Assembly: GCA_023657465.1 (NCBI GenBank)
Contig: JAGTJX010000002.1
Span: 1-64,000 of the forward strand
Source: Lysobacteraceae bacterium
Lineage (GTDB): Bacteria > Bdellovibrionota > UBA1018 > JAGTJX01
DNA length: 64,000 nucleotides
Direction of reading: 5' to 3'
The position numbers and the translations under genes are program-made. Of this stretch, positions 1-64,000 are shown piece after piece (position 1 is the stretch's first letter; every line of letters begins with the position of its first letter). The notes under the pieces are model-generated. The model was not told the DNA's origin. It worked only from the letters and a program-made list of their open reading frames with translations, and ran no database searches.

Positions 1-237
1 CTCGATCTACGAGGTAAGCGCTATGACATGGCCATGCATGAGCTAGAGAAGTATCTCGACCGCGCGTTTCGTTCCGGTCGTGCAGAAGTCACGATTGTTC
101 ATGGACTAGGTACAGGCACGATCAGGCAAGGAACACTCGAGCTACTAAAGTCACTTCCTTATATTAAGTCGTATTATGATGGTGGAACGGGTCGTGGCGG
201 AGATGGCGCTACGGTGGTGGAGTTTGCCCGGAACTAG
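1..237 (+). CDS. mutS2: MutS2-like protein, C-terminal Smr domain (5' truncated by window edge)
   Basis: The reading frame is open from base 1 and ends at TAG 235-237, so only the last 78 codons are seen. They form an Smr domain: the LDLRG motif is the first five visible residues and HGLGTG is at about visible residues 34-39. The end (GGDGATVVEF) is like MutS2 tails. Smr domains are nucleases or RNA/DNA-binding modules; in MutS2 they follow an ATPase and act in recombination suppression or rescue of collided ribosomes. A stand-alone Smr protein cannot be excluded because the ATPase part lies outside the window. The 3' end overlaps the convergent prolyl oligopeptidase gene by 29 bp. Confidence 0.75.
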   Translation, partial: LDLRGKRYDMAMHELEKYLDRAFRSGRAEVTIVHGLGTGTIRQGTLELLKSLPYIKSYYDGGTGRGGDGATVVEFARN

Positions 238-2440
238 CCTTCTCTTCCTTCGTCAACATTCCTAAGAATTCCATGAAGAACGCAAACTCTTCTGCTGTTT
301 GCTTCACGTATTCTAATCTCGTCCCAGCACCGTGAGCAGAGTTTGCATTTACTCTGAGGAGAATGGGGTTGGTGCCCTTCTGCGCTTCTTGGAGAGCTGC
401 TGCCAATTTGAAACTATGAATAGGAGCTACACGGTCGTCTTTGTTTCCTGTTGAGATGAGAATAGGAGCGTATTCAGCAGGCGTCACGTTATGAACAGGA
501 GAGTATTTGAGCATGGCTTGAAACTCTTCTTTCGATCTCAGTGATCCGTATTCATTGATCCAGTGGAATCCACGTGTGAATTTGTGAAATCTCATCATAT
601 CGTAGACACCTACGTTTGCGATTGCAGCCCCGATAAGATCGGATGCTTGAAGTTCCATTGCAGCGATGAGGAGACCGCCGTTAGATCCCCCTTCAACACC
701 AATTCTCGAGTGTTCAGTCCAGCCTTGAGCGACTAACCACTTCGTTGCCGCCTTGAAATCGTTGAAGCTGTTTTGCTTCTTGGTCAGTGATCCATCCAGG
801 TGCCACTGTCCACCCATCTCTGCGCCACCGCGGATATTTGGAATAGCGACGATGCCACCTAGCTGCGCCCAGATGAAGAGCTTGCTATTGAACTCTGGCT
901 TCATGTTCACTCCGAATCCTCCGTATGCGTGGAGGTAGACTGGATTACTTCCGTCTCGCTTCGTGTCCTTATGATAAAGGAGCTGGATCGGAACTTCGGT
1001 TCCGTCTTCGCTCTTATATGTCGTGTGCTCGTAGACGAAGTCCTTGAGCGGAGATGCAGGATTCTCGGGTTGTAGCTTCACAAGCTTCTGAGTTCCTACT
1101 CTATAGCCATAGAGAGAGCCTTGATCAACAAGTGATTCATAAGTGAAGACTAAGATTCCTGGCTTGCCACCTGATCCTATGGAGTGGATCGTCCCAGGAC
1201 CTGGAGATGGCATCGTCTCAACGAATGCTCCATCGGCTGCTTTGTGAATATTGATCACGCTCACACCGTTGTTCACATAGTTCATGAGGAGAAACGGACT
1301 AACGATCTGAATGGAGTCTAGGTATCCGGCAGTTTTGCTTTCGGCTACTATGGTCTCCCATTCCTTTGGAGATTTTGCAGTTTTGGGAATCCAAATCAGC
1401 TTACGGTTTACAGCTTCGTGATTCGTAATCATGAGATAGCCGTCTTTAGTGGATGTGATGAGTTGAAAATCTGCATTCAATTCATGTGAGACCAGTGGTT
1501 TGAATATTGGTCTTTTAGATAGATCGATGTCTCTCGTTAGAATGGCGTTACCCTTGTATCTCGGATCGATTCTGTAGAGGACGATCTCTTCGCTATCGGG
1601 ATTAAAATATCCATCCACTTCTCCGATTCTGAGTTTTTGGGTCGAAGTAGATGAGTTTGTCTTGTGATGTAGGTGTTCCGAAGACGTGATACTTCACTTG
1701 CTCTCTGCGATTACCATCGACATATTTCTGATCAGGTTTCTCGTACTGAGTGTAGAGGCAGCCTTTTTCGTCTGGACTGTAGCTGATCCCACCTTTTACC
1801 CATTTGACATCGTCAGGTGCATGTTTGCCAGTCGCGAGATCAATGACGAAGAACTCTGACCAATCGGATCCGAACTTGTTCACTTCGTAGACTAAGTACT
1901 TACCTTCTTGAATGATTTCGACATCTCTTAAGGTCACAAGATGCCTCATAGGAGCACCCCATTTTTCAGTGGAGAGTAGAATCTCGCCTGCACCGATTTC
2001 TTTTTTGGTTGAGCGCACGATTGCCCAGTTCGGAGTGAGCCCTGCTTCTACGATTTTGTAGTAATAGTATTTTCCGAATTTGACTGGTTCGCCCTTCTCA
2101 TCAGGGAATAGCCAAGTTGTCTGAGGCTTGGAGTACATTGATTTGAAGTGCTCGATGATTTTCTTCTGAGTCTTGATGGTCGAGGAGAGAACGTTTGAGG
2201 TGAGACGGTTCTGCGCGTTCACCCAGTTTTGAGTTTCTTCAGAAGTCGTGTTCTCTAGTCCACGGTAGGGATCAGAAACTGGGGTGCCTTGAATATTGTC
2301 GGTTTGAGAAACTTTTGGGTACTTGGGATACTCAATCAGATTCGATGCACATTTTTCGTTTCGAGTTGCTCTTCTTGGGAGTGTCTTCAGCAAGAGCGGG
2401 GTGAATGTGAGAGTGCGAGTAAAGTAGTGAGAAGTATCAT
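209..2440 (-). pseudogene. Prolyl oligopeptidase (S9A), broken by frameshifts
   Basis: Two long minus-strand frames together make one prolyl oligopeptidase, a serine peptidase that cuts short peptides after proline. Frame 1 (2393-1602) has the beta-propeller start, including DPYRGLE. Frame 2 (1618-209) has the catalytic domain, with the nucleophile in GGSNGG, the Asp in GNKDDRVAP and the His in NSAHGAG. The frames meet at a T5 run (1634-1638, A5 on the coding strand); removing one A joins them. Upstream, ATG 2440 begins a signal peptide (MILLTTLLAL...), but reaching frame 1 needs further shifts: PALAEDTPKK lies in one frame and LIEYPKYPKV in another. An SD-like AAGGAG directly abuts that ATG. 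It is either a decaying gene or local sequence error; the family and the 1634-1638 shift are clear, the 5' lesions less so. Confidence 0.8.
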
Positions 2441-2557
2441 CTCCTTCTTTTCGGAAGAGGGGAGGTAAAAAATAAGAATTAAATCAAGGTGTTAGCCGAG
2501 TTTTTACCTCGGGAAAGGTCTGGAATAACTCCTTGATATATAAAGAGAACTAGTGAT

Positions 2558-4034
2558 ATGACGCATTGCATGGTGATTTTATCTCTTCTTACTCTCATTT
2601 CGTTAAACGGACCCGCTCAAGCCTTCTATGGTGACAGCTGCTCTGATGATCTGAAGATCGTTACTTCAAGAGATGCCCAAGTTGTGTGGATCTCATTCCT
2701 CTTCGGTAACTTCTGATTGCGAGCCTGAGTTCTTGCTCGATGATGGCTCGGTTTGGCGAGTGGGATCCAGGCGCTGGAACGCAGACTACGAGAAACAGTT
2801 CTCGGATTGGCTCTCAACACAGATCAATGACAAGGTTTTCTACGAAGTGAATATGTCCACAGATTGTGCGGACGCGGTTTTTGTTCTTCGTGCGATTTTC
2901 TCGCGCATTCACCACCTTCCATTCGTGATTCATCCCGATCCCTATCACGGTAAGGTGACGTTCCACCAAGGTTGGAAAAACTGGGCTGACATTCCGACTG
3001 AGAGAGGCGAGAGAAATTGGACTCTCTCTAACTGGCGAGAGCGTGCGAAGACGGACAAGCGCTTCAGGAAGTTTGCAGAACACTTCAGGTATTACTTCAC
3101 GACTCTCGATATTCCTCACAACACATACCCTACCCAGCTCTTCAATGAAGAGGAGAAGACTCTTTCATCGAATCTCAGAGTAGGATCAGTGATTTTCTGG
3201 GGAAGTCATATTGGCACGATTTTCAAAATCGATATTCAGTGCAGATCTCCGATTGTATTCCGTGACTCACATGTTCCAGCAGCCGTGAGAGATTTTACAG
3301 CAGTTCCTTCTGCAGGAGACCTCTTCACGAGTGAATGGCACGAGACGGATGGTTCAGGATACCTCAATTGGAGTTGGGACGTGAATTGCGCTGGCAAGTG
3401 GAAGAAGATCCCTGATGAGTCGATGCCAGGATATTCGTTGCAGCAGTTTTCATCGAAGTTAGCTACTGTGAGAGACTGGTTGAGTGAGAATGTGGGACGC
3501 CTTTTACCAGACTTCAATTATTACGGCCAAAACCTAAAACATCTGACTGAGTACTTCAAATTCCGCGCTGCTCTCGTGGATGAAGCGGTGAGGCTTATCC
3601 CCACAAAGCTTGCAGAGTTACAAGATCCTAAGACATTCCTCTATGAGGCATATTCCACTCCGTCACGCGACAAGAAGGGATGTGAGAAGATCAATCAGCT
3701 CTCCGTCGATACGCTTGAGCCTGATTCTGAGATCAGGACTGGCGAGTGGTATGACTTGCTCAATCAGGTCATCATCACGAAGTTCAAGTTTGAATTCAAA
3801 ACTTACTCCATCTCTCTTGGAGATATGATGCAGCTCTGTACTCAGTTCAGTCCGTTTTCGAGTGACCCTGCTGACTCACATGACCTACGCTGGGACTTAA
3901 AACGAGTCTTAAAGTTGAGATCAGAGGGTGGGGCTAAGATAGATAACCCAGCTCGAGGTATCCGCGCTGTTTCTGTAGTCAATTCGAGCGGGAAACTGAG
4001 CTGGATTGAAGTCGCTATTCCTGTCAAGCCTTGA
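2558..4034 (+). pseudogene. Secreted protein with NlpC/P60-like features, frameshifted near its start
   Basis: ATG 2558 starts a good signal peptide (hydrophobic run, then GPAQA and a mature start FYGDSC). This frame stops at TGA 2714-2716. The rest of the protein, about 450 codons to 4034, is in another frame, so one indel lies between about 2670 and 2713. The body contains STDCADAVFVLRAIF, which resembles a papain-like Cys nucleophile segment, and GSVIFWGSHIGTIFKI, which resembles the His strand of NlpC/P60 cell-wall peptidases. That assignment is only a resemblance. The codon pattern is normal after the break, so the damage is recent or a sequencing error. The gene ends one base before the convergent brnA stop. 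Confidence 0.6.
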
Positions 4035-4283
4035 CTAAGACGCTCTCTTCTCTTTGAGAGAATCAATCTTATCGATTAACCAAGTTTTCATCAAAGCTTG
4101 GCGTGCGATTCCACGACGGAGAGCTTCTTTGTCGAGTTCTTTGATTGCCCAAATGGGGAGGTCAATGTTCACTTTGCGGACTCCTTGGCTGAAGTCAACG
4201 TAGGGTGTAATATCTCCACCCTCATCGAAAATTTTATCGAACTCTTCTGCAGTGATTTTTTTTCTCTGATTTTTATTGTTCAT
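4035..4283 (-). CDS. brnA: BrnA-like CopG/RHH antitoxin
   Basis: 82 residues. The N-terminal half (ITAEEFDKIFDEGGD) and the C-terminal half (VRKVNIDLPIWAIKELDKEA, then RRGIARQALMKTWL) follow the BrnA/CopG antitoxin layout: a toxin-binding arm followed by a ribbon-helix-helix DNA-binding domain. In type II BrnTA modules BrnA neutralises the RNase BrnT and autorepresses the operon. Here the ATG overlaps the stop of an upstream toxin scrap (TAA 4275-4273 inside ATGAACAATAA), the usual toxin-antitoxin coupling. The toxin itself is missing, so this is an orphan antitoxin. It may still repress its own promoter or neutralise a BrnT encoded elsewhere. Confidence 0.75.
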   Translation of the reverse strand: MNNKNQRKKITAEEFDKIFDEGGDITPYVDFSQGVRKVNIDLPIWAIKELDKEALRRGIARQALMKTWLIDKIDSLKEKRAS

Positions 4284-4350
4284 TATAAAGCTCCCTTACT
4301 TCTCTTCTTGCCCTTCTGGCAGAAATAATGCGAATCACCGAACCCCGAAA
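4273..4350 (-). pseudogene. brnT: 3' remnant of a BrnT-like toxin
   Basis: Read on the minus strand immediately before brnA, one frame gives about 25 codons ending VIRIISARRARREVRELYNEQ (first residue is V5 of the scrap). BrnT toxins typically end with an IRIISAR segment followed by an Arg/Glu-rich helix, so this is the toxin's C-terminus. Two consecutive TAG codons lie just upstream (from 4354) and nothing toxin-like is readable beyond them. The scrap keeps its stop overlapping the brnA start. The toxin active site would lie in the lost part, so no functional toxin can be made. Confidence 0.65.
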
Positions 4351-4534
4351 TGTCTACTAAATAATACATAATAAATATACCCTTTTAATGTCTTTTTTAG
4401 GGAGACCTAGCAGATCCATTGAGGGCCAATTAGCAATGGACGCGCCAAATCAGGTCAGAAGAGGATTCTCTCCTTGATTCTCGGTCTCGATACCTTTAAA
4501 AGATTCATTCACGTTAAAAACATAAGGAGACTTC

Positions 4535-6655
4535 ATGGCTGGCGAAAACAGGACTGTAGACATTAATCACATCCGAAATATCGGGATTTCTGCTCACATC
4601 GATTCAGGAAAAACTACACTCTCTGAGCGTATCTTGTTTTACACTGCGAAGATTCACTCCATTCACGAAGTGAAGGGCAAAGACCAAGTCGGCGCCACCA
4701 TGGACTTCATGGAACTCGAACGTGAAAAAGGGATCACCATTCAATCTGCAGCAACTTATTGCATGTGGAAAGACTACAACATTAACTTGATCGATACTCC
4801 GGGCCACGTGGACTTCACAGTGGAAGTCGAACGCGCGCTTCGCGTTCTCGACGGTGCTGTTCTCGTTCTCTGTTCTGTTGCTGGCGTTCAATCTCAGTCC
4901 ATCACAGTTGATAGACAGATGAAGCGTTACAAAGTTCCAAGAATTTGCTTCGTAAACAAAATGGACCGCGCAGGCGCAAACCCATTCCGCGGCGTTCAAA
5001 TGTTGAGAGATAAACTCTCTCACAACGCACACCTGATCACTTATCCGATCGGTGCTGAAGATCAATTCAAAGGCGTCGTCGATCTCGTCACCATGAAGGC
5101 ATTCTATTTCGATGGCGATAACGGCGAAAAAATCCGTGAAGAAGAGATTCCGTCTGATATCGCTGATAAAGTCAAAGAAGCACGTGAAAGCTTAGTCGCT
5201 GCTCTCGGTGATTTCGACGAAGTAATTGCAGAAAAGTATCTCGAAGGACAAGAGCCTACCGTCGAAGAAATGCGTAAAGCAATTCGTACTGCTACTCTCT
5301 CACTCAACTTCACTCCTGTGATGGTTGGATCTGCATACAAGAACAAAGGCGTTCAGCTCCTCCTCGACGCTGTTGGATACTACCTCCCAGGTCCTATGGA
5401 GCGTAAGAACATCGCTCTTGACCAAAAGAACGCTGAAGCAGAAGTCGAACTCGACTCTTCTGTAGACAGTAAGAAACCTTTCGTTGGATTGGCATTCAAA
5501 CTCGAAGACGGTCGTTTCGGACAGCTCACTTACATGCGCCTTTATCAGGGAACAGTTAAGAAGGGTGATTTCATCTTGAACGCAACTCGTGACAAGCGCG
5601 TTCGTATTCCACGTATCGTTCGCATGCACGCAGACGAAATGAACGATGTTGAATCAGGTAGAGCAGGCGACATCGTCGCGATGTTCGGTGTGGATTGCGC
5701 TTCCGGTGACACGTTCACTAGTGAAGACATTCGTTACACGATGACTTCAATGTTCGTTCCAGATGCGGTTATTTCGCTTGCAGTTGCTCCTAAAGAGCGT
5801 GCTGGTGAAACGAACTTTTCAAAAGCATTAAACAGATTCTCTAAAGAAGATCCAACTCTACGCGTTCACCGTGATGAAGAGTCTGCACAGACGATCATCA
5901 GCGGAATGGGCGAATTACACCTGGAGATCTATTGCGAGCGTATGAAGCGCGAATACAACTGCGAAGTGGTCGTCGGTCAGCCTCAAGTTGCGTTCCGTGA
6001 AACCATCATGAAAAAAGGCGAGTTCAACTACACCCATAAGAAGCAATCCGGTGGATCAGGTCAATTCGGTAAAGTTGTGGGTTACATTGAGCCACTACCA
6101 GCTGATTCTGTAGTGAAGTTTGAGTTCGTCAATGACATCACGGGTGGATCGATTCCTCGTGAATACATTCCTGGTTGCGAGAAGGGCTTCATCGAAGCGG
6201 TCAAAACAGGCCGTCTCATTGGATTTCCTATCGTTGGCGTCAGGGTTGTGATCAACGACGGCGCATACCATGATGTCGACTCCTCTGAACAAGCGTTCAG
6301 AACAGCGTCGCTCATGGCATTTCGTCAGGCATATGAGCTCGCATCTCCAACCGTTCTTGAGCCGATCATGAAGCTTGAAACCCGCGCTCCAGAAGAGTTC
6401 CAAGGAACTGTCATGGGTCAGATCAACCAACGTCGTGGAATGATCTTGGACTCAGGTTCTCAGGAAGCATACGCAGTCATCAACGCTGAAGTACCTCTCT
6501 CTGAGATGTTCGGTTACTCCACAGACCTTCGTTCTGCTACACAGGGTAAGGGCGAGTTTACGATGGAATTCTCCAAGTACTCTCCCGTCCCACGTAACGT
6601 GCAGGAAGACATGGTCAAAAAGTACCAAGAGAAGAAAGCGAAAGAGCAAAAATAA
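4535..6655 (+). CDS. fusA: Elongation factor G, mitochondrial-EFG1-like (spdEFG1) type
   Basis: 706 residues, full length, five EF-G domains. GTPase motifs: AHIDSGKTT (about residues 20-28), GITI switch I, DTPGH and NKMD. EF-G moves tRNA and mRNA through the ribosome after peptide transfer, using GTP. Three features differ from ordinary bacterial EF-G and match mitochondrial EFG1 and bacterial spdEFG1: HIDSGKTT rather than HIDAGKTT, the [13 protein letters not shown] segment, and the [10 protein letters not shown] block. The start has a good SD (AAGGAG, 5 nt before ATG). The gene stands alone with no tufA, rpsL or rpsG beside it, as expected for spdEFG1. A terminator overlaps its stop codon. 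The EF-G call is certain; the subtype is inferred from motifs. Confidence 0.97.
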
Positions 6656-6678
6656 CAGTCCTGTGAACTGTTATTTTT
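6648..6678 (+). terminator. Terminator of fusA, overlapping its stop codon
   Basis: A perfect 12-bp inverted repeat (6648-6659 with 6667-6678) with a 7-nt loop. The upstream arm contains the fusA stop codon TAA (6653-6655); the downstream arm ends in a T5 run. The stem is AT-rich on the outside with ACAGT/ACTGT at the top, so the A and T tracts allow it to work in both directions. Confidence 0.7.
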
Positions 6679-6716
6679 AGCGACACAGAAGTAGCATAAA
6701 TAGAGCATATTTAACT

Positions 6717-6778
6717 ATTGACGTTTGGCGTCAATTATTGGATATATGGGGAAATTTCAATAGAAGGAGTGCCCCATG
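6717..6778 (+). promoter_or_regulatory. Promoter with palindromic -35 and a start-codon hairpin
   Basis: TTGACG (6718-6723), a 17-bp spacer and GATATA (6741-6746) make a plausible sigma-70 promoter. The -35 lies in a perfect inverted repeat, ATTGACG / CGTCAAT (6717-6723, 6729-6735), that could be an operator. In the transcript ATGGGG (6746-6751) can pair with CCCCAT (6772-6777), which includes the first two bases of the start codon of the next gene and loops out its SD (AAGGAG, 6764-6769). Whether the hairpin is in the mRNA depends on the exact start site, which I cannot determine. Confidence 0.4.
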
Positions 6779-7129
6779 GTTTTAGCTATTTTGTTTATTT
6801 CACAATTTGTTCATGCTCAATACAATGCTCAGTCTACTTCATTTTCGAAGAAGCAAGAGAGTCCTGTCGAATTAGAAATCAAGCAGACGATTCGTGCTGT
6901 CGAAGATCAATTCGACTTGTTCTGCGAGAAGGATAAGACTCCTGGTTTCTTCCAGCACTTTTCATTCTGCTCAGGTGAGTACAACATGTCTAAGCCTTGT
7001 GCAAAGAAGACCATCTACGAGTGCAAAAACCGCGCTGGAAAAGTCACTAAGAAGATCAAGACTTGGGTGACTTATGACATGAGCGGAAACGCCACCAAGC
7101 TTGTTAAAATTAAAGTTAAAAACAAGTAA
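6776..7129 (+). CDS. Small secreted protein of unknown function
   Basis: 117 residues. Not recognised. An N-terminal hydrophobic stretch ends in VHAQY, a likely signal-peptidase-I site after about residue 14, so the mature protein is near 100 residues and exported. The mature part has five cysteines (FCEKD, FCSG, PCAKK, YECKN region), a predicted helical acidic start and a basic C-terminus rich in Lys. Cysteines suggest disulfides in the periplasm. SD AAGGAG is 6 nt before the ATG. It is probably transcribed alone from the promoter just upstream, with the fusA terminator behind it. Confidence 0.65.
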   Translation: MVLAILFISQFVHAQYNAQSTSFSKKQESPVELEIKQTIRAVEDQFDLFCEKDKTPGFFQHFSFCSGEYNMSKPCAKKTIYECKNRAGKVTKKIKTWVTYDMSGNATKLVKIKVKNK

Positions 7130-7217
7130 TCGTAAATTCTGATCTAGAAAAAGAACGAAACGATAAGCTTCTGGTCGATGAATCAGACTGTACGTTTCAG
7201 AGGCATATTCATCTAAT

Positions 7218-7285
7218 AAATATGTACTTACTAGGTACAGAAGTTGTAATTCAATTCACTGACCACACCCGATAAGTACATATTT
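7218..7285. repeat. Inverted repeat, 13-bp arms
   Basis: AAATATGTACTTA (7218-7230) and its exact complement TAAGTACATATTT (7273-7285) are separated by 42 bases in the gap between two convergent genes. The right arm touches the stop codon of the glycosyltransferase gene. AT-rich arms and position are compatible with a shared terminator region, though the loop is long; a decayed small mobile element is the alternative. Confidence 0.5.
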
Positions 7286-9015
7286 TAGTAATCTAAAATC
7301 TCATAGACAGAATAGGGTTTGTTATTAAGAACTTGCTCGAATACTTTCTTATGCTTAAATCCATTGATAATTTTTTGACAAAAAGTGACTTGAACTTTGT
7401 CCATAGTGTTGCACCAAAAGTTCCAATGAAAGAAAATTCCACCAGGATAATTTTTTCTCCATACTCTGATTTGATTTCGTAGAATGAGAGGCTGATCGAG
7501 TAAGTGAGAAAGAATAGAGCTCTGTGCTGAGCTAACTCCTAGTATCAACCACATGCTTGGATTATGGCTGAATATGAGGGCATCTTTAGAAATCTTGGAC
7601 GCGACTTCTCTAGAGAATGAAACATCCAACCTTGCTTGGACTGCTTCTTGACCTAGCAGAGTCACTTCTTCAAGCGTAGTTGCCCAAGTTGAGACAATTA
7701 AAATCAACATCGCAAGTGGGGCTACTTTAATGATTGCTTTAAAGTTTTGAGTCAAAACTTCAATGATACGATTTGCTCCAAATCCAGATAGTATTGCAAG
7801 CGCTGGAGCTGAGATGACTGAATACCTGACATCGATTCCGTAATTGTATCCACCTGCATAGAAGAATAAAAAAATACCAAAAGTCAGAATGAACCAAGTC
7901 CAAACGGACAAGAGTTCTATTTTATTTTTTTTCGCTCTGAAAAAAAGTCCGAATAAGGCGCATATTGTAAAAAAAATTGGAAAACGAACATTTGTAAAAT
8001 AAAAAGGGATGTTCATTCCAGAGTTCATTTTAAAAGCGTCTAAAGAGAATTTCTCTCCTGTGCCGTTACCCCAACTGTGATTTCTAAATGAAAGGATGTG
8101 TAGAAAAACTGGAAGCAGTAGGACTGTCAAAGCAGGTAATAGAATATAAAAACGATTGATTTTTAATTCTGTTTTTAGAGCTGGGTACAATATCAAAAGT
8201 ACAGGAATCAGCATGAGAGGAGATTCTCCTCTCATTTGGAATGTAAAACCTAGAGATCCAATCAGAGATGCTCCCGAAAACCAAGAAGGAAGTTGCCTAT
8301 AAATCAGGGCACAATAAATGGTAAGAGTAGAAAACAAAACAGTAGGGATCTCCACAGCAGCAGTATTAGCAAATCTCATGACCATCGGAGTGAGTGAAAA
8401 AAATAAAGCTGAATACAATGCCCCTAGTTCGGATTGAAAAAGTAAGTAGTAGACACAGAAAATAAGTAAGATTGTAAAAAAATAAGCGCAATTTACCGCA
8501 AAAAACGCTGTCGCTTCGCTCACATTAAAAATAGAAAAAAAATAAGAGAGGTATGTAGGGTATCCACCAGGTTGCTTATTGTATTCTCGTGCTTGGGCAA
8601 ATAGCTTGCCTTGTCTGATAGTTCCTTGATTCACCATGAGAGATTCACCCGTTGTGTGAATGAGTTGTCCGATATTCTCGTAGATGTGTTCATCAAAATA
8701 TACACGGTTCGTCTGTGGTACGTAGTTTTTTAGGAATACGGTTGAGAAAATGAGGATCAGAAGTAATGCTAATCTCGTTATAGGTTTACTCTGAATGATG
8801 GGGCTCAGAGTGATTCGCCAATGGTAGGCTAACCCGATTGAGATGAGTGCTGTACTGATGTAAAGTGACCATACTGTTGCGCGTGGGAGAATCTTAGTTG
8901 TGATGTAGAAGTGACCTTCAGAGAGGAATAATAAAAATGCGAGTGAGATCATTAAAACGGTGAATGCTACTCCTGAAATCTTAATCCATGTCATATGTGA
9001 GATTGTACTAAACAA
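7285..9015 (-). CDS. GT-C type membrane glycosyltransferase (ArnT/PMT-like)
   Basis: 576 residues with about ten to twelve hydrophobic segments. The first large outer loop carries VYFDEHIYENIGQ, matching the acidic pair expected in the catalytic loop of GT-C/GT39/GT83 enzymes. These use polyprenyl-phosphate sugars and transfer the sugar on the periplasmic face, to lipid A, proteins or glycans. The C-terminal 120 residues form a soluble periplasmic part. The gene is AT-rich and stands alone, with no sugar-lipid synthase next to it; the HAD-UbiA fusion at 58262 could supply a donor. The acceptor cannot be told from sequence. Confidence 0.75.
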   Translation of the reverse strand: MFSTISHMTWIKISGVAFTVLMISLAFLLFLSEGHFYITTKILPRATVWSLYISTALISIGLAYHWRITLSPIIQSKPITRLALLLILIFSTVFLKNYVPQTNRVYFDEHIYENIGQLIHTTGESLMVNQGTIRQGKLFAQAREYNKQPGGYPTYLSYFFSIFNVSEATAFFAVNCAYFFTILLIFCVYYLLFQSELGALYSALFFSLTPMVMRFANTAAVEIPTVLFSTLTIYCALIYRQLPSWFSGASLIGSLGFTFQMRGESPLMLIPVLLILYPALKTELKINRFYILLPALTVLLLPVFLHILSFRNHSWGNGTGEKFSLDAFKMNSGMNIPFYFTNVRFPIFFTICALFGLFFRAKKNKIELLSVWTWFILTFGIFLFFYAGGYNYGIDVRYSVISAPALAILSGFGANRIIEVLTQNFKAIIKVAPLAMLILIVSTWATTLEEVTLLGQEAVQARLDVSFSREVASKISKDALIFSHNPSMWLILGVSSAQSSILSHLLDQPLILRNQIRVWRKNYPGGIFFHWNFWCNTMDKVQVTFCQKIINGFKHKKVFEQVLNNKPYSVYEILDY

Positions 9016-9097
9016 AGAAAGTTTGCGCTAGATTACGTGCTATCAAATGTATTAGCTACGACTTAATCTGACACTTTTGAAAAAGAAGGGTTACCCA

Positions 9098-9133
9098 GGT
9101 TTGTATCGAGCAAACCGGATCTTAAAAAGATCC
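9098..9133 (+). promoter_or_regulatory. Two abutting hairpins before the IS481 transposase
   Basis: GGTTTG / CAAACC (9098-9103, 9111-9116) is followed directly by GGATCTT / AAGATCC (9117-9123, 9127-9133). Both stems are perfect. They lie 16 bases before the transposase ATG. Such structures upstream of transposase genes usually block read-through transcription or hide the ribosome site from outside messages. Confidence 0.45.
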
Positions 9134-9149
9134 AAGAAAGGTAAGCCCA

Positions 9150-9769
9150 ATGACAACTAATCAGAAATTGATTAAAAATAAAATAGGTCTTTTGAACCTC
9201 GCAGAAGAGCTAGGGAATGTGTCCCGGGCTTGCAAAGTGATGGGTTTCTCTCGTGACACCTTTTACCGCTACCAAGAGCTAGTGGCCGAAGGCGGGATGG
9301 AGAACTTAATTGAAAAGACGAGACGTAAACCCAATCTAAAGAATAGGACCGATGAAAAGACGGAAAATGCCGTGGTACAAATTGCGGTCGACAATCCCGC
9401 CTATGGCCAGGTACGCGCCAGTAACGAACTAAGAAAGCTAGGTGTTTTTGTTTCGCTGGCAGGTGTTAGGTGCATCTGGGTTAGGAATGAACTTGAAACT
9501 TTTAAAAAGCGCCTTAAGGCTTTAGAGCAAAAGGTGCAAGAAACTGGAGGTATTATCCTCACAGAAGCCCAAGTTCATGCCCTAGAACGAAAGAAGCAAG
9601 ACGACGTAGCTATAGGAGAAATCAAAACTGAACATCCTGGCTATTTAGGCTCGCAGGACACTCTTTACGTGGGCAATCTCAAAGGTGTTGGTCGCATTTA
9701 CCAACAGACCTTTGTAGATACTTATTCGAAAGTGGCCTTTGCGAAACTCTATACCACTAAAACTCCGAT
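9150..9769 (+). pseudogene. IS481-family transposase, N-terminal two thirds
   Basis: About 207 codons before the IS3-like insertion. Residues about 12-60 form a helix-turn-helix (GNVSRACKVMGFSRDTFYRY). The RNase H-like catalytic core begins with HPGYLGSQDTLYVGNLKG, which holds the first Asp, followed by YQQTFVDTYSKVAFAKLYTT. The frame is intact up to the insertion point after CGAT 9766-9769. Beyond it an unrelated 30-codon tail is read from the inserted element. SD-like AAAGGTAAG precedes the ATG. Confidence 0.85.
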
Positions 9770-9796
9770 CCCGTCAACCCCCAAATTACGAACCAC

Positions 9797-10640
9797 TCAG
9801 GCTGAGATTCTGATCGCAGGAATGAGTCCATTTGTATGGTCCTCAAGGAACTGTTTTGGAGATTTGTAACCAATTGAACCATGGATTCTGCGATTGTTGT
9901 AAAACTCAATGAACCTAGTCACGCTCGAATAAACATCCGCGTAAGTAAAAAAATATTTTGGAACAATGAGCTCAGCCTCTAAAATCGAGAAAAATGATTC
10001 AATGTAGGCATTACGGTTCGGAGTTCGCGGTGGAATGAACTCGTGTTTTAGTTTTTGTTCGAGGCGTTTTAAATAAAAATGAAACTTATTTGAGCTCATC
10101 TGGGACCCGTTGTCTGACCTAATAATTAGTCCATGTTCTGTTGTGATGTTTTCCTTCATCAGAGCCTGGTTCAGAGTAAAAATTAGGTCTCCTGATTTGA
10201 TTGACTGACCTACAAAATAATTGATTACTTTTTTTGAGAACACATCAATGAATGCCAGTATAAAGCACCATCTGTTTTCCCCGTGAATCCAAATGTATTT
10301 TAAATCAAACTGCCAGAGCTGAGTGGGTCTCGTCACGTCGTGATACCCGCATCGCTTTTTCTTAGGGCGCGATCTTGAATCATGTTCTCTAAAAAGCAAT
10401 AAATTCTTATCCCTGCAAATACGGTAAATCTTTTTATGATTAATATACATTCCGTAGTCAATTATTAGGTATTTGGAGAGCTTTTTGACTCCTCCACCAT
10501 TCGTGTATTCGAGTTGCGCTCGGTAATATTTTAATCGATCCACGATCACGTGATCGTCAATTCTTACTCCATCACGATTGATAGTGAATCCAGGCGGAGG
10601 GCGTCCTACTTTTTTAATCTCGGGATTCTTTTTATGAACA
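9797..10640 (-). pseudogene. IS3-family orfB transposase, main part (5' end cut off by IS66)
   Basis: The DDE integrase core is complete: first Asp in LWQFDLKYIW, second in IIRSDNGSQ, Glu in NAYIESFFSILEAEL, followed by the usual RFIEFYNNRRIHGSI segment. An ATT start at 10549 would give only 250 residues. Joining the sequence across the IS66-like element and one target copy extends it upstream as TQIYVHKKNPEIKKVGRPPP into DNA at 13098-13211, where it overlaps orfA in the -1 frame. Natural expression is therefore as an OrfAB fusion, which the insertion prevents. Confidence 0.85.
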
Positions 10641-10723
10641 GTAAAACATCGATGTTCCCCGTATTTTAAATTTTCAACGAACCTATAGATTAAGATCTAA
10701 GCCCACAAGGAGGTGGCTTGAAT

Positions 10724-11098
10724 ATGGACATGGAAATTCTAAGAAAGAAAGTCAGTACCTATAAAGGTGAAGCAGGACGGCTTCGCAAAATACCGGATGA
10801 ACTTGCACTTGAGATATTAACGGCATGGGAAGCATGGACGGGTCCCATGAATGGTTTTTACTCTGCTCTTGGGGTGAGCCAGAAGAAAATGGCGAAGATT
10901 ATGGGTAAAGCGAAGCGACTTAAACGGGAGGGTCGAGTACCGGTATCGGAGTTTACCGAATTGACAACACAGGTGTTGGGATCTGCTCAGAGTCCTGGGG
11001 TTACGGGCCAGGGCATCGAGCTTACGTGGGATCAAGGTAAGGTGATTCGGTTCCCCGAGGTCTCGCAGTTGATCGATTTTTTGAAAAAAGCGGCTTGA
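10724..11098 (+). CDS. tnpA: IS66 accessory protein TnpA
   Basis: 124 residues from the ATG at 10724, which is 10 nt after a strong SD (GGAGG, 10709-10713); a TTG at 10718 is the alternative. It is the first of the three IS66 genes. The protein is basic in the middle (KRLKREGRVP) with a predicted helix-turn-helix-like region (FYSALGVSQKKMAKIMGKAK), and ends with the conserved-looking GKVIRFPEVSQLIDFLKKAA. IS66 TnpA is required for transposition but is not the catalytic subunit. It is followed 28 bp later by tnpB. Confidence 0.8.
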   Translation: MDMEILRKKVSTYKGEAGRLRKIPDELALEILTAWEAWTGPMNGFYSALGVSQKKMAKIMGKAKRLKREGRVPVSEFTELTTQVLGSAQSPGVTGQGIELTWDQGKVIRFPEVSQLIDFLKKAA

Positions 11099-11126
11099 AA
11101 TAAGCCGCCTTGATGAAGGAAGTAAA

Positions 11127-11534
11127 ATGATTGCGCTGAATCGTAGGACGAGGATCTATGTCTGTAAAGAAGTGACGGACATGCGTGCGTCCTACGATTC
11201 ACTTTATTCGCGTGTCAAAGAGCAACTCAAGCTCGACCCGTATTCGGGACATTTGTTTTTATTTGTCAATCGTACGCGCACGAGCTGTAAGGTGTTGTAT
11301 TACGATGGAACTGGGTTTGTAATTTTGCAGAAGCGATTAGACCGGGGGAATTTTAGTCGAGTAAATCCTCGCTACGATGAAGAAGTTATTCTTACGGAAG
11401 CTGAGTTTGGATTATTTTTTGAGGGTTCGAATTTAGAGAAGCGGTTCATTGACTCGCCAATTGCGCGAAAAAACATACAAAAAAAAGTATTTTTAAAAAA
11501 GCGAGAGTTGCAAGAAACAGTAGTCACGATATGA
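11127..11534 (+). CDS. tnpB: IS66 accessory protein TnpB
   Basis: 135 residues. The family pattern is clear: RIYVCKEVTDMRASYDSL at the start, then DPYSGHLFLFVNR, a Lys/Tyr-rich strand (CKVLYYDGTGFVILQKRLDRG) and FSRV. This is IS66 Orf2/TnpB, needed for transposition with unknown chemistry. SD AAGGAAG lies 4-5 nt before ATG 11127. The gap to tnpC is 11 nt, so the three genes are translated from one message. Confidence 0.9.
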   Translation: MIALNRRTRIYVCKEVTDMRASYDSLYSRVKEQLKLDPYSGHLFLFVNRTRTSCKVLYYDGTGFVILQKRLDRGNFSRVNPRYDEEVILTEAEFGLFFEGSNLEKRFIDSPIARKNIQKKVFLKKRELQETVVTI

Positions 11535-11545
11535 TGTAGCTCACT

Positions 11546-13063
11546 GTGAATGAGCAAGATTATTTATTTGAGCCGATTCCGCTAAATAAACTCGATACTT
11601 TGTCCAAAGACGATTTTAAAGTTTTAGTTCAGGGCTTACAGGATACGGTTTTACAGCTTCGTAAATTCAACGAAGAACTCAAGCAACGAGAGCAGGATCG
11701 AAGTGCAAAAGAAATATTGCTGGAGCAGCAGTATATTGTTTTAAGGTCGCAGTTTTTCGGCCGAAGCTCAGAGCGTCGGCCGAGTGAGTCACTCAAGGAA
11801 GCGCATAAACGTGAACAAGAGAAGCTCCCACCAAAACAACGAGTACAGCTCCCTTCTCTGCGATACCCGCATATTCCACTCATAGAGAAGCATGTAGAGT
11901 TAAAAGAGATCCCGGGTTGCACGTGCTGTGGAAAGATCTTGGTAGATACGGAGATGACAGAAGATAGCGAGCAGTTATCGGTCATTCCAAAAAAGTTTAT
12001 TGTGATCCGGTTAAAAAAACACAAGTATGGATGCGAGAGTTGTCACGAGACCATTGTGACCGTACCGACGCCACCGCGGATTAAGCCTGGTTCAAGTTAT
12101 GGTGATGAGCTGATCATTGATGTGGCAGTGGCTAAATATGATTATTTACTGCCGATCGAGCGATATGTACGAATGGCTGAGGATCTTGGGGTGACGGGGT
12201 TACCGCAGCAGAGTCTTATTGAGACGACCCATTATTTAGCAGATCTCTTGATGCCGATATACGAGGGTATCAAAAATGAGGTTTTAGCAGCCCAAGTGCT
12301 GCATGCGGATGAGACCCCGCACCGGATGTTAGAGGGCGACAAGAAGAAGAGCTGGTATCTGTGGGGATTCTCATGCGAAAAATCCAGTTACTTTGAGCTG
12401 CATAGCACTCGGTCGGGTGAAGTTGCGTCGAAGTTACTGACGGAAGCTTGTGCGAGGTATTTAGTGAGTGATGTTTACAGTGGATACAAAAAAGCACTGA
12501 CGGATGCAAACCGAGAGCGGGCTCAAAAGGGGTTAGCGCAGATAGAGAATCTTTATTGCAATGCTCATGCGAGACGTAAGTTTAACGAGTCAAAAGACGT
12601 ATTCCCGGCTGAGAGCGAGTATTTTTTAGATCAGTACGAGAGGATTTACAAGGCGGGCGCCACGCGAGAAGAAATGCGAGTTATTTTTACCGAGATGCAT
12701 GCTCGTGCGCTGGAGCTTGTGCTTGAGGTACCGGAGAAGAGTGTGCTTGGACGGGGGTTGTCGTATTTTTTAAAAAATTACGAGGGTCTCACTCGGTATT
12801 TGGAGAGTGAAAACTTGCCGCTCGATAATAATTCTCAAGAGCGCCAAATGAGAAACCCGGTCGTGGGGCGCAAGACCTGGTACGGGACTCACTCAAAGCG
12901 CGGGGCAAAGACGGCGGCAGTCATGTTCACGGTAATTGAGAGCTGCAAGCTCAACGGACTTAATTCCAATGAGTATCTAGAGGCACAGGTGGAAAATTTA
13001 AACTACAACCGCCAGGCGCAAACCCCTGCGGAATTCAAAATCCTAAACACCCAGATTCAATAG
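11546..13063 (+). CDS. tnpC: IS66 transposase TnpC
   Basis: 505 residues from GTG 11546. An N-terminal helical leucine-rich segment (residues about 20-75) is followed by a zinc-finger-like region (CTCCGK and CESCHET, about 125-165) and the DDE domain: first Asp in VLHADETPHRM, second in LVSDVYSGYK, Glu in PLDNNSQERQMRNPVVGRK. IS66 TnpC carries out strand cleavage and joining. The length matches the family and the frame is unbroken. No SD is obvious, so translation may be coupled to tnpB. Confidence 0.93.
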   Translation: MNEQDYLFEPIPLNKLDTLSKDDFKVLVQGLQDTVLQLRKFNEELKQREQDRSAKEILLEQQYIVLRSQFFGRSSERRPSESLKEAHKREQEKLPPKQRVQLPSLRYPHIPLIEKHVELKEIPGCTCCGKILVDTEMTEDSEQLSVIPKKFIVIRLKKHKYGCESCHETIVTVPTPPRIKPGSSYGDELIIDVAVAKYDYLLPIERYVRMAEDLGVTGLPQQSLIETTHYLADLLMPIYEGIKNEVLAAQVLHADETPHRMLEGDKKKSWYLWGFSCEKSSYFELHSTRSGEVASKLLTEACARYLVSDVYSGYKKALTDANRERAQKGLAQIENLYCNAHARRKFNESKDVFPAESEYFLDQYERIYKAGATREEMRVIFTEMHARALELVLEVPEKSVLGRGLSYFLKNYEGLTRYLESENLPLDNNSQERQMRNPVVGRKTWYGTHSKRGAKTAAVMFTVIESCKLNGLNSNEYLEAQVENLNYNRQAQTPAEFKILNTQIQ

Positions 13064-13175
13064 AACCCTGTCAATACGGGGAACGTCGATGTCTTACTAT
13101 GAACATAGATCTGAGTACGACTAAGTTCAGTAATTTTGCACAGCACTCGCAGCGAACGTCTGCCACTAAACTCGA

Positions 13176-13481
13176 CTACAGTTGATCTGCGTTCTGCCAA
13201 CGTGGGTATGTTTTTTTTAACAGAGCGCGCAGGACTTCAACTTCAAATTCCGCATTTTTCAATTGTTTGGTGAGTTCACGTACTTTCTTCGCTTCACCAA
13301 TCTGATCTTTATTTTTTTCGCCGTGTAGCCAATTATGAATGGTTTTTGATGAGATTCCGTATCGCTTACCGACCGTAGTCACCATTCCTACTTCTTGAAC
13401 TTCTTTTAATATCTGTGCTTTTAACTCCACAGACACTCGTCCTCTGATTCTTGTTACTGACTGTTCCATTTGATTCTCCAC
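13176..13481 (-). CDS. IS3-family OrfA
   Basis: 101 residues: a helix-turn-helix (LKAQILKEVQEVGMVTTVGK, then RYGISSKTIHNWLHGE) followed by a leucine-zipper-like helix (VRELTKQLKNAEFEVEVLRA). It binds the element's ends and regulates transposition. Near the 3' end the coding strand has eight A residues (13218-13211), a classical -1 slippage site. The -1 frame stays open and leads into orfB, giving ...LLKKNIPTLAERRSTVVEF. The separate stop of orfA is therefore normal for IS3 elements, not a mutation. Confidence 0.85.
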   Translation of the reverse strand: MENQMEQSVTRIRGRVSVELKAQILKEVQEVGMVTTVGKRYGISSKTIHNWLHGEKNKDQIGEAKKVRELTKQLKNAEFEVEVLRALLKKTYPRWQNADQL

Positions 13482-13547
13482 TTTCCGAGACTATGACACA
13501 GATAGTCCCTTGTTTATAGTGGTTCGCTTATATACGGGGTCAGGAGG

Positions 13548-13721
13548 CGATTACGGCGGCAGACATGCTTAACGACAAGGTGCTGCCATTTTTTGACGAA
13601 AAGAAATCGCAATTGCTTAGGATCTTAACAGACCGAGGCACCGAGTTCTGCGGCAAAGCTGAAGGGCACGATTACGAGCTTTACTTGGGTGTGAATGAAA
13701 TAGAACACACCAAAACCAAAG
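13548..13721 (+). pseudogene. IS481-family transposase, central fragment
   Basis: Reading from the right CGAT copy gives ITAADMLNDKVLPFF and then LLRILTDRGTEFCG with the second catalytic Asp, ending ELYLGVNEIEHTKTKA. Family members continue with a RSPQTNGxCERFH segment containing the catalytic Glu. Here the sequence diverges immediately after TKTKA at about 13721, so the Glu is missing and the enzyme is dead. Confidence 0.8.
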
Positions 13722-13747
13722 CCAGACAGATCGGTGATCGTTTGGCA

Positions 13748-14083
13748 ATGCCTCATCAATCAGTTTATGCTGCATGGGTTTTAGCAAATTACAATGACAT
13801 GGATGGTGGTAGTTTCTTTTGGATAAAATATAAACAGAATGATGACTTGAGGCTTGAGATCGCAGTAAGATTAGAAGCCATGTTTTATCCAAGCAACTCT
13901 AGTCTCAAGCGCTCGAGCCTAGTGAGAGAGAATTTTGTATACTTGAAACAAAGCCGAAGTGACCTTGGGCGAACAGTTTTTAATGTGGTTATTGATGCAT
14001 TGAATTTGTACGATCTCCCTGGTTTTGTTACATCAATGTATGTGCAGGAATTTCCTGTGAACGATTTAGATACGAGCTTTTAG
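13748..14083 (+). CDS. Unrecognised 111-residue protein fused in frame to the transposase remnant
   Basis: Downstream of the IS481 break the same frame stays open for about 120 more codons to TAG 14083. From ATG 13748 it reads 111 residues beginning MPHQSVYAAW and ending EFPVNDLDTSF. No family is recognised. The composition is that of a soluble mixed alpha/beta protein with no signal peptide or membrane segment. No SD is visible before 13748. It may be the 3' end of an older gene whose front was replaced by the IS481-like element; a chance open frame is less likely given its protein-like composition. Confidence 0.45.
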   Translation: MPHQSVYAAWVLANYNDMDGGSFFWIKYKQNDDLRLEIAVRLEAMFYPSNSSLKRSSLVRENFVYLKQSRSDLGRTVFNVVIDALNLYDLPGFVTSMYVQEFPVNDLDTSF

Positions 14084-14136
14084 TTAGGAATGTTTACTCA
14101 CCATGGGTAATTGGGCTGGCTAAGTTAAATAATTGA

Positions 14137-17100
14137 TTACATACAAGGTGGGCCTTCAACGGGCTCCCAACATCCGGATATTTCTACGCATGTTTCTAAG
14201 CACATGTAACTACCCATCGCGCTAATACAAGCGGAATAAGTAGAAAAAGTGCAACCAAAGGGAATAGTCGTAGTAGTAGTCGTAGTAGTAGTTGTAGTAG
14301 TAGTTGTAGTAGTAGTTGTAGTAGTAGTTGTAGCCTCTGATTCGCAATTAGGTCCAATCCAATTGCCACCTATACATTGATAAACATAACTATTATCAGT
14401 GCTGCCGCATGCGTCTTGGTTACAAGTAAAGGTTCCCCATGGAGAAGCAATCTTAGTTGCTTCTGGATAAAATGTGGCGTCAACGCCAACTTGTGCAGAT
14501 GTCATCCAGCTTAGACATGTTGGATTTGATGGACCAATCCAAATACAGCCTGAAACAGTGGTTGTAGTCGTAGTAGTAACCATTGGTTCGCAAGCTTCTG
14601 TTCCTCCTGGTGTAGCGTCAAACCATCCAGCAGGACAAATCGTACAGTCTGCTCCTCCGTTACCAGCGTCACATTCATATGGGCATGAGTTAGAGGCTCC
14701 ACCATTCCCAATATAAGACGAAGTGCCTAGCTTATTCGTACATCCTGTGGTGCTACATCCATCTGGGTTAGTACCACCATGTCCATTCCAATAACTTCCA
14801 GTTGCAGGAGTATTAGTACATGAAGCCACTCCGCAACCGCCAGCAGTCGTTGCGTTCGAAGTGAAATACTCACCATTAGTTGTGTTCGTACAAGCTGAAC
14901 AGCTTGAAGCTCCACCAGTAGAGTAGGTGCCCACTGCACACGCAGTCTCAGAGGTCGCTCCAGTACCTGAAACAAAGTAACCCGCACTAGCTGAAGTACA
15001 TGCATCTAAGCCTGTTCCAGGAGTTGCATCATAGGTACCTTCTGCGCAAGTGACGCAAGCGGATCCGTTCCAACCTGTGCCAGCAGCACAATCAGCTAAG
15101 TTACAAGCAGCGCCACCAGCAGTTGTGTTTCCATTCCAAGTGTATCCACCGTTAGGAGTAATCGAAGTAAAGTTACAGCTGTTTGATCCTCCTCCGGTTG
15201 TAGAGTAGACAGCAGATGCGCAGTTAGTAGGAAGATTGGTGCATGTTGTACAGCTCGTTGATCCTGCTAAAGAAAACTCTCCAGCGCTACAAGCCACGCA
15301 AGCTTCTTGTCCACCCGCTGTGCCGTCACGAGTATCGGCTCCGCACTGTGTACATGATGAAGTTCCGTAACCGTTATCACATGCATAAGCGCATGAATCA
15401 GTGGTTCCACCGTGAGTGATGAATGAGGAGATCCCAAGTTTGCCAGTACAAGCGGTTAGTCCGCAGCCGCCTTCAGTAGTCGCATTCGAGTTCCAATAAT
15501 TACCCACTGTAGTGTTCGTACAAGTACTACAAGTTGATGCTCCACCTGTGGAGTAAGATCCGACAGGGCATGCAGTCTGAGCGGTGTTACCAGATCCCGC
15601 AGCGTAGAATGCAGCAGATGCAGGAGTACAGTCTGATTGACCAGTAGAACCTTGGTAAGAGCCTGGAGCGCAGATTGTCTGAGTGGTGTTACCCGTACCT
15701 GAAGCATAATAACCCTCAGATGCAGGAGTACAGTCTGATTGACCAGTAGATCCTTGATATGTTCCAGCAGCACATTGAGTCTGTGAAGTATTGCCTAGGC
15801 CTGAAGCGTAGTGACCCGCAGATGCAGGAGTACAGCTTGGTTGACCAGTAGATCCTTGGTAAGTTCCAGCGGCGCATTGAGTCTGAGACGAAGCGCCAAC
15901 ACCGGCAACATAATTACCCGCAGATGCAGAAGTACATGTATCGTTACCAGAGTTAGGTGTGGAGTCATATGTACCCGCAGTACATTGAGTACATCCGCCT
16001 CCGCCGTAACCCGATGCACATTCAGTACAACCTGCTCCGTAGAACCCTGCAGGACATGCAGTAGGTGCGCAAGCCAAACCATCCCAAGAATAAAATGCAT
16101 CACAATTACATGCTGCTATTCCGCCTACGAGAGATGAATTCCAAGTAGAGTTTGCAGGGCATGAGAATGAAGTAAAATTACAAGTCGAAGTCGTGTTACC
16201 GTCTGTGTAGACGAGTGAAGTAGCGCCTGCTCCTGCAGTTCCTAAGACTGGGTTAGCACATGAGGTACATGAGCTTGCTGTTGCAGCAGAGTATCCTTGA
16301 ACGCAAGTTGCGCAAGTGTTTGTGTCACCTGCTGAAGCATTTCCAGCTGTACATGCAGTACAGCTCTGAGCTGCTCCTCCGTATCCGTATCCACCATTAC
16401 ATGAGTAAGATCCAGAACCAATTGTACAACCTGTTTCAGATCCGCCGCCTGAGCTTGTGTAAGTGACAGAAGAGGCACCTGCAATAGTGTTCGTGCATGA
16501 GAGACATTGAACAGCTGCAGATGCTGTAGCAGATACAGTGTAGTTACCATTACCGCAGAAATTACAACTCGTCGCAGTTCCACCGCCGTACCAGTTATCG
16601 ACTCCGCACTGTAGACAAGTGATGCCTGAAACTCTGTGTCCACTATTACAAGACACGCTTTCAATCGGGCAAGAGTCAGTAGTGAGTCCGCTAGAAACTG
16701 AGTAGGTTAATGTCGTTCCGTTTGTTGGTGTTGCAGTACATGCAGAACAGTTTAGATTAGCAACACCACTAGAGAAAGTGCCAGTACCGCAGGCAGTACA
16801 AGCGGTCGCAGTAGCTGATCCAGAAGTTGAATTACCAGGTCCGCAATTGTTACATGCTTCGATTCCTGCACCTACGGAGTCATACGTTCCACCACCGCAA
16901 GCCGTACATGAAGCAGATCCGTATCCATCGTTACAATAGTAAGAGCAGGTGTTGGTGGTTCCACCGTGACCATCGTAAGTAGAGGTTCCCAGTTTGTTTG
17001 TGCATGCAGTATCTGCACATCCACCGGCAGTAGCGCCGTTACCTGTCCAGTAATTACCTACAGTAGTATTCGTACAAGCTCCGCAAGTTGAAGATCCGGC

Positions 17101-20100
17101 TGCTGCCCAAGTACCGGTAGGACAAGATGCGCACGAAGTAGCTCCCGCTGCTGCGGAGTAAGTAGTCGCAGGGCAGTTGATACAATCTTCTTGACCAGCA
17201 CCTACAGAGTCATACATTCCTGCAGTACACTGAGTACATGCGGCGGATCCGTATCCTGCGTTACATGCGTAGGTACAAGTATTCGTGGTTCCACCGTGAG
17301 TGGTGTAAGTGAATGTTCCTGCTCCGTTTGTACAAGCAGTATTAGTACAAGTGACAGCGGAAGTACCGTTAGAGGTCCAATAGAATCCAGTCGTGTTGTT
17401 CGTACATGCTCCGCATGATCCAGCTGCAGCGGCACTCCAAGTACCGATATCGCAGTTCGTACATGAAGTGTTCACTCCAGCAGATGCATAAGTAGAGGCA
17501 GAGCAGTTAGCGCAAGCTTCTTGTCCATCACCGACTGAGTCATAGACTCCAGTAGAACATGCAGTACAAGAAGATGATCCATATCCCGCGTTACATGCGT
17601 AAGCACAGTTATCGATCCCACCGCCGAGTCCAGTGTAAACATAATTACCAGCTGCGTTTGTACATGCAGTACAGCTGGCCACGATTCCACCTGCGGAGAA
17701 TTCTCCAATGTTACATGCGGTACATGCTCCAGCATTGAGTCTGAAATCGACTGCGCAGATTCTCTGATTGAGGCTGACAGGTCCACCATCACCACCAGCG
17801 TTGTAAGCAAGAACTTCAAGAGTATGCAAACTTCCTGAAGCAAGGGCTGTGAAGTTGTAGGTGAGTACGTTACCGACGTCAGTCCAGCCACCACCGTCAG
17901 CTCTGACTTTGTATCCTGTAGCACTAGCAACCACGTTCCAAGAAGTATTGATTGTGGTCGGAGTAGCTCCCGTCACTGTGAATCCTGTAGGAGGTGGAAC
18001 GTTACCGACGCTGATGGCAACGTTGACGAAGTTGCCAATCGCATCAGTCACTGTGAATGTGCCAGATCCAGATGAGACACCAGCAGTATAGGTAGTGGAA
18101 GTCACTCCCATGCCTTGTAAACCTTGAGGCGCGATCGATCCTGAAGTTCCAACGAATGCGAAGGTATAAGGCTCCAAGCCACCTGCAAGAGTGATGACTT
18201 GTGTTTGAGTAACGAGAAGATTAAACGCAGCAGGTGAAGCTGTGAGCTGGGGTTTAATGTCGACAGTCGCATCTGCTTGCTGTGGACCACTATCAGTCAC
18301 TCGGATTGTTGCAGGGTTTGATCCCGGTACTGCAGCAGGAGCTGTGTAAGCGCCCGTTGCACCCACGATGGATCCACCACCAGCACTTACTACTGAGAAT
18401 GCAGCAGTTCCCACGACGTTACTAGCGGTGAAGGTGGTAGGATTATTCACCATGAGAGTGATACTTGTGGGTGAGATCGAGAGATTAGGAATGATCGTAT
18501 AAACAATATCGTAGGCAGTGACCACACCATCACTTATGCGAACTGTAGCTGAGCCCACTCCTGCTGGAGCGGTGTAGACAGTAGAAGCTCCTGAAGCAAG
18601 TGAGAGTGATCCTCCACCCGCAACAATTGAGTACGAGTAGTTCAGTGATCCGTTAACCGACGGAGCACCTCCCGATGGAGTGATGGTGTTGGTTTGAGAC
18701 ATATGAATGTTACGAGTCGAGGGCGCTCCGCTAATTTCAGGAGGAGTACCGATACCAATCGTACTATCAACCCAGTTACCTAGAGCATCTGTAACTCTGA
18801 TGACAAGCGTACCAGGAGTCATGCCTGCGTCGCCACGAGCTGTGGTCGCAGTGAGAGTAGTGACTGAAGTGTCACCTGGACCTGATTGCTTAGAAAATAC
18901 AAACGGACTCACACCACCAGAGACTGTGACGACTTGGTTCTGAGCCACTTGAATGGTGGCTGATGCTGGAGCAATTGCAATTGCTGCATTCACAGTAATA
19001 GGAACGTTCACAATGTTGCCGTAAGAATCTGTTACGCGAACCGAGTAGGTACCAGGAGTTGCTGGAGGTGTATAGACTCCATCTATAGTGACTGTACCGT
19101 TAGGTGCGCCACCTACTACAGAGTATGTGTAGCCAGGTACTCCGTTAGAAGCAGTACAAGTAGAAGTATTAGCAGTAGTGATCGTAAGCGGTGAGCAGCT
19201 CATGCCTAAAGCTGCGTTCACTTGAAGCTGGATCACTGCAGTCTGCGCAGTAGGAGTCGATGAGTCAGAGACTGTGACATCGCGAGTACCTGTAGGTAGT
19301 GCTGCTGTGAAGAGGGAACTCACTGCAGGACCTGGGGTGTCTAATGTTCCACCAGCAGCGCCTGCAGTGAATGCAAATGCGTAAGGAGACTGGCCGCCAG
19401 TTGGCGCAATATTGTAAGTGTTCGTAGGAGCAAGCACTACGAGTGGAGGAACATAAAGAAGGCCTGTGATCGTCACTGAAGCATTCGCTGTGTTTAACTC
19501 TGCATCAGTGACTCTTACGGTTGCAGCACCAGGAACACCTGGAGCAGTGTACAATCCTGCGGCGTCAATTGATCCACCACCTGCAAATACGGAATAGACA
19601 TAAGGAGGAACACCTCCACCTCCTGAGAATGACTGAGTGGTTGAGGTCATGAGTGAAAACGAAGTAGGGCTAATAGTGAGAGGGGAATAAACATTGATCG
19701 TAGCAATTGCTGTGTTTGCAATACTGTCGGTCACTCGGATCACAACAGTGCCAGGAGTCGCAGTCGCAGTGAATGCTCCAGTGCCTGCAATGATAGAACC
19801 TGAAGCCGCACCCGATTGCACAATGTGCGAGTAAGGAGGAATACCCCCTGACACACCAAACGGAAATCCTGACGATACTTGTACGTTCTTAGTGGTAGGA
19901 ACATAGGTGAGTGGCTGATAAACGTTGAACGTATAGACTTTAGTAGCAGCGAGAGCGTCAGTCACTGTCACATCCGTAAGACCTGGAACTGCAGGAGCCG
20001 TGAAAGTAGAGTTTGTGCCTGTTGCTGGAGAGACGACACCTATTCCTGCAGTGATCGCAAAGTTGAACGCAGGTTTACCTGTGGCTGGTGTAATTGTGTA

Positions 20101-20742
20101 GGTGGTGTTCACAGGAATATTGATGTTGATTGCAGTTGGATCTAATACCCAAAACACGTTGATCATAGCTTGATCTGTGTTGCCATCAGCGTCTGTCACT
20201 TTTACAAACGTTACACCTTGAGCGCCAGTGGAGGTGAAGAGTCCAGTCACAGGATCAACCGATCCCAGACCTGAGAGAATTGAAAAAGTATAAGGTGCAC
20301 GACCACCCATCGCACTAAACGAAAACGTATCTCCAGGTAGCAAGTCGACGTCATTGTCATTGATCACAAACGCATCCATCACATAAAGCGTGATCGTCGC
20401 GGTTTTGCCCTTGCTATCAGTGACCATGATCACGATGTGTTCAGTGCCATCAGCATCAGGAGTCGTGATCGAAGCAGGAGCTTTGTACACTCCAGACGAA
20501 GTAAGACTTCCGCCACCAGAAATGAGTTTGTAAGTAAACGGCTTCGTTCCTCCTGCAATATCAATTGTGTATGAGGTTCCCACGAGCACAGTCGTCTTAG
20601 GATTCTTCAGTGAGATTTTTGCAACATCTTTGAATTTATTGCGGAAGAACTGCATCGAACAGGAAGTGGAGAACAAAGCTGTGCACAGCACTAAGGCCGA
20701 GACAAACTGTTTGGATAGCTTTGAGTTAAATCCCGTTCCCAT
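14137..20742 (-). CDS. Giant secreted lipoprotein-like protein with Ig-like, FN3-like and cysteine-rich repeats
   Basis: 2201 residues. Signal sequence with a lipobox-like FSTSC at residues 24-28; Ser at -3 is not ideal. Residues about 40-915 hold 11 Ig-like repeats of about 75-85 residues, each with a GG..PY/F strand and ending RVTDxxGN-like. Residues about 917-995 form a fibronectin-III-like domain (PPPTGFTVTGATPTTINTSW). The remaining 1200 residues carry roughly 120 cysteines in repeats such as ACNAGYGSAACTQCTAGMYD, like eukaryotic GCC2/GCC3 or ephrin-receptor cysteine-rich modules. A 22-Thr linker precedes a last Cys-rich tail of about 40 residues. It is probably a cell-surface adhesin or fibre; no enzyme domain is visible. 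A promoter abuts the start codon. Frames on the other strand here are shadows of its repeats. Confidence 0.9.
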   Translation of the reverse strand: MGTGFNSKLSKQFVSALVLCTALFSTSCSMQFFRNKFKDVAKISLKNPKTTVLVGTSYTIDIAGGTKPFTYKLISGGGSLTSSGVYKAPASITTPDADGTEHIVIMVTDSKGKTATITLYVMDAFVINDNDVDLLPGDTFSFSAMGGRAPYTFSILSGLGSVDPVTGLFTSTGAQGVTFVKVTDADGNTDQAMINVFWVLDPTAININIPVNTTYTITPATGKPAFNFAITAGIGVVSPATGTNSTFTAPAVPGLTDVTVTDALAATKVYTFNVYQPLTYVPTTKNVQVSSGFPFGVSGGIPPYSHIVQSGAASGSIIAGTGAFTATATPGTVVIRVTDSIANTAIATINVYSPLTISPTSFSLMTSTTQSFSGGGGVPPYVYSVFAGGGSIDAAGLYTAPGVPGAATVRVTDAELNTANASVTITGLLYVPPLVVLAPTNTYNIAPTGGQSPYAFAFTAGAAGGTLDTPGPAVSSLFTAALPTGTRDVTVSDSSTPTAQTAVIQLQVNAALGMSCSPLTITTANTSTCTASNGVPGYTYSVVGGAPNGTVTIDGVYTPPATPGTYSVRVTDSYGNIVNVPITVNAAIAIAPASATIQVAQNQVVTVSGGVSPFVFSKQSGPGDTSVTTLTATTARGDAGMTPGTLVIRVTDALGNWVDSTIGIGTPPEISGAPSTRNIHMSQTNTITPSGGAPSVNGSLNYSYSIVAGGGSLSLASGASTVYTAPAGVGSATVRISDGVVTAYDIVYTIIPNLSISPTSITLMVNNPTTFTASNVVGTAAFSVVSAGGGSIVGATGAYTAPAAVPGSNPATIRVTDSGPQQADATVDIKPQLTASPAAFNLLVTQTQVITLAGGLEPYTFAFVGTSGSIAPQGLQGMGVTSTTYTAGVSSGSGTFTVTDAIGNFVNVAISVGNVPPPTGFTVTGATPTTINTSWNVVASATGYKVRADGGGWTDVGNVLTYNFTALASGSLHTLEVLAYNAGGDGGPVSLNQRICAVDFRLNAGACTACNIGEFSAGGIVASCTACTNAAGNYVYTGLGGGIDNCAYACNAGYGSSSCTACSTGVYDSVGDGQEACANCSASTYASAGVNTSCTNCDIGTWSAAAAGSCGACTNNTTGFYWTSNGTSAVTCTNTACTNGAGTFTYTTHGGTTNTCTYACNAGYGSAACTQCTAGMYDSVGAGQEDCINCPATTYSAAAGATSCASCPTGTWAAAGSSTCGACTNTTVGNYWTGNGATAGGCADTACTNKLGTSTYDGHGGTTNTCSYYCNDGYGSASCTACGGGTYDSVGAGIEACNNCGPGNSTSGSATATACTACGTGTFSSGVANLNCSACTATPTNGTTLTYSVSSGLTTDSCPIESVSCNSGHRVSGITCLQCGVDNWYGGGTATSCNFCGNGNYTVSATASAAVQCLSCTNTIAGASSVTYTSSGGGSETGCTIGSGSYSCNGGYGYGGAAQSCTACTAGNASAGDTNTCATCVQGYSAATASSCTSCANPVLGTAGAGATSLVYTDGNTTSTCNFTSFSCPANSTWNSSLVGGIAACNCDAFYSWDGLACAPTACPAGFYGAGCTECASGYGGGGCTQCTAGTYDSTPNSGNDTCTSASAGNYVAGVGASSQTQCAAGTYQGSTGQPSCTPASAGHYASGLGNTSQTQCAAGTYQGSTGQSDCTPASEGYYASGTGNTTQTICAPGSYQGSTGQSDCTPASAAFYAAGSGNTAQTACPVGSYSTGGASTCSTCTNTTVGNYWNSNATTEGGCGLTACTGKLGISSFITHGGTTDSCAYACDNGYGTSSCTQCGADTRDGTAGGQEACVACSAGEFSLAGSTSCTTCTNLPTNCASAVYSTTGGGSNSCNFTSITPNGGYTWNGNTTAGGAACNLADCAAGTGWNGSACVTCAEGTYDATPGTGLDACTSASAGYFVSGTGATSETACAVGTYSTGGASSCSACTNTTNGEYFTSNATTAGGCGVASCTNTPATGSYWNGHGGTNPDGCSTTGCTNKLGTSSYIGNGGASNSCPYECDAGNGGADCTICPAGWFDATPGGTEACEPMVTTTTTTTVSGCIWIGPSNPTCLSWMTSAQVGVDATFYPEATKIASPWGTFTCNQDACGSTDNSYVYQCIGGNWIGPNCESEATTTTTTTTTTTTTTTTTTTTTTIPFGCTFSTYSACISAMGSYMCLETCVEISGCWEPVEGPPCM
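14266..14331 (-). repeat. 12-bp microsatellite coding a 22-Thr tract
   Basis: 22 consecutive Thr codons built from a 12-bp unit (three ACT plus ACA or ACG), about 5.5 copies. All units keep the frame, so slippage would change linker length but not break the gene. A shorter Thr run lies at about 14550-14580. Confidence 0.9.
15571..15877 (-). repeat. Three tandem 102-bp repeats in the giant gene
   Basis: Three consecutive 34-residue units begin CAAGTYQGSTGQPSC, CAAGTYQGSTGQSDC and CAPGSYQGSTGQSDC and end GNTSQTQ, GNTTQTI and GNTAQTA. Nucleotide identity is high between copies, with a more diverged copy upstream (CTAGTYDSTPNSGNDTC), indicating recent internal duplication. Array length may vary between strains by recombination. 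Confidence 0.85.
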
Positions 20743-20780
20743 ATCTATATATTATATATCGGCAGTTAAATTAAACAAAA
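20743..20780 (-). promoter_or_regulatory. Putative leaderless promoter of the giant gene
   Basis: On the minus strand a perfect TATAAT stands 8 nt before the ATG at 20742, with TTGTTT 17 bp further up. A start about 7 nt after the -10 would coincide with the start codon. No SD precedes the ATG and no other in-frame start retains the signal peptide, so a leaderless mRNA is plausible. Confidence 0.45.
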
Positions 20781-20813
20781 TGAGCTGTGTCCTAGAAGAC
20801 ACGCTGATATGAA

Positions 20814-21662
20814 TCAAGTTTTAATGCTAGGTGACTGACTTGGAGACTGTATTGGCGCAGTCGCTGGAATTTTTTTCTTCTCACGTCTCAATCCTGCATC
20901 AGTGAGGATCATTCTGAGTTGTTGTCTCAGTGTGAACGCATCTTTCAATCCATCGAGTTTTATCTTGAGATATTGAGAAGCAGATTCTTCGATCGAAGTG
21001 TCGAGGAGTTTTTTGTGATATTTGAGCTTTAGTTTCTGACCACGCTTCAAGACTCCTGCCATTCGACTTGAGAACCAAGAACCTCGGTCCGGGAAGTTAT
21101 CCATAGAAGATTCTAAAAGTCCTGCTTGAATGAGAGTTGTAGGGAAGAAGCCACCGCCTTCTACTTCAGGAGCGATTTTCTCACTGAATTTCATCGAGAG
21201 CATTTTCTGAGTTTCTGTGTCACTAGCGGGAATCGACTCAATGAGATTATTGAGAAACGCCACAGACGACAGAGGTGAGCATCGCTGGACTTCAGATTCG
21301 ATGCGATTGAGTAAGAGGGATTCGTCTTTAGGGTTTTCGCTCTTCAGCTTCGAAAGCGAGATGGTTTCTAATCTTTCTAAGATTTGTCCACTCATTCCTG
21401 GGAATTCATCCACACGTTGGAAAAGTTTAGGAAGAATAGAGACAGGGTATTTATTTTTCCCTCTGGCATCACTCGGTACTATGTCGATGAGATCTTCGAT
21501 CCACTCATCACACTTCTTCGCTTGTATTTCAACGAGTGGTTTAAGTTCAGTGAGGAATTGAAGAAGTGAGGGGCCGGGTGCCACTTCTACTTTGGCGATT
21601 TTTTTGTGTTTAGCTGCTTGGACGGGTGATGTGTTTAGGATCAGTAGTAGTGTTAGAAACAT
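20814..21662 (-). CDS. Secreted helical protein of unknown function
   Basis: 282 residues. Not recognised. Signal peptide MFLTLLLILNTSPVQAAKH with cleavage after about QAA. The mature part is charged and mostly predicted helix, with two cysteines (KKCDEW, QRCSPL), and ends in a Pro/Ser/Gln-rich tail. Its start overlaps the stop of the upstream OMP-like gene by 10 bp, so the two are probably co-translated and may work together at the cell envelope. A weak hairpin (GTGTC/GACAC, near 20788-20803) follows the stop. Confidence 0.6.
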   Translation of the reverse strand: MFLTLLLILNTSPVQAAKHKKIAKVEVAPGPSLLQFLTELKPLVEIQAKKCDEWIEDLIDIVPSDARGKNKYPVSILPKLFQRVDEFPGMSGQILERLETISLSKLKSENPKDESLLLNRIESEVQRCSPLSSVAFLNNLIESIPASDTETQKMLSMKFSEKIAPEVEGGGFFPTTLIQAGLLESSMDNFPDRGSWFSSRMAGVLKRGQKLKLKYHKKLLDTSIEESASQYLKIKLDGLKDAFTLRQQLRMILTDAGLRREKKKIPATAPIQSPSQSPSIKT

Positions 21663-22468
21663 AAGCTCAGTTTAGCCCCCAAGTGATTCATCTTAGTTGT
21701 ATTGTACGCCATTTCTAAAGAGAGTTTAATACCAGAAGGTCCAAGTTTGAATCCTACGCCACCGAAACCTTGGAACGCAGAAGCGATTCCACTTGCTGAG
21801 ATTGGGGCTGAGACTGTCACTACCAAGACCGTTTGGCTGAGAGTTCCTGAAATCGTACCTGTCGCGATTTGATATCCGATACCAGCATAGGGCTCAGCAA
21901 AGTCTAGCTTTATGGATGCAAGAACTTGCGGAGTCCAAGTAGATGTTTTGATCAAATCGAATGAAGAGTAAGTGTAATTCAGTCTCAATGCCCAGATCAG
22001 TCCTTGATCAGGATTGATGATCGTGAGTTTCGCATCGCCCCCCCAGATTTGATATACCTGGTAGGGCCTTGGTAAAAACCCTAAGTAACTCACGCCTACA
22101 TCGAGCATCCCTAATCCCTTGTGGAGATGGAGCTTCGGTACAGGTACTGCAGGCAGAGTGGATAGCGAAGTGGATCCGACTGCATTGGAAATATCAGTGA
22201 TGAGATTCTGAGGAATGCTGATCGCAGTCAGCTCCAGACCCATATCTATTCCGACAGAAGTTCCGAGAGGAGATGCGGGTTGATAAGCTCTATGATCTGA
22301 AGAGAGACTAGTGATCGTGATCAGTGCGCGGATTGCAGTTTGCGCTGTAGGAGTGTTGATTTGATTAGTGAGAGCATTGAGAATTGCAGTGGCATCAAAT
22401 TGTGCATAAGCGCTCTGAGATAAGGAAAAAACCCCAACGAATAGTGAGATAACTAAACGTAAACGCAT
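21653..22468 (-). CDS. Outer-membrane beta-barrel-like protein
   Basis: 271 residues with signal peptide (VFSLSQSAYAQF, cleavage after AYA). The mature protein alternates polar and hydrophobic residues in strands with many Gly and aromatic residues (VGVSYLGFLP, LRLNYTYSSFD, YAGIGYQIATG, GGVGFKLGPSG) and ends in a C-terminal Phe (LSLCF), as outer-membrane barrels do. No named family is recognised, though the layout resembles DUF6588-type outer-membrane proteins. It overlaps the next gene by 10 bp. Confidence 0.65.
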   Translation of the reverse strand: MRLRLVISLFVGVFSLSQSAYAQFDATAILNALTNQINTPTAQTAIRALITITSLSSDHRAYQPASPLGTSVGIDMGLELTAISIPQNLITDISNAVGSTSLSTLPAVPVPKLHLHKGLGMLDVGVSYLGFLPRPYQVYQIWGGDAKLTIINPDQGLIWALRLNYTYSSFDLIKTSTWTPQVLASIKLDFAEPYAGIGYQIATGTISGTLSQTVLVVTVSAPISASGIASAFQGFGGVGFKLGPSGIKLSLEMAYNTTKMNHLGAKLSLCF

Positions 22469-22510
22469 CCATTTTAGGATCGCTTACTCCTGGTGAGTTG
22501 TCGATGGAGC

Positions 22511-22867
22511 TTAGTGCTTGGCTGGTGCTGCTGGAGCAGTTTTTGCTGCTTCAGCTGGAGCGGAAGGAGCTGTTTGAGTTACAGGTGCACTCACAGGTGC
22601 CGTAGTATTGACGTTCACGCCTTCAAACACGCTTTTTTTGGACTGGCTGCCTAAGAGAGTGAGAGTGATCGATGTGATGAAAAACACAGTCGCTGCACCT
22701 GCGGTGAAACGAGTGAAAAAATTGGCTCCGCCTGAGCTACCGAAAACAGTCTGTGATGAACCACCGAATGATGCGCTGATCTCAGCACCTTTTCCCGATT
22801 GAACGAGAACAGCGATTACTAGAAAAACGATAGTGATACAGTGAACGGTAGTTACGAAGGTCATCAT
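22511..22867 (-). CDS. secG: Preprotein translocase subunit SecG
   Basis: 118 residues, two membrane helices (about residues 3-22 and 53-73) separated by the conserved loop VLVQSGKGAEISASFGGSS and TVFGSSGGANF. SecG assists SecYEG-mediated protein export at the inner membrane. The C-terminal 45 residues are an Ala/Pro-rich tail, common in this group. In many bacteria secG directly follows tpiA; here about 1.1 kb with a damaged fic gene and an 86-codon frame separates them. Confidence 0.95.
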   Translation of the reverse strand: MMTFVTTVHCITIVFLVIAVLVQSGKGAEISASFGGSSQTVFGSSGGANFFTRFTAGAATVFFITSITLTLLGSQSKKSVFEGVNVNTTAPVSAPVTQTAPSAPAEAAKTAPAAPAKH

Positions 22868-22939
22868 AGGTGCTCAAACATACTGAATGGCCCGAGATCT
22901 TTCAATGAAAACCTCTATCGATTATAGCGCGACGCAATA

Positions 22940-23668
22940 TCATCTTTTCTTCCAGCGTGCGCCGCGACCGCGACCAATCAGATAGATCTCGCCATTTTTT
23001 TTGAGGTCTGAGAGGACTTTCTTGACCAGCTCTCGGTCAATACCAGGTTGAAGCTTGAGTAACTCAGCAACAGAAAAAGAAGAATCCATTGAGGTAACGA
23101 GTTGTCTGATCATTGAACTCTTAGAGTCTCCTTCATCTGTAAATGACACTTTCATCTGTAGTTCTTTGTAGGCGCTTTTAATGACTCCAAGCGAGTAATT
23201 CCACCAGGGCATTAAATTATGAGTTCCTTGATGCCAATTCTCAGACGAAGCTCCCAACACTTGGTGATAATCTTCCTTAGTTTCCTCAACGATCTTCTCA
23301 AGACTGATAAATCGACCCACTTCAAAATTGCTTTGATAAAGTAGTAGTAGGAGTAGTAATCGCGACGTACGTCCATTGCCTAGTGCTTTTCGATAGCCTA
23401 CGATTTCTTCCTCTGAACGATCTCTGGGCTTTACCTCTCCGATGACAAGCGGCCTCAGACGATCTTTCGCTACCTCAACACCTTCGATGCGATTCGATGA
23501 TTCCGCGCTTTGAATCAAAGCCGATTCCCGCAGCAGCTTAAGAGCCTCTGGTCGAACTTTTTTCCACATTTCCTGCATTCCACGGAATTCAGAACATCCA
23601 TTTAGGTGCCAAGTCGTACTTGTATGAAAACTGAGGTTTTTTAGATAACCGGGGTTAAAAGACTTCAT
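22940..23668 (-). pseudogene. Fic-family protein with an in-frame internal deletion
   Basis: 242 residues. The start (SSNRIEGVEV, RPRDRSEEEIVGYRKAL) and end (EVGRFISLEKIVEETKEDYH, PWWNYSLGVIKSAYKE, winged helix, RGARWKKR) belong to Fic proteins of about 370 residues. Residue 96 jumps directly to GNGRTSRL, the second half of the Fic motif HPFxxGNGR. The missing piece, roughly 130 residues, includes the catalytic His and the core helices, so AMPylation is not possible. The reading frame is preserved and the SNRIEG segment, which resembles the inhibitory helix motif, remains. The C-terminal winged helix could still bind DNA. An 11-bp triple repeat lies before the start codon. It may be a dead gene or a retained regulator. 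Confidence 0.8.
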
Positions 23669-23676
23669 TTCTTGAT

Positions 23677-23709
23677 ATTACCCATTTATTACCCATTTAT
23701 TAGCCAATT
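23677..23709 (-). repeat. Three 11-bp direct repeats upstream of the fic gene
   Basis: ATTACCCATTT occurs twice in tandem (23677-23687, 23688-23698), with a third imperfect copy ATTAGCCAATT (23699-23709). An 11-bp period puts each copy on one face of the helix, as in operator iterons. They lie 9-41 bp before the fic start codon. Confidence 0.6.
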
Positions 23710-23759
23710 ATAAAAGTAGGGCTTTTTACAGCTAAAAAAGCACTTTATTTTTACGGGTT

Positions 23760-24020
23760 ATGATCAGTAAAAAATCTCCTACTCCTAAGAAGTGGAATTT
23801 AACCATAGCAAAGAATCTCATTTCAATTAAAACTAATGATACTCCAGATATGCAATACGTCTTCCTCAGGATGATGATGGAACTCAGTTACACATGGCAT
23901 TTTGATCTAGTCATGAAAATAGCTGATGAATCTTGGCCTAATGAGAAGCCAGGTTTGGTAGAGTTTAAAAATGAGTTTAGTGAAGCTTTGAAAAAATCAC
24001 CTTATTGGAAAAAATTTTGA
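23760..24020 (+). CDS. Unrecognised 86-residue protein
   Basis: Basic N-terminus (MISKKSPTPKKWNLTIAKN), then a predicted helical body (YVFLRMMMELSYTWHFDLVM) and an acidic stretch before YWKKF. No family recognised, no signal peptide. No SD precedes the ATG. It lies on the opposite strand to its neighbours, between the fic remnant and tpiA, and ends one base before the tpiA stop, so it probably came with the fic insertion. Confidence 0.4.
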   Translation: MISKKSPTPKKWNLTIAKNLISIKTNDTPDMQYVFLRMMMELSYTWHFDLVMKIADESWPNEKPGLVEFKNEFSEALKKSPYWKKF

Positions 24021-24021
24021 A

Positions 24022-24795
24022 CTAAGATTGAAGAATTTGAGCGAGAGCGAGCCAATCCTGAGGCTTCAAGCTCGCTCCACCGACTAATCCACCATCGATG
24101 TTTTCGCATTTGAGTAGCTCGGCGAAATTCGCAGGAGTCACACTACCACCGTACAGAATCGAAGTCGCCTTTGAGGCTTCTTCAGATACTGACTTTGTAA
24201 GGACAGTACGGATTTCCTGATGAGCTTCTTCAGCTTGTTCAGGCGTAGCGGTTAGTCCGGTACCGATTGCCCAGACAGGTTCGTAAGCGACGTGGAGTGA
24301 CTTACCCAAGTAAGAGCCGCAATGGTGTTCGCCTTCATGGAAGAGAGCCATGAGTTGCTGGCGCAAAACTGTATTCGTTTTCCCAGCTTCACGTTCAGCG
24401 CGGGTCTCACCGATACAAACCAAGACATTGAATCCTTGCTTAAGAAGACTAGAGCAGCGCTTGGCTACAGTTGTATTCGTCTCACCGAAATGCTGCCTAC
24501 GCTCAGAATGACCCACTAGTACTTGGTTCACTCCGATTTCTTTCACCATCGGACCAGAGACTTCTCCAGTGAATGCGCCTTTTGTTTCCCAGTGCACGTT
24601 TTGTGCGCCAATGGTGATTCCAGATTTTTTTCCGAGATCTAGTGCAATAGTGAGGCTTAGTGCAGGAACATAGAGTTGGAATTCGCACCCGGACTTCGCA
24701 GCAGGGATTTTTCCTTCAATGGCGGAGAAGAATTCGCGAGTTTCTTTCACCGTGTAATTCATCTTCCAGTTGCCTGCGAAAATCTTGCGTCTCAA
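24022..24795 (-). CDS. tpiA: Triosephosphate isomerase
   Basis: 257 residues, full length. Interconverts dihydroxyacetone phosphate and glyceraldehyde 3-phosphate in glycolysis. GNWKMN (Asn/Lys of the active site, residues 7-12), VLVGHSERR (electrophilic His) and YEPVWAIGTG (catalytic Glu and flexible loop) are all present, as is LYGGSVTPANF near the end. Its start overlaps the pgk stop by 4 bp, so it is translated as the last enzyme of a gapA-pgk-tpiA operon on the minus strand. Confidence 0.98.
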   Translation of the reverse strand: MRRKIFAGNWKMNYTVKETREFFSAIEGKIPAAKSGCEFQLYVPALSLTIALDLGKKSGITIGAQNVHWETKGAFTGEVSGPMVKEIGVNQVLVGHSERRQHFGETNTTVAKRCSSLLKQGFNVLVCIGETRAEREAGKTNTVLRQQLMALFHEGEHHCGSYLGKSLHVAYEPVWAIGTGLTATPEQAEEAHQEIRTVLTKSVSEEASKATSILYGGSVTPANFAELLKCENIDGGLVGGASLKPQDWLALAQILQS

Positions 24796-26012
24796 CGGTT
24801 TCCGTCCTCATCGGGTTCATCGGTAGGTTGGAGTGCTGCGTTCTTATGATGAGACTTGCGATTCGGATAATCCTTCAGAATCTCAATACCAGGAAGACCA
24901 TTGCCTTCGAGGTACTCAAGAACGGCGCCACCACCTGTGGAGAGGTGATCATAGCGTGAAGCGAGTCCAAACTGTTCAATTGCTGAAACCGTGTCTCCGC
25001 CACCTACGATCTTAAGTGCGTAGGTCGTCGCGATGAATTCTGCTAGTTCACGAGTGCCTGTAGCGTACTCAGGTTTTTCAAACCAACCCACCGGGCCGTT
25101 CCAGAAAATCGTTTTCGCTGAGCCGAGTGCGTCTTTAAATTTTCCAATCGTTTTAGGCCCGATATCGAATCCTTCATTCGTGTCGATAGGCAGGAGAAGT
25201 GGTAGATCATTCTTCTTCGCAGACCTGATGACAGAAGCTGCACAGTTCACATCTTCGATCGAAGGTTCTTTTGCTTTCGGTGGAAGCGCTTCACCCATGG
25301 CTGCAGAGAAAGCGTGAGCCATGGCTCCACCGATACAGATTCCGTTCACGGTACGAAGGAGTGACTCGATGGTTTTGATTTTGTCGCTGACCTTGGATCC
25401 GCCAAGCACTGTCCAAAAAGGCTGAGCAGGATTCTGAAGGAGTGGATCTAGGAACTTGAGTTCCTTCTCAATGAGGAATCCCATCCCTCGAGTAGGGATT
25501 TGAGCTGCTACTCCATAAGTAGAAGCATGCTTCCTGTGCGCAGTCCCGAATGCATCGTTAATATAGACTTGGCAGTTTCTTCCCAGTTTTCCTGAGAATC
25601 CAGGGTCGTTGCCTTCTTCTTCTTTATGAAATCTTAAGTTCTCAAGCAGGATGACTTGACCAGGTTTCAGGTTACGAACGAGAAGATCAATCCCATCACC
25701 GATACAGTCATCAGCGAGCATGACATCAATGCCCAGGAGATTTGCTAAGTGTTCGGCAATCGGTTGCAAAGAGAACTGAGGATCTACTTTTCCTTTGGGG
25801 CGTCCTAAGTGAGAAGCTAAAACAATTTTTGCTTTCTTCTCGATTGCGTACTGAATCGTTGGGAGCGTTTCCTGGATTCGGTTGTCGTCTTCGATCTTGC
25901 GTACACCTTCACTGTCAGGATCAGAGAGAGGAACGTTGAAGTCTACACGGAGGAAAATCGTTTTGTTCGTGATTTCGAGATCACGGATGCTTCTGATGAA
26001 CTTATTGCTCAT
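24792..26012 (-). CDS. pgk: Phosphoglycerate kinase
   Basis: 406 residues, full length. Makes ATP and 3-phosphoglycerate from 1,3-bisphosphoglycerate. FLRVDFNVPL near residue 25, ASHLGRPKG and LENLRFHKEE are the substrate-binding N-domain motifs; WTVLGGSKVSDKI and GGGDTVSAIEQFGL are the nucleotide-domain motifs. The C-terminus has a charged tail beyond the usual end. Overlaps gapA and tpiA by 4 bp each. Confidence 0.98.
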   Translation of the reverse strand: MSNKFIRSIRDLEITNKTIFLRVDFNVPLSDPDSEGVRKIEDDNRIQETLPTIQYAIEKKAKIVLASHLGRPKGKVDPQFSLQPIAEHLANLLGIDVMLADDCIGDGIDLLVRNLKPGQVILLENLRFHKEEEGNDPGFSGKLGRNCQVYINDAFGTAHRKHASTYGVAAQIPTRGMGFLIEKELKFLDPLLQNPAQPFWTVLGGSKVSDKIKTIESLLRTVNGICIGGAMAHAFSAAMGEALPPKAKEPSIEDVNCAASVIRSAKKNDLPLLLPIDTNEGFDIGPKTIGKFKDALGSAKTIFWNGPVGWFEKPEYATGTRELAEFIATTYALKIVGGGDTVSAIEQFGLASRYDHLSTGGGAVLEYLEGNGLPGIEILKDYPNRKSHHKNAALQPTDEPDEDGNR

Positions 26013-27013
26013 TTCTTATTCATCCACTTCGTGAGGTCTAGCATGCGCTGAGAGAATCCAGATTCATTGTCGTACCAAGCGATGACTTTCAACATCGTGC
26101 CGTTCATCACCATCGTGAGTTGAGAATCGACACTCGAGCTGTAGAGGTTTCCATTGAAATCGCAAGAAACAAGTTCAGCCGTTACATAATCCATGATGCC
26201 TTTGAGTTCGTTTTGAGTGGCGCGCTTGAGTTCTGCGTTCACTTCTTCCTTAGTCGTGCTCTTGGAGACTTCGCATGTGAGATCCACTACCGAGACGTTC
26301 GGAGTTGGAACGCGCATGGAGAGACCATCGAGTTTACCTTTGAGATGTGGAAGAACGAGTCCAATTGCTTTTGCAGCACCAGTGGATGTGGGGATCATGG
26401 AGACTGCAGCTGCACGTGCTCTGCGCAAGTCCTTATGTGGAAGATCCAAGATACGTTGGTCGTTGGTATAACTATGAACGGTCATCATGGTTCCACGAAT
26501 GAGACCAAACTTCGCATCAATGACCTTCACTACTGGAGCGAGACAGTTCGTTGTACAAGATGCGTTTGAAACGATGTTGTGTTTAGAAGAGTCGTAAATT
26601 TCGTTATTCACTCCCATGCAGATAGTTGCATCTGCATCTTTTGATGGACCAGAGATCACGACTTTTTTAGCTCCGCCGTTGATGTGGAGTCCAGCTTTGT
26701 CACGATCTGTGAAGATTCCTGTGCACTCATGTACATAAGCTGCACCGAGATCACCCCAAGGAAGTTTCGCAGGATCTTTTTCGGAGAAGTATTTGATTTT
26801 CTTCGATCCAACATGGATGTTGCTACCTTCAACTCTGACTTCTTGTGGATAGATTCCATGAACAGAATCATACTTTAGGAGGTGAGCAGCAGTTTCAATC
26901 GAGCCTAGGTCATTGATCGCTACGATATCGATGTCAGAGTTCTCTAGAGCGAGTCTCACTATTTTTCTACCGATACGTCCGAAACCGTTTAATCCTACTT
27001 TGATTTGAGCCAT
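26009..27013 (-). CDS. gapA: Glyceraldehyde-3-phosphate dehydrogenase
   Basis: 334 residues, full length. Oxidises glyceraldehyde 3-phosphate to 1,3-bisphosphoglycerate with NAD. The Rossmann motif GLNGFGRIGR is at the start, the catalytic Cys in SNASCTTNCLAP, and the inorganic-phosphate and C-terminal motifs (TGAAKAIGLVLPHLKGKLDG, WYDNESGFSQRM) are standard. SD AAGGAG sits before the ATG. Its start overlaps the end of the upstream peptidase gene by 19 bp, so the peptidase may belong to the same transcript. Confidence 0.98.
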   Translation of the reverse strand: MAQIKVGLNGFGRIGRKIVRLALENSDIDIVAINDLGSIETAAHLLKYDSVHGIYPQEVRVEGSNIHVGSKKIKYFSEKDPAKLPWGDLGAAYVHECTGIFTDRDKAGLHINGGAKKVVISGPSKDADATICMGVNNEIYDSSKHNIVSNASCTTNCLAPVVKVIDAKFGLIRGTMMTVHSYTNDQRILDLPHKDLRRARAAAVSMIPTSTGAAKAIGLVLPHLKGKLDGLSMRVPTPNVSVVDLTCEVSKSTTKEEVNAELKRATQNELKGIMDYVTAELVSCDFNGNLYSSSVDSQLTMVMNGTMLKVIAWYDNESGFSQRMLDLTKWMNKK

Positions 27014-28140
27014 GGTTTATTCTCCTTGAGTAAGTTTTTGAAGTCCTTCTGCTGTTCTAGCCAGGGGTTATTCCAGTTCAGTTTTTGAGTCATCAGACCA
27101 TAACATAACGTTTTCATGCCTGCGATGTCATTGATGTGGATAAACTCGGGAGCGGGTCCGTTTTCTCCAATATTGTGATAGTTGCCGAGAGGGACAGAAA
27201 TTCCAATTGCTGGCAGTCCGATGACAGTTGCTGCAGTTGCTTCACATGAGCCGCCGTCCATGATGCGGCGCTGATGCTTATCGGGGAGTAGTTTTTTGGC
27301 TAGTCCGGTGAGTAGCTGGGTGAATCCAGGGTGAAAAACAGTCGATCGATCGCCTAATCTCACGACGGGTCCTTTGCCAATCTCAGCTCCTGGAAGTGTT
27401 TTTGAGGTTTCAAGACTGACTACAGCGATCGGAGTTTTCACGGGCTTTGTAAAATATTCATCGAGATGACCAAGGGTGCCAATGAATCCTACTTCCTCTG
27501 CTCGGGTGAGTAGGCCTGCAAAAAGAGCGCGCGCTGGGGATTTGGCTTTCCAAAGTTTCAGCGCAGTTTCGAGAATGGAGTAAACTCCGATGAGATCATC
27601 GGCAGCTTTCGTGTAAATCAACTCATCCTCTTGCCAAGCAGGAGATTGAAAACCAAATCCACCGAAGAGCTCTTCTGCGTTCATATCGCTCACATCAGAG
27701 TCACATTCGATGAGAGCGCTCTTGATCGATTTGCCATGTGAATGAAGAGTGGCTGATGTGACTTTGCCCTCATGAGTTTCATGCAAGTGAAGGCTAGAGA
27801 TCCAGACCTTTGAGCCTTCGAGATTCGCTGTTGGATTACCGCCTAGCCATTTTGTCTCAAGGACGTTTTTGGATATCCATTTTACTCCGTGAAACCCCGG
27901 GTGATCGAGATGAGCGATGAAGATACGAAGGGGTTGATTAGCTTTTTTAGCGAGTCTCTTTTTGTATTCAGAACTTGATTTGAATCCGATCACAATATTT
28001 CCGGTTTGATCTTGGAAGTAGGGAATTTTGTTTTGAGTGAGAATTCCTCTGACCCAATCCAGAACATAAAGTTCACGAAACGGAGCCATGGGAATGCTTA
28101 AGAGTTGTGAGAGTTGCTCGTCCATCAAATGTTTCATCAG
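26995..28140 (-). CDS. M42-like metallopeptidase
   Basis: About 381 residues from the ATG at 28140; an earlier TTG at 28152 is possible. Metal-site motifs of the M20/M42 clan are visible: IAHLDHPGFHG (first His/Asp), KAADDLIGVYSILE (bridging Asp), TRAEEVGFIGTLG (catalytic and metal Glu), VVSLETSK and PLGNYHNIGENG (last His). M42 enzymes are cytoplasmic aminopeptidases forming large dodecamers; an endoglucanase annotation for such proteins is historical. There is no signal peptide. The gene overlaps gapA by 19 bp and heads the glycolytic group, but a functional link is not evident. Confidence 0.8.
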   Translation of the reverse strand: MMKHLMDEQLSQLLSIPMAPFRELYVLDWVRGILTQNKIPYFQDQTGNIVIGFKSSSEYKKRLAKKANQPLRIFIAHLDHPGFHGVKWISKNVLETKWLGGNPTANLEGSKVWISSLHLHETHEGKVTSATLHSHGKSIKSALIECDSDVSDMNAEELFGGFGFQSPAWQEDELIYTKAADDLIGVYSILETALKLWKAKSPARALFAGLLTRAEEVGFIGTLGHLDEYFTKPVKTPIAVVSLETSKTLPGAEIGKGPVVRLGDRSTVFHPGFTQLLTGLAKKLLPDKHQRRIMDGGSCEATAATVIGLPAIGISVPLGNYHNIGENGPAPEFIHINDIAGMKTLCYGLMTQKLNWNNPWLEQQKDFKNLLKENKPWLKSK

Positions 28141-28205
28141 TGTGAACCACAATATCAGAGAAATACGGGTTGTGTAGACCCCACTTTCATGGTGAAATTT
28201 AGCCT

Positions 28206-29534
28206 ATGAAATCCTATCTAATCCCAGCTCTTTTTGCGCTATTTTTCATAACCATTTGCAACGGCGCAGCAGATGAAGTGACGAACCGCGAATTGGCGAG
28301 AACCTATGCTAACTTTTATTTAAGACAGAAAGATTTCAAACAAGCACAGTCTTCACTCGCATCTCACTTAGAGAGTGATCCTGCAGATACCGAAGCTTGG
28401 AATCTCATGGGACTAGCCGCGATGGAGATTCCTGATTTGAGCGGAGCCAAGCAAGCGTTCTATCGTGCGTCTCAAGATGAGAAGTCAGACTCACGCGGTA
28501 TCTATCTTTATCACTTTGCGGATGCGCTCAATCGTGCGGGTGATGTAGTGAAGGCACGTGATGCGCTGAAGATCGCTGCTCAGTATTCGCAAGTGAAGGA
28601 CAGTGCTCATCGTGCACTTGAACTCATGAAAGAGAAACAGCCTCTTCCGGAGTTGTTTTTATCTGAGAATGCGCGCTGGAATAAGTCTGTAGCAGTATCG
28701 GTTGGATACGATACCAACGTCATGATGGCTCCGAATACAACGCTCGCCAACTTAACTGCGAGTGATATCGCGAGTCCAAATGCGATGGTCATGGGTAAAA
28801 TTGGATTTGTGAAGCCTAAGTTTACTCGCGAAATCGAAGCATCACTTTTGGGTGCATTCCAATATCAGACGAATCCAGCGGCCTATCAGTTTACAAGTAT
28901 TTATGGAGCGCTCAGCGGAGAGTATAGAGAGAACGGCGATGAGTTTTCAAACTTCTATTGGGGAATTCCAGTGAAGGCCGATGCAGCGCTTTTAAATACA
29001 TCTGGTTTTCAGGTTTTCAATTGGAACGCAAGTTTCAATCCAAGGTTTGGACATCGTATGGATGCTTTATCTAGGATTGAGCTTGAGCCTTTTGCGGCTT
29101 ACAGATGGTTTCTACTTGCTTCAGGATCAGATACTGCCAACGACAGAACGGGTTTTGCATTCGGTGCAGCTGCAACTTATCGCTCGTTCTTAGGTGCTTG
29201 GGAGTATGCAGTTGGAGTGAAGTTTGATCGTCAGTTTGCTCGTGGCGGAAACTTCTCTTCATACAGTTATATGATTCCGATCTCGTTTGTATCTCCTACG
29301 GTGTTCTGGAGTTCGAAGCTTGCGATCAAGAGTGATGTTGGTGTGATTGATTACCCTCTCGCTTCTTACACGAGGAGGGATTTTGTGATCAATCCCCAGG
29401 TAGCACTCTTTAGAAAGTTTGGCCAAAAGTGGACAGGCACGTTTACAGTCGGATCGCTCATTAATAGTTCATCTCTCTCTAGCGCGGATTACAGAAAGTT
29501 TTATGCCTCAGCGATGGCAGGGATGGATTTCTAG
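28206..29534 (+). CDS. TPR-plus-beta-barrel outer-membrane protein (Slam-like architecture)
   Basis: 442 residues. Signal peptide ending CNGAA. Residues about 25-145 form three TPR-like repeats (ARTYANFYLRQKDFKQAQSS; PADTEAWNLMGLAAMEIPDL). From about 155 a beta-barrel begins with VAVSVGYDTNVMMAP and ends in MAGMDF with a terminal Phe. TPR plus a 14-strand-type barrel is the layout of surface lipoprotein assembly modulators (Slam/DUF560) and of some polysaccharide exporters such as PgaA. The GYDTNV opening strand is common in those families. The next two genes encode a FecR-domain protein and a lipoprotein, possible partner and client. The SD is weak and the gene diverges from the M42-like gene. 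Confidence 0.7.
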   Translation: MKSYLIPALFALFFITICNGAADEVTNRELARTYANFYLRQKDFKQAQSSLASHLESDPADTEAWNLMGLAAMEIPDLSGAKQAFYRASQDEKSDSRGIYLYHFADALNRAGDVVKARDALKIAAQYSQVKDSAHRALELMKEKQPLPELFLSENARWNKSVAVSVGYDTNVMMAPNTTLANLTASDIASPNAMVMGKIGFVKPKFTREIEASLLGAFQYQTNPAAYQFTSIYGALSGEYRENGDEFSNFYWGIPVKADAALLNTSGFQVFNWNASFNPRFGHRMDALSRIELEPFAAYRWFLLASGSDTANDRTGFAFGAAATYRSFLGAWEYAVGVKFDRQFARGGNFSSYSYMIPISFVSPTVFWSSKLAIKSDVGVIDYPLASYTRRDFVINPQVALFRKFGQKWTGTFTVGSLINSSSLSSADYRKFYASAMAGMDF

Positions 29535-29610
29535 GATGGTCACAAGTGAAACGTGATTTTGTAGAGTTAGGTTGTTTTTGAGAAAATGAAAGTAAGGGTG
29601 GATATAGCTT

Positions 29611-30453
29611 ATGAATAAAATATTAATTTTAATTACTATTATTCTGATCTCAGGAGAAGCAAGCGCTGCGGATTCCGGAATTGTTGGTCAGCTAGCCAAT
29701 GTGCAGGGGATAGTAAAAGTAGACGATGTACTTGCGAAGGACGGCATCTATCTCAAGAAGGGTTCTGTGATCACAACTGAAGAAGGTAGAGCTTCTGTGA
29801 TGCTAGGCCAAGAGACAGTGATGCACCTCGATCGCAACGCAATCCTAAAAGTAGATGACTACGCCGCTGGTAAGAAGGGCGAGTCAGGCAATCTCAATCT
29901 TCAACAAGGCAATACTCGTACACTCTTGAAGAACTTGGGTAATGGTGTCGTTCGTAAGAGTTTATTCATTCGTACTAAGGCAGCAGTCATGGGTGTGAGG
30001 GGAACGGAAGTTTATGTTTCTGCTCCGATCGATAAGCCACCTACATTCTCCGTCGTGAGAGGTGAGGCGTTCATTCAGATGATGCCAGGACCTGGCGCTC
30101 CTGCGAATGCTCCGATTGGTGGACCGGGCAAGGAATTCATTCTCAAAGGTGGACAATCAGTCGTGATTCCTGAAGTGAAAGCAGGAGTCGCTCAAGGTAG
30201 CGACTCAGGCAAAACTCCTGTTGTAGAGAACAAGGACGCAGAAAAATTGGCCGATCAAGCTCAAGAAGTCGCACCACCGCCTCAAAAAGTTGAAACCAAA
30301 AAGCAGATGGATCGATTCATTGCGAGTAGTGATCCCTTCCGATTCAATCCGAATGTGATTCCAGGCTCTGGAGTGGGCTTTCCTTTTGATCCGCTACTCA
30401 ATGGTGGGAAGATTCCAGTAACAGTAACTTTTGGCGGCGGTACTAGGTACTAA
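29611..30453 (+). CDS. Secreted FecR-domain protein
   Basis: 280 residues. Signal peptide ends SGEASAAD. Residues about 28-175 are a FecR domain: VQGIVKVDD, LKKGSVITTEEGRASVMLG, LDRNAILKVDDY and the signature TKAAVMGVRGTEVYV. A Pro/Lys/Gln-rich linker follows (about 190-235), then a Gly/Pro-rich end (GSGVGFPFDP, FGGGTRY). Unlike FecR sigma regulators it has no cytoplasmic or membrane part and no sigma factor nearby; it is a free periplasmic or extracellular FecR module, as found beside TPR/barrel genes in spirochaetes and delta-proteobacteria. SD GGGTGG. It lies 76 bp after the TPR-barrel gene. Confidence 0.8.
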   Translation: MNKILILITIILISGEASAADSGIVGQLANVQGIVKVDDVLAKDGIYLKKGSVITTEEGRASVMLGQETVMHLDRNAILKVDDYAAGKKGESGNLNLQQGNTRTLLKNLGNGVVRKSLFIRTKAAVMGVRGTEVYVSAPIDKPPTFSVVRGEAFIQMMPGPGAPANAPIGGPGKEFILKGGQSVVIPEVKAGVAQGSDSGKTPVVENKDAEKLADQAQEVAPPPQKVETKKQMDRFIASSDPFRFNPNVIPGSGVGFPFDPLLNGGKIPVTVTFGGGTRY

Positions 30454-30476
30454 TTGATTTTTTGGAGATGAAGGTT

Positions 30477-31871
30477 ATGAAAAATATTTTAAGCACTTTA
30501 GTTCTAGTGGTATTCCTTTTTGTACTAGGTTGTGGTCCAGGTGATGAGCGTCGCGTTCCTGTGAGCTTGAAGTTTTCCGGCTTTGATAACGCTGTTTTAA
30601 CAGATGGCAACACATGCAAGCTGAGATCAGATATTCATGACGGGTCAGAAATTGGGGTTCTCTATTTAGTCGCTCATTATCCAGATGCCACCCAAGACTA
30701 TTTCTTACTCAATGACGTTTATTTCGATCAAATCAATTTTGATGGATCCTTCAGGCCGTCGGTAATTGATTTCTCAAGAGTTCAAAGGAGCTTCGATGTG
30801 AAACCAAGATTGGGAGTAAGATTTAGTATAAACGGTGTCATCTATAGACATAAAAACTGGAATGGTTCAGGTGACAGTGGTGGGTCTAATGGATGGAACT
30901 TTGCCCAAGTTACTCCAGGCCATAGTTATCTAGCTTGTAGTCGTGCAGCGGCAAATTCTTCAGTATTGGGTTATACTGATGCATCATCATTTCCTATAGT
31001 AGTTGTGGGACTATCCGATCCTGTGGATGTCACACAGAAGAATCAGTCTGTGACTATTTCTAACATTGAATTTTTTAGAACACATATAGATTCTGTTGCA
31101 GGTAATGCACTCAATCTCGATGATAACGCTATCTGCGGTGGTAAATATTGTGGTGATGTGGTGAGAGGTTTTGATGGTAAAGTTGAGTATAACGGATCGA
31201 ATGATTGGGCTGTTTCAACGAGAACGCCACGCGCGCTTGCTGCTAATACAAACTTTGCAAAAGTGAGAGTAAGGGTCAATACTGCATCATTAGTAAAACC
31301 CGCTCCTATCCAATTTGCCTTTGTGGATGAAACAGCCCCAGGCGCTCCTGCATACAGTAATCAAGGTTGGTTGCCATTCCCTTGTGGATTTAAAGACAAA
31401 GGGACACTTCCTATCGACGGAGCGGGAAATCAACTCTTTAATGATGGTGCGATTTGTAGAGGTCATCATTTTTATGCTGGGAATATTTTTAAAAGTGCTG
31501 GTGACTCTAAAGTTTTTGAAATATGGCCTCTTTTCCCAAATCGTAAGTATAGATTAGTTGTCGCTACCTACATTGATCAGGCATCAACTGGCACACTAGC
31601 AAACAGACCAGCTGTTTATGATGAGGTAGTTTTAAATGACAGTACGATTTTTAATACTGGATTTAGTAAAAAATCCTGTATTGCATGCTCATTGGATGTC
31701 AATACTGGTTCTGCTACAAATGGAGTTGGAAGGTTTGGAGTTGTTTTTTCTCCAAATAATCCATGCACAACAGTAAGTAACACTTTTCCAGCTCCAACAG
31801 GCTCTCAGTGCCGTGCTCCAACGGCATCTGATTATCAAACAGTGAACTGCTATGTTGAAGCATGTCCATAG
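30477..31871 (+). CDS. Cysteine-rich lipoprotein of unknown function
   Basis: 464 residues from ATG 30477, 9 nt after GGAG; an upstream TTG/ATG (30462/30468) is less likely. Signal-peptidase-II site FVLGC at residues 15-19. The mature protein has many cysteines in close pairs (AICGGKYCGD, KSCIACSLD, VNCYVEACP), suggesting disulfides, and is rich in Asn, Gly and aromatic residues, like beta-sandwich surface proteins. No family recognised. It follows the FecR gene by 23 bp and is followed by polX at 13 bp. Its place behind a Slam-like gene makes a surface-displayed client a reasonable guess. Confidence 0.65.
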   Translation: MKNILSTLVLVVFLFVLGCGPGDERRVPVSLKFSGFDNAVLTDGNTCKLRSDIHDGSEIGVLYLVAHYPDATQDYFLLNDVYFDQINFDGSFRPSVIDFSRVQRSFDVKPRLGVRFSINGVIYRHKNWNGSGDSGGSNGWNFAQVTPGHSYLACSRAAANSSVLGYTDASSFPIVVVGLSDPVDVTQKNQSVTISNIEFFRTHIDSVAGNALNLDDNAICGGKYCGDVVRGFDGKVEYNGSNDWAVSTRTPRALAANTNFAKVRVRVNTASLVKPAPIQFAFVDETAPGAPAYSNQGWLPFPCGFKDKGTLPIDGAGNQLFNDGAICRGHHFYAGNIFKSAGDSKVFEIWPLFPNRKYRLVVATYIDQASTGTLANRPAVYDEVVLNDSTIFNTGFSKKSCIACSLDVNTGSATNGVGRFGVVFSPNNPCTTVSNTFPAPTGSQCRAPTASDYQTVNCYVEACP

Positions 31872-31883
31872 TTGCGTGATGAA

Positions 31884-33452
31884 ATGCTAACCTCCGATCG
31901 TTGCATTGAACTTCTTGAAGAACTAGAGAGACTCTTACGCCTCAATGAAGAGAACGTGTTCAAAGTGCGCGCGTTTGAAAAAGCTCAGCAGTCACTCTCT
32001 GGAATGACAGCTTTAGAAGAGCGCGCCCGCGCAGGCAATCTCACTGAGATCCCTGGAATTGGCAAAGGCATCGCAGAAGTGCTCACAGAGTTCTTGCTCA
32101 AGGACAAGTGCTCTCTCAGAGATGAGTTGCTTGCCAAGCTTCCACCAGGACTGCTCGATCTCACACGTATCCCAGGCTTAGGTCCTAAGAAAGCTAAGAC
32201 CATCATTGAAGAGCTAGGCATTCACTCAGTAGGCGAGCTCGAGTATGCGTGTAGAGAGAATAGACTCGCAACTCTAAAAGGTTTTGGAGAGAAAGCCCAA
32301 GCTCAAACACTCGCACACATTGAAGCGATGAAGGCACGTGAGAAAAAGGCTCTTTTCTCAGATACCGAGACTTGGGTAGTGATGCTGCTCTCAGATCTCA
32401 AAGATTCATTTGACATCGAGCTTACTGGTCAGATGCGGAGAAAGTCAGAGATCATCGACTCCATTGAGTTCGTGGCTATTGGATCAAAAACGGATCGCTC
32501 CAAAATCGAAAAGAAAATCGAGAACTTTCTAAAAGATCGTCCCACAGAACTTCCTATTACGGTTCATATGACGGAGAAAACCCAGTTTGCAAAATCACTT
32601 CTAGAAACTACAGCTACTCCCGAGTGGCTAAAGATTTCTGTGAAGCATCCTGAGAGTGAGGCGCTCGACCCCGATCTCATGGAGAGCTTAGGAGTGTTTG
32701 ATAAAGGGTTTAAAGTTTCTCAGCTTCTCACACACGATTCTATCCAAGGTGTGTTTCATAATCACACGACCCGCTCGGATGGAAGAGCTACCGCTGAGCA
32801 GATGATTCGTGAGACGATCAAGCTTGGATACAAGTACATTGGACTCTCTGATCACTCACAATCTGCATTCTACGCTCAGGGGTTGAAGGTTGATGCACTC
32901 AAAGAACAGAAGAAAGAAATCGAAAAACTCCGTAACCAATTCCCTGAGATCACGATTTTCTGGGGAGTAGAAAGCGATATTCTCCAAGACGGCTCACTCG
33001 ACTATCCAGATTCAGTACTGAAGGAGTTTGATTTTGTCGTGGGTTCAGTACACTCGCGCTTCAAGATGGACCGCGAGGTCATGACAAAGCGAATTCTAGC
33101 TGCAATTGAGAACCCTTACTGCTCGATGATTGGTCACCTCACTGGGAGAATCCTCCTTGCTCGCGAGGGGTACCAGATCGATTACGAGAAAATATTCAAG
33201 GCTGCAGGTCGAGAAGGAACTGCAATCGAGATCAATGCGAATCCTCAGAGGCTCGATGTGGATTGGAGGCATGGGGATCTGCTTCGTGAATACAAAGTCA
33301 TGACCTGTATCAATCCCGATGCTCACGATACTTCAGGGCTATCGGATACTCGTTTCGGGATTACGGTAGCGAGGAAAGCACTCTTGCCAATGGACCTTGT
33401 GCTCAATACACGCTCTGCAAATGAAGCTGTATCCTGGCTTAGATCAAAATAG
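31884..33452 (+). CDS. PolX-family protein: degenerate polymerase core, intact PHP domain
   Basis: 522 residues from ATG 31884. Residues 1-155 are the PolX 8-kDa and fingers region with three helix-hairpin-helix motifs (IPGIGKGIAEVL, IPGLGPKKAKTI, LKGFGEKAQAQT). The palm motif GSxRRxxExxxDID appears as GQMRRKSEIIDSIE: the two catalytic Asp become Ser193 and Glu195, so polymerase activity is unlikely. The PHP phosphoesterase domain (about 285-522) keeps its metal ligands: HNHTTRSDG, GLSDHS, GVESDIL, GSVHSR, IGHLTGR and INPDAH. Bacterial PolX acts in base-excision repair with 3'-5' exonuclease and AP-site processing from the PHP domain. This version is probably a nuclease that keeps DNA-binding HhH motifs. 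Confidence 0.85.
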   Translation: MLTSDRCIELLEELERLLRLNEENVFKVRAFEKAQQSLSGMTALEERARAGNLTEIPGIGKGIAEVLTEFLLKDKCSLRDELLAKLPPGLLDLTRIPGLGPKKAKTIIEELGIHSVGELEYACRENRLATLKGFGEKAQAQTLAHIEAMKAREKKALFSDTETWVVMLLSDLKDSFDIELTGQMRRKSEIIDSIEFVAIGSKTDRSKIEKKIENFLKDRPTELPITVHMTEKTQFAKSLLETTATPEWLKISVKHPESEALDPDLMESLGVFDKGFKVSQLLTHDSIQGVFHNHTTRSDGRATAEQMIRETIKLGYKYIGLSDHSQSAFYAQGLKVDALKEQKKEIEKLRNQFPEITIFWGVESDILQDGSLDYPDSVLKEFDFVVGSVHSRFKMDREVMTKRILAAIENPYCSMIGHLTGRILLAREGYQIDYEKIFKAAGREGTAIEINANPQRLDVDWRHGDLLREYKVMTCINPDAHDTSGLSDTRFGITVARKALLPMDLVLNTRSANEAVSWLRSK

Positions 33453-33530
33453 TCAATCAATTGACGGTCTGGCGAATGGCTATCTACTTTTCTCGAAAGA
33501 AATAGTTATAAAAACACGAAAAGGTATTGG

Positions 33531-35891
33531 ATGAAAAAAGCTCCAATACCAGACAACGAAAAAGAGCGGCTTGATGCTCTCAAGCGCTTTAATGTCTTAG
33601 ACACAGCAGATGAAGCGGAGTTTGATGAGATCACAAAGCTTGCAGCTACAATTTGTGAAACTAAAATTTCATTAGTGAGTTTGATCGACACGAATAGACA
33701 GTGGTTTAAATCAAAATTTGGATTAAAAGCGCAAGAAACACCAAGAGATGTTTCGTATTGCGGGCACGCGATAATGGGATGCGAAGTGTTTGAAGTTTCT
33801 GACTCAAAGCTTGATCCTAGCTTTTGTGACAATCCTCTTTATACGGGTGAGCCTCATGTTTGCTTTTATGCTGGAGCCCCACTCATTACCGAGGACGGCT
33901 TTCGAATAGGTACATTGTGTGTCATTGATCCAAAACCAAAAAAATTGAATGAAAATCAAATAAAAGCTTTAAAATCATTAGCAAAACAAGTCGTTTATTT
34001 GCTTGAGTTAAAAGTAAAGAAACAACACTTAGGTAATGTAATAGATCAATTAAAGAAAGCACAAGAGTTGTCTAATATCGGGAGTTGGGAATTTAACCTT
34101 GTTACTCATGAGCAGACGTGGTCTAGCGAAAATTATAAAATTTTTGAAATCAAAGAGCCACAAAGAAAAGATGTTTTGCATCAACTCTACAGAGAAAGAA
34201 TTTTGCCTGAAGATTTAAAAACACTAGATTTTTATATTCAAAGAGCGATGACTACAGGTGAAGGGTTTGAAATCAAGCATAAAGTTATTTTTGATAATGG
34301 CAAACGTATAAAATACGTTCATGGAGTTGGCAAAGCAACTTTTGATAAAAACGGAAAACCAATTTTGCTTTCAGGAACATGTAGGGATTGTACTCGCGAA
34401 GTAGAAAATGAAAGTAATTATCAAACTCTTCTCCAAACGATGAGTGAAGGTTTGGTTGTACAAAATTCTAAAGGTGAAATAGTGCAGTTTAATGAAGCTG
34501 CGATGCAGATTCTAGAACTTTCAAAAGATGAACTTCTAGGGAAAAATTCAAAAGATCCAAGATGGAGAGCAGTTAAATCAGATGGATCGCCATTTCCTGG
34601 AGAGCAACATCCTGCAATGGTAGCACTTCAAACTGGAAAATCTCAAGTAGCTGTTAGAATGGGTTTGAAGTTTGATTTACAAAAAATCAAATGGATTCAA
34701 ATCAATTCCTTACCGTTTGAAAGAAATAATGAAAAATTTGTTTTGTCTACGTTTAGTGACATCACACTCATGGTGCAGGCGAGCGAAGAAAATCAATTTG
34801 TATTAAATACTTTGGGAATCGGAATATGGAAGTTCAATCCAGTCAGTCAAAAGCTCGTTTGGGATAAATTAATGTATAATCTTTATGAAGTTAATGAAGA
34901 TGAGTTCAATGGTCATTACAACGCTTGGGAGGCGACTCTTTCTCCTGAAGCAAAAACAAAAGCAACAGAAGACTTACGGTTAGCTCTTTCTGGAGAAAAA
35001 GTTTTCGACACGACTTTTGAAATCAAAATTCGATCCGGAAAAAATAAATACATCGGTGGTAAGGGAAAAGTTATTCGAAATGAAAATAACGAAGCTATCA
35101 TGATGTACGGAATAAACTGGGATAAGAGCAAAGAAGTATTGCTACTTCAAGAGCTTGAAGTTCAACGTGCAAAAGCGATACATAGTTCAAAGTTGGCCTC
35201 TCTGGGGGAAGTGTCTGGAGGAATAGCGCACGAAATTAATAATCCATTGACCATTATTTTAGGATCAGCAGAACATTTGCTCACTCTATTTAAATCAAAA
35301 AGTAAAATCCCAAATGATAAACTTGAAAAACAGCTCAAAGTTATCTTAAAGAATACTCAAAGAGCTGCAAGCATTGTTAAAAGTCTCAAATCACTTTCGA
35401 GAAATAGTAATCTAGATTCATTTAAACCTGAGTCTTTAAAGGTAGTTATAGAAGAAGTGACGGAGTTGTTTTCAGAGAAGTTAAGGCACCAATCTACAGT
35501 TTTTAAAGTTGATATTAAAGTTCAGTCCGATGTGATGATGATTCATTCACAATTAGGTCAGATATTGATGAATGTTCTCAATAATGCATTTGATGCAGTC
35601 TCTTCACTAAAAACAGAACAGTGGATTCGTTTGGAAGCTGTTGAGTTAGATTCTAAAATAAAAATATCAGTGTCTGATAGCGGGCGTGGAATTAATGTAG
35701 AAAACAGAGCTAAGCTCATGCAGCCTTTTTTCACTACTAAACCTGTAGGTAAGGGTACCGGATTAGGTCTTAGTATTTCGAGACAAATAGCTGAAAATCA
35801 TGGTGGGACACTTTATCTCGAAGAATCAAAGCCTTATACTTGTTTTGTTTTGGAATTACCTCTGGCTTTAAAGTCAGTGAAAAGCGCTTAG
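33531..35891 (+). CDS. GAF-PAS sensor histidine kinase
   Basis: 786 residues, no membrane segments, so a cytoplasmic sensor. An N-terminal GAF domain (about 20-160; SYCGHAI, FYAGAPLITEDGFRIGTLCV) is followed by about three PAS units (to about 540; LQTMSEGLVVQNSKGEIVQF is the clearest) and a HisKA/HATPase pair. The phospho-acceptor is His567 in GGIAHEINNPLTII; N-box NVLNNAFDAV, DSGRGI and GKGTGLGLSIS form the ATP site. No response regulator is adjacent, so it is an orphan kinase with unknown partner. The gene is more AT-rich than polX before it and has its own SD (AAAGG); TTGACG at 33461 may be part of a promoter. Confidence 0.92.
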   Translation: MKKAPIPDNEKERLDALKRFNVLDTADEAEFDEITKLAATICETKISLVSLIDTNRQWFKSKFGLKAQETPRDVSYCGHAIMGCEVFEVSDSKLDPSFCDNPLYTGEPHVCFYAGAPLITEDGFRIGTLCVIDPKPKKLNENQIKALKSLAKQVVYLLELKVKKQHLGNVIDQLKKAQELSNIGSWEFNLVTHEQTWSSENYKIFEIKEPQRKDVLHQLYRERILPEDLKTLDFYIQRAMTTGEGFEIKHKVIFDNGKRIKYVHGVGKATFDKNGKPILLSGTCRDCTREVENESNYQTLLQTMSEGLVVQNSKGEIVQFNEAAMQILELSKDELLGKNSKDPRWRAVKSDGSPFPGEQHPAMVALQTGKSQVAVRMGLKFDLQKIKWIQINSLPFERNNEKFVLSTFSDITLMVQASEENQFVLNTLGIGIWKFNPVSQKLVWDKLMYNLYEVNEDEFNGHYNAWEATLSPEAKTKATEDLRLALSGEKVFDTTFEIKIRSGKNKYIGGKGKVIRNENNEAIMMYGINWDKSKEVLLLQELEVQRAKAIHSSKLASLGEVSGGIAHEINNPLTIILGSAEHLLTLFKSKSKIPNDKLEKQLKVILKNTQRAASIVKSLKSLSRNSNLDSFKPESLKVVIEEVTELFSEKLRHQSTVFKVDIKVQSDVMMIHSQLGQILMNVLNNAFDAVSSLKTEQWIRLEAVELDSKIKISVSDSGRGINVENRAKLMQPFFTTKPVGKGTGLGLSISRQIAENHGGTLYLEESKPYTCFVLELPLALKSVKSA

Positions 35892-35898
35892 GATTAAT

Positions 35899-36837
35899 CT
35901 AAAATTCTTTTGGTACTGGCGCTTCAATCAGAATCTCAGTCCCATAAATGGGATGAATAAAAACTAACTTCCACGCATGGAGCATCAGCCTTCCTGCTTT
36001 TCTGCCGTAGAGATCATCGCCGACAATGGGAAGTCCAGCACCGAAGAGGTGCACTCTGATCTGGTGAGTGCGACCCGTTTTCGGTTGGCATAAGAACTTC
36101 ACGCCATTTTTAGTCTCGCTTACGATTTCAAAAAATGTCTCGGCAACATCGCCTCCCGAACGGACAGACCCATATTTCTGTCGTTTGTCTCTGCCTGACT
36201 TTGGAAGTTTACCTAAGAAGTTTTTAATTTTGAACTTACCGTCACGCGATCCCTCAGTGAGTTTCTGTACAGCAAGAGGATTGGGTTCGCATACGGCGAC
36301 GTAAGTTTTCTGAATTTTGTGAGAAGTGAAGAGTTCCGCTACTCCGAGATTGAGTTCTTTCTTCTTCGTCATGAGAACAACGCCTGAAGTATCACGATCT
36401 AAACGGTGATGTAGCCCAAGATAAGCATTTGGGCCATCGCGTTCTTTTAAGAATGCATAGATCAGTTTGTAGAGATTCGCACGCGCCTCATCGATCGTGG
36501 GTTGAGTAGGAAGCCCAAAGGGTTTATTGATTGCAATGAGACCTTCGTCTTCAAACAGAATCCAAGAGCTATCAAAAATCCATTCGTCCCTAGGATCAGC
36601 GAGTGTTCCGAAAAGCTTGTCTTCGTCGATTGCGACTTTGATCTCTGCGTTCTCGAAGATGGGCTTAGATGCGATTCGCACACGAGCACCATTGAGATAG
36701 ACTGCGCCTGCGACGATGAGTGCTCGAGAGCGTGACTTGGATACTGTGGTTTTCAGTGCAACGGAGAGTTGTTCTGCAAGGAATTCATCGAGTCTCGGTT
36801 TTGAGGAGACCTCGCACCGGAATCGATAAGTTTTCAC
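35899..36837 (-). CDS. RluA-family pseudouridine synthase
   Basis: 312 residues. N-terminal S4 RNA-binding segment (RLDEFLAEQLSVAL, LIVAGAVYLNGARVRI) and catalytic domain with the Asp motif LHHRLDRDTSGVVLM. KTYVAV, CQPKTGRTHQIRVHLFGAGL and GDDLYG are further family motifs. It isomerises uridine to pseudouridine in rRNA or tRNA. The target (RluA, RluC or RluD type) cannot be fixed by eye; S4 presence argues against RluA itself. The start overlaps the SDR gene's stop by 4 bp, and the gene ends an operon with thrS, the HD protein and the SDR. Confidence 0.93.
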   Translation of the reverse strand: MKTYRFRCEVSSKPRLDEFLAEQLSVALKTTVSKSRSRALIVAGAVYLNGARVRIASKPIFENAEIKVAIDEDKLFGTLADPRDEWIFDSSWILFEDEGLIAINKPFGLPTQPTIDEARANLYKLIYAFLKERDGPNAYLGLHHRLDRDTSGVVLMTKKKELNLGVAELFTSHKIQKTYVAVCEPNPLAVQKLTEGSRDGKFKIKNFLGKLPKSGRDKRQKYGSVRSGGDVAETFFEIVSETKNGVKFLCQPKTGRTHQIRVHLFGAGLPIVGDDLYGRKAGRLMLHAWKLVFIHPIYGTEILIEAPVPKEF

Positions 36838-37613
36838 TGAAGAAGTCTTCCGCCATCTACTACGAGAACTTCGCCTGTCATCCAGGAAGAATCATCCGAG
36901 ATGAGGAACTTCACTGCTGAGCTCACATCCTGGGGCTCTCCGACTCTGCCCATGGGGAAACTTGATCCACGGCGATGATAGAATTCTTCCAGCTTTGCAT
37001 CTGTTTCATGGTAGGTCTCGTGCATCGGAGACTTAATGATTCCAGGACAAACAATGTTGGAAGTCACACCGAATTGTCCGACTTCCTTAGCGACTGTTTT
37101 TCCGAAGTGTAAGAGCGCAGCCTTGGACACAGAATACGCAAGCGCATGTTGATTAGGTAGAATTCCTGCAGTGGATGCGATCGAGACAATTCTTCCTGCG
37201 CCCAATCCATTGTCTTTAATGAGTGGCAATACACCTTGAGTGAGTAAGAACGCAGATTTTAAATTGATATCAAACGTCTCATTCCAAACATCCACAGTCG
37301 TGTCAGCGAGATTCCCAAACGGATAGATTCCTGCATTATTGACGAGTCCATAGATACACTTCTGGGTGCTCGCGATTTTCTTCACAGAGAGACGAATCTG
37401 CTCTGGATCTCTGAGATCGCAAGTGAAGAAACTCACTTGTTCGCGGAAACTCTCCAAGTCTTTTGCAGCTGCTTCCATTTGTACGCGGTTCAAGCAGAGG
37501 GCGACACAGTTGTATTCACCGGTTTCAACGAGCGCTCGGATCGTCGCTAAACCAATTCCTGAACCACCACCTGAAACGATCACTGTTTTTTTGATTTTAA
37601 GATCGGCACTCAT
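36834..37613 (-). CDS. Short-chain dehydrogenase/reductase (FabG-like)
   Basis: 259 residues, classical SDR. Cofactor motif VSGGGSGIG near residue 15, NNAG near 93, catalytic Ser in SIAST and YSVSKAALLHFGK for Tyr/Lys; the end WMTGEVLVVDGG is typical of FabG-like oxidoreductases. The substrate is unknown: sequence alone does not separate 3-oxoacyl-ACP reductase from other alcohol dehydrogenases. Overlaps both neighbouring genes by 4 bp. Confidence 0.9.
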   Translation of the reverse strand: MSADLKIKKTVIVSGGGSGIGLATIRALVETGEYNCVALCLNRVQMEAAAKDLESFREQVSFFTCDLRDPEQIRLSVKKIASTQKCIYGLVNNAGIYPFGNLADTTVDVWNETFDINLKSAFLLTQGVLPLIKDNGLGAGRIVSIASTAGILPNQHALAYSVSKAALLHFGKTVAKEVGQFGVTSNIVCPGIIKSPMHETYHETDAKLEEFYHRRGSSFPMGRVGEPQDVSSAVKFLISDDSSWMTGEVLVVDGGRLLQ

Positions 37614-39001
37614 TCAGCTAACCCCTTTTTTTGTAAAATTTTCAAAGCGCTGTCGTTTGCATAAACACTGGGAACAAAGTTTGCGAAGTCAGAAAGATGT
37701 CTCACGAGTGAGTGTTCGTAATCGATGAGGAGAGTGGCTTCACCGTTTTTGCGTACGATCTTAATTGCGTCGCGATCAGAGATGCCACCTTTGATTTTCT
37801 CGCGGCTCTGAGTGAACCTCACATCCTTACCTGGGATATCGACTAAGATCCATTCCGAGCCTTTACCTGACTTCTTCAATGCACGATCAAACTTCATGAG
37901 GTGTTTCTTAATCTGAATCACGATCGCGCCTCGGTTGTCTTCTCGGTGCTTATGATTGAGGAGTTGATGTTCGAAGAGTTTCACTCGTACTCGCTTTGGA
38001 GCTTTACGGTAGAGGAGCATCTCGACCCATTCGCGAATTTTAGGATCGGTGATTTTTTTCTCGAGCCAGACATCTTGAAGTCTCGTCATGAAGTAGACAT
38101 CATTCCACCAGAAGAAGCGCTCATCTCCTGTCTCGATCATGGTGAGGAGATCTTGGAACTGATAAAGCCAGTCTTGACCTAGGAAACTCTCAGCAACATG
38201 TGAGGACATGATGTCGAACTTAGCAGACTGAGGATTCTTGATGACTTGGCTGTACCACCAGAAACGAGCAATGAGGAAATCTTCGATAGCGTGGATGGCG
38301 CTTTCCTTAACACCGAAGCCAATTTGTTTTTTCTTCGTAGTGTACGTACGGAGATTGGAGAGTAGGAAGTCTCTGTCGAATTGTCCATATCTGATACCGG
38401 TATAGTGTGCATCTCTGATGAGGTAGTCCATGCGATCAGCATCGAGATCCGAGTGCATGAGCTGATTGGCGTAGAGATAGGGTGATTCACCTTTGATGAT
38501 CTGAGAGATGAGCTGCACATCGAGGCCATATTTTTTCAGAATGTGAGTGATACCGCCCTCATAAGGAGTGTTCTTGATGATGAATGAACCTAGGTGTTCA
38601 TGAGAATTCGGAAGATCCTTGAGACTTCCACCATCTCTTCGTTTATCGCGGCCGTGACGGATGTATGCATACTCAATCGCGTGACTGAAAGGGAATGTCC
38701 CAATGTCATGAAGGAGGGCTGCGATTCTTAAACACTTATGAATCATCGTGTCTTTGGATTTTTTATTTGGATCGAAGAGTTCATCGTCACTCACTGCGAG
38801 ATCGAGCGAGCGCAACATCTGATCCATCGAGTGCATGACACCGATGGCATGAGCGAAGCGATTGTGCTCAGCTCCAGGGAATACATAGTTAGCGAATCCT
38901 AGTTGCTTGATCCATCGTAGACGCTGGAAGAAAGGGGAGTTAATGATCTCCTCTTCCCATTGGGTAATAGGAATGAACCCGTAGAGAACGTCATAAATCA
39001 C
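37610..39001 (-). CDS. HD-domain phosphohydrolase (dNTPase-like)
   Basis: 463 residues. HRFAHAIGVMHSMDQML, then the HD signature ALLHDIGTFPFSHAIEY and the later Asp motif LMHSDLDADRMDYLIRDAHYTG define the SAMHD1/YwfO-type HD family. Members hydrolyse dNTPs or act as regulatory nucleotidases. Length is usual for the group. 23 bp separates it from thrS upstream; it overlaps the SDR by 4 bp. No membrane part. The actual nucleotide substrate is not predictable here. Confidence 0.88.
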   Translation of the reverse strand: MIYDVLYGFIPITQWEEEIINSPFFQRLRWIKQLGFANYVFPGAEHNRFAHAIGVMHSMDQMLRSLDLAVSDDELFDPNKKSKDTMIHKCLRIAALLHDIGTFPFSHAIEYAYIRHGRDKRRDGGSLKDLPNSHEHLGSFIIKNTPYEGGITHILKKYGLDVQLISQIIKGESPYLYANQLMHSDLDADRMDYLIRDAHYTGIRYGQFDRDFLLSNLRTYTTKKKQIGFGVKESAIHAIEDFLIARFWWYSQVIKNPQSAKFDIMSSHVAESFLGQDWLYQFQDLLTMIETGDERFFWWNDVYFMTRLQDVWLEKKITDPKIREWVEMLLYRKAPKRVRVKLFEHQLLNHKHREDNRGAIVIQIKKHLMKFDRALKKSGKGSEWILVDIPGKDVRFTQSREKIKGGISDRDAIKIVRKNGEATLLIDYEHSLVRHLSDFANFVPSVYANDSALKILQKKGLAE

Positions 39002-39024
39002 TGCAGCGTCTTTTCGTTTTGATC

Positions 39025-40812
39025 TTAGCCTAGCGATGTGTGGAGTACCTTCTTGGGTAGATGGTTGAGCTCTTGGAAGAGAATTGTGATTTCTTCATAC
39101 GTCATGACTTTCGATTCACGCTCGCCGTATTTTCTCACTGCAAATGAGTTAGCAGCGATCTCGCGATCTCCTGCGACGAGTGAGAAGGGGATCTTCTGAG
39201 TCTGAGCTTCACGAGTCTTTAGACCCATGGATTCATTCCGATCATCGATCTCTACACGAATGCCCATGAGCTTCATCTGCTGCATTTTTTCACGGCAGAA
39301 GTCGTTGTGAGTGTCTTTGATCGGAACGAAGCGCGCTTGAACAGGAGCTAGCCAGAAGGGGAATGCTCCTGCGCAATGCTCAATGAATACACCGATGAAT
39401 CTTTCGAGAGATCCAAGCACTGCTCTATGAATCATCACAGGCTGGTGAGCAGTATTGTCTGCGCCTGTGTAACTGAGTTTGAATCTTGCAGGCATATTGA
39501 AATCGAGCTGAATCGTTCCGCACTGCCAGTAGCGCTTGAGTGCATCGCGAATCTGGAAGTCGATCTTAGGTCCGTAGAATGCGCCATCGCCAGCGTTGAC
39601 TGTGTAAGGACGACCGAGTCCATCGAGTACGCGCTTGAGTGCCGCTTCGGATTGATCCCAGATCGCATCATCGCCAGCTTTTTTCTCAGGACGTGTACCT
39701 AAACCGATTTTGATTTCTTTGAATCCGAAGAGATCATAGGTGGTTAGGATCATTTGGATCGTGCGTTTGATTTCAGATTCGATTTGATCTGCAGTACAGA
39801 AAATATGAGCGTCGTCTTGGCAGAAGGTACGAACACGTGTGAGACCTTGCGTGACTCCTGATTTCTCATAGCGATGTAAACGGCCGAAGTCGGCATAACG
39901 GATCGGAAGTTCACGGTACGAGCGTTTCTGAGATCCGAAGATGAAGGTGTGCGTAGGACAGTTCATCGGCTTCACTGCGAATTCACGTTCGTCGATGTCA
40001 GTGAAGTACATGTTGTCTTTGTAGTTGTCATAGTGACCGCTCGTCTTCCAGAGTGAGACATCTAGGATCTGCGGAGTGATGACTTCTTGGTACTCAAACG
40101 GCTTGTAGAGATCGCGCATGAGTTCTACTAAGCGATTATATACAATCGTGCCTTTTGGGTGGAAAAACGGAGATGCGGGAGCTTCAGGAAGGAAGCTAAA
40201 CAGATCGAGCTCTTTTCCTAATTTCCTGTGATCGCGAAGTTTAGCTTCTTCGATGAGCTTGAGATGCTCCTGAAGTTCTTCTCCGGACTTGAACGCAGTC
40301 CCATAAATTCTCTGAAGCATGGGGTTCTTCTCGTTCCCTCTCCAGTACGCTCCTGCGAGAGAAGTGAGTTTGAAGGCTTTGATTTCTTTAGCATTCTTCA
40401 CGTGAGGTCCACGACAGAGATCGACGAAATCGCCTTCTTGATAAGAGCTCACAGTTGTTGAGCCTAGCTTATCTCTTAAGTTTTCGATGATCTCGACTTT
40501 GAAAATCTGATCTTTGGATTTGAAGAATTCAATAGCTTCATTAATTGAGTGCTCGCGTCTGATGAAGTCGCAGCCGCGACCGATGATCGCTTTCATTTCT
40601 TTTTCGATCTTATGCAGATCCTCAGGCACGAGTTTTGTGGGGAGCTCTACATCATAATAGAATCCATCTTCAATCGTAGGGCCGATTCCGAAACGAGCGG
40701 TTGGCCAAAGCTTCTGAATGGCATGTGCCATAACGTGTGCACAGGAGTGGCGGATGGTTTCTAATTCCGTAAGAATTTCGGGTTCTTCTAAGTCTAATAA
40801 TGGGCTGCTCAT
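39025..40812 (-). CDS. thrS: Threonyl-tRNA synthetase lacking the TGS domain
   Basis: 595 residues, against about 640 for E. coli-type enzymes. It begins right at the editing (SAD) domain: IRHSCAHVMAHAIQKLWPTA with the HxxxH zinc motif and the later DLCRGPHV. The class II core has VKPMNCPTHTFIF, RTFCQDDAHIFC and PVMIHRAVLGSLERFIG, and the anticodon-binding domain closes the protein (VRKYGERESKVMTYEEI). The N-terminal TGS domain is missing, and no in-frame upstream extension is evident (a short leader with stops). Proofreading should be intact. Leading gene of a four-gene operon. Confidence 0.96.
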   Translation of the reverse strand: MSSPLLDLEEPEILTELETIRHSCAHVMAHAIQKLWPTARFGIGPTIEDGFYYDVELPTKLVPEDLHKIEKEMKAIIGRGCDFIRREHSINEAIEFFKSKDQIFKVEIIENLRDKLGSTTVSSYQEGDFVDLCRGPHVKNAKEIKAFKLTSLAGAYWRGNEKNPMLQRIYGTAFKSGEELQEHLKLIEEAKLRDHRKLGKELDLFSFLPEAPASPFFHPKGTIVYNRLVELMRDLYKPFEYQEVITPQILDVSLWKTSGHYDNYKDNMYFTDIDEREFAVKPMNCPTHTFIFGSQKRSYRELPIRYADFGRLHRYEKSGVTQGLTRVRTFCQDDAHIFCTADQIESEIKRTIQMILTTYDLFGFKEIKIGLGTRPEKKAGDDAIWDQSEAALKRVLDGLGRPYTVNAGDGAFYGPKIDFQIRDALKRYWQCGTIQLDFNMPARFKLSYTGADNTAHQPVMIHRAVLGSLERFIGVFIEHCAGAFPFWLAPVQARFVPIKDTHNDFCREKMQQMKLMGIRVEIDDRNESMGLKTREAQTQKIPFSLVAGDREIAANSFAVRKYGERESKVMTYEEITILFQELNHLPKKVLHTSLG

Positions 40813-40923
40813 CGTGAATGAAACTTAACACAGGTTCCCTGGGTGGTACAATTTTTGGACTACTGGTCTGATTATTGGACCGAATTTTTTGTCGGCCTCA
40901 AATTTATCCAAACAAGGGCTTGG

Positions 40924-40970
40924 CCTCCCGCTTGCATTACCGGGTGAGAAGTAAAACCTAAACCCGGAGG
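40924..40970 (+). promoter_or_regulatory. Leader with two competing hairpins around a ribosome site
   Basis: CCGGGT (40940-40945) can pair with ACCCGG (40962-40967), which runs into the SD GGAGG (40966-40970). Alternatively CCTCC (40924-40928) can pair with the whole SD. The two structures exclude each other, as in translational switches or thermosensors. Only base pairing is seen; no ligand or known riboswitch class fits. Confidence 0.3.
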
Positions 40971-40978
40971 TATGACGC

Positions 40979-42241
40979 ATGGCAAAGAATAATTGGTTAT
41001 TAATCAGTATGGTTCTCGTAATGAGTGGATGTGGTGGAGGGTCGATGAGAGCAGTCGATCAAAATCTACAGGGAAAATCAGAGTCTCAAGCTAAAGGTAA
41101 ATGCTCTACAAACGCGATGGGGTTTTTAGAGCTCGCTTATCGAAACTCCAGAACTGGATCCATTGGTTATCCAGAGACTCAGCCTACTATTGTGAGTCAG
41201 GGTGAAAATAGACTCAAGATAGTTGAGCCTGTATCTCTCAAGCAGATTCAACTGCTGGATGCACAGTATGAACCCGTCCTCATTTTTCCTTCGAGATGCT
41301 TCACAAGTGAGCTTGTCTCTGTGACTTACAAGCACTCAGAGAACAGGCCTGATCAAAAACAAATCGTTATTCAGACTACAACTTTCGAAGCTGATCGCAA
41401 GGGAGAGATGCAGTTCTCACTGCTTGAGGCAGGTCTCAGCGGTAAAGACAATATCTTCCCTGGATCGATTCAAGTCTATGATTTGGATTTCTTTTTCTCA
41501 GACGGATCTGTGTTTAAACTAACCGCTGAAGTTCAGATCGAACCTTTGCTCCCTCTTCTTCAAGTCGAGAGTCTAGGTGGAAGTGGGTTTTCCAATGACA
41601 TGGCTCTTTGGGGTAACAAATCTAAGAATTGGTTTGCTCCGATCGTTTATGAAGCTCAGCGAGTGACGAATCATACCGATAGACCTGTACGCATGTGGTT
41701 AACATCTCATAGTTCTTTTAAGTTAAGATTAAATTGTTTGAATTCTGATTTTAATGCCATTTTTTCAGGAAATGCAAAGTTTTCTCATCAAGGGAGACTC
41801 AGTATTCATACGGCGTCGATCTATGGTTCAGACGGAGTGACTTGTTTGAATTGTGGACTTCAGCTTGGCTTTGCGACTCCTCAAAACGCAATCGATATTC
41901 CTGCTCATGACTCAGTAGTAGTGAAGTGGGAAGTTCAGCCTTCGCCAGACAATTGGCCATGGGTTGAGACTCCGAATGCTTACTGGGATTCAAAAGGTTA
42001 CCACTCGACTTCTACTCTCATACAAGTGGGCGGGTCGTTGAGAGGCACAGATAGCAGAGGTATTCTTGCCTCAGAAGTCAGTGAGAATACTTACAGCCAG
42101 CAAACGAGTAGAGTCGCATTTACAAAATGTATCGGATCTTGTTTCGGACGATTGGATCGTGATGAACTGTTTTACTCAGGAGGAGACAGCGCTCTCGAAG
42201 GATATAAACTTCGAGATGGAGTCATCTTCACAGGCATCTAG
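40979..42241 (+). CDS. Lipoprotein of unknown function
   Basis: 420 residues. Lipobox VMSGC at residues 14-18, then Gly/Ser (GGGSMRAVD). The mature protein is rich in beta-strand-like sequence with few cysteines beyond CLNCGLQL, and ends YKLRDGVIFTGI. No family recognised. Start ATG 40979 follows GGAGG by 8 nt; an ATG at 40972 is out of frame. Divergent from thrS; the leader may fold over the ribosome site. Confidence 0.65.
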   Translation: MAKNNWLLISMVLVMSGCGGGSMRAVDQNLQGKSESQAKGKCSTNAMGFLELAYRNSRTGSIGYPETQPTIVSQGENRLKIVEPVSLKQIQLLDAQYEPVLIFPSRCFTSELVSVTYKHSENRPDQKQIVIQTTTFEADRKGEMQFSLLEAGLSGKDNIFPGSIQVYDLDFFFSDGSVFKLTAEVQIEPLLPLLQVESLGGSGFSNDMALWGNKSKNWFAPIVYEAQRVTNHTDRPVRMWLTSHSSFKLRLNCLNSDFNAIFSGNAKFSHQGRLSIHTASIYGSDGVTCLNCGLQLGFATPQNAIDIPAHDSVVVKWEVQPSPDNWPWVETPNAYWDSKGYHSTSTLIQVGGSLRGTDSRGILASEVSENTYSQQTSRVAFTKCIGSCFGRLDRDELFYSGGDSALEGYKLRDGVIFTGI

Positions 42242-42273
42242 AATAATGAAAGTGAATGGGGTAGGTGTTTCAT

Positions 42274-42756
42274 ATGTCTACTCCATCCTTTTCAGTAAGG
42301 CTTGCTACGCTTGATGATGCTGAGCGATTAGTCGAAATTGAAGCGAGAGTTCACACAGGACCATGGATTAAGGACCACTTTGTTCATGAAATCTCTCAAC
42401 CCTTCTCAAGAATTTTGCTCCTGACAGACGATGAGACAGATCAGATGATCGCTGGCTATATTTGCTACCGCCTCATGGATGATTACGCTGAGATTCTCAA
42501 TGTAGCTGTAGATCTACAGCACCGTGGATTAGGATTTGCTCAGCTTCTGATGCAGCAAGTGATCAGAGATGCACTTAAAGATGAGATGAAGAGGCTAACG
42601 CTAGACGTTAGAATATCTAATACTGCGGCAATCTCGCTCTATAAGAAGTTAGGATTCATGGAGGTTTCTCGCCGTAAAAAATTTTATTCAAACGGCGAAG
42701 CCGCAGTTGCGATGGACCTCATATTAAACGTTGCAAATATTTCGGGATCTAGCTAG
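42274..42756 (+). CDS. rimI: Ribosomal-protein-alanine N-acetyltransferase-like GNAT
   Basis: 160 residues from ATG 42274. GNAT fold: VRLATLDDAERLVEIEARVH, a strand with ILNVAVDLQHRGLGFAQLLMQ (acetyl-CoA loop R/QxxGxG/A), then LTLDVRISNTAAISLYKKLGFMEVSRRKKFY, which is the RimI signature. RimI acetylates the N-terminus of S18; paralogues act on other proteins, so the substrate is presumed. It lies 33 bp after the lipoprotein and 34 bp before the S41 peptidase. Confidence 0.85.
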   Translation: MSTPSFSVRLATLDDAERLVEIEARVHTGPWIKDHFVHEISQPFSRILLLTDDETDQMIAGYICYRLMDDYAEILNVAVDLQHRGLGFAQLLMQQVIRDALKDEMKRLTLDVRISNTAAISLYKKLGFMEVSRRKKFYSNGEAAVAMDLILNVANISGSS

Positions 42757-42789
42757 AAACCCGTCAAGACAACCGATCTTGGGGGATCA

Positions 42790-44793
42790 ATGAAAATCAA
42801 TACTATCACTTTTAAAATAGCTTCGCTCGCACTGGTTGTGGCTCTCTCAGCATGTAGCCCCACACCTCGAAGGACTCTCAGAACCGAAGAGAAAGCAGCA
42901 GACTTCGCATGGCTGTTCTCGCAATTTGGTGAGAACTACGCACCACTCGAATACAAAGAGTCCCTTCATGGCTTCAACTATGCTGAATTAAAATCCAAAT
43001 ACTTGGAACGTTCAGCAGCGCTGACGACAAACGAACAGTTCTATGCGCTCATGCATGAGTTTGTTGCTGAATTCAAAGACGCTCACACCTCGGGTCAGTT
43101 CATGAGCTCCACCAACCCAGGGCGTACAGAAGTTGCGTACTTGGGTTTCTCAGGCGATCGTGTAGGAAATAAATTCGTGGTGAAAGAATTCCTACCTACG
43201 TTTTCCGCTGATTCTGCATATCCGATAAAAGTAGGTGCGGTCATCACTGCACTAGATGGAGTTCCTCTCGTTGACCAAGCAAAAGGTGAATTGGCTAAGT
43301 TCAGAAACTTAGGCCAAGAACAAGCGACGATCACTTACAACATGAACCGTATCTTCAATCGTATTTCGACAGCAGCTCCAATTCCTGCGAGTCCGTTCGC
43401 AGTCGTGACAGTGAAGATCGATGACAAAACTACTGAAGACATCATGGTTCCATGGGTGAAGAAAGACTATTACCAATTCATTCAAGAACAGCGAGCAGCT
43501 GCTCTTGAGAAGCGTGCTGAAGAAACTGGGAAAGTAGCAACAGCTGCTTCAAAAGCTGAGTTTGATACAGACTTGTTTTCGCTCGGCTATAGCGCTTCGA
43601 CAGGCCAATACTCTGTTATCCCATCGTTTTTCAAAGCGCTCGACCGCAAACAAGAAGGATTCAACTTCTTAAAAACTTTTGCGTTCATCGATACCGCTCC
43701 GATCTGGAGTTCGAAGTCACTACAGAAGTGGTTACTGGAGAGCCAGTACGGACGTGATGCTCTCAAAGCGCAAATGGAAGCAATGAAATCTGCGACTGAA
43801 ACTTACGAAGAGTTCGTGAAGCGTTATTTCTGGGAAGAAATGCTTCGTGAAAGAACGCTTCCTACTCAATACACTCGCGTGATGGAAGCAATCGATTATC
43901 CAGCGTATGTCACTCCCGTTATTGTGAAGGGTGCTGATGGTAAACCCACAGGTTACCAGAAGTATGTCGGTTACATCTATCTCGATACATTCAGTCCTTA
44001 CAGTGAAGACGATGTGATCCTTGCTTCTGTGAATGCAACTCTCGCTAAGTTCAAAGAATTCGGAGTGAAGGATGTCATCATCGATATGATCAATAACGGT
44101 GGCGGATCTCTTGTACTTGGATCGAAGCTTGCGCAAGTATTCTCTGCAAAGAAGATCACTCTTCCTGATATGCAATTCAGACTCAGCGAATCTTGGATGG
44201 ATGACTTCGAAGGCGCAGCACTTAACGGTGCTTCTGATGCTGAGAAACAACTCGCTCGTTCGATGTTAGATGTTCTGAAAGAAGACAAGTCCAAGGGCTT
44301 GAGACTCTCTCGTGGCATCAACTCTGAAGTGCTCATGCCTTGGGAAATCAAAGGAAACAAAGCATTGGCAGCAGGCGGTGTTGCAGAAGGTGGGTTCAAA
44401 ACTTATCTTCTCGTGAACGAAATGTGCGCATCAATGTGCGATATCTTCTCAGGCATCATGAAAGATAATAACTTAGGGACAGTGGTTGGAGTAAGAACTA
44501 TGGGCGCAGGCGGAAACGTCGTGATGCACATGTCTGCTCCGAACAGCGGATTCATCGTCAATCAAACAGAGTCACTCATCAGACGTAAAGACGGATCCTA
44601 CATCGAAAACGTAGGAGTATCTCCGGATGTTGCGTTCGACACGATTGCTGATTCTGAGAATAAGTATTCAGGCGCGCGTACTAAGGCTCTTGAAGTTATT
44701 TCCTCAGAGAACATTGTGGTTTCACAAGCTCCAGTAGCAGGAATTACTGTTCCTGCAGTATTGCCAGCTCCTACAACTGAGGGGAATAAATAG
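42790..44793 (+). CDS. S41-family peptidase, predicted lipoprotein
   Basis: 667 residues. Lipobox ALSAC at residues 18-22, so likely attached to a membrane facing the periplasm. DAHTSGQF opens the S41 cap region, VGAVITALDGVPLVDQAKGE is a PDZ-like segment, GYIYLDTFSP and DVIIDMINNGGGSL are core strands. The catalytic Ser lies in MCASMCDIFSGIMKDNN, with the Lys four residues beyond the helix end, followed by LGTVVGVRTMGAGG. The usual SAAE reads SMCD, still with Ser. C-terminal processing peptidases or tail-specific proteases are the nearest group. A Pro/Ala-rich tail closes it. queD starts 6 bp later, probably by translational coupling. Confidence 0.82.
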   Translation: MKINTITFKIASLALVVALSACSPTPRRTLRTEEKAADFAWLFSQFGENYAPLEYKESLHGFNYAELKSKYLERSAALTTNEQFYALMHEFVAEFKDAHTSGQFMSSTNPGRTEVAYLGFSGDRVGNKFVVKEFLPTFSADSAYPIKVGAVITALDGVPLVDQAKGELAKFRNLGQEQATITYNMNRIFNRISTAAPIPASPFAVVTVKIDDKTTEDIMVPWVKKDYYQFIQEQRAAALEKRAEETGKVATAASKAEFDTDLFSLGYSASTGQYSVIPSFFKALDRKQEGFNFLKTFAFIDTAPIWSSKSLQKWLLESQYGRDALKAQMEAMKSATETYEEFVKRYFWEEMLRERTLPTQYTRVMEAIDYPAYVTPVIVKGADGKPTGYQKYVGYIYLDTFSPYSEDDVILASVNATLAKFKEFGVKDVIIDMINNGGGSLVLGSKLAQVFSAKKITLPDMQFRLSESWMDDFEGAALNGASDAEKQLARSMLDVLKEDKSKGLRLSRGINSEVLMPWEIKGNKALAAGGVAEGGFKTYLLVNEMCASMCDIFSGIMKDNNLGTVVGVRTMGAGGNVVMHMSAPNSGFIVNQTESLIRRKDGSYIENVGVSPDVAFDTIADSENKYSGARTKALEVISSENIVVSQAPVAGITVPAVLPAPTTEGNK

Positions 44794-44799
44794 GACTTA

Positions 44800-45201
44800 A
44801 TGGGTGAATCCAAAGGTGTCTACGAGCTCAGAGTAAAAGTCGATTTTCCGGCTGCACATCATCTCACGGGGTACCCTGGAGACTGTGCTAGGCCACACGG
44901 ACACAATTGGGTTTTAGAAGTGAGTGCTCGTTCTACACAGCTCAATTCCATTGGTCTTGCGATTGATTTTAGAAACTTGAAGAGTGCTGCTAAGGAACTT
45001 GTTGCTCCATGGGATCATCAAGATTTAAACACCCTTCCTGACTTCGAGAAGATCAATCCTTCTGCAGAGCAGATTGCGAGACTCTCATTTGAGCGCTTAT
45101 CTGAAGTCATCAACAACGATCACACTTGGGTTGAGAAGGTCACGATCTGGGAGAATGACCGCTCTTCTGCTGCTTACTTTTTAGAGAGTAGAGCAAAATG
45201 A
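44800..45201 (+). CDS. queD: 6-carboxytetrahydropterin synthase
   Basis: 133 residues. Zinc ligands: FPAAHHL (His) and CARPHGHNW (Cys and HxH). Later WDHQDLNTLPDF and TVEKVTIWEN-like segments (WVEKVTIWEN) hold catalytic Asp/His and Glu. The enzyme turns dihydroneopterin triphosphate into 6-carboxytetrahydropterin, the first committed step of queuosine (7-deazaguanine) biosynthesis. AGGA precedes the ATG by 5 nt. It overlaps queC by 4 bp. Confidence 0.93.
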   Translation: MGESKGVYELRVKVDFPAAHHLTGYPGDCARPHGHNWVLEVSARSTQLNSIGLAIDFRNLKSAAKELVAPWDHQDLNTLPDFEKINPSAEQIARLSFERLSEVINNDHTWVEKVTIWENDRSSAAYFLESRAK

Positions 45202-45857
45202 TTTCCGCTGATTCTATTGTCTTGTTGTCGGGGGGATTAGATTCCACCGCTAATCTTGCAATGGCATGTGATGAAGGCAAGAAGCCACTCTGTCTCACCA
45301 TCCGCTATGGCCAAAGAGCTGAACACAGCGAAATCCGCGCAACACGTAAACTCATTGAATATTACGGCGCAACTCACGAGATCATCGATCTCGGTTGGTT
45401 AGGTCACATGGGTGGGAGCAGTCTCACGGACTCTGCTCGCACGATTCCTACGATTAAAACTTCAGAGTTAGATACGAAGTCAGTCACTGAGACCACTGCT
45501 AAGTCTGTTTGGGTTCCTAATCGTAATGGAATCTTCATCGAGATTGCTGGAGCGATCGCTGACTCCCGCAAAATTTCTTCTATCTATGTGGGTTTCAACG
45601 CTGAGGAAGCTGTGACATTCCCAGATAACTCTACTGCCTACATGAATGCAATCAATCAGGCGCTCTCATTCTCGACATCGAATCAAGCGCGAGTGGAATC
45701 TTACACTCACACGATGACGAAGCGTGAGATCGTAGCAAAACTGAAGCAGCTTAAGAAACCATTCCCATTTGAACTCGTGTGGAGCTGTTACTTCTCTGGC
45801 GAGAAAGCTTGCGGAACTTGCGAATCCTGTCAGAGATATTCGAGGGCTGTATCATGA
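45198..45857 (+). CDS. queC: 7-cyano-7-deazaguanine synthase
   Basis: 219 residues. PP-loop VLLSGGLDSTANLAMA binds ATP; VWVPNRNGIFIEIAGAIAD and VGFNAEEAVTFPDN are family blocks; a zinc site of four Cys closes the protein (WSCYFSGEKACGTCESC). Converts 7-carboxy-7-deazaguanine to preQ0 with ammonia and ATP. Overlaps queD (4 bp) and the DUF366-like gene (4 bp). No queE radical-SAM enzyme is beside it; the CDG synthase must be encoded elsewhere. Confidence 0.95.
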   Translation: MISADSIVLLSGGLDSTANLAMACDEGKKPLCLTIRYGQRAEHSEIRATRKLIEYYGATHEIIDLGWLGHMGGSSLTDSARTIPTIKTSELDTKSVTETTAKSVWVPNRNGIFIEIAGAIADSRKISSIYVGFNAEEAVTFPDNSTAYMNAINQALSFSTSNQARVESYTHTMTKREIVAKLKQLKKPFPFELVWSCYFSGEKACGTCESCQRYSRAVS

Positions 45858-46405
45858 AACTCACCACTAAAATCTTGGACAAGAAGTTCCCCTACACAGG
45901 TCCAGAGTTAAGACCACATTATCTTCTCACTGAGTTGGGGCTCAAAGGCAGTGCGCTCGGAGTTTGGTTTGGACCTTGTGAAGTAAAAACTGATCATATG
46001 GTCGATTGGGAAGATCGCATCGCGAATGATTTCATTCGCTCTAAGGAGATGATTCATTTTCTAGGAGAGTTTTTTGGATGGCAACTTCGTGAGACCGTCA
46101 TCCTTCAGAGACTTCTCGTTTCTATCGTAGGAGCAGAGTTGGCGAGTTTTGGATGTACACGTGAAGGCGATGATCTGTTTATACAAGGTCGTAAGCTCAG
46201 CGTTTCGATTGTGACTGCGTCTCCTGTTTCGCAACTCCTTCACCTTGGAATCAATATTGATCCAGAAGGTGCACCAGTAGCAGCCATTGGTCTTAAAGAA
46301 CTCGGTGTTGACCCCGTGAGTCTAACGCGAAAAGTTGTAGATAAATTCACCGCTGAGTTCGAGTCTTTTGAGTGGGCTTGCGCCAAAGTTCGCCCCGTGG
46401 TCTAG
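45854..46405 (+). CDS. DUF366-like protein in the queuosine cluster
   Basis: 183 residues from ATG 45854, whose ATGA overlaps the queC stop. MKLTTKILDKKFPYTGPELR, GVWFGPCEVKTDHMVDWEDR, SKEMIHFLGEFFG and RQLLVSIVG-like (LQRLLVSIVG) match the DUF366 pattern as I know it. DUF366 genes recur next to queuosine or archaeosine genes in comparative genomics and have no established activity that I know of. Position and overlap imply a role in preQ0/queuosine metabolism. The C-terminal half, with SVSIVTASPVSQLLHLGINI, is well folded by composition. Alternatives are a tRNA-handling or salvage protein. Confidence 0.7.
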   Translation: MKLTTKILDKKFPYTGPELRPHYLLTELGLKGSALGVWFGPCEVKTDHMVDWEDRIANDFIRSKEMIHFLGEFFGWQLRETVILQRLLVSIVGAELASFGCTREGDDLFIQGRKLSVSIVTASPVSQLLHLGINIDPEGAPVAAIGLKELGVDPVSLTRKVVDKFTAEFESFEWACAKVRPVV

Positions 46406-46425
46406 TAGTTGCGAATACACCCAAT

Positions 46426-47562
46426 ATGAATATCGATATTCCTGAGTACATCAAGACATTAGCTCCGTATGTTCCCGGTAAACCCATTTCTGAAACGAAG
46501 CGCGAGTTTGGACTTAAGAAAGTCGTGAAACTCGCATCAAATGAGAACCCACTGGGACCTTCTCCTCGTGCAGTGAGAGCGTACCGTAACGCTTGTAAGG
46601 AATTGAATCTCTATCCGGACAGTAGTGCGTTTGATCTCAAGCGTGGACTCGCTCGTGAGCATCATCTTCCTGATTCATGGTTCTTAATCGGCAACGGCTC
46701 CAACGAACTCATGGACCTCTTCATGCGTTCTTTCTGCATCACAGGTGATGAGATCGTGATCTCTGAAGCCGCATTCATTGCTTATAAAGTTTGTGCTCAA
46801 GTGATTGGACTGAAGTCGATAGAGACTCCGATGACTTCTGATTATAGGTTTGATCTCACGAAAATGTTGAATGCGATCAAGTCGCATGAGCGTGTGAAGT
46901 TTGTTTTTGTCCCGAACCCCAATAATCCAACCGGTACTTGGGTAACCAAAGAAGAGCTTGATCACTTCATGAGTGAAGTAGCCAAGGTGAGGGGCGGCTC
47001 TGTCATCGTCGTACTCGATTATGCATACTGGGAATATGTGACTGATCCTAAGATTCCAGAACCCAATCAATATCTTAAGAAATATCCTAACGTCGTAGTC
47101 TTAAGAACATTCTCCAAAGTCTATGGTATCGCAGGTCTCAGAGTGGGATATGCAATTGCTCATCCAGATTTATTGGGACCTGTTCAAAAAGTTCGCCAAC
47201 CTTTTAATGTGAATGCTCCAGCGCTTGCAGCAGCCACTGAAGCACTGAAAGATCGAGCGTTTGTAAAGAAGTCCGCGATGATCAATCGCATGGGCATGAA
47301 GCAATGGGTGAAGGCACTTGGAGCGCTTAAGATTCCGTTTCTACCTTCTCAAGGGAATTTCATCCTTGTGAATGTGAACAAAGGAATGGGCATGTGGGGT
47401 AATGAAGTATTTCAAGAATGTCTCAAGAAGGGCGTGATCTTAAGGCCGGTCACGAATTACGGCTTGCCTGAATTCCTTCGTATCAGCATCGGTACACCAG
47501 CAGAAAACAAAACTGCAATTGAAGCCCTCAAATCAATTAATGCCTCTCAAGGTTCAAAATGA
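46426..47562 (+). CDS. hisC: Histidinol-phosphate aminotransferase family enzyme
   Basis: 378 residues from ATG 46426. PLP aminotransferase: KLASNENPLGPSP (HisC start), VFVPNPNNPTGTW, catalytic Lys in LRTFSKVYGIAGLRVGY, and FLRISIGTPAEN. HisC swaps imidazole acetol phosphate and glutamate for histidinol phosphate; paralogues act on aromatic 2-oxo acids. It lies directly before cmk, without other his genes, as in hisC-aroA-cmk arrangements where it serves aromatic amino acids. The role is therefore open between His and Phe/Tyr pathways. It overlaps cmk by 4 bp. Confidence 0.88.
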   Translation: MNIDIPEYIKTLAPYVPGKPISETKREFGLKKVVKLASNENPLGPSPRAVRAYRNACKELNLYPDSSAFDLKRGLAREHHLPDSWFLIGNGSNELMDLFMRSFCITGDEIVISEAAFIAYKVCAQVIGLKSIETPMTSDYRFDLTKMLNAIKSHERVKFVFVPNPNNPTGTWVTKEELDHFMSEVAKVRGGSVIVVLDYAYWEYVTDPKIPEPNQYLKKYPNVVVLRTFSKVYGIAGLRVGYAIAHPDLLGPVQKVRQPFNVNAPALAAATEALKDRAFVKKSAMINRMGMKQWVKALGALKIPFLPSQGNFILVNVNKGMGMWGNEVFQECLKKGVILRPVTNYGLPEFLRISIGTPAENKTAIEALKSINASQGSK

Positions 47563-48278
47563 GAAATCGTGAGCATCCAGTGATCGCTATCGACGGTCCT
47601 GCGGGTACAGGAAAAAGTTCTGTCACTAAGCTCCTTGCTAAGCGTTTAGGTTATATTCATGTCGATACAGGATCACTCTATCGCTCGATCGCTCTACTTT
47701 CTCTATCCAAGGGAGTGGACACAACTTCTCCTGAGATTTCTCCCAGAGATGAGAACACCATTGTCGAAGTCGCTAAGACTGCGAAGTTTGAATTCAAACT
47801 TGACCCGATGAAGAATCCTGCCAATCGAATTCTTTTAAACGGCGAAGATGTCACTCGTCAGATCCGCACTCCCGAAGTCGGAATGGCAGCGTCTAAGGTT
47901 TCTGCAATTCCTGAAGTTCGTGGAGCGCTGCTCGATCTTCAGCGCAAGCTTGGCGGTAGCGGAGGCACGATCTTAGAAGGTCGAGATATCGGCACGGTGA
48001 TTTTCCCAGATGCAGAGATTAAGTTCTTCCTCACAGCCAGTGCGGATGAGCGAGCAAAGCGAAGACTCGCTGAGCTTGAAGCTCTCGGCCAAGATGCACC
48101 TACATTCAAAGAAGTAAAACGCCAAATCTCCGAGCGCGACTTGGGCGATTCGACTCGCGCCATTGCACCACTCAAGAAGGCAAAAGACGCGATAGAGATT
48201 GATACAACGATGCTCACACTAGATGAAGTCGTGGGTCTCATGGAAAGAACGGTCAAAGATAAGTGGAACGGATCCTAG
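47559..48278 (+). CDS. cmk: Cytidylate kinase
   Basis: 239 residues. P-loop IAIDGPAGTGKSSVTKLLAK at the start, CMP-binding segment HVDTGSLYRSIAL, LEGRDIGTVIFPDAEIKFFL and the lid with RQISERDLGDSTRAIAPL. Phosphorylates CMP and dCMP. Full length. It overlaps hisC by 4 bp and the heptosyltransferase by 16 bp. Confidence 0.96.
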   Translation: MRNREHPVIAIDGPAGTGKSSVTKLLAKRLGYIHVDTGSLYRSIALLSLSKGVDTTSPEISPRDENTIVEVAKTAKFEFKLDPMKNPANRILLNGEDVTRQIRTPEVGMAASKVSAIPEVRGALLDLQRKLGGSGGTILEGRDIGTVIFPDAEIKFFLTASADERAKRRLAELEALGQDAPTFKEVKRQISERDLGDSTRAIAPLKKAKDAIEIDTTMLTLDEVVGLMERTVKDKWNGS

Positions 48279-49273
48279 TCGTCAGACCTGATCGCTTGGG
48301 TGATGTAGTACTCTCACTTCCGGCCCTTACTGCGCTCAAATCTCAACATCCTAATGCCCAAATTACGTTTGCTGTGCAGTCTTGGATTGCTGAAGGATTA
48401 GAGTCACAACTGAAGGGTATCGAGATTCTCAAGATTCCTCATGGTAGACGAGAATGGAGAGAACTAATCCAGTCCAAGCACTTCGATGCTGCAGTGGTTC
48501 TTCAGAGCAAACTAGGAATCACTTTAGGCATTTGGAGAGCAGGCATTCCACTGCGTGTGGGTCCAGTGAGTAAGCTTCACACTTGGTTTTTGTTTAATGA
48601 GCGAATCAGACAAAATCGCTCTCGAGTGGAAAAGCACGAAGCGGAATATAACTTAGAGCTCATGAAGCCACTCGGAGTCGAGGCTCTCGAAGCAATTCTT
48701 CCGAAGTTCACTCCTTCAGCTGAAGCCAAGTTCTCCGTCAATAAGTGGAAAGAGAATAATGACATCCTCTCTCGGTATGTCGTGATTCATCCAGGAATGG
48801 GAGGATCTGCAGAGAATTGGCCAGTTGCTCAATATCAGAAACTCGTGCGCGATCTCACGGACGTAGGAGTGAAAGTCGTCCTCTCTTACGGCGGAAATGA
48901 ATTGAAGCTGGTGAATAAAATCAAAGGATCAACAAACGCGATCATTTTTGGTGAACAAGATCCTCGTTCACTCTCAGAATTAGGTGCGCTTTTTACAGGA
49001 GCTCAATGCGTAGTTGCTCCAAGTACAGGTCCACTTCATTGGGCTACACTTTTTGGTGTTCCAGTGGTTTCGTTTTATCCTACGATCAGAGTTCAATCCG
49101 CAAAACGCTGGGGGCCACTTGTTTCTCTCGACAAGAAGACAGTCTTCGTTCCTGATGTTACATGTCGCGCCATCTACCGTTGTAACGGTGCCAAGTGTCC
49201 AGATTATCCCTGCATGCAGAAAATTCCTGCACAACCCGTCCTAAACGCGGTAATTAAATATTATGAAGCCTAA
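48263..49273 (+). CDS. GT9 heptosyltransferase (LPS inner core)
   Basis: 336 residues from GTG 48263, inside the end of cmk. ILVVRPDRLGDVVLSLPALTAL is the GT9 start; YVVIHPGMGGSAENWPVAQY and VVAPSTGPLHWATLFGVPVVSFYP are the ADP-heptose-binding core motifs. It adds heptose from ADP-heptose to LPS (WaaC/WaaF/WaaQ family). Four Cys near the end (DVTCRAIYRCNGAKCPDYPC) are a feature of many members. The heptose kinase gene follows with an 11-bp overlap, so donor synthesis and transfer are co-expressed. Confidence 0.9.
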   Translation: MERILVVRPDRLGDVVLSLPALTALKSQHPNAQITFAVQSWIAEGLESQLKGIEILKIPHGRREWRELIQSKHFDAAVVLQSKLGITLGIWRAGIPLRVGPVSKLHTWFLFNERIRQNRSRVEKHEAEYNLELMKPLGVEALEAILPKFTPSAEAKFSVNKWKENNDILSRYVVIHPGMGGSAENWPVAQYQKLVRDLTDVGVKVVLSYGGNELKLVNKIKGSTNAIIFGEQDPRSLSELGALFTGAQCVVAPSTGPLHWATLFGVPVVSFYPTIRVQSAKRWGPLVSLDKKTVFVPDVTCRAIYRCNGAKCPDYPCMQKIPAQPVLNAVIKYYEA

Positions 49274-50252
49274 AGAACTCCAATCCATCATTTCTCAATT
49301 CAAGAAAAAAAGAATCACTGTACTCGGAGATGTCGGAGTGGATCGGTATACGTTCGGAGCGGTGGAGAGGATTTCGCCTGAAGCTCCTGTACCTATCGTT
49401 CAAGTCTTCGAAGAAAAACATAAGCTAGGTCTTGCAGCCAACGTCGCTGATAATATCGCGACTCTAGGTGGCACTCCTGTACTCGTAGGTCTCATCGGTC
49501 GTGATGGTGTGGCTCAGGAATTGAAGCAGCTCATGAAGTCTGCTCGTGTGGGATCACTCACACTCGTCACAGATCCTGCTCGTCGTACTTCACTGAAAGA
49601 ACGCATCGTGAGTGATCGCCAGCAATTGCTCCGTGTCGATTATGAAAGTACTCATCACCCTAAGAAGAATGTGCAATCAGCGCTCGTGAAGAAAGTGATT
49701 TCGTCACTCTCCAAGTCTCAAGCACTCATCATTGAAGATTATGCCAAAGGCATGATGACGAAGGAAATGATTGCGCAAGTGATCAGAGCTGCTAAGAAAT
49801 CAGGCGTACTTACGCTGGTCGATCCGAACGCGAAGAGCACGCTCGACATGTACCAAGGTGCGGATGTCATCACGCCCAACAGACGTGAAGCTGAAGCACT
49901 CGTGGGATTCAAAGTTCAGTCTGAGAAGGACTTGCTTGAGGCAGGTTCCATCATGCTCAGCGAAGTGGGCGGCGAACACGTGTTCATCACTCTCGGGAAA
50001 GACGGCATGGCCATATTCTCTCGTGGGGGTAAGAAGGCCATTCATATTCCTACTTATGCTCGTGAAGTTTACGATGTCTCTGGGGCAGGCGATACGGTCA
50101 TTGCGACATTGGCATTGGCACTGAGCTCGGGTGCTTCGATTCATGAAGCAGCGATGATTGCCAATCTTGCTGCAGGAGTCGTCGTTGGTAAGCGTGGTAC
50201 TGCGACAGTGACTCCTAAGGAACTTGCTCAGATGATGAGCGAAGTGCTTTAA
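49263..50252 (+). CDS. rfaE1: D-glycero-beta-D-manno-heptose-7-phosphate kinase
   Basis: 329 residues, kinase domain only; the nucleotidyltransferase half of HldE is absent. PfkB fold: ITVLGDVGVDRYTFG, RISPEAPVPIV, GLAANVADNIATLGG, DYAKGMMT, and the catalytic AREVYDVSGAGDTVIATLAL. Phosphorylates heptose 7-phosphate to the 1,7-bisphosphate in ADP-heptose synthesis. A separate RfaE2/HldC must exist elsewhere. Overlaps the heptosyltransferase by 11 bp. Confidence 0.93.
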   Translation: MKPKELQSIISQFKKKRITVLGDVGVDRYTFGAVERISPEAPVPIVQVFEEKHKLGLAANVADNIATLGGTPVLVGLIGRDGVAQELKQLMKSARVGSLTLVTDPARRTSLKERIVSDRQQLLRVDYESTHHPKKNVQSALVKKVISSLSKSQALIIEDYAKGMMTKEMIAQVIRAAKKSGVLTLVDPNAKSTLDMYQGADVITPNRREAEALVGFKVQSEKDLLEAGSIMLSEVGGEHVFITLGKDGMAIFSRGGKKAIHIPTYAREVYDVSGAGDTVIATLALALSSGASIHEAAMIANLAAGVVVGKRGTATVTPKELAQMMSEVL

Positions 50253-50255
50253 TGA

Positions 50256-50846
50256 TTAAAAAAGTAAAAGCTTAAGCGATCCAAGAAGACTCAAGCCTTG
50301 TGGAGCAATATCGTTGGTAGAGAGTAAGTAGCTCGCTTCTAATCCCCAGAGTAAGTGCTCGTCCATTGCATCTTCGAATCCTAGAACAGGCATGAATCCT
50401 AGTCCTGAATTAGTGGTCGAGACACCATTGCTGTTCACAATCGTGAAGGTCGTTCCTGCTCTACCACCGATGAACCAACCTTGATTGAGTCCGTAAGGAG
50501 AGTAAGTGAGTTCACCCATGAAGGTGTTCATGTTCACAGTTCCGATAGTGTTAGAGGCAACAGGGAGGCGATTGAAGTAACCGCCGATTGAAATTTTAGA
50601 ATTGAGGAGTAATCCTGCACGTGCACCGTAAGTGATCCTGAGTCCCCGTTGTTCGTCGAGGAGTCCACCACCCGCAAGTCCTGCGAGATAAAGCTTGATA
50701 CGTGAAGAGCCGTATTCGCCAGACTGACCACCACCTACTGCGACTGATTCAATCGCAGGATAGGTTCCGAGTGCGGCTACCGCACCCGGAATCTGAATGG
50801 TCATTACTACTACTAAACCTAATAGAATTTTTGATGAGAGTTTCAT
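50256..50846 (-). CDS. Small outer-membrane beta-barrel-like protein
   Basis: 196 residues, signal peptide ending PGAVAAL. The body alternates strands and turns with many Gly and aromatic residues (LYLAGLAGGG, ITYGARAGLLL, ISIGGYFNRLP, LLWGLEASYLLS) and ends SLKLLLF with terminal Phe. About eight strands fit, as in OmpA/OmpW-sized barrels. No specific family recognised. It overlaps the upstream lipoprotein gene by 4 bp, so the two may form an envelope pair. Confidence 0.6.
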   Translation of the reverse strand: MKLSSKILLGLVVVMTIQIPGAVAALGTYPAIESVAVGGGQSGEYGSSRIKLYLAGLAGGGLLDEQRGLRITYGARAGLLLNSKISIGGYFNRLPVASNTIGTVNMNTFMGELTYSPYGLNQGWFIGGRAGTTFTIVNSNGVSTTNSGLGFMPVLGFEDAMDEHLLWGLEASYLLSTNDIAPQGLSLLGSLKLLLF

Positions 50847-51418
50847 GAGCGGTAGCCTCCGTTAATCGTCGTGGTTGGAGTCTGTGGAGTGCTCCACCAG
50901 TCGTTCTGAGTGTTTTTCTTTGAGTCGTTTCCTGATCTCTTGAGGGCTTTGAACTCGACACAGATATCTGCGCCAGCGCCGCACGCATGGTCTTGGCCGC
51001 AGAGTTTGCCATTGAGTACATCTTCGATGATTTCGAAGGTTCCAGTGAGTTCGATTTGGCAGGATGGAACGTTTACGAGGTTTGAAGCATCTGCTGTTTT
51101 CTTCGCATCTGCAGTTGTCTTATCAGCTTCAGTTTGAGTCTTAGTATATGTAAAAAGCGTTCGACCCTTGAGCTCGCCTTCAGCGCGTCTGAGTTGAAGA
51201 TTGCCTTGGTAGTTAGAGGTTTGAAGAGTGTAGGAACCTTCGTAGTCCTTATAGAGGCGCTCCGAAACTTCGAGAGAGACTGGCTGTTGGAGGGACTTCC
51301 CGTGAAAGGTGATGACTCCCTGGCCAGAGTATTTGCCGACGGTTGCTTGTCCGCATCCTAAGACGGTGAGTAGGGCGCCTGTGATTACTAAAAGTGCTAG
51401 AAACGCTGTCTTTTTCAT
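50843..51418 (-). CDS. Lipoprotein of unknown function
   Basis: 191 residues from ATG 51418, preceded by GGAGAAG; an upstream TTG (51436) is less likely. Lipobox TVLGC at residues 18-22. The mature part has a beta-rich first half (KYSGQGVITFHG, EGSYTLQTSNYQG) and four cysteines in the second (PSCQIEL, KLCGQDHACGAGADICVEF). No family recognised. It is coupled to the OMP-like gene. Confidence 0.62.
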   Translation of the reverse strand: MKKTAFLALLVITGALLTVLGCGQATVGKYSGQGVITFHGKSLQQPVSLEVSERLYKDYEGSYTLQTSNYQGNLQLRRAEGELKGRTLFTYTKTQTEADKTTADAKKTADASNLVNVPSCQIELTGTFEIIEDVLNGKLCGQDHACGAGADICVEFKALKRSGNDSKKNTQNDWWSTPQTPTTTINGGYRS

Positions 51419-51484
51419 CGAAATCTTCTCCACCAATTGTTGGTCAAGTGTCGATGTATAGTAATTGTATGTGATGTGTCAAAC

Positions 51485-51508
51485 TAATTATACGCTAAGC
51501 GTTATAAT
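51485..51508 (-). terminator. Hairpin at the end of purE
   Basis: On the minus strand ATTATAACGCT and AGCGTATAAT pair with one bulged base; the purE stop codon is in the upstream arm. The T tract after it is short (TAGTTT), so termination strength is doubtful. Confidence 0.35.
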
Positions 51509-51996
51509 TTCATCTTTTTAACTTTGGTTTCAAGCTTCTTTTGGTAGATTTTTAGGGCTAGACGGAGGTTTTTTGAGAACGGGGTTTCGCTAGTGGCGAG
51601 GATTTTTACAGCCAATAACCCAGCATTATATGCATTCCCGATAGCGACGGTGGCAACAGGAACGCCTTTTGGCATTTGTACTATAGAAAGAAGTGCGTCC
51701 TCTCCCTGAAGTGCACCGATGGGCACCGGAACTCCGATCACGGGTAGTTCGCTGAGGGATGCCACCATGCCAGGAAGATGAGCGGCTCCACCCGCACCTG
51801 CGATGATCACTCTGATCCCTCGCTGAGAAGCTGCGGTCGCATACTCCACCATCATCTTAGGTGTTCTATGGGCTGAGATGATTTTCATTTCATGAGAGAT
51901 CTTGAACTCATCCAGAGCCTCGGTCGCTGCACGCATGACTGGGGCATCCGATTCGCTACCCATAACAATCGATACTAAGACTGATTTGCGTTTCAC
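51502..51996 (-). CDS. purE: N5-carboxyaminoimidazole ribonucleotide mutase
   Basis: 164 residues. [20 protein letters not shown] near the start, [14 protein letters not shown] (active-site His), [20 protein letters not shown] and [20 protein letters not shown] are the PurE blocks. It rearranges N5-CAIR to CAIR in purine synthesis. Partner purK lies immediately upstream with a 4-bp overlap, so the two-step class I route is used. A basic C-terminal tail ([11 protein letters not shown]) is extra. Confidence 0.97.
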
Positions 51997-53156
51997 TTTT
52001 TGATGACCTCTTTTAGTTGTTGAGAATACTCGTGTCCCACCCAGTCGGTCAAAGTGGTTTTTGCATCTCTGAGTTCATTTCTCGAAGCGCATACGTAAGT
52101 CAAGTGACCGAGCTTACGGTAGGGTCTCACGTCAAGTTTGTTGTACCAATGCAGAGTCACGCCATTAATCTTGGGTAGCTTAAAATGCACTTCAGCAGGA
52201 ATGGTTCCTTGCATGCCCTCAGGGCCAAGTAGATTCAGCATGAAGAAGTACTTTGGAGTCTTAGGTGCGATGAGCTCCATACCCAAACAAGCTCTCAAAT
52301 GATTTTCAAACTGTGAGGCTGCAGAAGCTTCAATACTGTAGTGACCCGAGTTGTGAACACGAGGAGCGATCTCATTGATGTAGAGCTTCGAGTCTTCACC
52401 TTCGAAGAGCTCAATTGCATATGTCCCAACAATATCTTGAGATTCACCAATTGTTTTTGCGATTTGCTCGGCGTCGTTTTTAAGATGTGGAGGAACTCCA
52501 AGCTGTGACGAAGGCCCTTCTACGCTGAAGCAAACACCTTTTTTCTGAACGGTTTCTACGAGTGGATAATGAAGGATTTGCCCCGTCTGAGAGCGAGTAG
52601 AGACGATTGCAAATTCTCTTTTGAAGGGAATGTATTGCTCGCAGTAGAGATCGACGTTCTTCTTCACTGCTTCTCTACAAAAATCAAAAAGTTCTGAGGT
52701 CACATCTTTTGCGAGATTGATGAATACACCTTTGCCGTCATATCCGTGCATTGCCCATTTGAATACAGTTCCTAAAGCCGTTCCTTTGGCGCTGTGGTTT
52801 ACCCAAGCATCAACGGATGTGTACCTTTGGGCGACATAAGATGAAAACGTCGGCTGAGGGATTCCTAGTGAAGCAACAATCTCTTTTTGAGTGAGTTTGT
52901 TTTGGATTTTCTTCATCACTGCAGGGCTTGGAAATATTTTTTTAGTATCTTTGAAACCAGTGAAGAGAGCAGGGCTAGTGAATTCACTTTCAAAGAGAAT
53001 TGCGTCTACAGAATCGTAGCGCTCTTTTAGGTATTGGGCATTAATTTGATCGGGAGCGAGCATTTCGCAGACGACTTCGATTTTCTTGCCTGCGTTTCGG
53101 AGTATCTGAGCAAGCTGGCCATTGCCTAGGATGAGAGCCGTTTTAGTTTCACTCAT
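51993..53156 (-). CDS. purK: N5-carboxyaminoimidazole ribonucleotide synthase
   Basis: 387 residues from ATG 53156, which overlaps the upstream gene's stop (ATGA). ATP-grasp enzyme: [11 protein letters not shown] start, [47 protein letters not shown] and [17 protein letters not shown] (metal site). It makes N5-CAIR from AIR, bicarbonate and ATP. An in-frame upstream extension would run into the preceding gene, so the downstream ATG is preferred. Confidence 0.95.
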
Positions 53157-53479
53157 TGCTCTTCCTCCTGAACACCTACGGGTCCATGTGCGAGGAGATC
53201 CCAATCGGTGACAACGACTCTTGAGAACGCAGTCTCATCGATGCGCTTACAGATGGTCTGAATATAGTCTTGAGCAGATTGTGTGCGCCAGGTCTCTGGG
53301 ATGATGGTCGCGAATCCTATGATGCAACTTTCTGGGTCATCGAAGTCTGCTACTTCACCTACAGAGACGTTGAATTCTTTTTTCAAGTCCTTACACAGAG
53401 ATTCGATGTTCTCTCTTTTCTTGGAGATCGAATCATTGCCGAAAAAATCAATCTTGATTCTAGCTACACCTATCCACAT
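53153..53479 (-). CDS. DUF503 (YlxP-like) protein
   Basis: 108 residues. The pattern MWIGVARIKIDFFGNDSISK, KRENIESLCKDLKKEFNVSV, VADFDDPESCIIGFATI fits DUF503/YlxP. In many genomes YlxP sits beside rbfA or infB and is linked to ribosome assembly, but here it lies between ilvE and purK. It overlaps ilvE by 10 bp and purK by 4 bp, so it belongs to that message. Molecular role unknown. Confidence 0.75.
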   Translation of the reverse strand: MWIGVARIKIDFFGNDSISKKRENIESLCKDLKKEFNVSVGEVADFDDPESCIIGFATIIPETWRTQSAQDYIQTICKRIDETAFSRVVVTDWDLLAHGPVGVQEEEQ

Positions 53480-54414
53480 TGAAATGTCGTGAGCCAGTTA
53501 CGGCCGTACTCAGGGAGTTCCCCACGCACGATGTTTGCATAGTCTGTTTTGAGTTTAGTGGTGATGGGTCCTGGTTTTCCTTTTTTGTCACCCTTACCAA
53601 TGAGGCGGTTATCGAGCTCCTTTACAGGAGTGATCTCTGCCGCAGTTCCGGTGAGGAACACTTCGTCTGCAGTGAACAGTTCATCGCGTGTGAAGCGTTG
53701 TTCGACGATAGTCTTGCCTTGGTGTTTGAAGTACTCCATCACAGTAGATCTAGTGATTCCACTTAAGATCGAAGTGAGAGGAGTGGTTTTCACGATATTG
53801 TTTTTGATGATGAAAAGATTCTCGCCTGTGCCTTCTGCGAAGAATCCTTCGGTATCGAGCATCAGCGCTTCATCGAAGCCCATGCGAACGGCTTCACGTT
53901 TCGCAACAACTCCCATTAAATATTGTCCGGTCATTTTTCCACCAGCAAGTGAAGTGTTCACTTGTGGTCTCATCCAGCTTGAAGTCACGAGACGTGTTCC
54001 TTCGTTTTCGCCTTTTGCTCCTAAGTACTTGCCCCATTCCCAAGCCATGACTGCGATATCGATCGGAGGTTTGTCGCCTGGGAATACTCCGAGTGGTCCA
54101 TCACCAATGAATGCGAGCGGACGGAGGTAACATTCTTCATAGTTATTGGCTTTGCAGACATCGACGGCTGCTTCGACTAATTTCTCGGCAGTATAAGGGA
54201 GTTCGAAACCCATGATGTGAAAGGATTCAACGAGTCGCTCCATGTGTTCTTTAAGTCTAAAAACACCGCCGCCACCTTTTTTCTGTTTGTAAGCACGGAT
54301 GCCTTCGAATGCGCCTGTGCCGTAGTGAAGAGCATGTGTGAAGAGACTGATTCTTGCTTTGTCTTCAGACAAAATTTTTCCGTTGTACCAGAGCTGAGAT
54401 CCGCGGTTCGACAT
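53470..54414 (-). CDS. ilvE: Branched-chain amino acid aminotransferase
   Basis: 314 residues from ATG 54414, which follows AGGAG at good spacing. Fold type IV PLP enzyme: FTHALHYGTGAFEGIRAYKQ, ECYLRPLAFIGDGPLGVFPG, GKMTGQYLMGVVAKREAV (catalytic Lys region), MLDTEGFFAEGTGENLFII and DEVFLTGTAAEITPV. Transfers amino groups between glutamate and the keto acids of Val, Leu and Ile. Start of the ilvE-DUF503-purK-purE group. Confidence 0.95.
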   Translation of the reverse strand: MSNRGSQLWYNGKILSEDKARISLFTHALHYGTGAFEGIRAYKQKKGGGGVFRLKEHMERLVESFHIMGFELPYTAEKLVEAAVDVCKANNYEECYLRPLAFIGDGPLGVFPGDKPPIDIAVMAWEWGKYLGAKGENEGTRLVTSSWMRPQVNTSLAGGKMTGQYLMGVVAKREAVRMGFDEALMLDTEGFFAEGTGENLFIIKNNIVKTTPLTSILSGITRSTVMEYFKHQGKTIVEQRFTRDELFTADEVFLTGTAAEITPVKELDNRLIGKGDKKGKPGPITTKLKTDYANIVRGELPEYGRNWLTTFQCG

Positions 54415-54477
54415 AGATGTTCTCCTAGAGGGATGGTTATACATCGGAACCAATATCTGACAAGGGGCGCTGCGGTA

Positions 54478-55458
54478 CTAGTTTCTAAGAATGTCTGGGG
54501 GCGTTAATTTGCGAGCCGCCATAAGCTTTAAGATCTCTGCCGCGGTTTCTTCAAGGGCTTTTCCAGTGACGTTGAACATCGCCCATTTTCGGTTCTTTCT
54601 GAAGATTTCATCAGCATAATCGATCTCGGCAGTGACTCGGTCGCGCTCAGCGTAGTCGCCACCCTTATCTGATCCCAATCTCTGGAGTCGGTTCCTTCTG
54701 ATCGTGAGGAGTTCTTCAGGATTGATGGTGAGAGTGATCACACGTCTCGGATCTAGTTTATAAACTTCTTGGGGTACATCAAAACCTTTAATGAGTGGAA
54801 TGTTTGCCACCTTCCAACCTTGGTGAGAGAGGAACATGGAGAGAGGCGTCTTCGAGGTACGAGAGATTCCTAGAATCACGAGGTCTGCATTTTCTAATCC
54901 AGTCAGATCGCGTCCGTCATCATGTGCAATCGAGTACTCCATCGCAGCGATTCTTTTGAAGTAGCGCTCGTTTACATCATGAAGGAGTCCAGCGATGAGC
55001 TTAGGTTCATACCCGAAGTAGCTTGCGAGTCCTCCGAGTAGTGGACCCAGGAGATCTACGCATGGAATGAGTTTTTCGTGACAGCGCTGAAGGAGTAGTG
55101 ATCGGAGCTGTGGAGTCACAAGAGTATAAATAATCAAATCATGTTTCGCTTGAGCTTCATCGACGATCGCATCGATCTGGCTTGCGGCACGGATGTTCTT
55201 GTATCTCACGAGTTCGTAGTTCTGTTGTTTCTCAAACTGCACCATCGCAGCCTTAGTCATTTGGACTGCAGTCTCGCCAGTTCCGTCAGAAACAATCACG
55301 ATCCTGCGTTCTGAATCGCCCCTCATTCTCTGTTCTTCTATGACAGGTACGAGCGAAAGCTTCGCTGGAACACTTCGTGAAACAGCTTTGCTGTTCCCCG
55401 CAGTGCTTGGAGCTGGCTTTTTTTTCAAGATCGGTTTTTTCTTAGGTTTCTTTTTCAT
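54478..55458 (-). CDS. ppsR: PEP synthase / PPDK regulatory kinase-phosphorylase (DUF299)
   Basis: 326 residues. VIVSDGTGETAVQMTKAAMV, HDVNERYFKRIAAMEYSIAHDDGRD and VILGISRTSKTPLSMFLSH (P-loop-like) are the DUF299 signatures; TINPEELLTIRRNRL and EIDYADEIF follow. These proteins switch pyruvate,water dikinase or pyruvate,phosphate dikinase off by ADP-dependent Thr phosphorylation and on by phosphorolysis. The first 45 residues are a Lys/Pro-rich extension absent from E. coli PpsR. Which dikinase it controls is not visible in the window. It overlaps miaA by 4 bp. Confidence 0.9.
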   Translation of the reverse strand: MKKKPKKKPILKKKPAPSTAGNSKAVSRSVPAKLSLVPVIEEQRMRGDSERRIVIVSDGTGETAVQMTKAAMVQFEKQQNYELVRYKNIRAASQIDAIVDEAQAKHDLIIYTLVTPQLRSLLLQRCHEKLIPCVDLLGPLLGGLASYFGYEPKLIAGLLHDVNERYFKRIAAMEYSIAHDDGRDLTGLENADLVILGISRTSKTPLSMFLSHQGWKVANIPLIKGFDVPQEVYKLDPRRVITLTINPEELLTIRRNRLQRLGSDKGGDYAERDRVTAEIDYADEIFRKNRKWAMFNVTGKALEETAAEILKLMAARKLTPPDILRN

Positions 55459-56390
55459 TCGATAATTTTTAATTCTGCTTCGATTTTTGATCGGTCGCTA
55501 TCTAAGATAAACCAGCTGCCTTCGGTTTGTCCACGAAACCAAGTGCGTTGTCTTTTGACGAGCTGCCTCGTAGCGAGTGAGATCTCGTCACTTAGGCCTT
55601 TTTCACCAGAACTGACTTTTCTGCCGCTGGGCAGAATGCCACCGAGATAATCTACGACTTGTTGGTAGCCTACTGATTTGAGCGCAGGGGCATCGGGATA
55701 GTCTTGTAGTAGAGATTTGACCTCATTCACTAATCCAGCCTCAAGCATCTCAGTAGTTCGTTTATCAATTCGCTTCACGAGTTCACTTTGCTCTCTATCG
55801 ATGATGAGGAGTGTGAACGCAGGATCAGCCTCTTGGTTTGTTTTCTTCTCGAGTTGAGAAGGAAGTGTTCCGGAGGATTCAATAATTTCAAGAGCGCGGA
55901 TGATTCGGTAGCGATCATTCTTTGAAACTTTATCAAGTAGATCTGGATCAGCTGACTTCAGCTTCTCATAGAGAGCTTCGGTTTCTTCTTTTTCTAATTT
56001 TGTACGAATTTCAGGCTGTGTGGGGGGAGCGTCCCACATTCCGTAGAGGAGTGCCTTGAGATAGAACCCTGTGCCTCCAACGATGAGCGGAATTTTATTA
56101 CGAGCACGAATCTCAGTGATTTTCTCTTTTACGAGTTTCACGAAGTCACCGGCCGTGAATCGCACTGTGGGTTCCAGAATGTCGATGAGATGGTGAGGGA
56201 CGCGACTCAGCTCTTCTTGAGAAGGTTTTGCAGAGCCGATATCGAATTTCTTATAGACCTGGATGCTATCTGCATTGATGAGCTCTATGTCGCCACGAGA
56301 TTCTGCAATACCAAGTGCAAGAGATGATTTGCCTGATGCTGTAGGGCCTGTGAGAATGATGGTTTTCTTCAAACGCGTCTCTGGAACCAT
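55455..56390 (-). CDS. miaA: tRNA dimethylallyltransferase
   Basis: 311 residues. P-loop ILTGPTASGKSSLALG, INADSIQVYKKFDIGSAKPS, HHLIDILEP and VGGTGFYLKALLYG are the substrate and tRNA motifs; RQLVKRQRTWFRGQ near the end is the usual tRNA-binding block. It adds dimethylallyl to A37 of UNN-decoding tRNAs. Start lies inside mutL (22-bp overlap); the mutL-miaA order is common in bacteria. Confidence 0.96.
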   Translation of the reverse strand: MVPETRLKKTIILTGPTASGKSSLALGIAESRGDIELINADSIQVYKKFDIGSAKPSQEELSRVPHHLIDILEPTVRFTAGDFVKLVKEKITEIRARNKIPLIVGGTGFYLKALLYGMWDAPPTQPEIRTKLEKEETEALYEKLKSADPDLLDKVSKNDRYRIIRALEIIESSGTLPSQLEKKTNQEADPAFTLLIIDREQSELVKRIDKRTTEMLEAGLVNEVKSLLQDYPDAPALKSVGYQQVVDYLGGILPSGRKVSSGEKGLSDEISLATRQLVKRQRTWFRGQTEGSWFILDSDRSKIEAELKIIE

Positions 56391-58120
56391 TCTTCAAATT
56401 TCCCAACGGGGATTTTTACTACTGTCGGTCTTCCGTGTGGGCAATTCCATGGATGCTCACATTCGAAGAGTTGATTGATGATCTGTGAGGCTTGATACTC
56501 GTTGATGCGGTCTCCTGCTTTGATGGATCCACGACAAGCGGTCATTGCCATCTTCTCGAATAGCGACTCATCCCAGAGAAGCTCGTGTGAAGGATCGCAT
56601 TCGATGAGTTTCTCGATGAGATTACGCATGCGTCCTGAGACATCGTGATTGCCCCAGTTTGATGGAATGGCACGAATGAGAAGCGTTGTATCTCCGAAGC
56701 TTTCGGCTTCGAATCCAAGTTTGTCCAACCAGTGAATGCGTTCGCGAATTGCAAGAGCACCCACTTCGTCGAGCTTAATGCTTTCAGGAATGAGGAGAGA
56801 TTGTTTCTCTAGTCCTGATTCTTGCGCGCGGAAGAATTTGTTCTTCAGCATTTCATAACGAATGCGTTCATGAGCTGCATGTTGATCAATGAGCCAGAGC
56901 TCGCCACCTTTCTCAGTGACGATGTAAGTTTCAAACAAGATGGAAGTGAGTGTAGGACTGTGACTCTCAGGAATGGTGAGAGTATCTTGTGAGTAAGTAT
57001 GAGTCGCTTCACGATTGAAGAGGGTGCCAATGAAAGACGAAGATCCACCACTCGTTCCAAGAGAACCTAAGCTCTGCTCATATGATCTTTCAGCGGCGAC
57101 GTATCCCACAGATCCATGAGCTTCGATGAGTTTTGAGAGAGTGGATTGTACCGTTTCAAAAATCTTAGAAGGTTCTCTGAACCTCACTTCGGTCTTAGTT
57201 GGGTGTGCGTTCACATCCATCTCAGCTGGGTCGAGTTCGATCTTGAGAAACAGAGCAGGGAATTGTCCTGGAAGCAGCGATTGCTTAAACGGTGAGAGAG
57301 TGGCTTGCTGAAGGAGGCGATCCTTCAGTACTCGTCCATTGACGATCTGAATGAGCTTGCGCGTGTGTGGGAGACTTAGTCCCTGCAACCAGTACGAAGT
57401 CACTCGTACGTCAGGTGAGATTCTTCGCTGTTCTTGTTTGAGAACGGGATATTGATTCCCATCAGCTAAGATTTCTGTGAGGCGTGATTCAATGGTTCCC
57501 GGTCTTAGGCGCAGAATGTTTTTGTCATCATTGATGAGTGAGAAACCAATCTCAGGTCGCGCTAGAGCCAATCGCTCTACCCATTCACGGACATGAGAGA
57601 TTTCTGCGCCGTTGGATTTTAGGAATTTCAAACGAACTGGAATTTCGGAGAAAAGTCCAATCACCCTCATTCTGGTTCCGTGCTTGGAGCTTAAGAATGT
57701 TCCATGAGTCACGACGCGCGTCCCAGAAGATTCGCTCCACTCGTAGGCCGTATCTTCACCCTGAACACGTGAGAGAATCTCAAGTTTTGCAACTGCTCGG
57801 ATGGAGGGGAGTGCTTCACCTCTGAATCCGAGAGAACTGAGTGCTAATAGATCTTCGATTTTAGAAATTTTACTGGTGGCATGTCTTTGGACAGCAAGAG
57901 CAAGTTCGTCGCTCTTGATCCCTGTTCCATTATCTGAGATTTCTATGAGAGATTTTCCGCCGTCTTCGAGACGGATCTCAATCTCAGTTGCTCCAGCATC
58001 AATTGAATTTTCGACGAGTTCTTTGACGACACTTGCAGGACGTTCGATCACTTCGCCTGCTGCGATTTTCTCAGCGACGTTTGGATCTAAAAGATGAATG
58101 GATTTTGCCCCTTGAGACAT
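56369..58120 (-). CDS. mutL: DNA mismatch repair protein MutL (endonuclease type)
   Basis: 583 residues. GHKL ATPase motifs: AAGEVIERPASVVKELVENS, DNGTGIKSDELALAVQRHAT and LGFRGEALPSI. The C-terminal dimerisation domain carries DQHAAHERIRYE, the endonuclease motif DQHA(x)2E(x)4E, and CPHGRPTVV, so this MutL should nick DNA, as in species lacking MutH. It joins MutS to strand removal in mismatch repair. It is the first gene of the mutL-miaA-ppsR unit, divergent from the HAD-UbiA gene. Confidence 0.96.
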   Translation of the reverse strand: MSQGAKSIHLLDPNVAEKIAAGEVIERPASVVKELVENSIDAGATEIEIRLEDGGKSLIEISDNGTGIKSDELALAVQRHATSKISKIEDLLALSSLGFRGEALPSIRAVAKLEILSRVQGEDTAYEWSESSGTRVVTHGTFLSSKHGTRMRVIGLFSEIPVRLKFLKSNGAEISHVREWVERLALARPEIGFSLINDDKNILRLRPGTIESRLTEILADGNQYPVLKQEQRRISPDVRVTSYWLQGLSLPHTRKLIQIVNGRVLKDRLLQQATLSPFKQSLLPGQFPALFLKIELDPAEMDVNAHPTKTEVRFREPSKIFETVQSTLSKLIEAHGSVGYVAAERSYEQSLGSLGTSGGSSSFIGTLFNREATHTYSQDTLTIPESHSPTLTSILFETYIVTEKGGELWLIDQHAAHERIRYEMLKNKFFRAQESGLEKQSLLIPESIKLDEVGALAIRERIHWLDKLGFEAESFGDTTLLIRAIPSNWGNHDVSGRMRNLIEKLIECDPSHELLWDESLFEKMAMTACRGSIKAGDRINEYQASQIINQLFECEHPWNCPHGRPTVVKIPVGKFEEWFQRRV

Positions 58121-58261
58121 GACGGAAAGTCTTATCTTGGGCGTAATTAGCCGTCAATGGAAGTTAATGGCTATACACGTTATTTTTTTTGACGTTCAGT
58201 CGTTAAATATTTCAAGTTTTGCTTTCAAAAAGACGAAGTCATTATACAGAGGTTTCGCTTG

Positions 58262-59719
58262 GTGAGTCAGAATGTAAAGATTAAAATTCAGACAAAACAA
58301 AGACTACTTTTTGTAGATTTGGATGGAACTGTCTGCAAAACAGATATCTTGCTTGAGAGTCTCATCTCGTGTGTGAGGCATAATTTTTGGAGTGTTTTTT
58401 TATTTCCATTTTGGTTAATTAAAGGCCGAGCTTATTTAAAATACAAGGCTGCATTAAACTCATCACTTAAAATATCAACATTACCTTGGAATCAAAATTT
58501 TTTAGAATATCTAAATTCATGTTTTAAAAATGGCGATGAAATTGTCCATGCGACAGGAGCTCATATGCTCATTGCTGAAAAAATCGCAAATGAGCTTGGA
58601 GTATTTAGTTCTATTATTGCAACAAAAGGAAATGAAAACCTCATAGGACTGAGTAAGTTAAAAAAAATGCAAAGTTATTCAAGTAATAGAGAATTTTTCT
58701 ATGCAGGAAACGACTATTCTGATTGGGATATCTGGAAAGCATCAAAGGGTTCGATTTTAGTAAATTGTAGTTCTAGATTAACAAAACAATGCAAAAAAGA
58801 GTTTGATATTAGTAGAGAATTTATTTCTAAGTCTTCAAAACTAACAAATATTTTTCAAGCAATCAGAGTACGACAATGGGTAAAAAACAGTCTTGTTTTT
58901 GTTCCAGTTATTCTTTCTCATCAGTTTTTTAATACACGAGCTATTTATCAATCATTTATTGTATTTATTGCATTTTGCCTGTGTGCTTCGTCAGTTTACC
59001 TTGTAAATGATCTTATGGATTTGGAATCAGATAGAGAACACCCTCGAAAAAAAAACAGACCGATGGCATCTGGAAGCTTAGATTTAAGGATAGCTATGGT
59101 TTTAGCTCCACTTTTAGCGGGAGCCTCTATTTTTTTGATGCTCAAAATTTCAATTATTTCAGCTCTTTTAGTGTTGTCGTATATTTTGATTACATTTTTT
59201 TATACATTTTATATTAAGAAACTACTCCTTTTTGATGTTTTTTTAGTTGGATCACTTTATTCTTTTAGAGTTTATGCTGGTGGAATTTCAACAGAAATTC
59301 CAGTTTCTAGTTGGTTTTTGTTTTTTTCATCTTTCTTATTTTTAAGTCTCGCTTTTTTGAAACGATACATTGAACTTAAGGTGCAGCCTAAAATAAGTTT
59401 AGTTTCTGGACGCGGTTACATAAGGATTGATACTGATCAGATTAGAGAATTTGGAATTGTTTCAGGTTATGTAAGTGTATTGATATTAGCTCTTTACGTA
59501 AAAAGTCCAGAAATTCAAAAGTTGTATTCGTGGCATGAGGGAATTTTGTTGATTTGTCCTCTCTTGCTTTTTTGGCTGAATCGAATTTGGTTATTAGCAG
59601 GAAGAAGTAATGTTGATGATGACCCTGTTGCATTTGCAGTGCAGGACAAAACAACTTATGTTGTTGTAGTTCTTTGTTTAGCTATTTTTATAATTTCCTC
59701 TTTAAATAAAGTAAATTAA
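58262..59719 (+). CDS. HAD phosphatase-UbiA prenyltransferase fusion
   Basis: 485 residues from GTG 58262 (a TTG lies one codon earlier; GAGG SD). Residues about 10-200 form a HAD hydrolase: LLFVDLDGTVCKTD, HATGAHM and FYAGNDYSDWDIW. Residues about 205-485 are a UbiA prenyltransferase with some eight membrane helices and the Asp-rich motif VNDLMDLESDREHPRKKNRP, closest in pattern to decaprenyl-phosphate phosphoribosyltransferases. A phosphatase joined to a polyprenyl-phosphate phosphoribosyltransferase would yield polyprenyl-phosphoryl-ribose, a donor for GT-C enzymes like the one encoded next door. This reaction is inferred. The gene is AT-rich. Confidence 0.82.
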   Translation: MSQNVKIKIQTKQRLLFVDLDGTVCKTDILLESLISCVRHNFWSVFLFPFWLIKGRAYLKYKAALNSSLKISTLPWNQNFLEYLNSCFKNGDEIVHATGAHMLIAEKIANELGVFSSIIATKGNENLIGLSKLKKMQSYSSNREFFYAGNDYSDWDIWKASKGSILVNCSSRLTKQCKKEFDISREFISKSSKLTNIFQAIRVRQWVKNSLVFVPVILSHQFFNTRAIYQSFIVFIAFCLCASSVYLVNDLMDLESDREHPRKKNRPMASGSLDLRIAMVLAPLLAGASIFLMLKISIISALLVLSYILITFFYTFYIKKLLLFDVFLVGSLYSFRVYAGGISTEIPVSSWFLFFSSFLFLSLAFLKRYIELKVQPKISLVSGRGYIRIDTDQIREFGIVSGYVSVLILALYVKSPEIQKLYSWHEGILLICPLLLFWLNRIWLLAGRSNVDDDPVAFAVQDKTTYVVVVLCLAIFIISSLNKVN

Positions 59720-61758
59720 CGAGAAGCTTGAAAAATTTCAATTCGGTAGGTTTGTGATGGTTGTTTAATGTCAAGAACCTCTTCACGGTAAGTCAAGTCA
59801 GCGCTCTTCACTATAGAGCCAGGTATATACATTGCTTCATAACCCCACCAATCGTATGTGGCAGGTTCTTGAGTTATATTCTGCTTCGGTAATGTCGATT
59901 CATTAATGATTATTTTTGTTTGAGGGTGATATTCAGTGCCACCTTTTCTTTTGACGATACAGGTATCAATATTTGGAGTCAGATTATGAAAATTTAATGT
60001 CTGATATAATGAAAAGTGGAATCCACGATCAACAAATGAATGGTTGGAGTCAGCAACTTCTGATTTCAATTTATCAGAGAGTTTATTAAAGATTTCCCAG
60101 CGCTCAGTGTTTGTGGTGTATTGATGTAAATACATGGAATGTTGATTTCCAGGCAGGAATCGATCAACGAGATTCCATTTTTTTCTAGGATTACAATATC
60201 CATCTAGCTCAGAGTGATTGACTTGGTTGGCAGAAGGGTTATCGAATATATAGTAGGCACGCATCGGGACAGAACGTATAATTGAAGGAGTGGAATTTCG
60301 GGTTGATATTAGTGTCCAGTTTTTTGGTAAAGGATCCTTAGGGATTCCTACTTCACCGAAAGTTGATAGAAGGTCGATGCGGTAGCAACCGCCAACAAAA
60401 AAAAGAGAATTTCTAGTAAAATAACTGCTTGACTCTGGAGGTAGTAAAAATTGGATTTTATCGGGAGAGCCAAAACGTGTGTTTCGGTACTTTATGTAGT
60501 CTAAAGATTCAGATGCAGCATAAACTTTTTCTGGTGCTATGGTTCTTGTAACTTCTGCGGCCCATCTAGAGTCTGCCATACAATCATTGTGAATCATTGA
60601 TGCCGCACGAACTGATAAGATTGAAGTCACAGAGTAAACTAGAGAAAATAAAGTAAGAGCAGCTTGAGAAGTTCGTCCTTTGCTATAGAGAAAAGCACAG
60701 AGTAATCCTATGACCATACTAGCGGGGAGCGCAGTAATAGAGATGTATCTCGGTAGTCTGGCAATAGGTACATAAGTTGGAAAAAGTTGTAATGGATAAA
60801 ACTGCATGATGAGTAGTATGACAGTAAAAGATAGGCTTGAGATCCATGCCCCTTCCATTTTCAATAAATTAACAGTAACTAAAGAAATAAATGTAAAAAT
60901 GAAAAACATTCCATAGGGATGATAAAAGGTAGGTGTTGTTTCCCAAGGAGTAATTGAGAAAAACAGCTTCGGATAGAGTTTAAGATAATATTCTCTGTGA
61001 AATTCATATTCTCTCAGAAAAAAAGTGTGATTGAGTCTGAGCTCAGCTAGGAAATTTTCAAAGGGATTGCCGGTCAGTAAATAGTAAAAGGTCATTAAAA
61101 TCAGGAAACCCATAGCCACGCCTGAAAAAGCAGTGATGAGTAATGGTTTCCAGTCTTTTGTTTTTTGTAATTTCATTATGGCGCCTAAGGCGATAATTCC
61201 AGCTGGGAAAAAAGCAAATAATAAGCTTGGTTTAACTCCAGTTGCGAATGCCATTATAAAGCTACCTAAAAAAACACGCATATTTATCTTTACTTGAGAG
61301 CGCGTAAGTCCTGAAATTGCGAGTGCAAGCCCACCCCAAAGGTAAGCGCCAGCGACAATGTCATTGCACATTAATGTCGAGAAAATCCAGTCTAGAGGAA
61401 ATAGGGACAAAGCTAATGTCGAAAACAAAGCTGTTTTTTCATCCCAAATTATTTTTGTAATTTGGTAACAAGAAAAGAGAGTGATGAGTGAAGCAATGAA
61501 AACAGGCAGTATAAAGGCAATTTCGTTTTGGCCTAGTAATTTTACTGAAAGTGCTAGTGGAAGTATAATGCTTGGCCTAAGAGCGAATACATCATAAGGC
61601 GGATAATAGTGGTATCGTCCTGAGAGAATGCTGTTAATTTGAAAGACATAAGAGCTATCATCACCCAGGCCATATCCTGACGCATAGAATAGTCTTATGA
61701 CAGCAGCAAAAAAAATAATGAGCAATGGAGTTTTATCTCGTTCAAAAAAAGTAAGCAT
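59716..61758 (-). CDS. GT-C type membrane glycosyltransferase
   Basis: 680 residues with about ten membrane segments in the first 430 and a soluble C-terminal region of 250 residues. YGLGDDSSYVFQINSILSGR after the first helix holds the acidic pair expected for GT39/GT83-like polyprenyl-sugar transferases. ALSLFPLDWIFSTLMCNDIV and the short hydrophobic helices after it are typical of the family. It overlaps the HAD-UbiA stop by 4 bp convergently. Acceptor unknown. It is longer than the 576-residue GT-C at 7285 and not obviously its duplicate. Confidence 0.72.
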   Translation of the reverse strand: MLTFFERDKTPLLIIFFAAVIRLFYASGYGLGDDSSYVFQINSILSGRYHYYPPYDVFALRPSIILPLALSVKLLGQNEIAFILPVFIASLITLFSCYQITKIIWDEKTALFSTLALSLFPLDWIFSTLMCNDIVAGAYLWGGLALAISGLTRSQVKINMRVFLGSFIMAFATGVKPSLLFAFFPAGIIALGAIMKLQKTKDWKPLLITAFSGVAMGFLILMTFYYLLTGNPFENFLAELRLNHTFFLREYEFHREYYLKLYPKLFFSITPWETTPTFYHPYGMFFIFTFISLVTVNLLKMEGAWISSLSFTVILLIMQFYPLQLFPTYVPIARLPRYISITALPASMVIGLLCAFLYSKGRTSQAALTLFSLVYSVTSILSVRAASMIHNDCMADSRWAAEVTRTIAPEKVYAASESLDYIKYRNTRFGSPDKIQFLLPPESSSYFTRNSLFFVGGCYRIDLLSTFGEVGIPKDPLPKNWTLISTRNSTPSIIRSVPMRAYYIFDNPSANQVNHSELDGYCNPRKKWNLVDRFLPGNQHSMYLHQYTTNTERWEIFNKLSDKLKSEVADSNHSFVDRGFHFSLYQTLNFHNLTPNIDTCIVKRKGGTEYHPQTKIIINESTLPKQNITQEPATYDWWGYEAMYIPGSIVKSADLTYREEVLDIKQPSQTYRIEIFQASR

Positions 61759-61852
61759 TGTTCAATTTTATCATTAATAATTTTTTCGCGCAAAAGATTC
61801 AACTAGCCTCTGGAGTTAAAGAGTGAAAGAAGTTTGGTAGTCTTTGTGTTTT

Positions 61853-62686
61853 CTACTGTATCTCAATGAGGAGAGTGGGTTTTTTCACATTTGGATCTTT
61901 GATGTTGGACGCACGGTAAACTTTTTTCCTGCCCATGACTTTGTACTCAATTTGATATTGAGGAGGCATCACGCCTGTATCAAAGAGGTGGTCACTGATA
62001 AATGAAAGTTTTGCTACATTGCTTTTTCTTCCCCAGTCCATATTGTCTTCATACATGGCTAGAATCTCTAGCATCTCAGTAAGGCTGAGTACTCTGTTCA
62101 TTTCATATTTTTCACCCTTAATTTCTATAATTTTTCTGAATTCATCTCTCCAGATATCAAAGGCCAAATCATCAGGGTGCATGATTCCCAATAAGTAAGT
62201 CGCATCTGCGATGATCGTGAGTTTTAAGTCCTCGTTTGTCTTCTTACTCCAAGCAGTAAAAATATCTCTATGAGTACGAACCATACATCCTGTTTCTTCA
62301 GATCTATCGTATCTTCCACCAACGCTGATGATGTGATTGGGGAGATCAGTGAGTGTGTGTTCGCCATCACGAGACGCGATCGTGTAATCCGCAGTACAAA
62401 CTTCAGGATAGTATCCAGGGTTGAATACTGGATCTGGCTCCCAGAGGTAGATCGTGGGAATTTTCTTCGATTGAGCCCAAGCGATAGCCTTGTCGATTCC
62501 AGGTTTTGCTACTCTTCTTCCATCATAGACATGGGTAGGGTGAGTGACAATGAGGACTTCATTGCCTAGAATCTTCACTTCATTATGTGGAGTGAAGGTG
62601 GGAATGGGGCAGTAATCGGTTTGAGTGAATGAATGCGCAACATGTATGAGTAATACGAAGAGTTTAATCACAAGTAATCTCATCAA
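61853..62686 (-). CDS. Secreted protein with isochorismatase-like pattern
   Basis: 277 residues; signal peptide ends HVAHSFTQ. VLIVTHPTHVYDGRR, AIAWAQSKKIPTIYLWEPDP and later GCMVRTHRDIFTAWSKKTN followed by LTIIADATYLLG recall the cysteine hydrolase (isochorismatase) fold, in which a Cys at this place is the nucleophile. This is a weak resemblance only; the family is not confirmed. It overlaps the small secreted gene upstream by 23 bp. Confidence 0.55.
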   Translation of the reverse strand: MMRLLVIKLFVLLIHVAHSFTQTDYCPIPTFTPHNEVKILGNEVLIVTHPTHVYDGRRVAKPGIDKAIAWAQSKKIPTIYLWEPDPVFNPGYYPEVCTADYTIASRDGEHTLTDLPNHIISVGGRYDRSEETGCMVRTHRDIFTAWSKKTNEDLKLTIIADATYLLGIMHPDDLAFDIWRDEFRKIIEIKGEKYEMNRVLSLTEMLEILAMYEDNMDWGRKSNVAKLSFISDHLFDTGVMPPQYQIEYKVMGRKKVYRASNIKDPNVKKPTLLIEIQ

Positions 62687-62999
62687 ACTCTAGAGCACCT
62701 CTGAGTCTTCTAGAAACAATGTGATCATTTTCTTCGCCTAGAATGGATAGATTAATAATTCTTGGTTCGGATACATAACCTACAGTGGCGTAAGTGGATT
62801 TTGAATTCTCACCAAACATGCGTATGCAGTAGGTGTTTGCACGATCACGAATGAATGAGTTTTGTTCGTATGAGTCGCCTAGGCGAGTCACTTCTTTTGC
62901 AGACGCAGCGAAGACCGGAGTCCCATGAAAGCGAGAATCTGCAATCGATACTGAGGCACTAAGAAGTGAGGTGATCAAGAATATTAGCTTCATCATCAT
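62664..62999 (-). CDS. Small secreted protein
   Basis: 111 residues. Signal peptide MMMKLIFLITSLLSASVSIADS, cleavage after about SIA. The mature part is about 90 residues with two Cys (TYCIRMF, ITCD end). No family recognised. A truncated related-looking frame lies just upstream (63018-63203), also ending in a Cys motif. AAGGA lies 3-9 nt before the tandem ATGs. Confidence 0.55.
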   Translation of the reverse strand: MMMKLIFLITSLLSASVSIADSRFHGTPVFAASAKEVTRLGDSYEQNSFIRDRANTYCIRMFGENSKSTYATVGYVSEPRIINLSILGEENDHIVSRRLRGALEFDEITCD

Positions 63000-63017
63000 T
63001 CCTTATTTTAATTTAAA

Positions 63018-63203
63018 TTATTCGCAGGAAATCTCGATTGCTTCAGTTGCATGAGCGTCTTTTTTCACAGCTGCTGGATTTGGCGGGTAATATGAAGAAT
63101 AACTGTCCCGAAGTCCTAGGAAAGTTATTTTCCCAGTAGTTAAAACCTCAAGACCCTTTAGTTGAGTAGTAATGCAGGTCTTGCGCCAGGCGTTATGAGC
63201 AAT
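63018..63203 (-). pseudogene. 3' fragment of a small secreted-protein gene
   Basis: The minus strand has an open, protein-like frame of about 61 codons, including NAWRKTCITTQLKGLEVLTT and ending ATEAIEISCE before TAA 63020-63018. There is no start codon in it and an in-frame TAA lies just upstream. Its ending resembles the EITCD end of the next gene, suggesting a truncated tandem relative. It fills most of the 318-bp gap between 62999 and 63318; nothing else is seen there. Confidence 0.4.
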
Positions 63204-63317
63204 TTAAGAGTAAAAGAGAGTGGATTTTCAGATTCAACCTGTCTAAAGTTTTTACAGACTTTAAGAACATAGCCACTGTGTCGTTTTGGACACTCTGAAT
63301 TTAATGGTGATGTGAAA

Positions 63318-63710
63318 ATGGGGAAGAAAAAGAAGCAAGAGATCGAGATTGAAGAAAGATTAGAATTCATTGCAAATGAATTGAGAGATGCAATCACATG
63401 GATTGAAGAATCAACGCCATTTGAGGTTCTGAGTGAACTAGCAAGACTCGGAGTAAAAACCCACAACTGGAATGAGGTGGTGAAGTTTTACGATGATTGG
63501 CAGCCAAGGAAAGTAAATAAAGAGTTTATTCCAGCATCAAGTGAACTAGCGGATGTATGGATGAGCGAGATCAAAGCAAAAAATGGGAACGAACAAATCG
63601 ACGTTTCTGATGATATTTTTTTGCATATGGCAGCTGAGCACTACTGGCACAAATACAACACAAAGGGTATCGAGGAGATGCTGTTTGGGTCGAGAACACT
63701 TTCCATGTAG
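63318..63710 (+). CDS. Unrecognised cytoplasmic protein
   Basis: 130 residues from ATG 63318 (GTG 63312 possible; neither has a strong SD). Lys/Glu-rich start (MGKKKKQEIEIEERLEFIAN), predicted mostly helical, with LRDAITWIEESTPFEVLSEL and an AAEHYWHKYNTKG segment near the end. No signal peptide or family match. The next gene begins 35 bp later with a strong SD. Confidence 0.5.
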   Translation: MGKKKKQEIEIEERLEFIANELRDAITWIEESTPFEVLSELARLGVKTHNWNEVVKFYDDWQPRKVNKEFIPASSELADVWMSEIKAKNGNEQIDVSDDIFLHMAAEHYWHKYNTKGIEEMLFGSRTLSM

Positions 63711-63744
63711 AATTTTCCTCTAGTCAAAATGATTGGAGGAAAAA

Positions 63745-64000
63745 ATGAAGCGACGGATCGCTGTGTTTTTGGATGCGGATATTAAAAAAGAAACCTTTTC
63801 GTTTGATGAACTAGTGATCAGAACCAAGGAGGTGTTCGATAAAAACGGAATGCCAGCAGTGATAACGCTGATTTTAGAGTGGATGGATGGTGATCTCTGT
63901 GACTCACTGACAGGAGTGCAGACAAAAGAGTCATTAGCGAGCATCAACGTAAAACCCTGCTGTAAAACTCCCTACTTTGTCAGATCGAGCAGAGAACCAA
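63745..64000 (+). CDS. Unrecognised protein, cut by the window end
   Basis: ATG 63745 follows GGAGGA; the frame is open through the last base, giving 85 codons. It starts MKRRIAVFLDADIKKETFSF and later reads VKPCCKTPYFVRSSREP. No family is recognised from this part. The Cys pair followed by a basic segment could be an N-terminal zinc-binding region, but this is not enough for a call. Confidence 0.5.
   Translation, partial: MKRRIAVFLDADIKKETFSFDELVIRTKEVFDKNGMPAVITLILEWMDGDLCDSLTGVQTKESLASINVKPCCKTPYFVRSSREP

Follow-up and report, generated by a model that had tools for sequence, protein, structure and literature searches.

Organization of the locus

The window, that is, the whole stretch of 64,000 nucleotides that was analysed, contains three consecutive genes on the same strand, called A, B, and C here. 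They encode, in this order, a TPR-barrel protein with a signal peptide, a free FecR protein, and a Cys-rich lipoprotein (Table 1). This order was described in a first-pass annotation, and the ORFs, the Pfam matches, and the Cys content of mature C (13 Cys in 446 residues, 2.9%) agree with it. A and B are separated by 76 bp, and B and C by 8 or 23 bp according to the start chosen for C. A PolX/PHP-type gene directly abuts C with no gap. All four genes lie on the + strand with short spacing, and the PolX/PHP-type gene apparently belongs to the same transcription unit as A-B-C; it is regarded as lying outside the A-B-C system, and viral contigs scanned with it gave no match. Upstream of A, an M42 peptidase gene is found on the opposite strand, followed by genes with sequences reading as gap, pgk, and tpiA. 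No exopolysaccharide synthase gene is present among the flanking ORFs scanned, and no glycosyltransferase gene adjoins the set.

Table 1. Positions of the genes in the window
Feature	Position	Strand	Basis
Gene A: signal peptide, TPR helices, and predicted barrel	28206..29534	+	ORF list, Pfam, AF2 model
Gene B: secreted FecR-domain protein (PF04773) with a proline-rich linker and a conserved C-terminal β-strand tail, KIPVTVTFGGGTRY	29611..30453	+	
Gene C: lipoprotein, lipobox FVLG/C	30477..31871 (alternative start TTG 30462)	+	
PolX/PHP-type gene (HHH_8, PHP)	31872..33452	+	Pfam

Features of the three proteins

A consists of 442 amino acids including a signal peptide, and both TPR_19 (27.2 bits) and TPR_14 (27.0 bits) exceed the Pfam cut-offs. 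In the AlphaFold2 model (pLDDT 80.1, pTM 0.61, from an alignment of six sequences), helices at residues 22–140 are followed by 14 long strands, and the barrel spans residues 157–441. The 14-stranded form is a prediction and not a solved structure. The motif G-Y/F-D-S/T-N-V is shared in the family at strand 1 of the barrel. The closest folds in the PDB found by Foldseek include the 14-strand barrels CymA, OmpG, and FadL, and also BcsC, which has TPRs and a barrel; the TM-score with OmpG reaches 0.73 when normalized by the target. The first-pass annotation had named Slam1 and PgaA for comparison with the barrel. The 14 predicted strands are unlike the 16 of PgaA and BcsC. No Slam structure appears among the best 50 Foldseek matches in the PDB.

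B is a protein of 280 amino acids whose signal peptide ends at ASA/A. The FecR domain (29.3 bits, cut-off 24) is its sole Pfam domain past the cut-off, and neither a transmembrane region nor the cytoplasmic FecR part (DUF4880) is found in B. Neither a sigma factor nor a TonB receptor is encoded near B, the neighbors including the M42 peptidase and the PolX-type gene. When B-type FecR sequences were compared with those in the PDB, a weak match to an antifreeze protein was judged meaningless. A further, third FecR gene in the genome of the window (C1:390269) has neither a barrel gene nor an N-domain lipoprotein gene (see below) adjoining it.

For C, the ATG is likelier to be the start than the listed TTG, since GGAG is located 10 nt upstream of the ATG, and the TTG is probably not used. 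Translation from the ATG gives MKNILSTLVLVVFLFVLGC/GPG and a mature protein of 446 amino acids. Searches of Pfam, NCBIfam, the PDB, and 58 related genomes gave no relatives of C, which is lineage-specific. At the sequence level, Pfam gives no match in C to the cargo barrel of T11SS (the eight-strand TbpBBD or lipoprotein C type).

Conservation of the barrel-FecR pair

Profile and protein searches found relatives of A in 22 of the 58 related genomes, and a relative of B adjoins them in nearly all cases. More distant barrels of 530–770 amino acids also adjoin FecR genes; these pairs are divergent in several genomes (G018, G035, G026, and others), and elsewhere FecR and barrel genes follow in this order in one direction. 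The barrel families are linked with each other at E ≤ 1e-10 by a barrel-only profile. Throughout Bdellovibrionota, A and B thus stay together as a conserved pair, in co-directional or divergent arrangement. All relatives with a name to date are MAGs of Bdellovibrionales/Oligoflexia. Among genome contigs, a first scan with A alone gave no match, and an alignment-based scan gave five named loci.

What recurs on the 3′ side of FecR is a lipoprotein gene and not the sequence of C. In G190 (locus L184), a barrel, a FecR protein, and an 891-aa RCC1 lipoprotein are encoded in a row, and the MAG SJ854 has a tandem arrangement, A-B-lipo-B2-lipo2. The genome of the window itself has a second set (L113) consisting of a barrel (6025-7674, −), a FecR protein (7637-8602, +), and a lipoprotein (8624-10333, +); both sets are on contig C1. 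The pair also occurs without a downstream lipoprotein in several loci (for example, L063 and L122). The gene set is real and recurrent, and its versions are found across a phylum that includes predatory Bdellovibrio. A lack of conserved linkage among the three genes would have spoken against the first-pass annotation; linkage is conserved for the barrel-FecR pair and, including the second set, recurs for a lipoprotein, but not for C itself.

Lipoproteins linked to the pair

In 32 loci gathered through A or B, an automatic filter detected a lipoprotein gene directly 3′ of FecR in eight, against 15 of 331 background genes (4.5%; binomial p = 7e-5, a value that is too small given the relatedness among the loci). 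One of the eight (L077) is of the 5′-nucleotidase kind and not of the N-domain kind described below. In the closest co-directional loci, a lipoprotein follows FecR in 6/8, a count that is partly hand-scored, as L064 and L065 were scored by eye and two cases come from the separately read locus L133/SJ854.

Most of the linked lipoproteins share an N-terminal domain immediately after the lipidated Cys (phmmer E-values down to 1e-21). This N-domain is approximately 160 amino acids long and is characterized by a V-x-V strand, GPG, VPAGPxR, and three Cys residues. A profile built from seven sequences has members in 121 of the 369 genomes of the phylum. The L113 lipoprotein of the second set also has the domain, although it is itself one of the seven. 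The passengers behind the domain are diverse, including RCC1 repeats, Kelch propellers, lectin-type Laminin_G, invasin-like Ig, DUF5122 propeller, and fn3 domains. RCC1, Kelch, lectin, Ig, and similar domains are usual in exposed proteins. No TbpB-type barrel is present among the Pfam matches of the linked and related lipoproteins scanned, which have other passengers or none. A fold model of the N-domain was set aside for its low confidence (pLDDT 57); Foldseek gave nothing significant with it (best E 0.018).

The relation of C to the N-domain should be noted. C matches the domain only at an E-value of 3.9 and an hhalign probability of 2.7%, and profiles of the mature part rank C within its own shuffles, so that C was rejected as a divergent member. 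The role of C as a client thus rests on its position, its lipobox, and a short N-terminal strand, and C would be a client of the adjacent pair on these grounds. The giant lipoprotein at 14137, which had been put forward as another client, does not have the domain and matches weakly only at its signal peptide, and that suggestion was dropped.

FecR proteins of the strong type and the N-domain tend to occur in the same genomes. Both are present in 85 of the 369 genomes, FecR only in 27, the domain only in 36, and neither in 221; these are raw counts uncorrected for phylogeny, and the threshold of the strong type (E ≤ 1e-40) was chosen after the table had been seen. In one Bdellovibrio-like genus, the corresponding numbers are 9, 1, 0, and 14 (9/10 versus 0/14), and a larger profile found an N-domain gene (L210) in the sole FecR-only genome, G211. 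Family f18, one family in which each kind of genome is numerous enough for the test, shows a weak association (p = 0.08). Many N-domain lipoprotein genes are solitary, away from any barrel-FecR pair. In the loci of family f5, the upstream gene encodes an SLT-LysM lipoprotein instead, and the downstream one, in the loci examined for it, a 5′-nucleotidase lipoprotein.

These observations bear on whether C belongs to the set at all. If only A and B were functional, for example as a channel for a polysaccharide or a small molecule with a periplasmic adaptor, C would be a chance neighbor in this lineage, which would agree with a C that has neither relatives nor the N-domain, with the pairs that have no lipoprotein behind them, and with BcsC as one of the best fold matches. 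We consider this quite improbable, since lipoprotein genes are enriched after FecR, a second set exists in the same genome, the N-domain co-occurs with the FecR type, the predicted strands number 14 against 16 in PgaA and BcsC, and no glycosyltransferase adjoins the set.

It is also conceivable that the barrel, FecR, and lipoprotein form a stable outer-membrane complex, such as a lidded porin or a link between the outer membrane and peptidoglycan, in which the lipoprotein is a subunit and not a client. Most loci have one lipoprotein per FecR, including the tandem FecR-lipoprotein units, porins are among the nearest folds of A, a wall enzyme of the SLT-LysM type is the neighbor in the f5 loci, and the similar strand motifs at the FecR end and the lipoprotein start (described in the next section) could be contacts between subunits. 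However, behind the constant domain the passengers are highly variable, and many N-domain lipoproteins are solitary, as would be expected of clients more than of fixed subunits. A fixed complex therefore seems unlikely.

Resemblance between the FecR tail and the lipoprotein N-terminal strand

The N-terminal strand of C, RRVPVSLKFSG, resembles the tail of B, KIPVTVTFGGG. For B and C alone, a score at least as high was obtained with 37 of 1000 shuffles. Over 26 loci, the resemblance between cognate tails and strands scores 15.2 versus 13.4 for non-cognate ones (permutation p = 0.011, a test inflated by related loci), and it is also higher than with other lipoproteins. The segment length and the scoring were fixed once and left untuned in this comparison. 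The resemblance is modest and is treated as a lead.

Possible role of the gene set

We tentatively propose, as a plausible reading held at slightly less than even confidence, that A-B-C represents an outer-membrane module which exists in several versions across the phylum and whose function is to assemble or display lipoproteins, FecR being the periplasmic adaptor. The barrel protein and the secreted FecR protein would act jointly in the periplasm and the outer membrane to receive lipoproteins, and would place them in the membrane or flip them across it, so that the C-terminal passengers (RCC1 or Kelch propellers, lectin, Ig, and similar domains) would end up facing outwards. The folded domain of FecR may bind to the barrel, the TPRs, or the client, and its proline-rich, strand-ended tail may occupy the docking site that is used later by the N-terminal strand of the client. 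Surface location, transport, the contacts of FecR, and the client role of C are all conditional parts of this proposal.

Display of lipoproteins is favored by the predicted 14-strand TPR-barrel, the phylum-wide adjacency of barrel and FecR, the linkage to lipoproteins, the shared N-domain with passengers of the exposed type, the co-occurrence of FecR and the N-domain, and the tail resemblance. It is weakened by a C that does not have the N-domain, by the many unpaired N-domain lipoproteins, by the 36 genomes with the domain but not the strong FecR type, by the other lipoprotein kinds in the f5 loci, and by the absence of a Slam sequence match. A more specific form would be an undescribed display system of Bdellovibrionota, in which a barrel of the TPR/14-strand type, together with FecR as a secreted chaperone, serves a large and rapidly changing range of clients with a common N-terminal docking strand and domain, the FecR tail mimics the docking strand, and the client is handed over by strand exchange. 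In this full form, the idea is doubtful.

The main rival is envelope sensing, because a gene for a CHASE2-adenylate cyclase protein adjoins the set in Bdellovibrionaceae-type loci (L210, L215–L217, L223–L225, and L227; the CHASE2 call is from Pfam on two of these loci, and the rest were recognized by size and N-terminus). The lipoprotein would then be an outer ligand receptor, the barrel would signal inwards, FecR would relay the signal in the periplasm, and the inner-membrane cyclase would be the output. The job of FecR would be close to its classical one, which is to relay a signal from an outer-membrane barrel, and a varying set of lectin or propeller passengers would be in keeping with ligand binding. 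In Burkholderia, too, FecR and CHASE2 are encoded in one operon (PMC5192318). In the genome of the window, however, the two CHASE2 genes are on contigs C3 and C4, whereas both sets are on C1, and B has no transmembrane or cytoplasmic part. CHASE2 is found in 57 of the 58 relatives whether the pair is present or absent, so that its co-occurrence is uninformative there. Judging from these points, sensing is a rather unlikely role for the set.

To our knowledge, the route of lipoproteins to the cell surface is known for only a few systems, and the surface proteins with which predatory Bdellovibrio meets its prey are poorly mapped. As far as the literature searches made can show, the present gene set is undescribed. 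The first-pass annotation knew of no FecR partner in lipoprotein export, and this agrees with the main texts of T11SS papers examined by term search and with papers on Bdellovibrio lipoproteins, where a FecR partner is not mentioned. The pair with its modular lipoproteins offers a handle, since a single gene pair can be deleted, and the searchable N-domain lists candidate surface proteins in the 121 genomes. If lipoprotein display is correct, the FecR domain would gain a role outside sigma-factor signaling.

Comparison with known systems

The exopolysaccharide channels PgaA and BcsC also combine TPRs with a barrel. They have 16-strand barrels, much longer TPR domains, and adjoining synthase genes, unlike the A set. 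FecR of the FecARI system, as well as PupR and FpvR, shares with B the PF04773 domain and the link with an outer-membrane barrel. B differs in that it is secreted with a cleavable signal, has no cytoplasmic anti-sigma part, and is not accompanied by a sigma factor or a TonB receptor. The FecR-CHASE2 operons of Burkholderia (BiofilmReg; PMC5192318) are similar to the Bdellovibrionaceae-type loci in having a secreted FecR by CHASE2 together with a lipoprotein-type protein. In Burkholderia, however, the partners are a LysM-FecR protein and a CHASE2 histidine kinase, and no barrel is reported; in the genome of the window, CHASE2 is unlinked to the sets.

The relation to Slam of T11SS differs between layout and family. 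A has N-terminal periplasmic TPRs and a predicted C-terminal 14-strand barrel, with a lipoprotein gene nearby, and the Slam-like layout seen in the first-pass annotation is borne out by the model, including the strand number. According to PMC8406197, the T11SS barrel has 14 strands, and an eight-strand barrel at the C-terminus is what defines the cargo. In addition, Y-D-S-N-I at strand 1 of one Bdellovibrionota Slam recalls G-Y-D-T-N-V in A. Membership in the Slam family, on the other hand, did not hold. Pfam gives no match to PF04575 (SlipAM/DUF560) in A at E ≤ 1, nor to PF24575 (TPR_Slam), its TPRs being generic; PF24575 reaches 0.0017, below the cut-off, in one divergent homologue only. The 25 families most often matched by the 20 members of A1 do not include PF04575, and the nearest approach to PF04575 in the FecR-paired family is the G211 barrel (20.5 bits versus the cut-off of 22). 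Slam exceeds this cut-off in only one of the 369 genomes (G292) and is not found in the genome of the window, and barrel-only hhalign of the A-type barrel against this sole true Bdellovibrionota Slam gives 0.2%. A is partnered with FecR, whereas Slam is partnered with TonB receptors, and the common client domain is N-terminal here, with no TbpB-type barrel found by Pfam. The set is not filed as Slam, since SlipAM is absent from A and the T11SS cargo barrel was not found. The analogy with Slam is good as a layout and not as a family, and the A set may, by this analogy, work like Slam from outside the Slam family.

Second set and giant lipoprotein in the genome of the window

The genome carrying the window holds a second set of barrel, FecR, and lipoprotein genes, the lipoprotein of which (570 aa) carries the N-domain, that is, the N-terminal domain common to most FecR-linked lipoproteins. 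The giant lipoprotein, suggested in the first-pass annotation as a further client, matches Ephrin_rec_like in eight stretches and fn3 weakly. The N-domain was looked for in this protein and not found, and thus, by that test, it has no link to the barrel/FecR system.

Coordinates and loci of the features
Feature	Location	Remarks
Giant lipoprotein	window 14137-20742 (-)	2201 aa, 120 Cys
C-terminal tail of the FecR protein (gene B)	window 30400-30453
Second set, G000 (window's genome)	L113 6025-10333 = G000:C1 about 180-184 kb	divergent: barrel|FecR>lipoprotein
Family f5	L068, L072, L075-L079, L128	fixed gene order
Glycosyl-hydrolase-core protein	L219 7680-9548 (G262)	between FecR and barrel
880-916-aa protein adjoining FecR/barrel sets	L210, L215-L217, L223-L225, L227	Bdellovibrionaceae-type loci
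SlipAM (Slam) protein	L211 5882-7243 (G292)	above cut-off

FecR tails and neighboring genes

Most FecR proteins compared across the phylum end in a proline-rich linker followed by a short beta-strand tail (for example, KVIITP, RLHVTIV, and VPVTVTF), in place of which those of family f5 have a terminal Cys-bearing stretch. The f5 genes are ordered as lipoprotein (SLT and LysM, as read in L068), barrel, FecR, and small secreted protein. Where the contig extends that far, another lipoprotein gene follows downstream; in L068 this lipoprotein is a 5'-nucleotidase. The 880-916-aa neighbors are CHASE2 plus cyclase proteins by Pfam in L224 and L215, the two scanned, and are so assigned from size and N-terminus in L210, L216, L217, L223, L225, and L227.

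Comparison with Slam

Among 369 Bdellovibrionota genomes, only G292 encodes a SlipAM protein above the cut-off; no FecR or N-domain gene lies within the 12 kb examined near its gene. The first strand of this protein reads Y-D-S-N-I.
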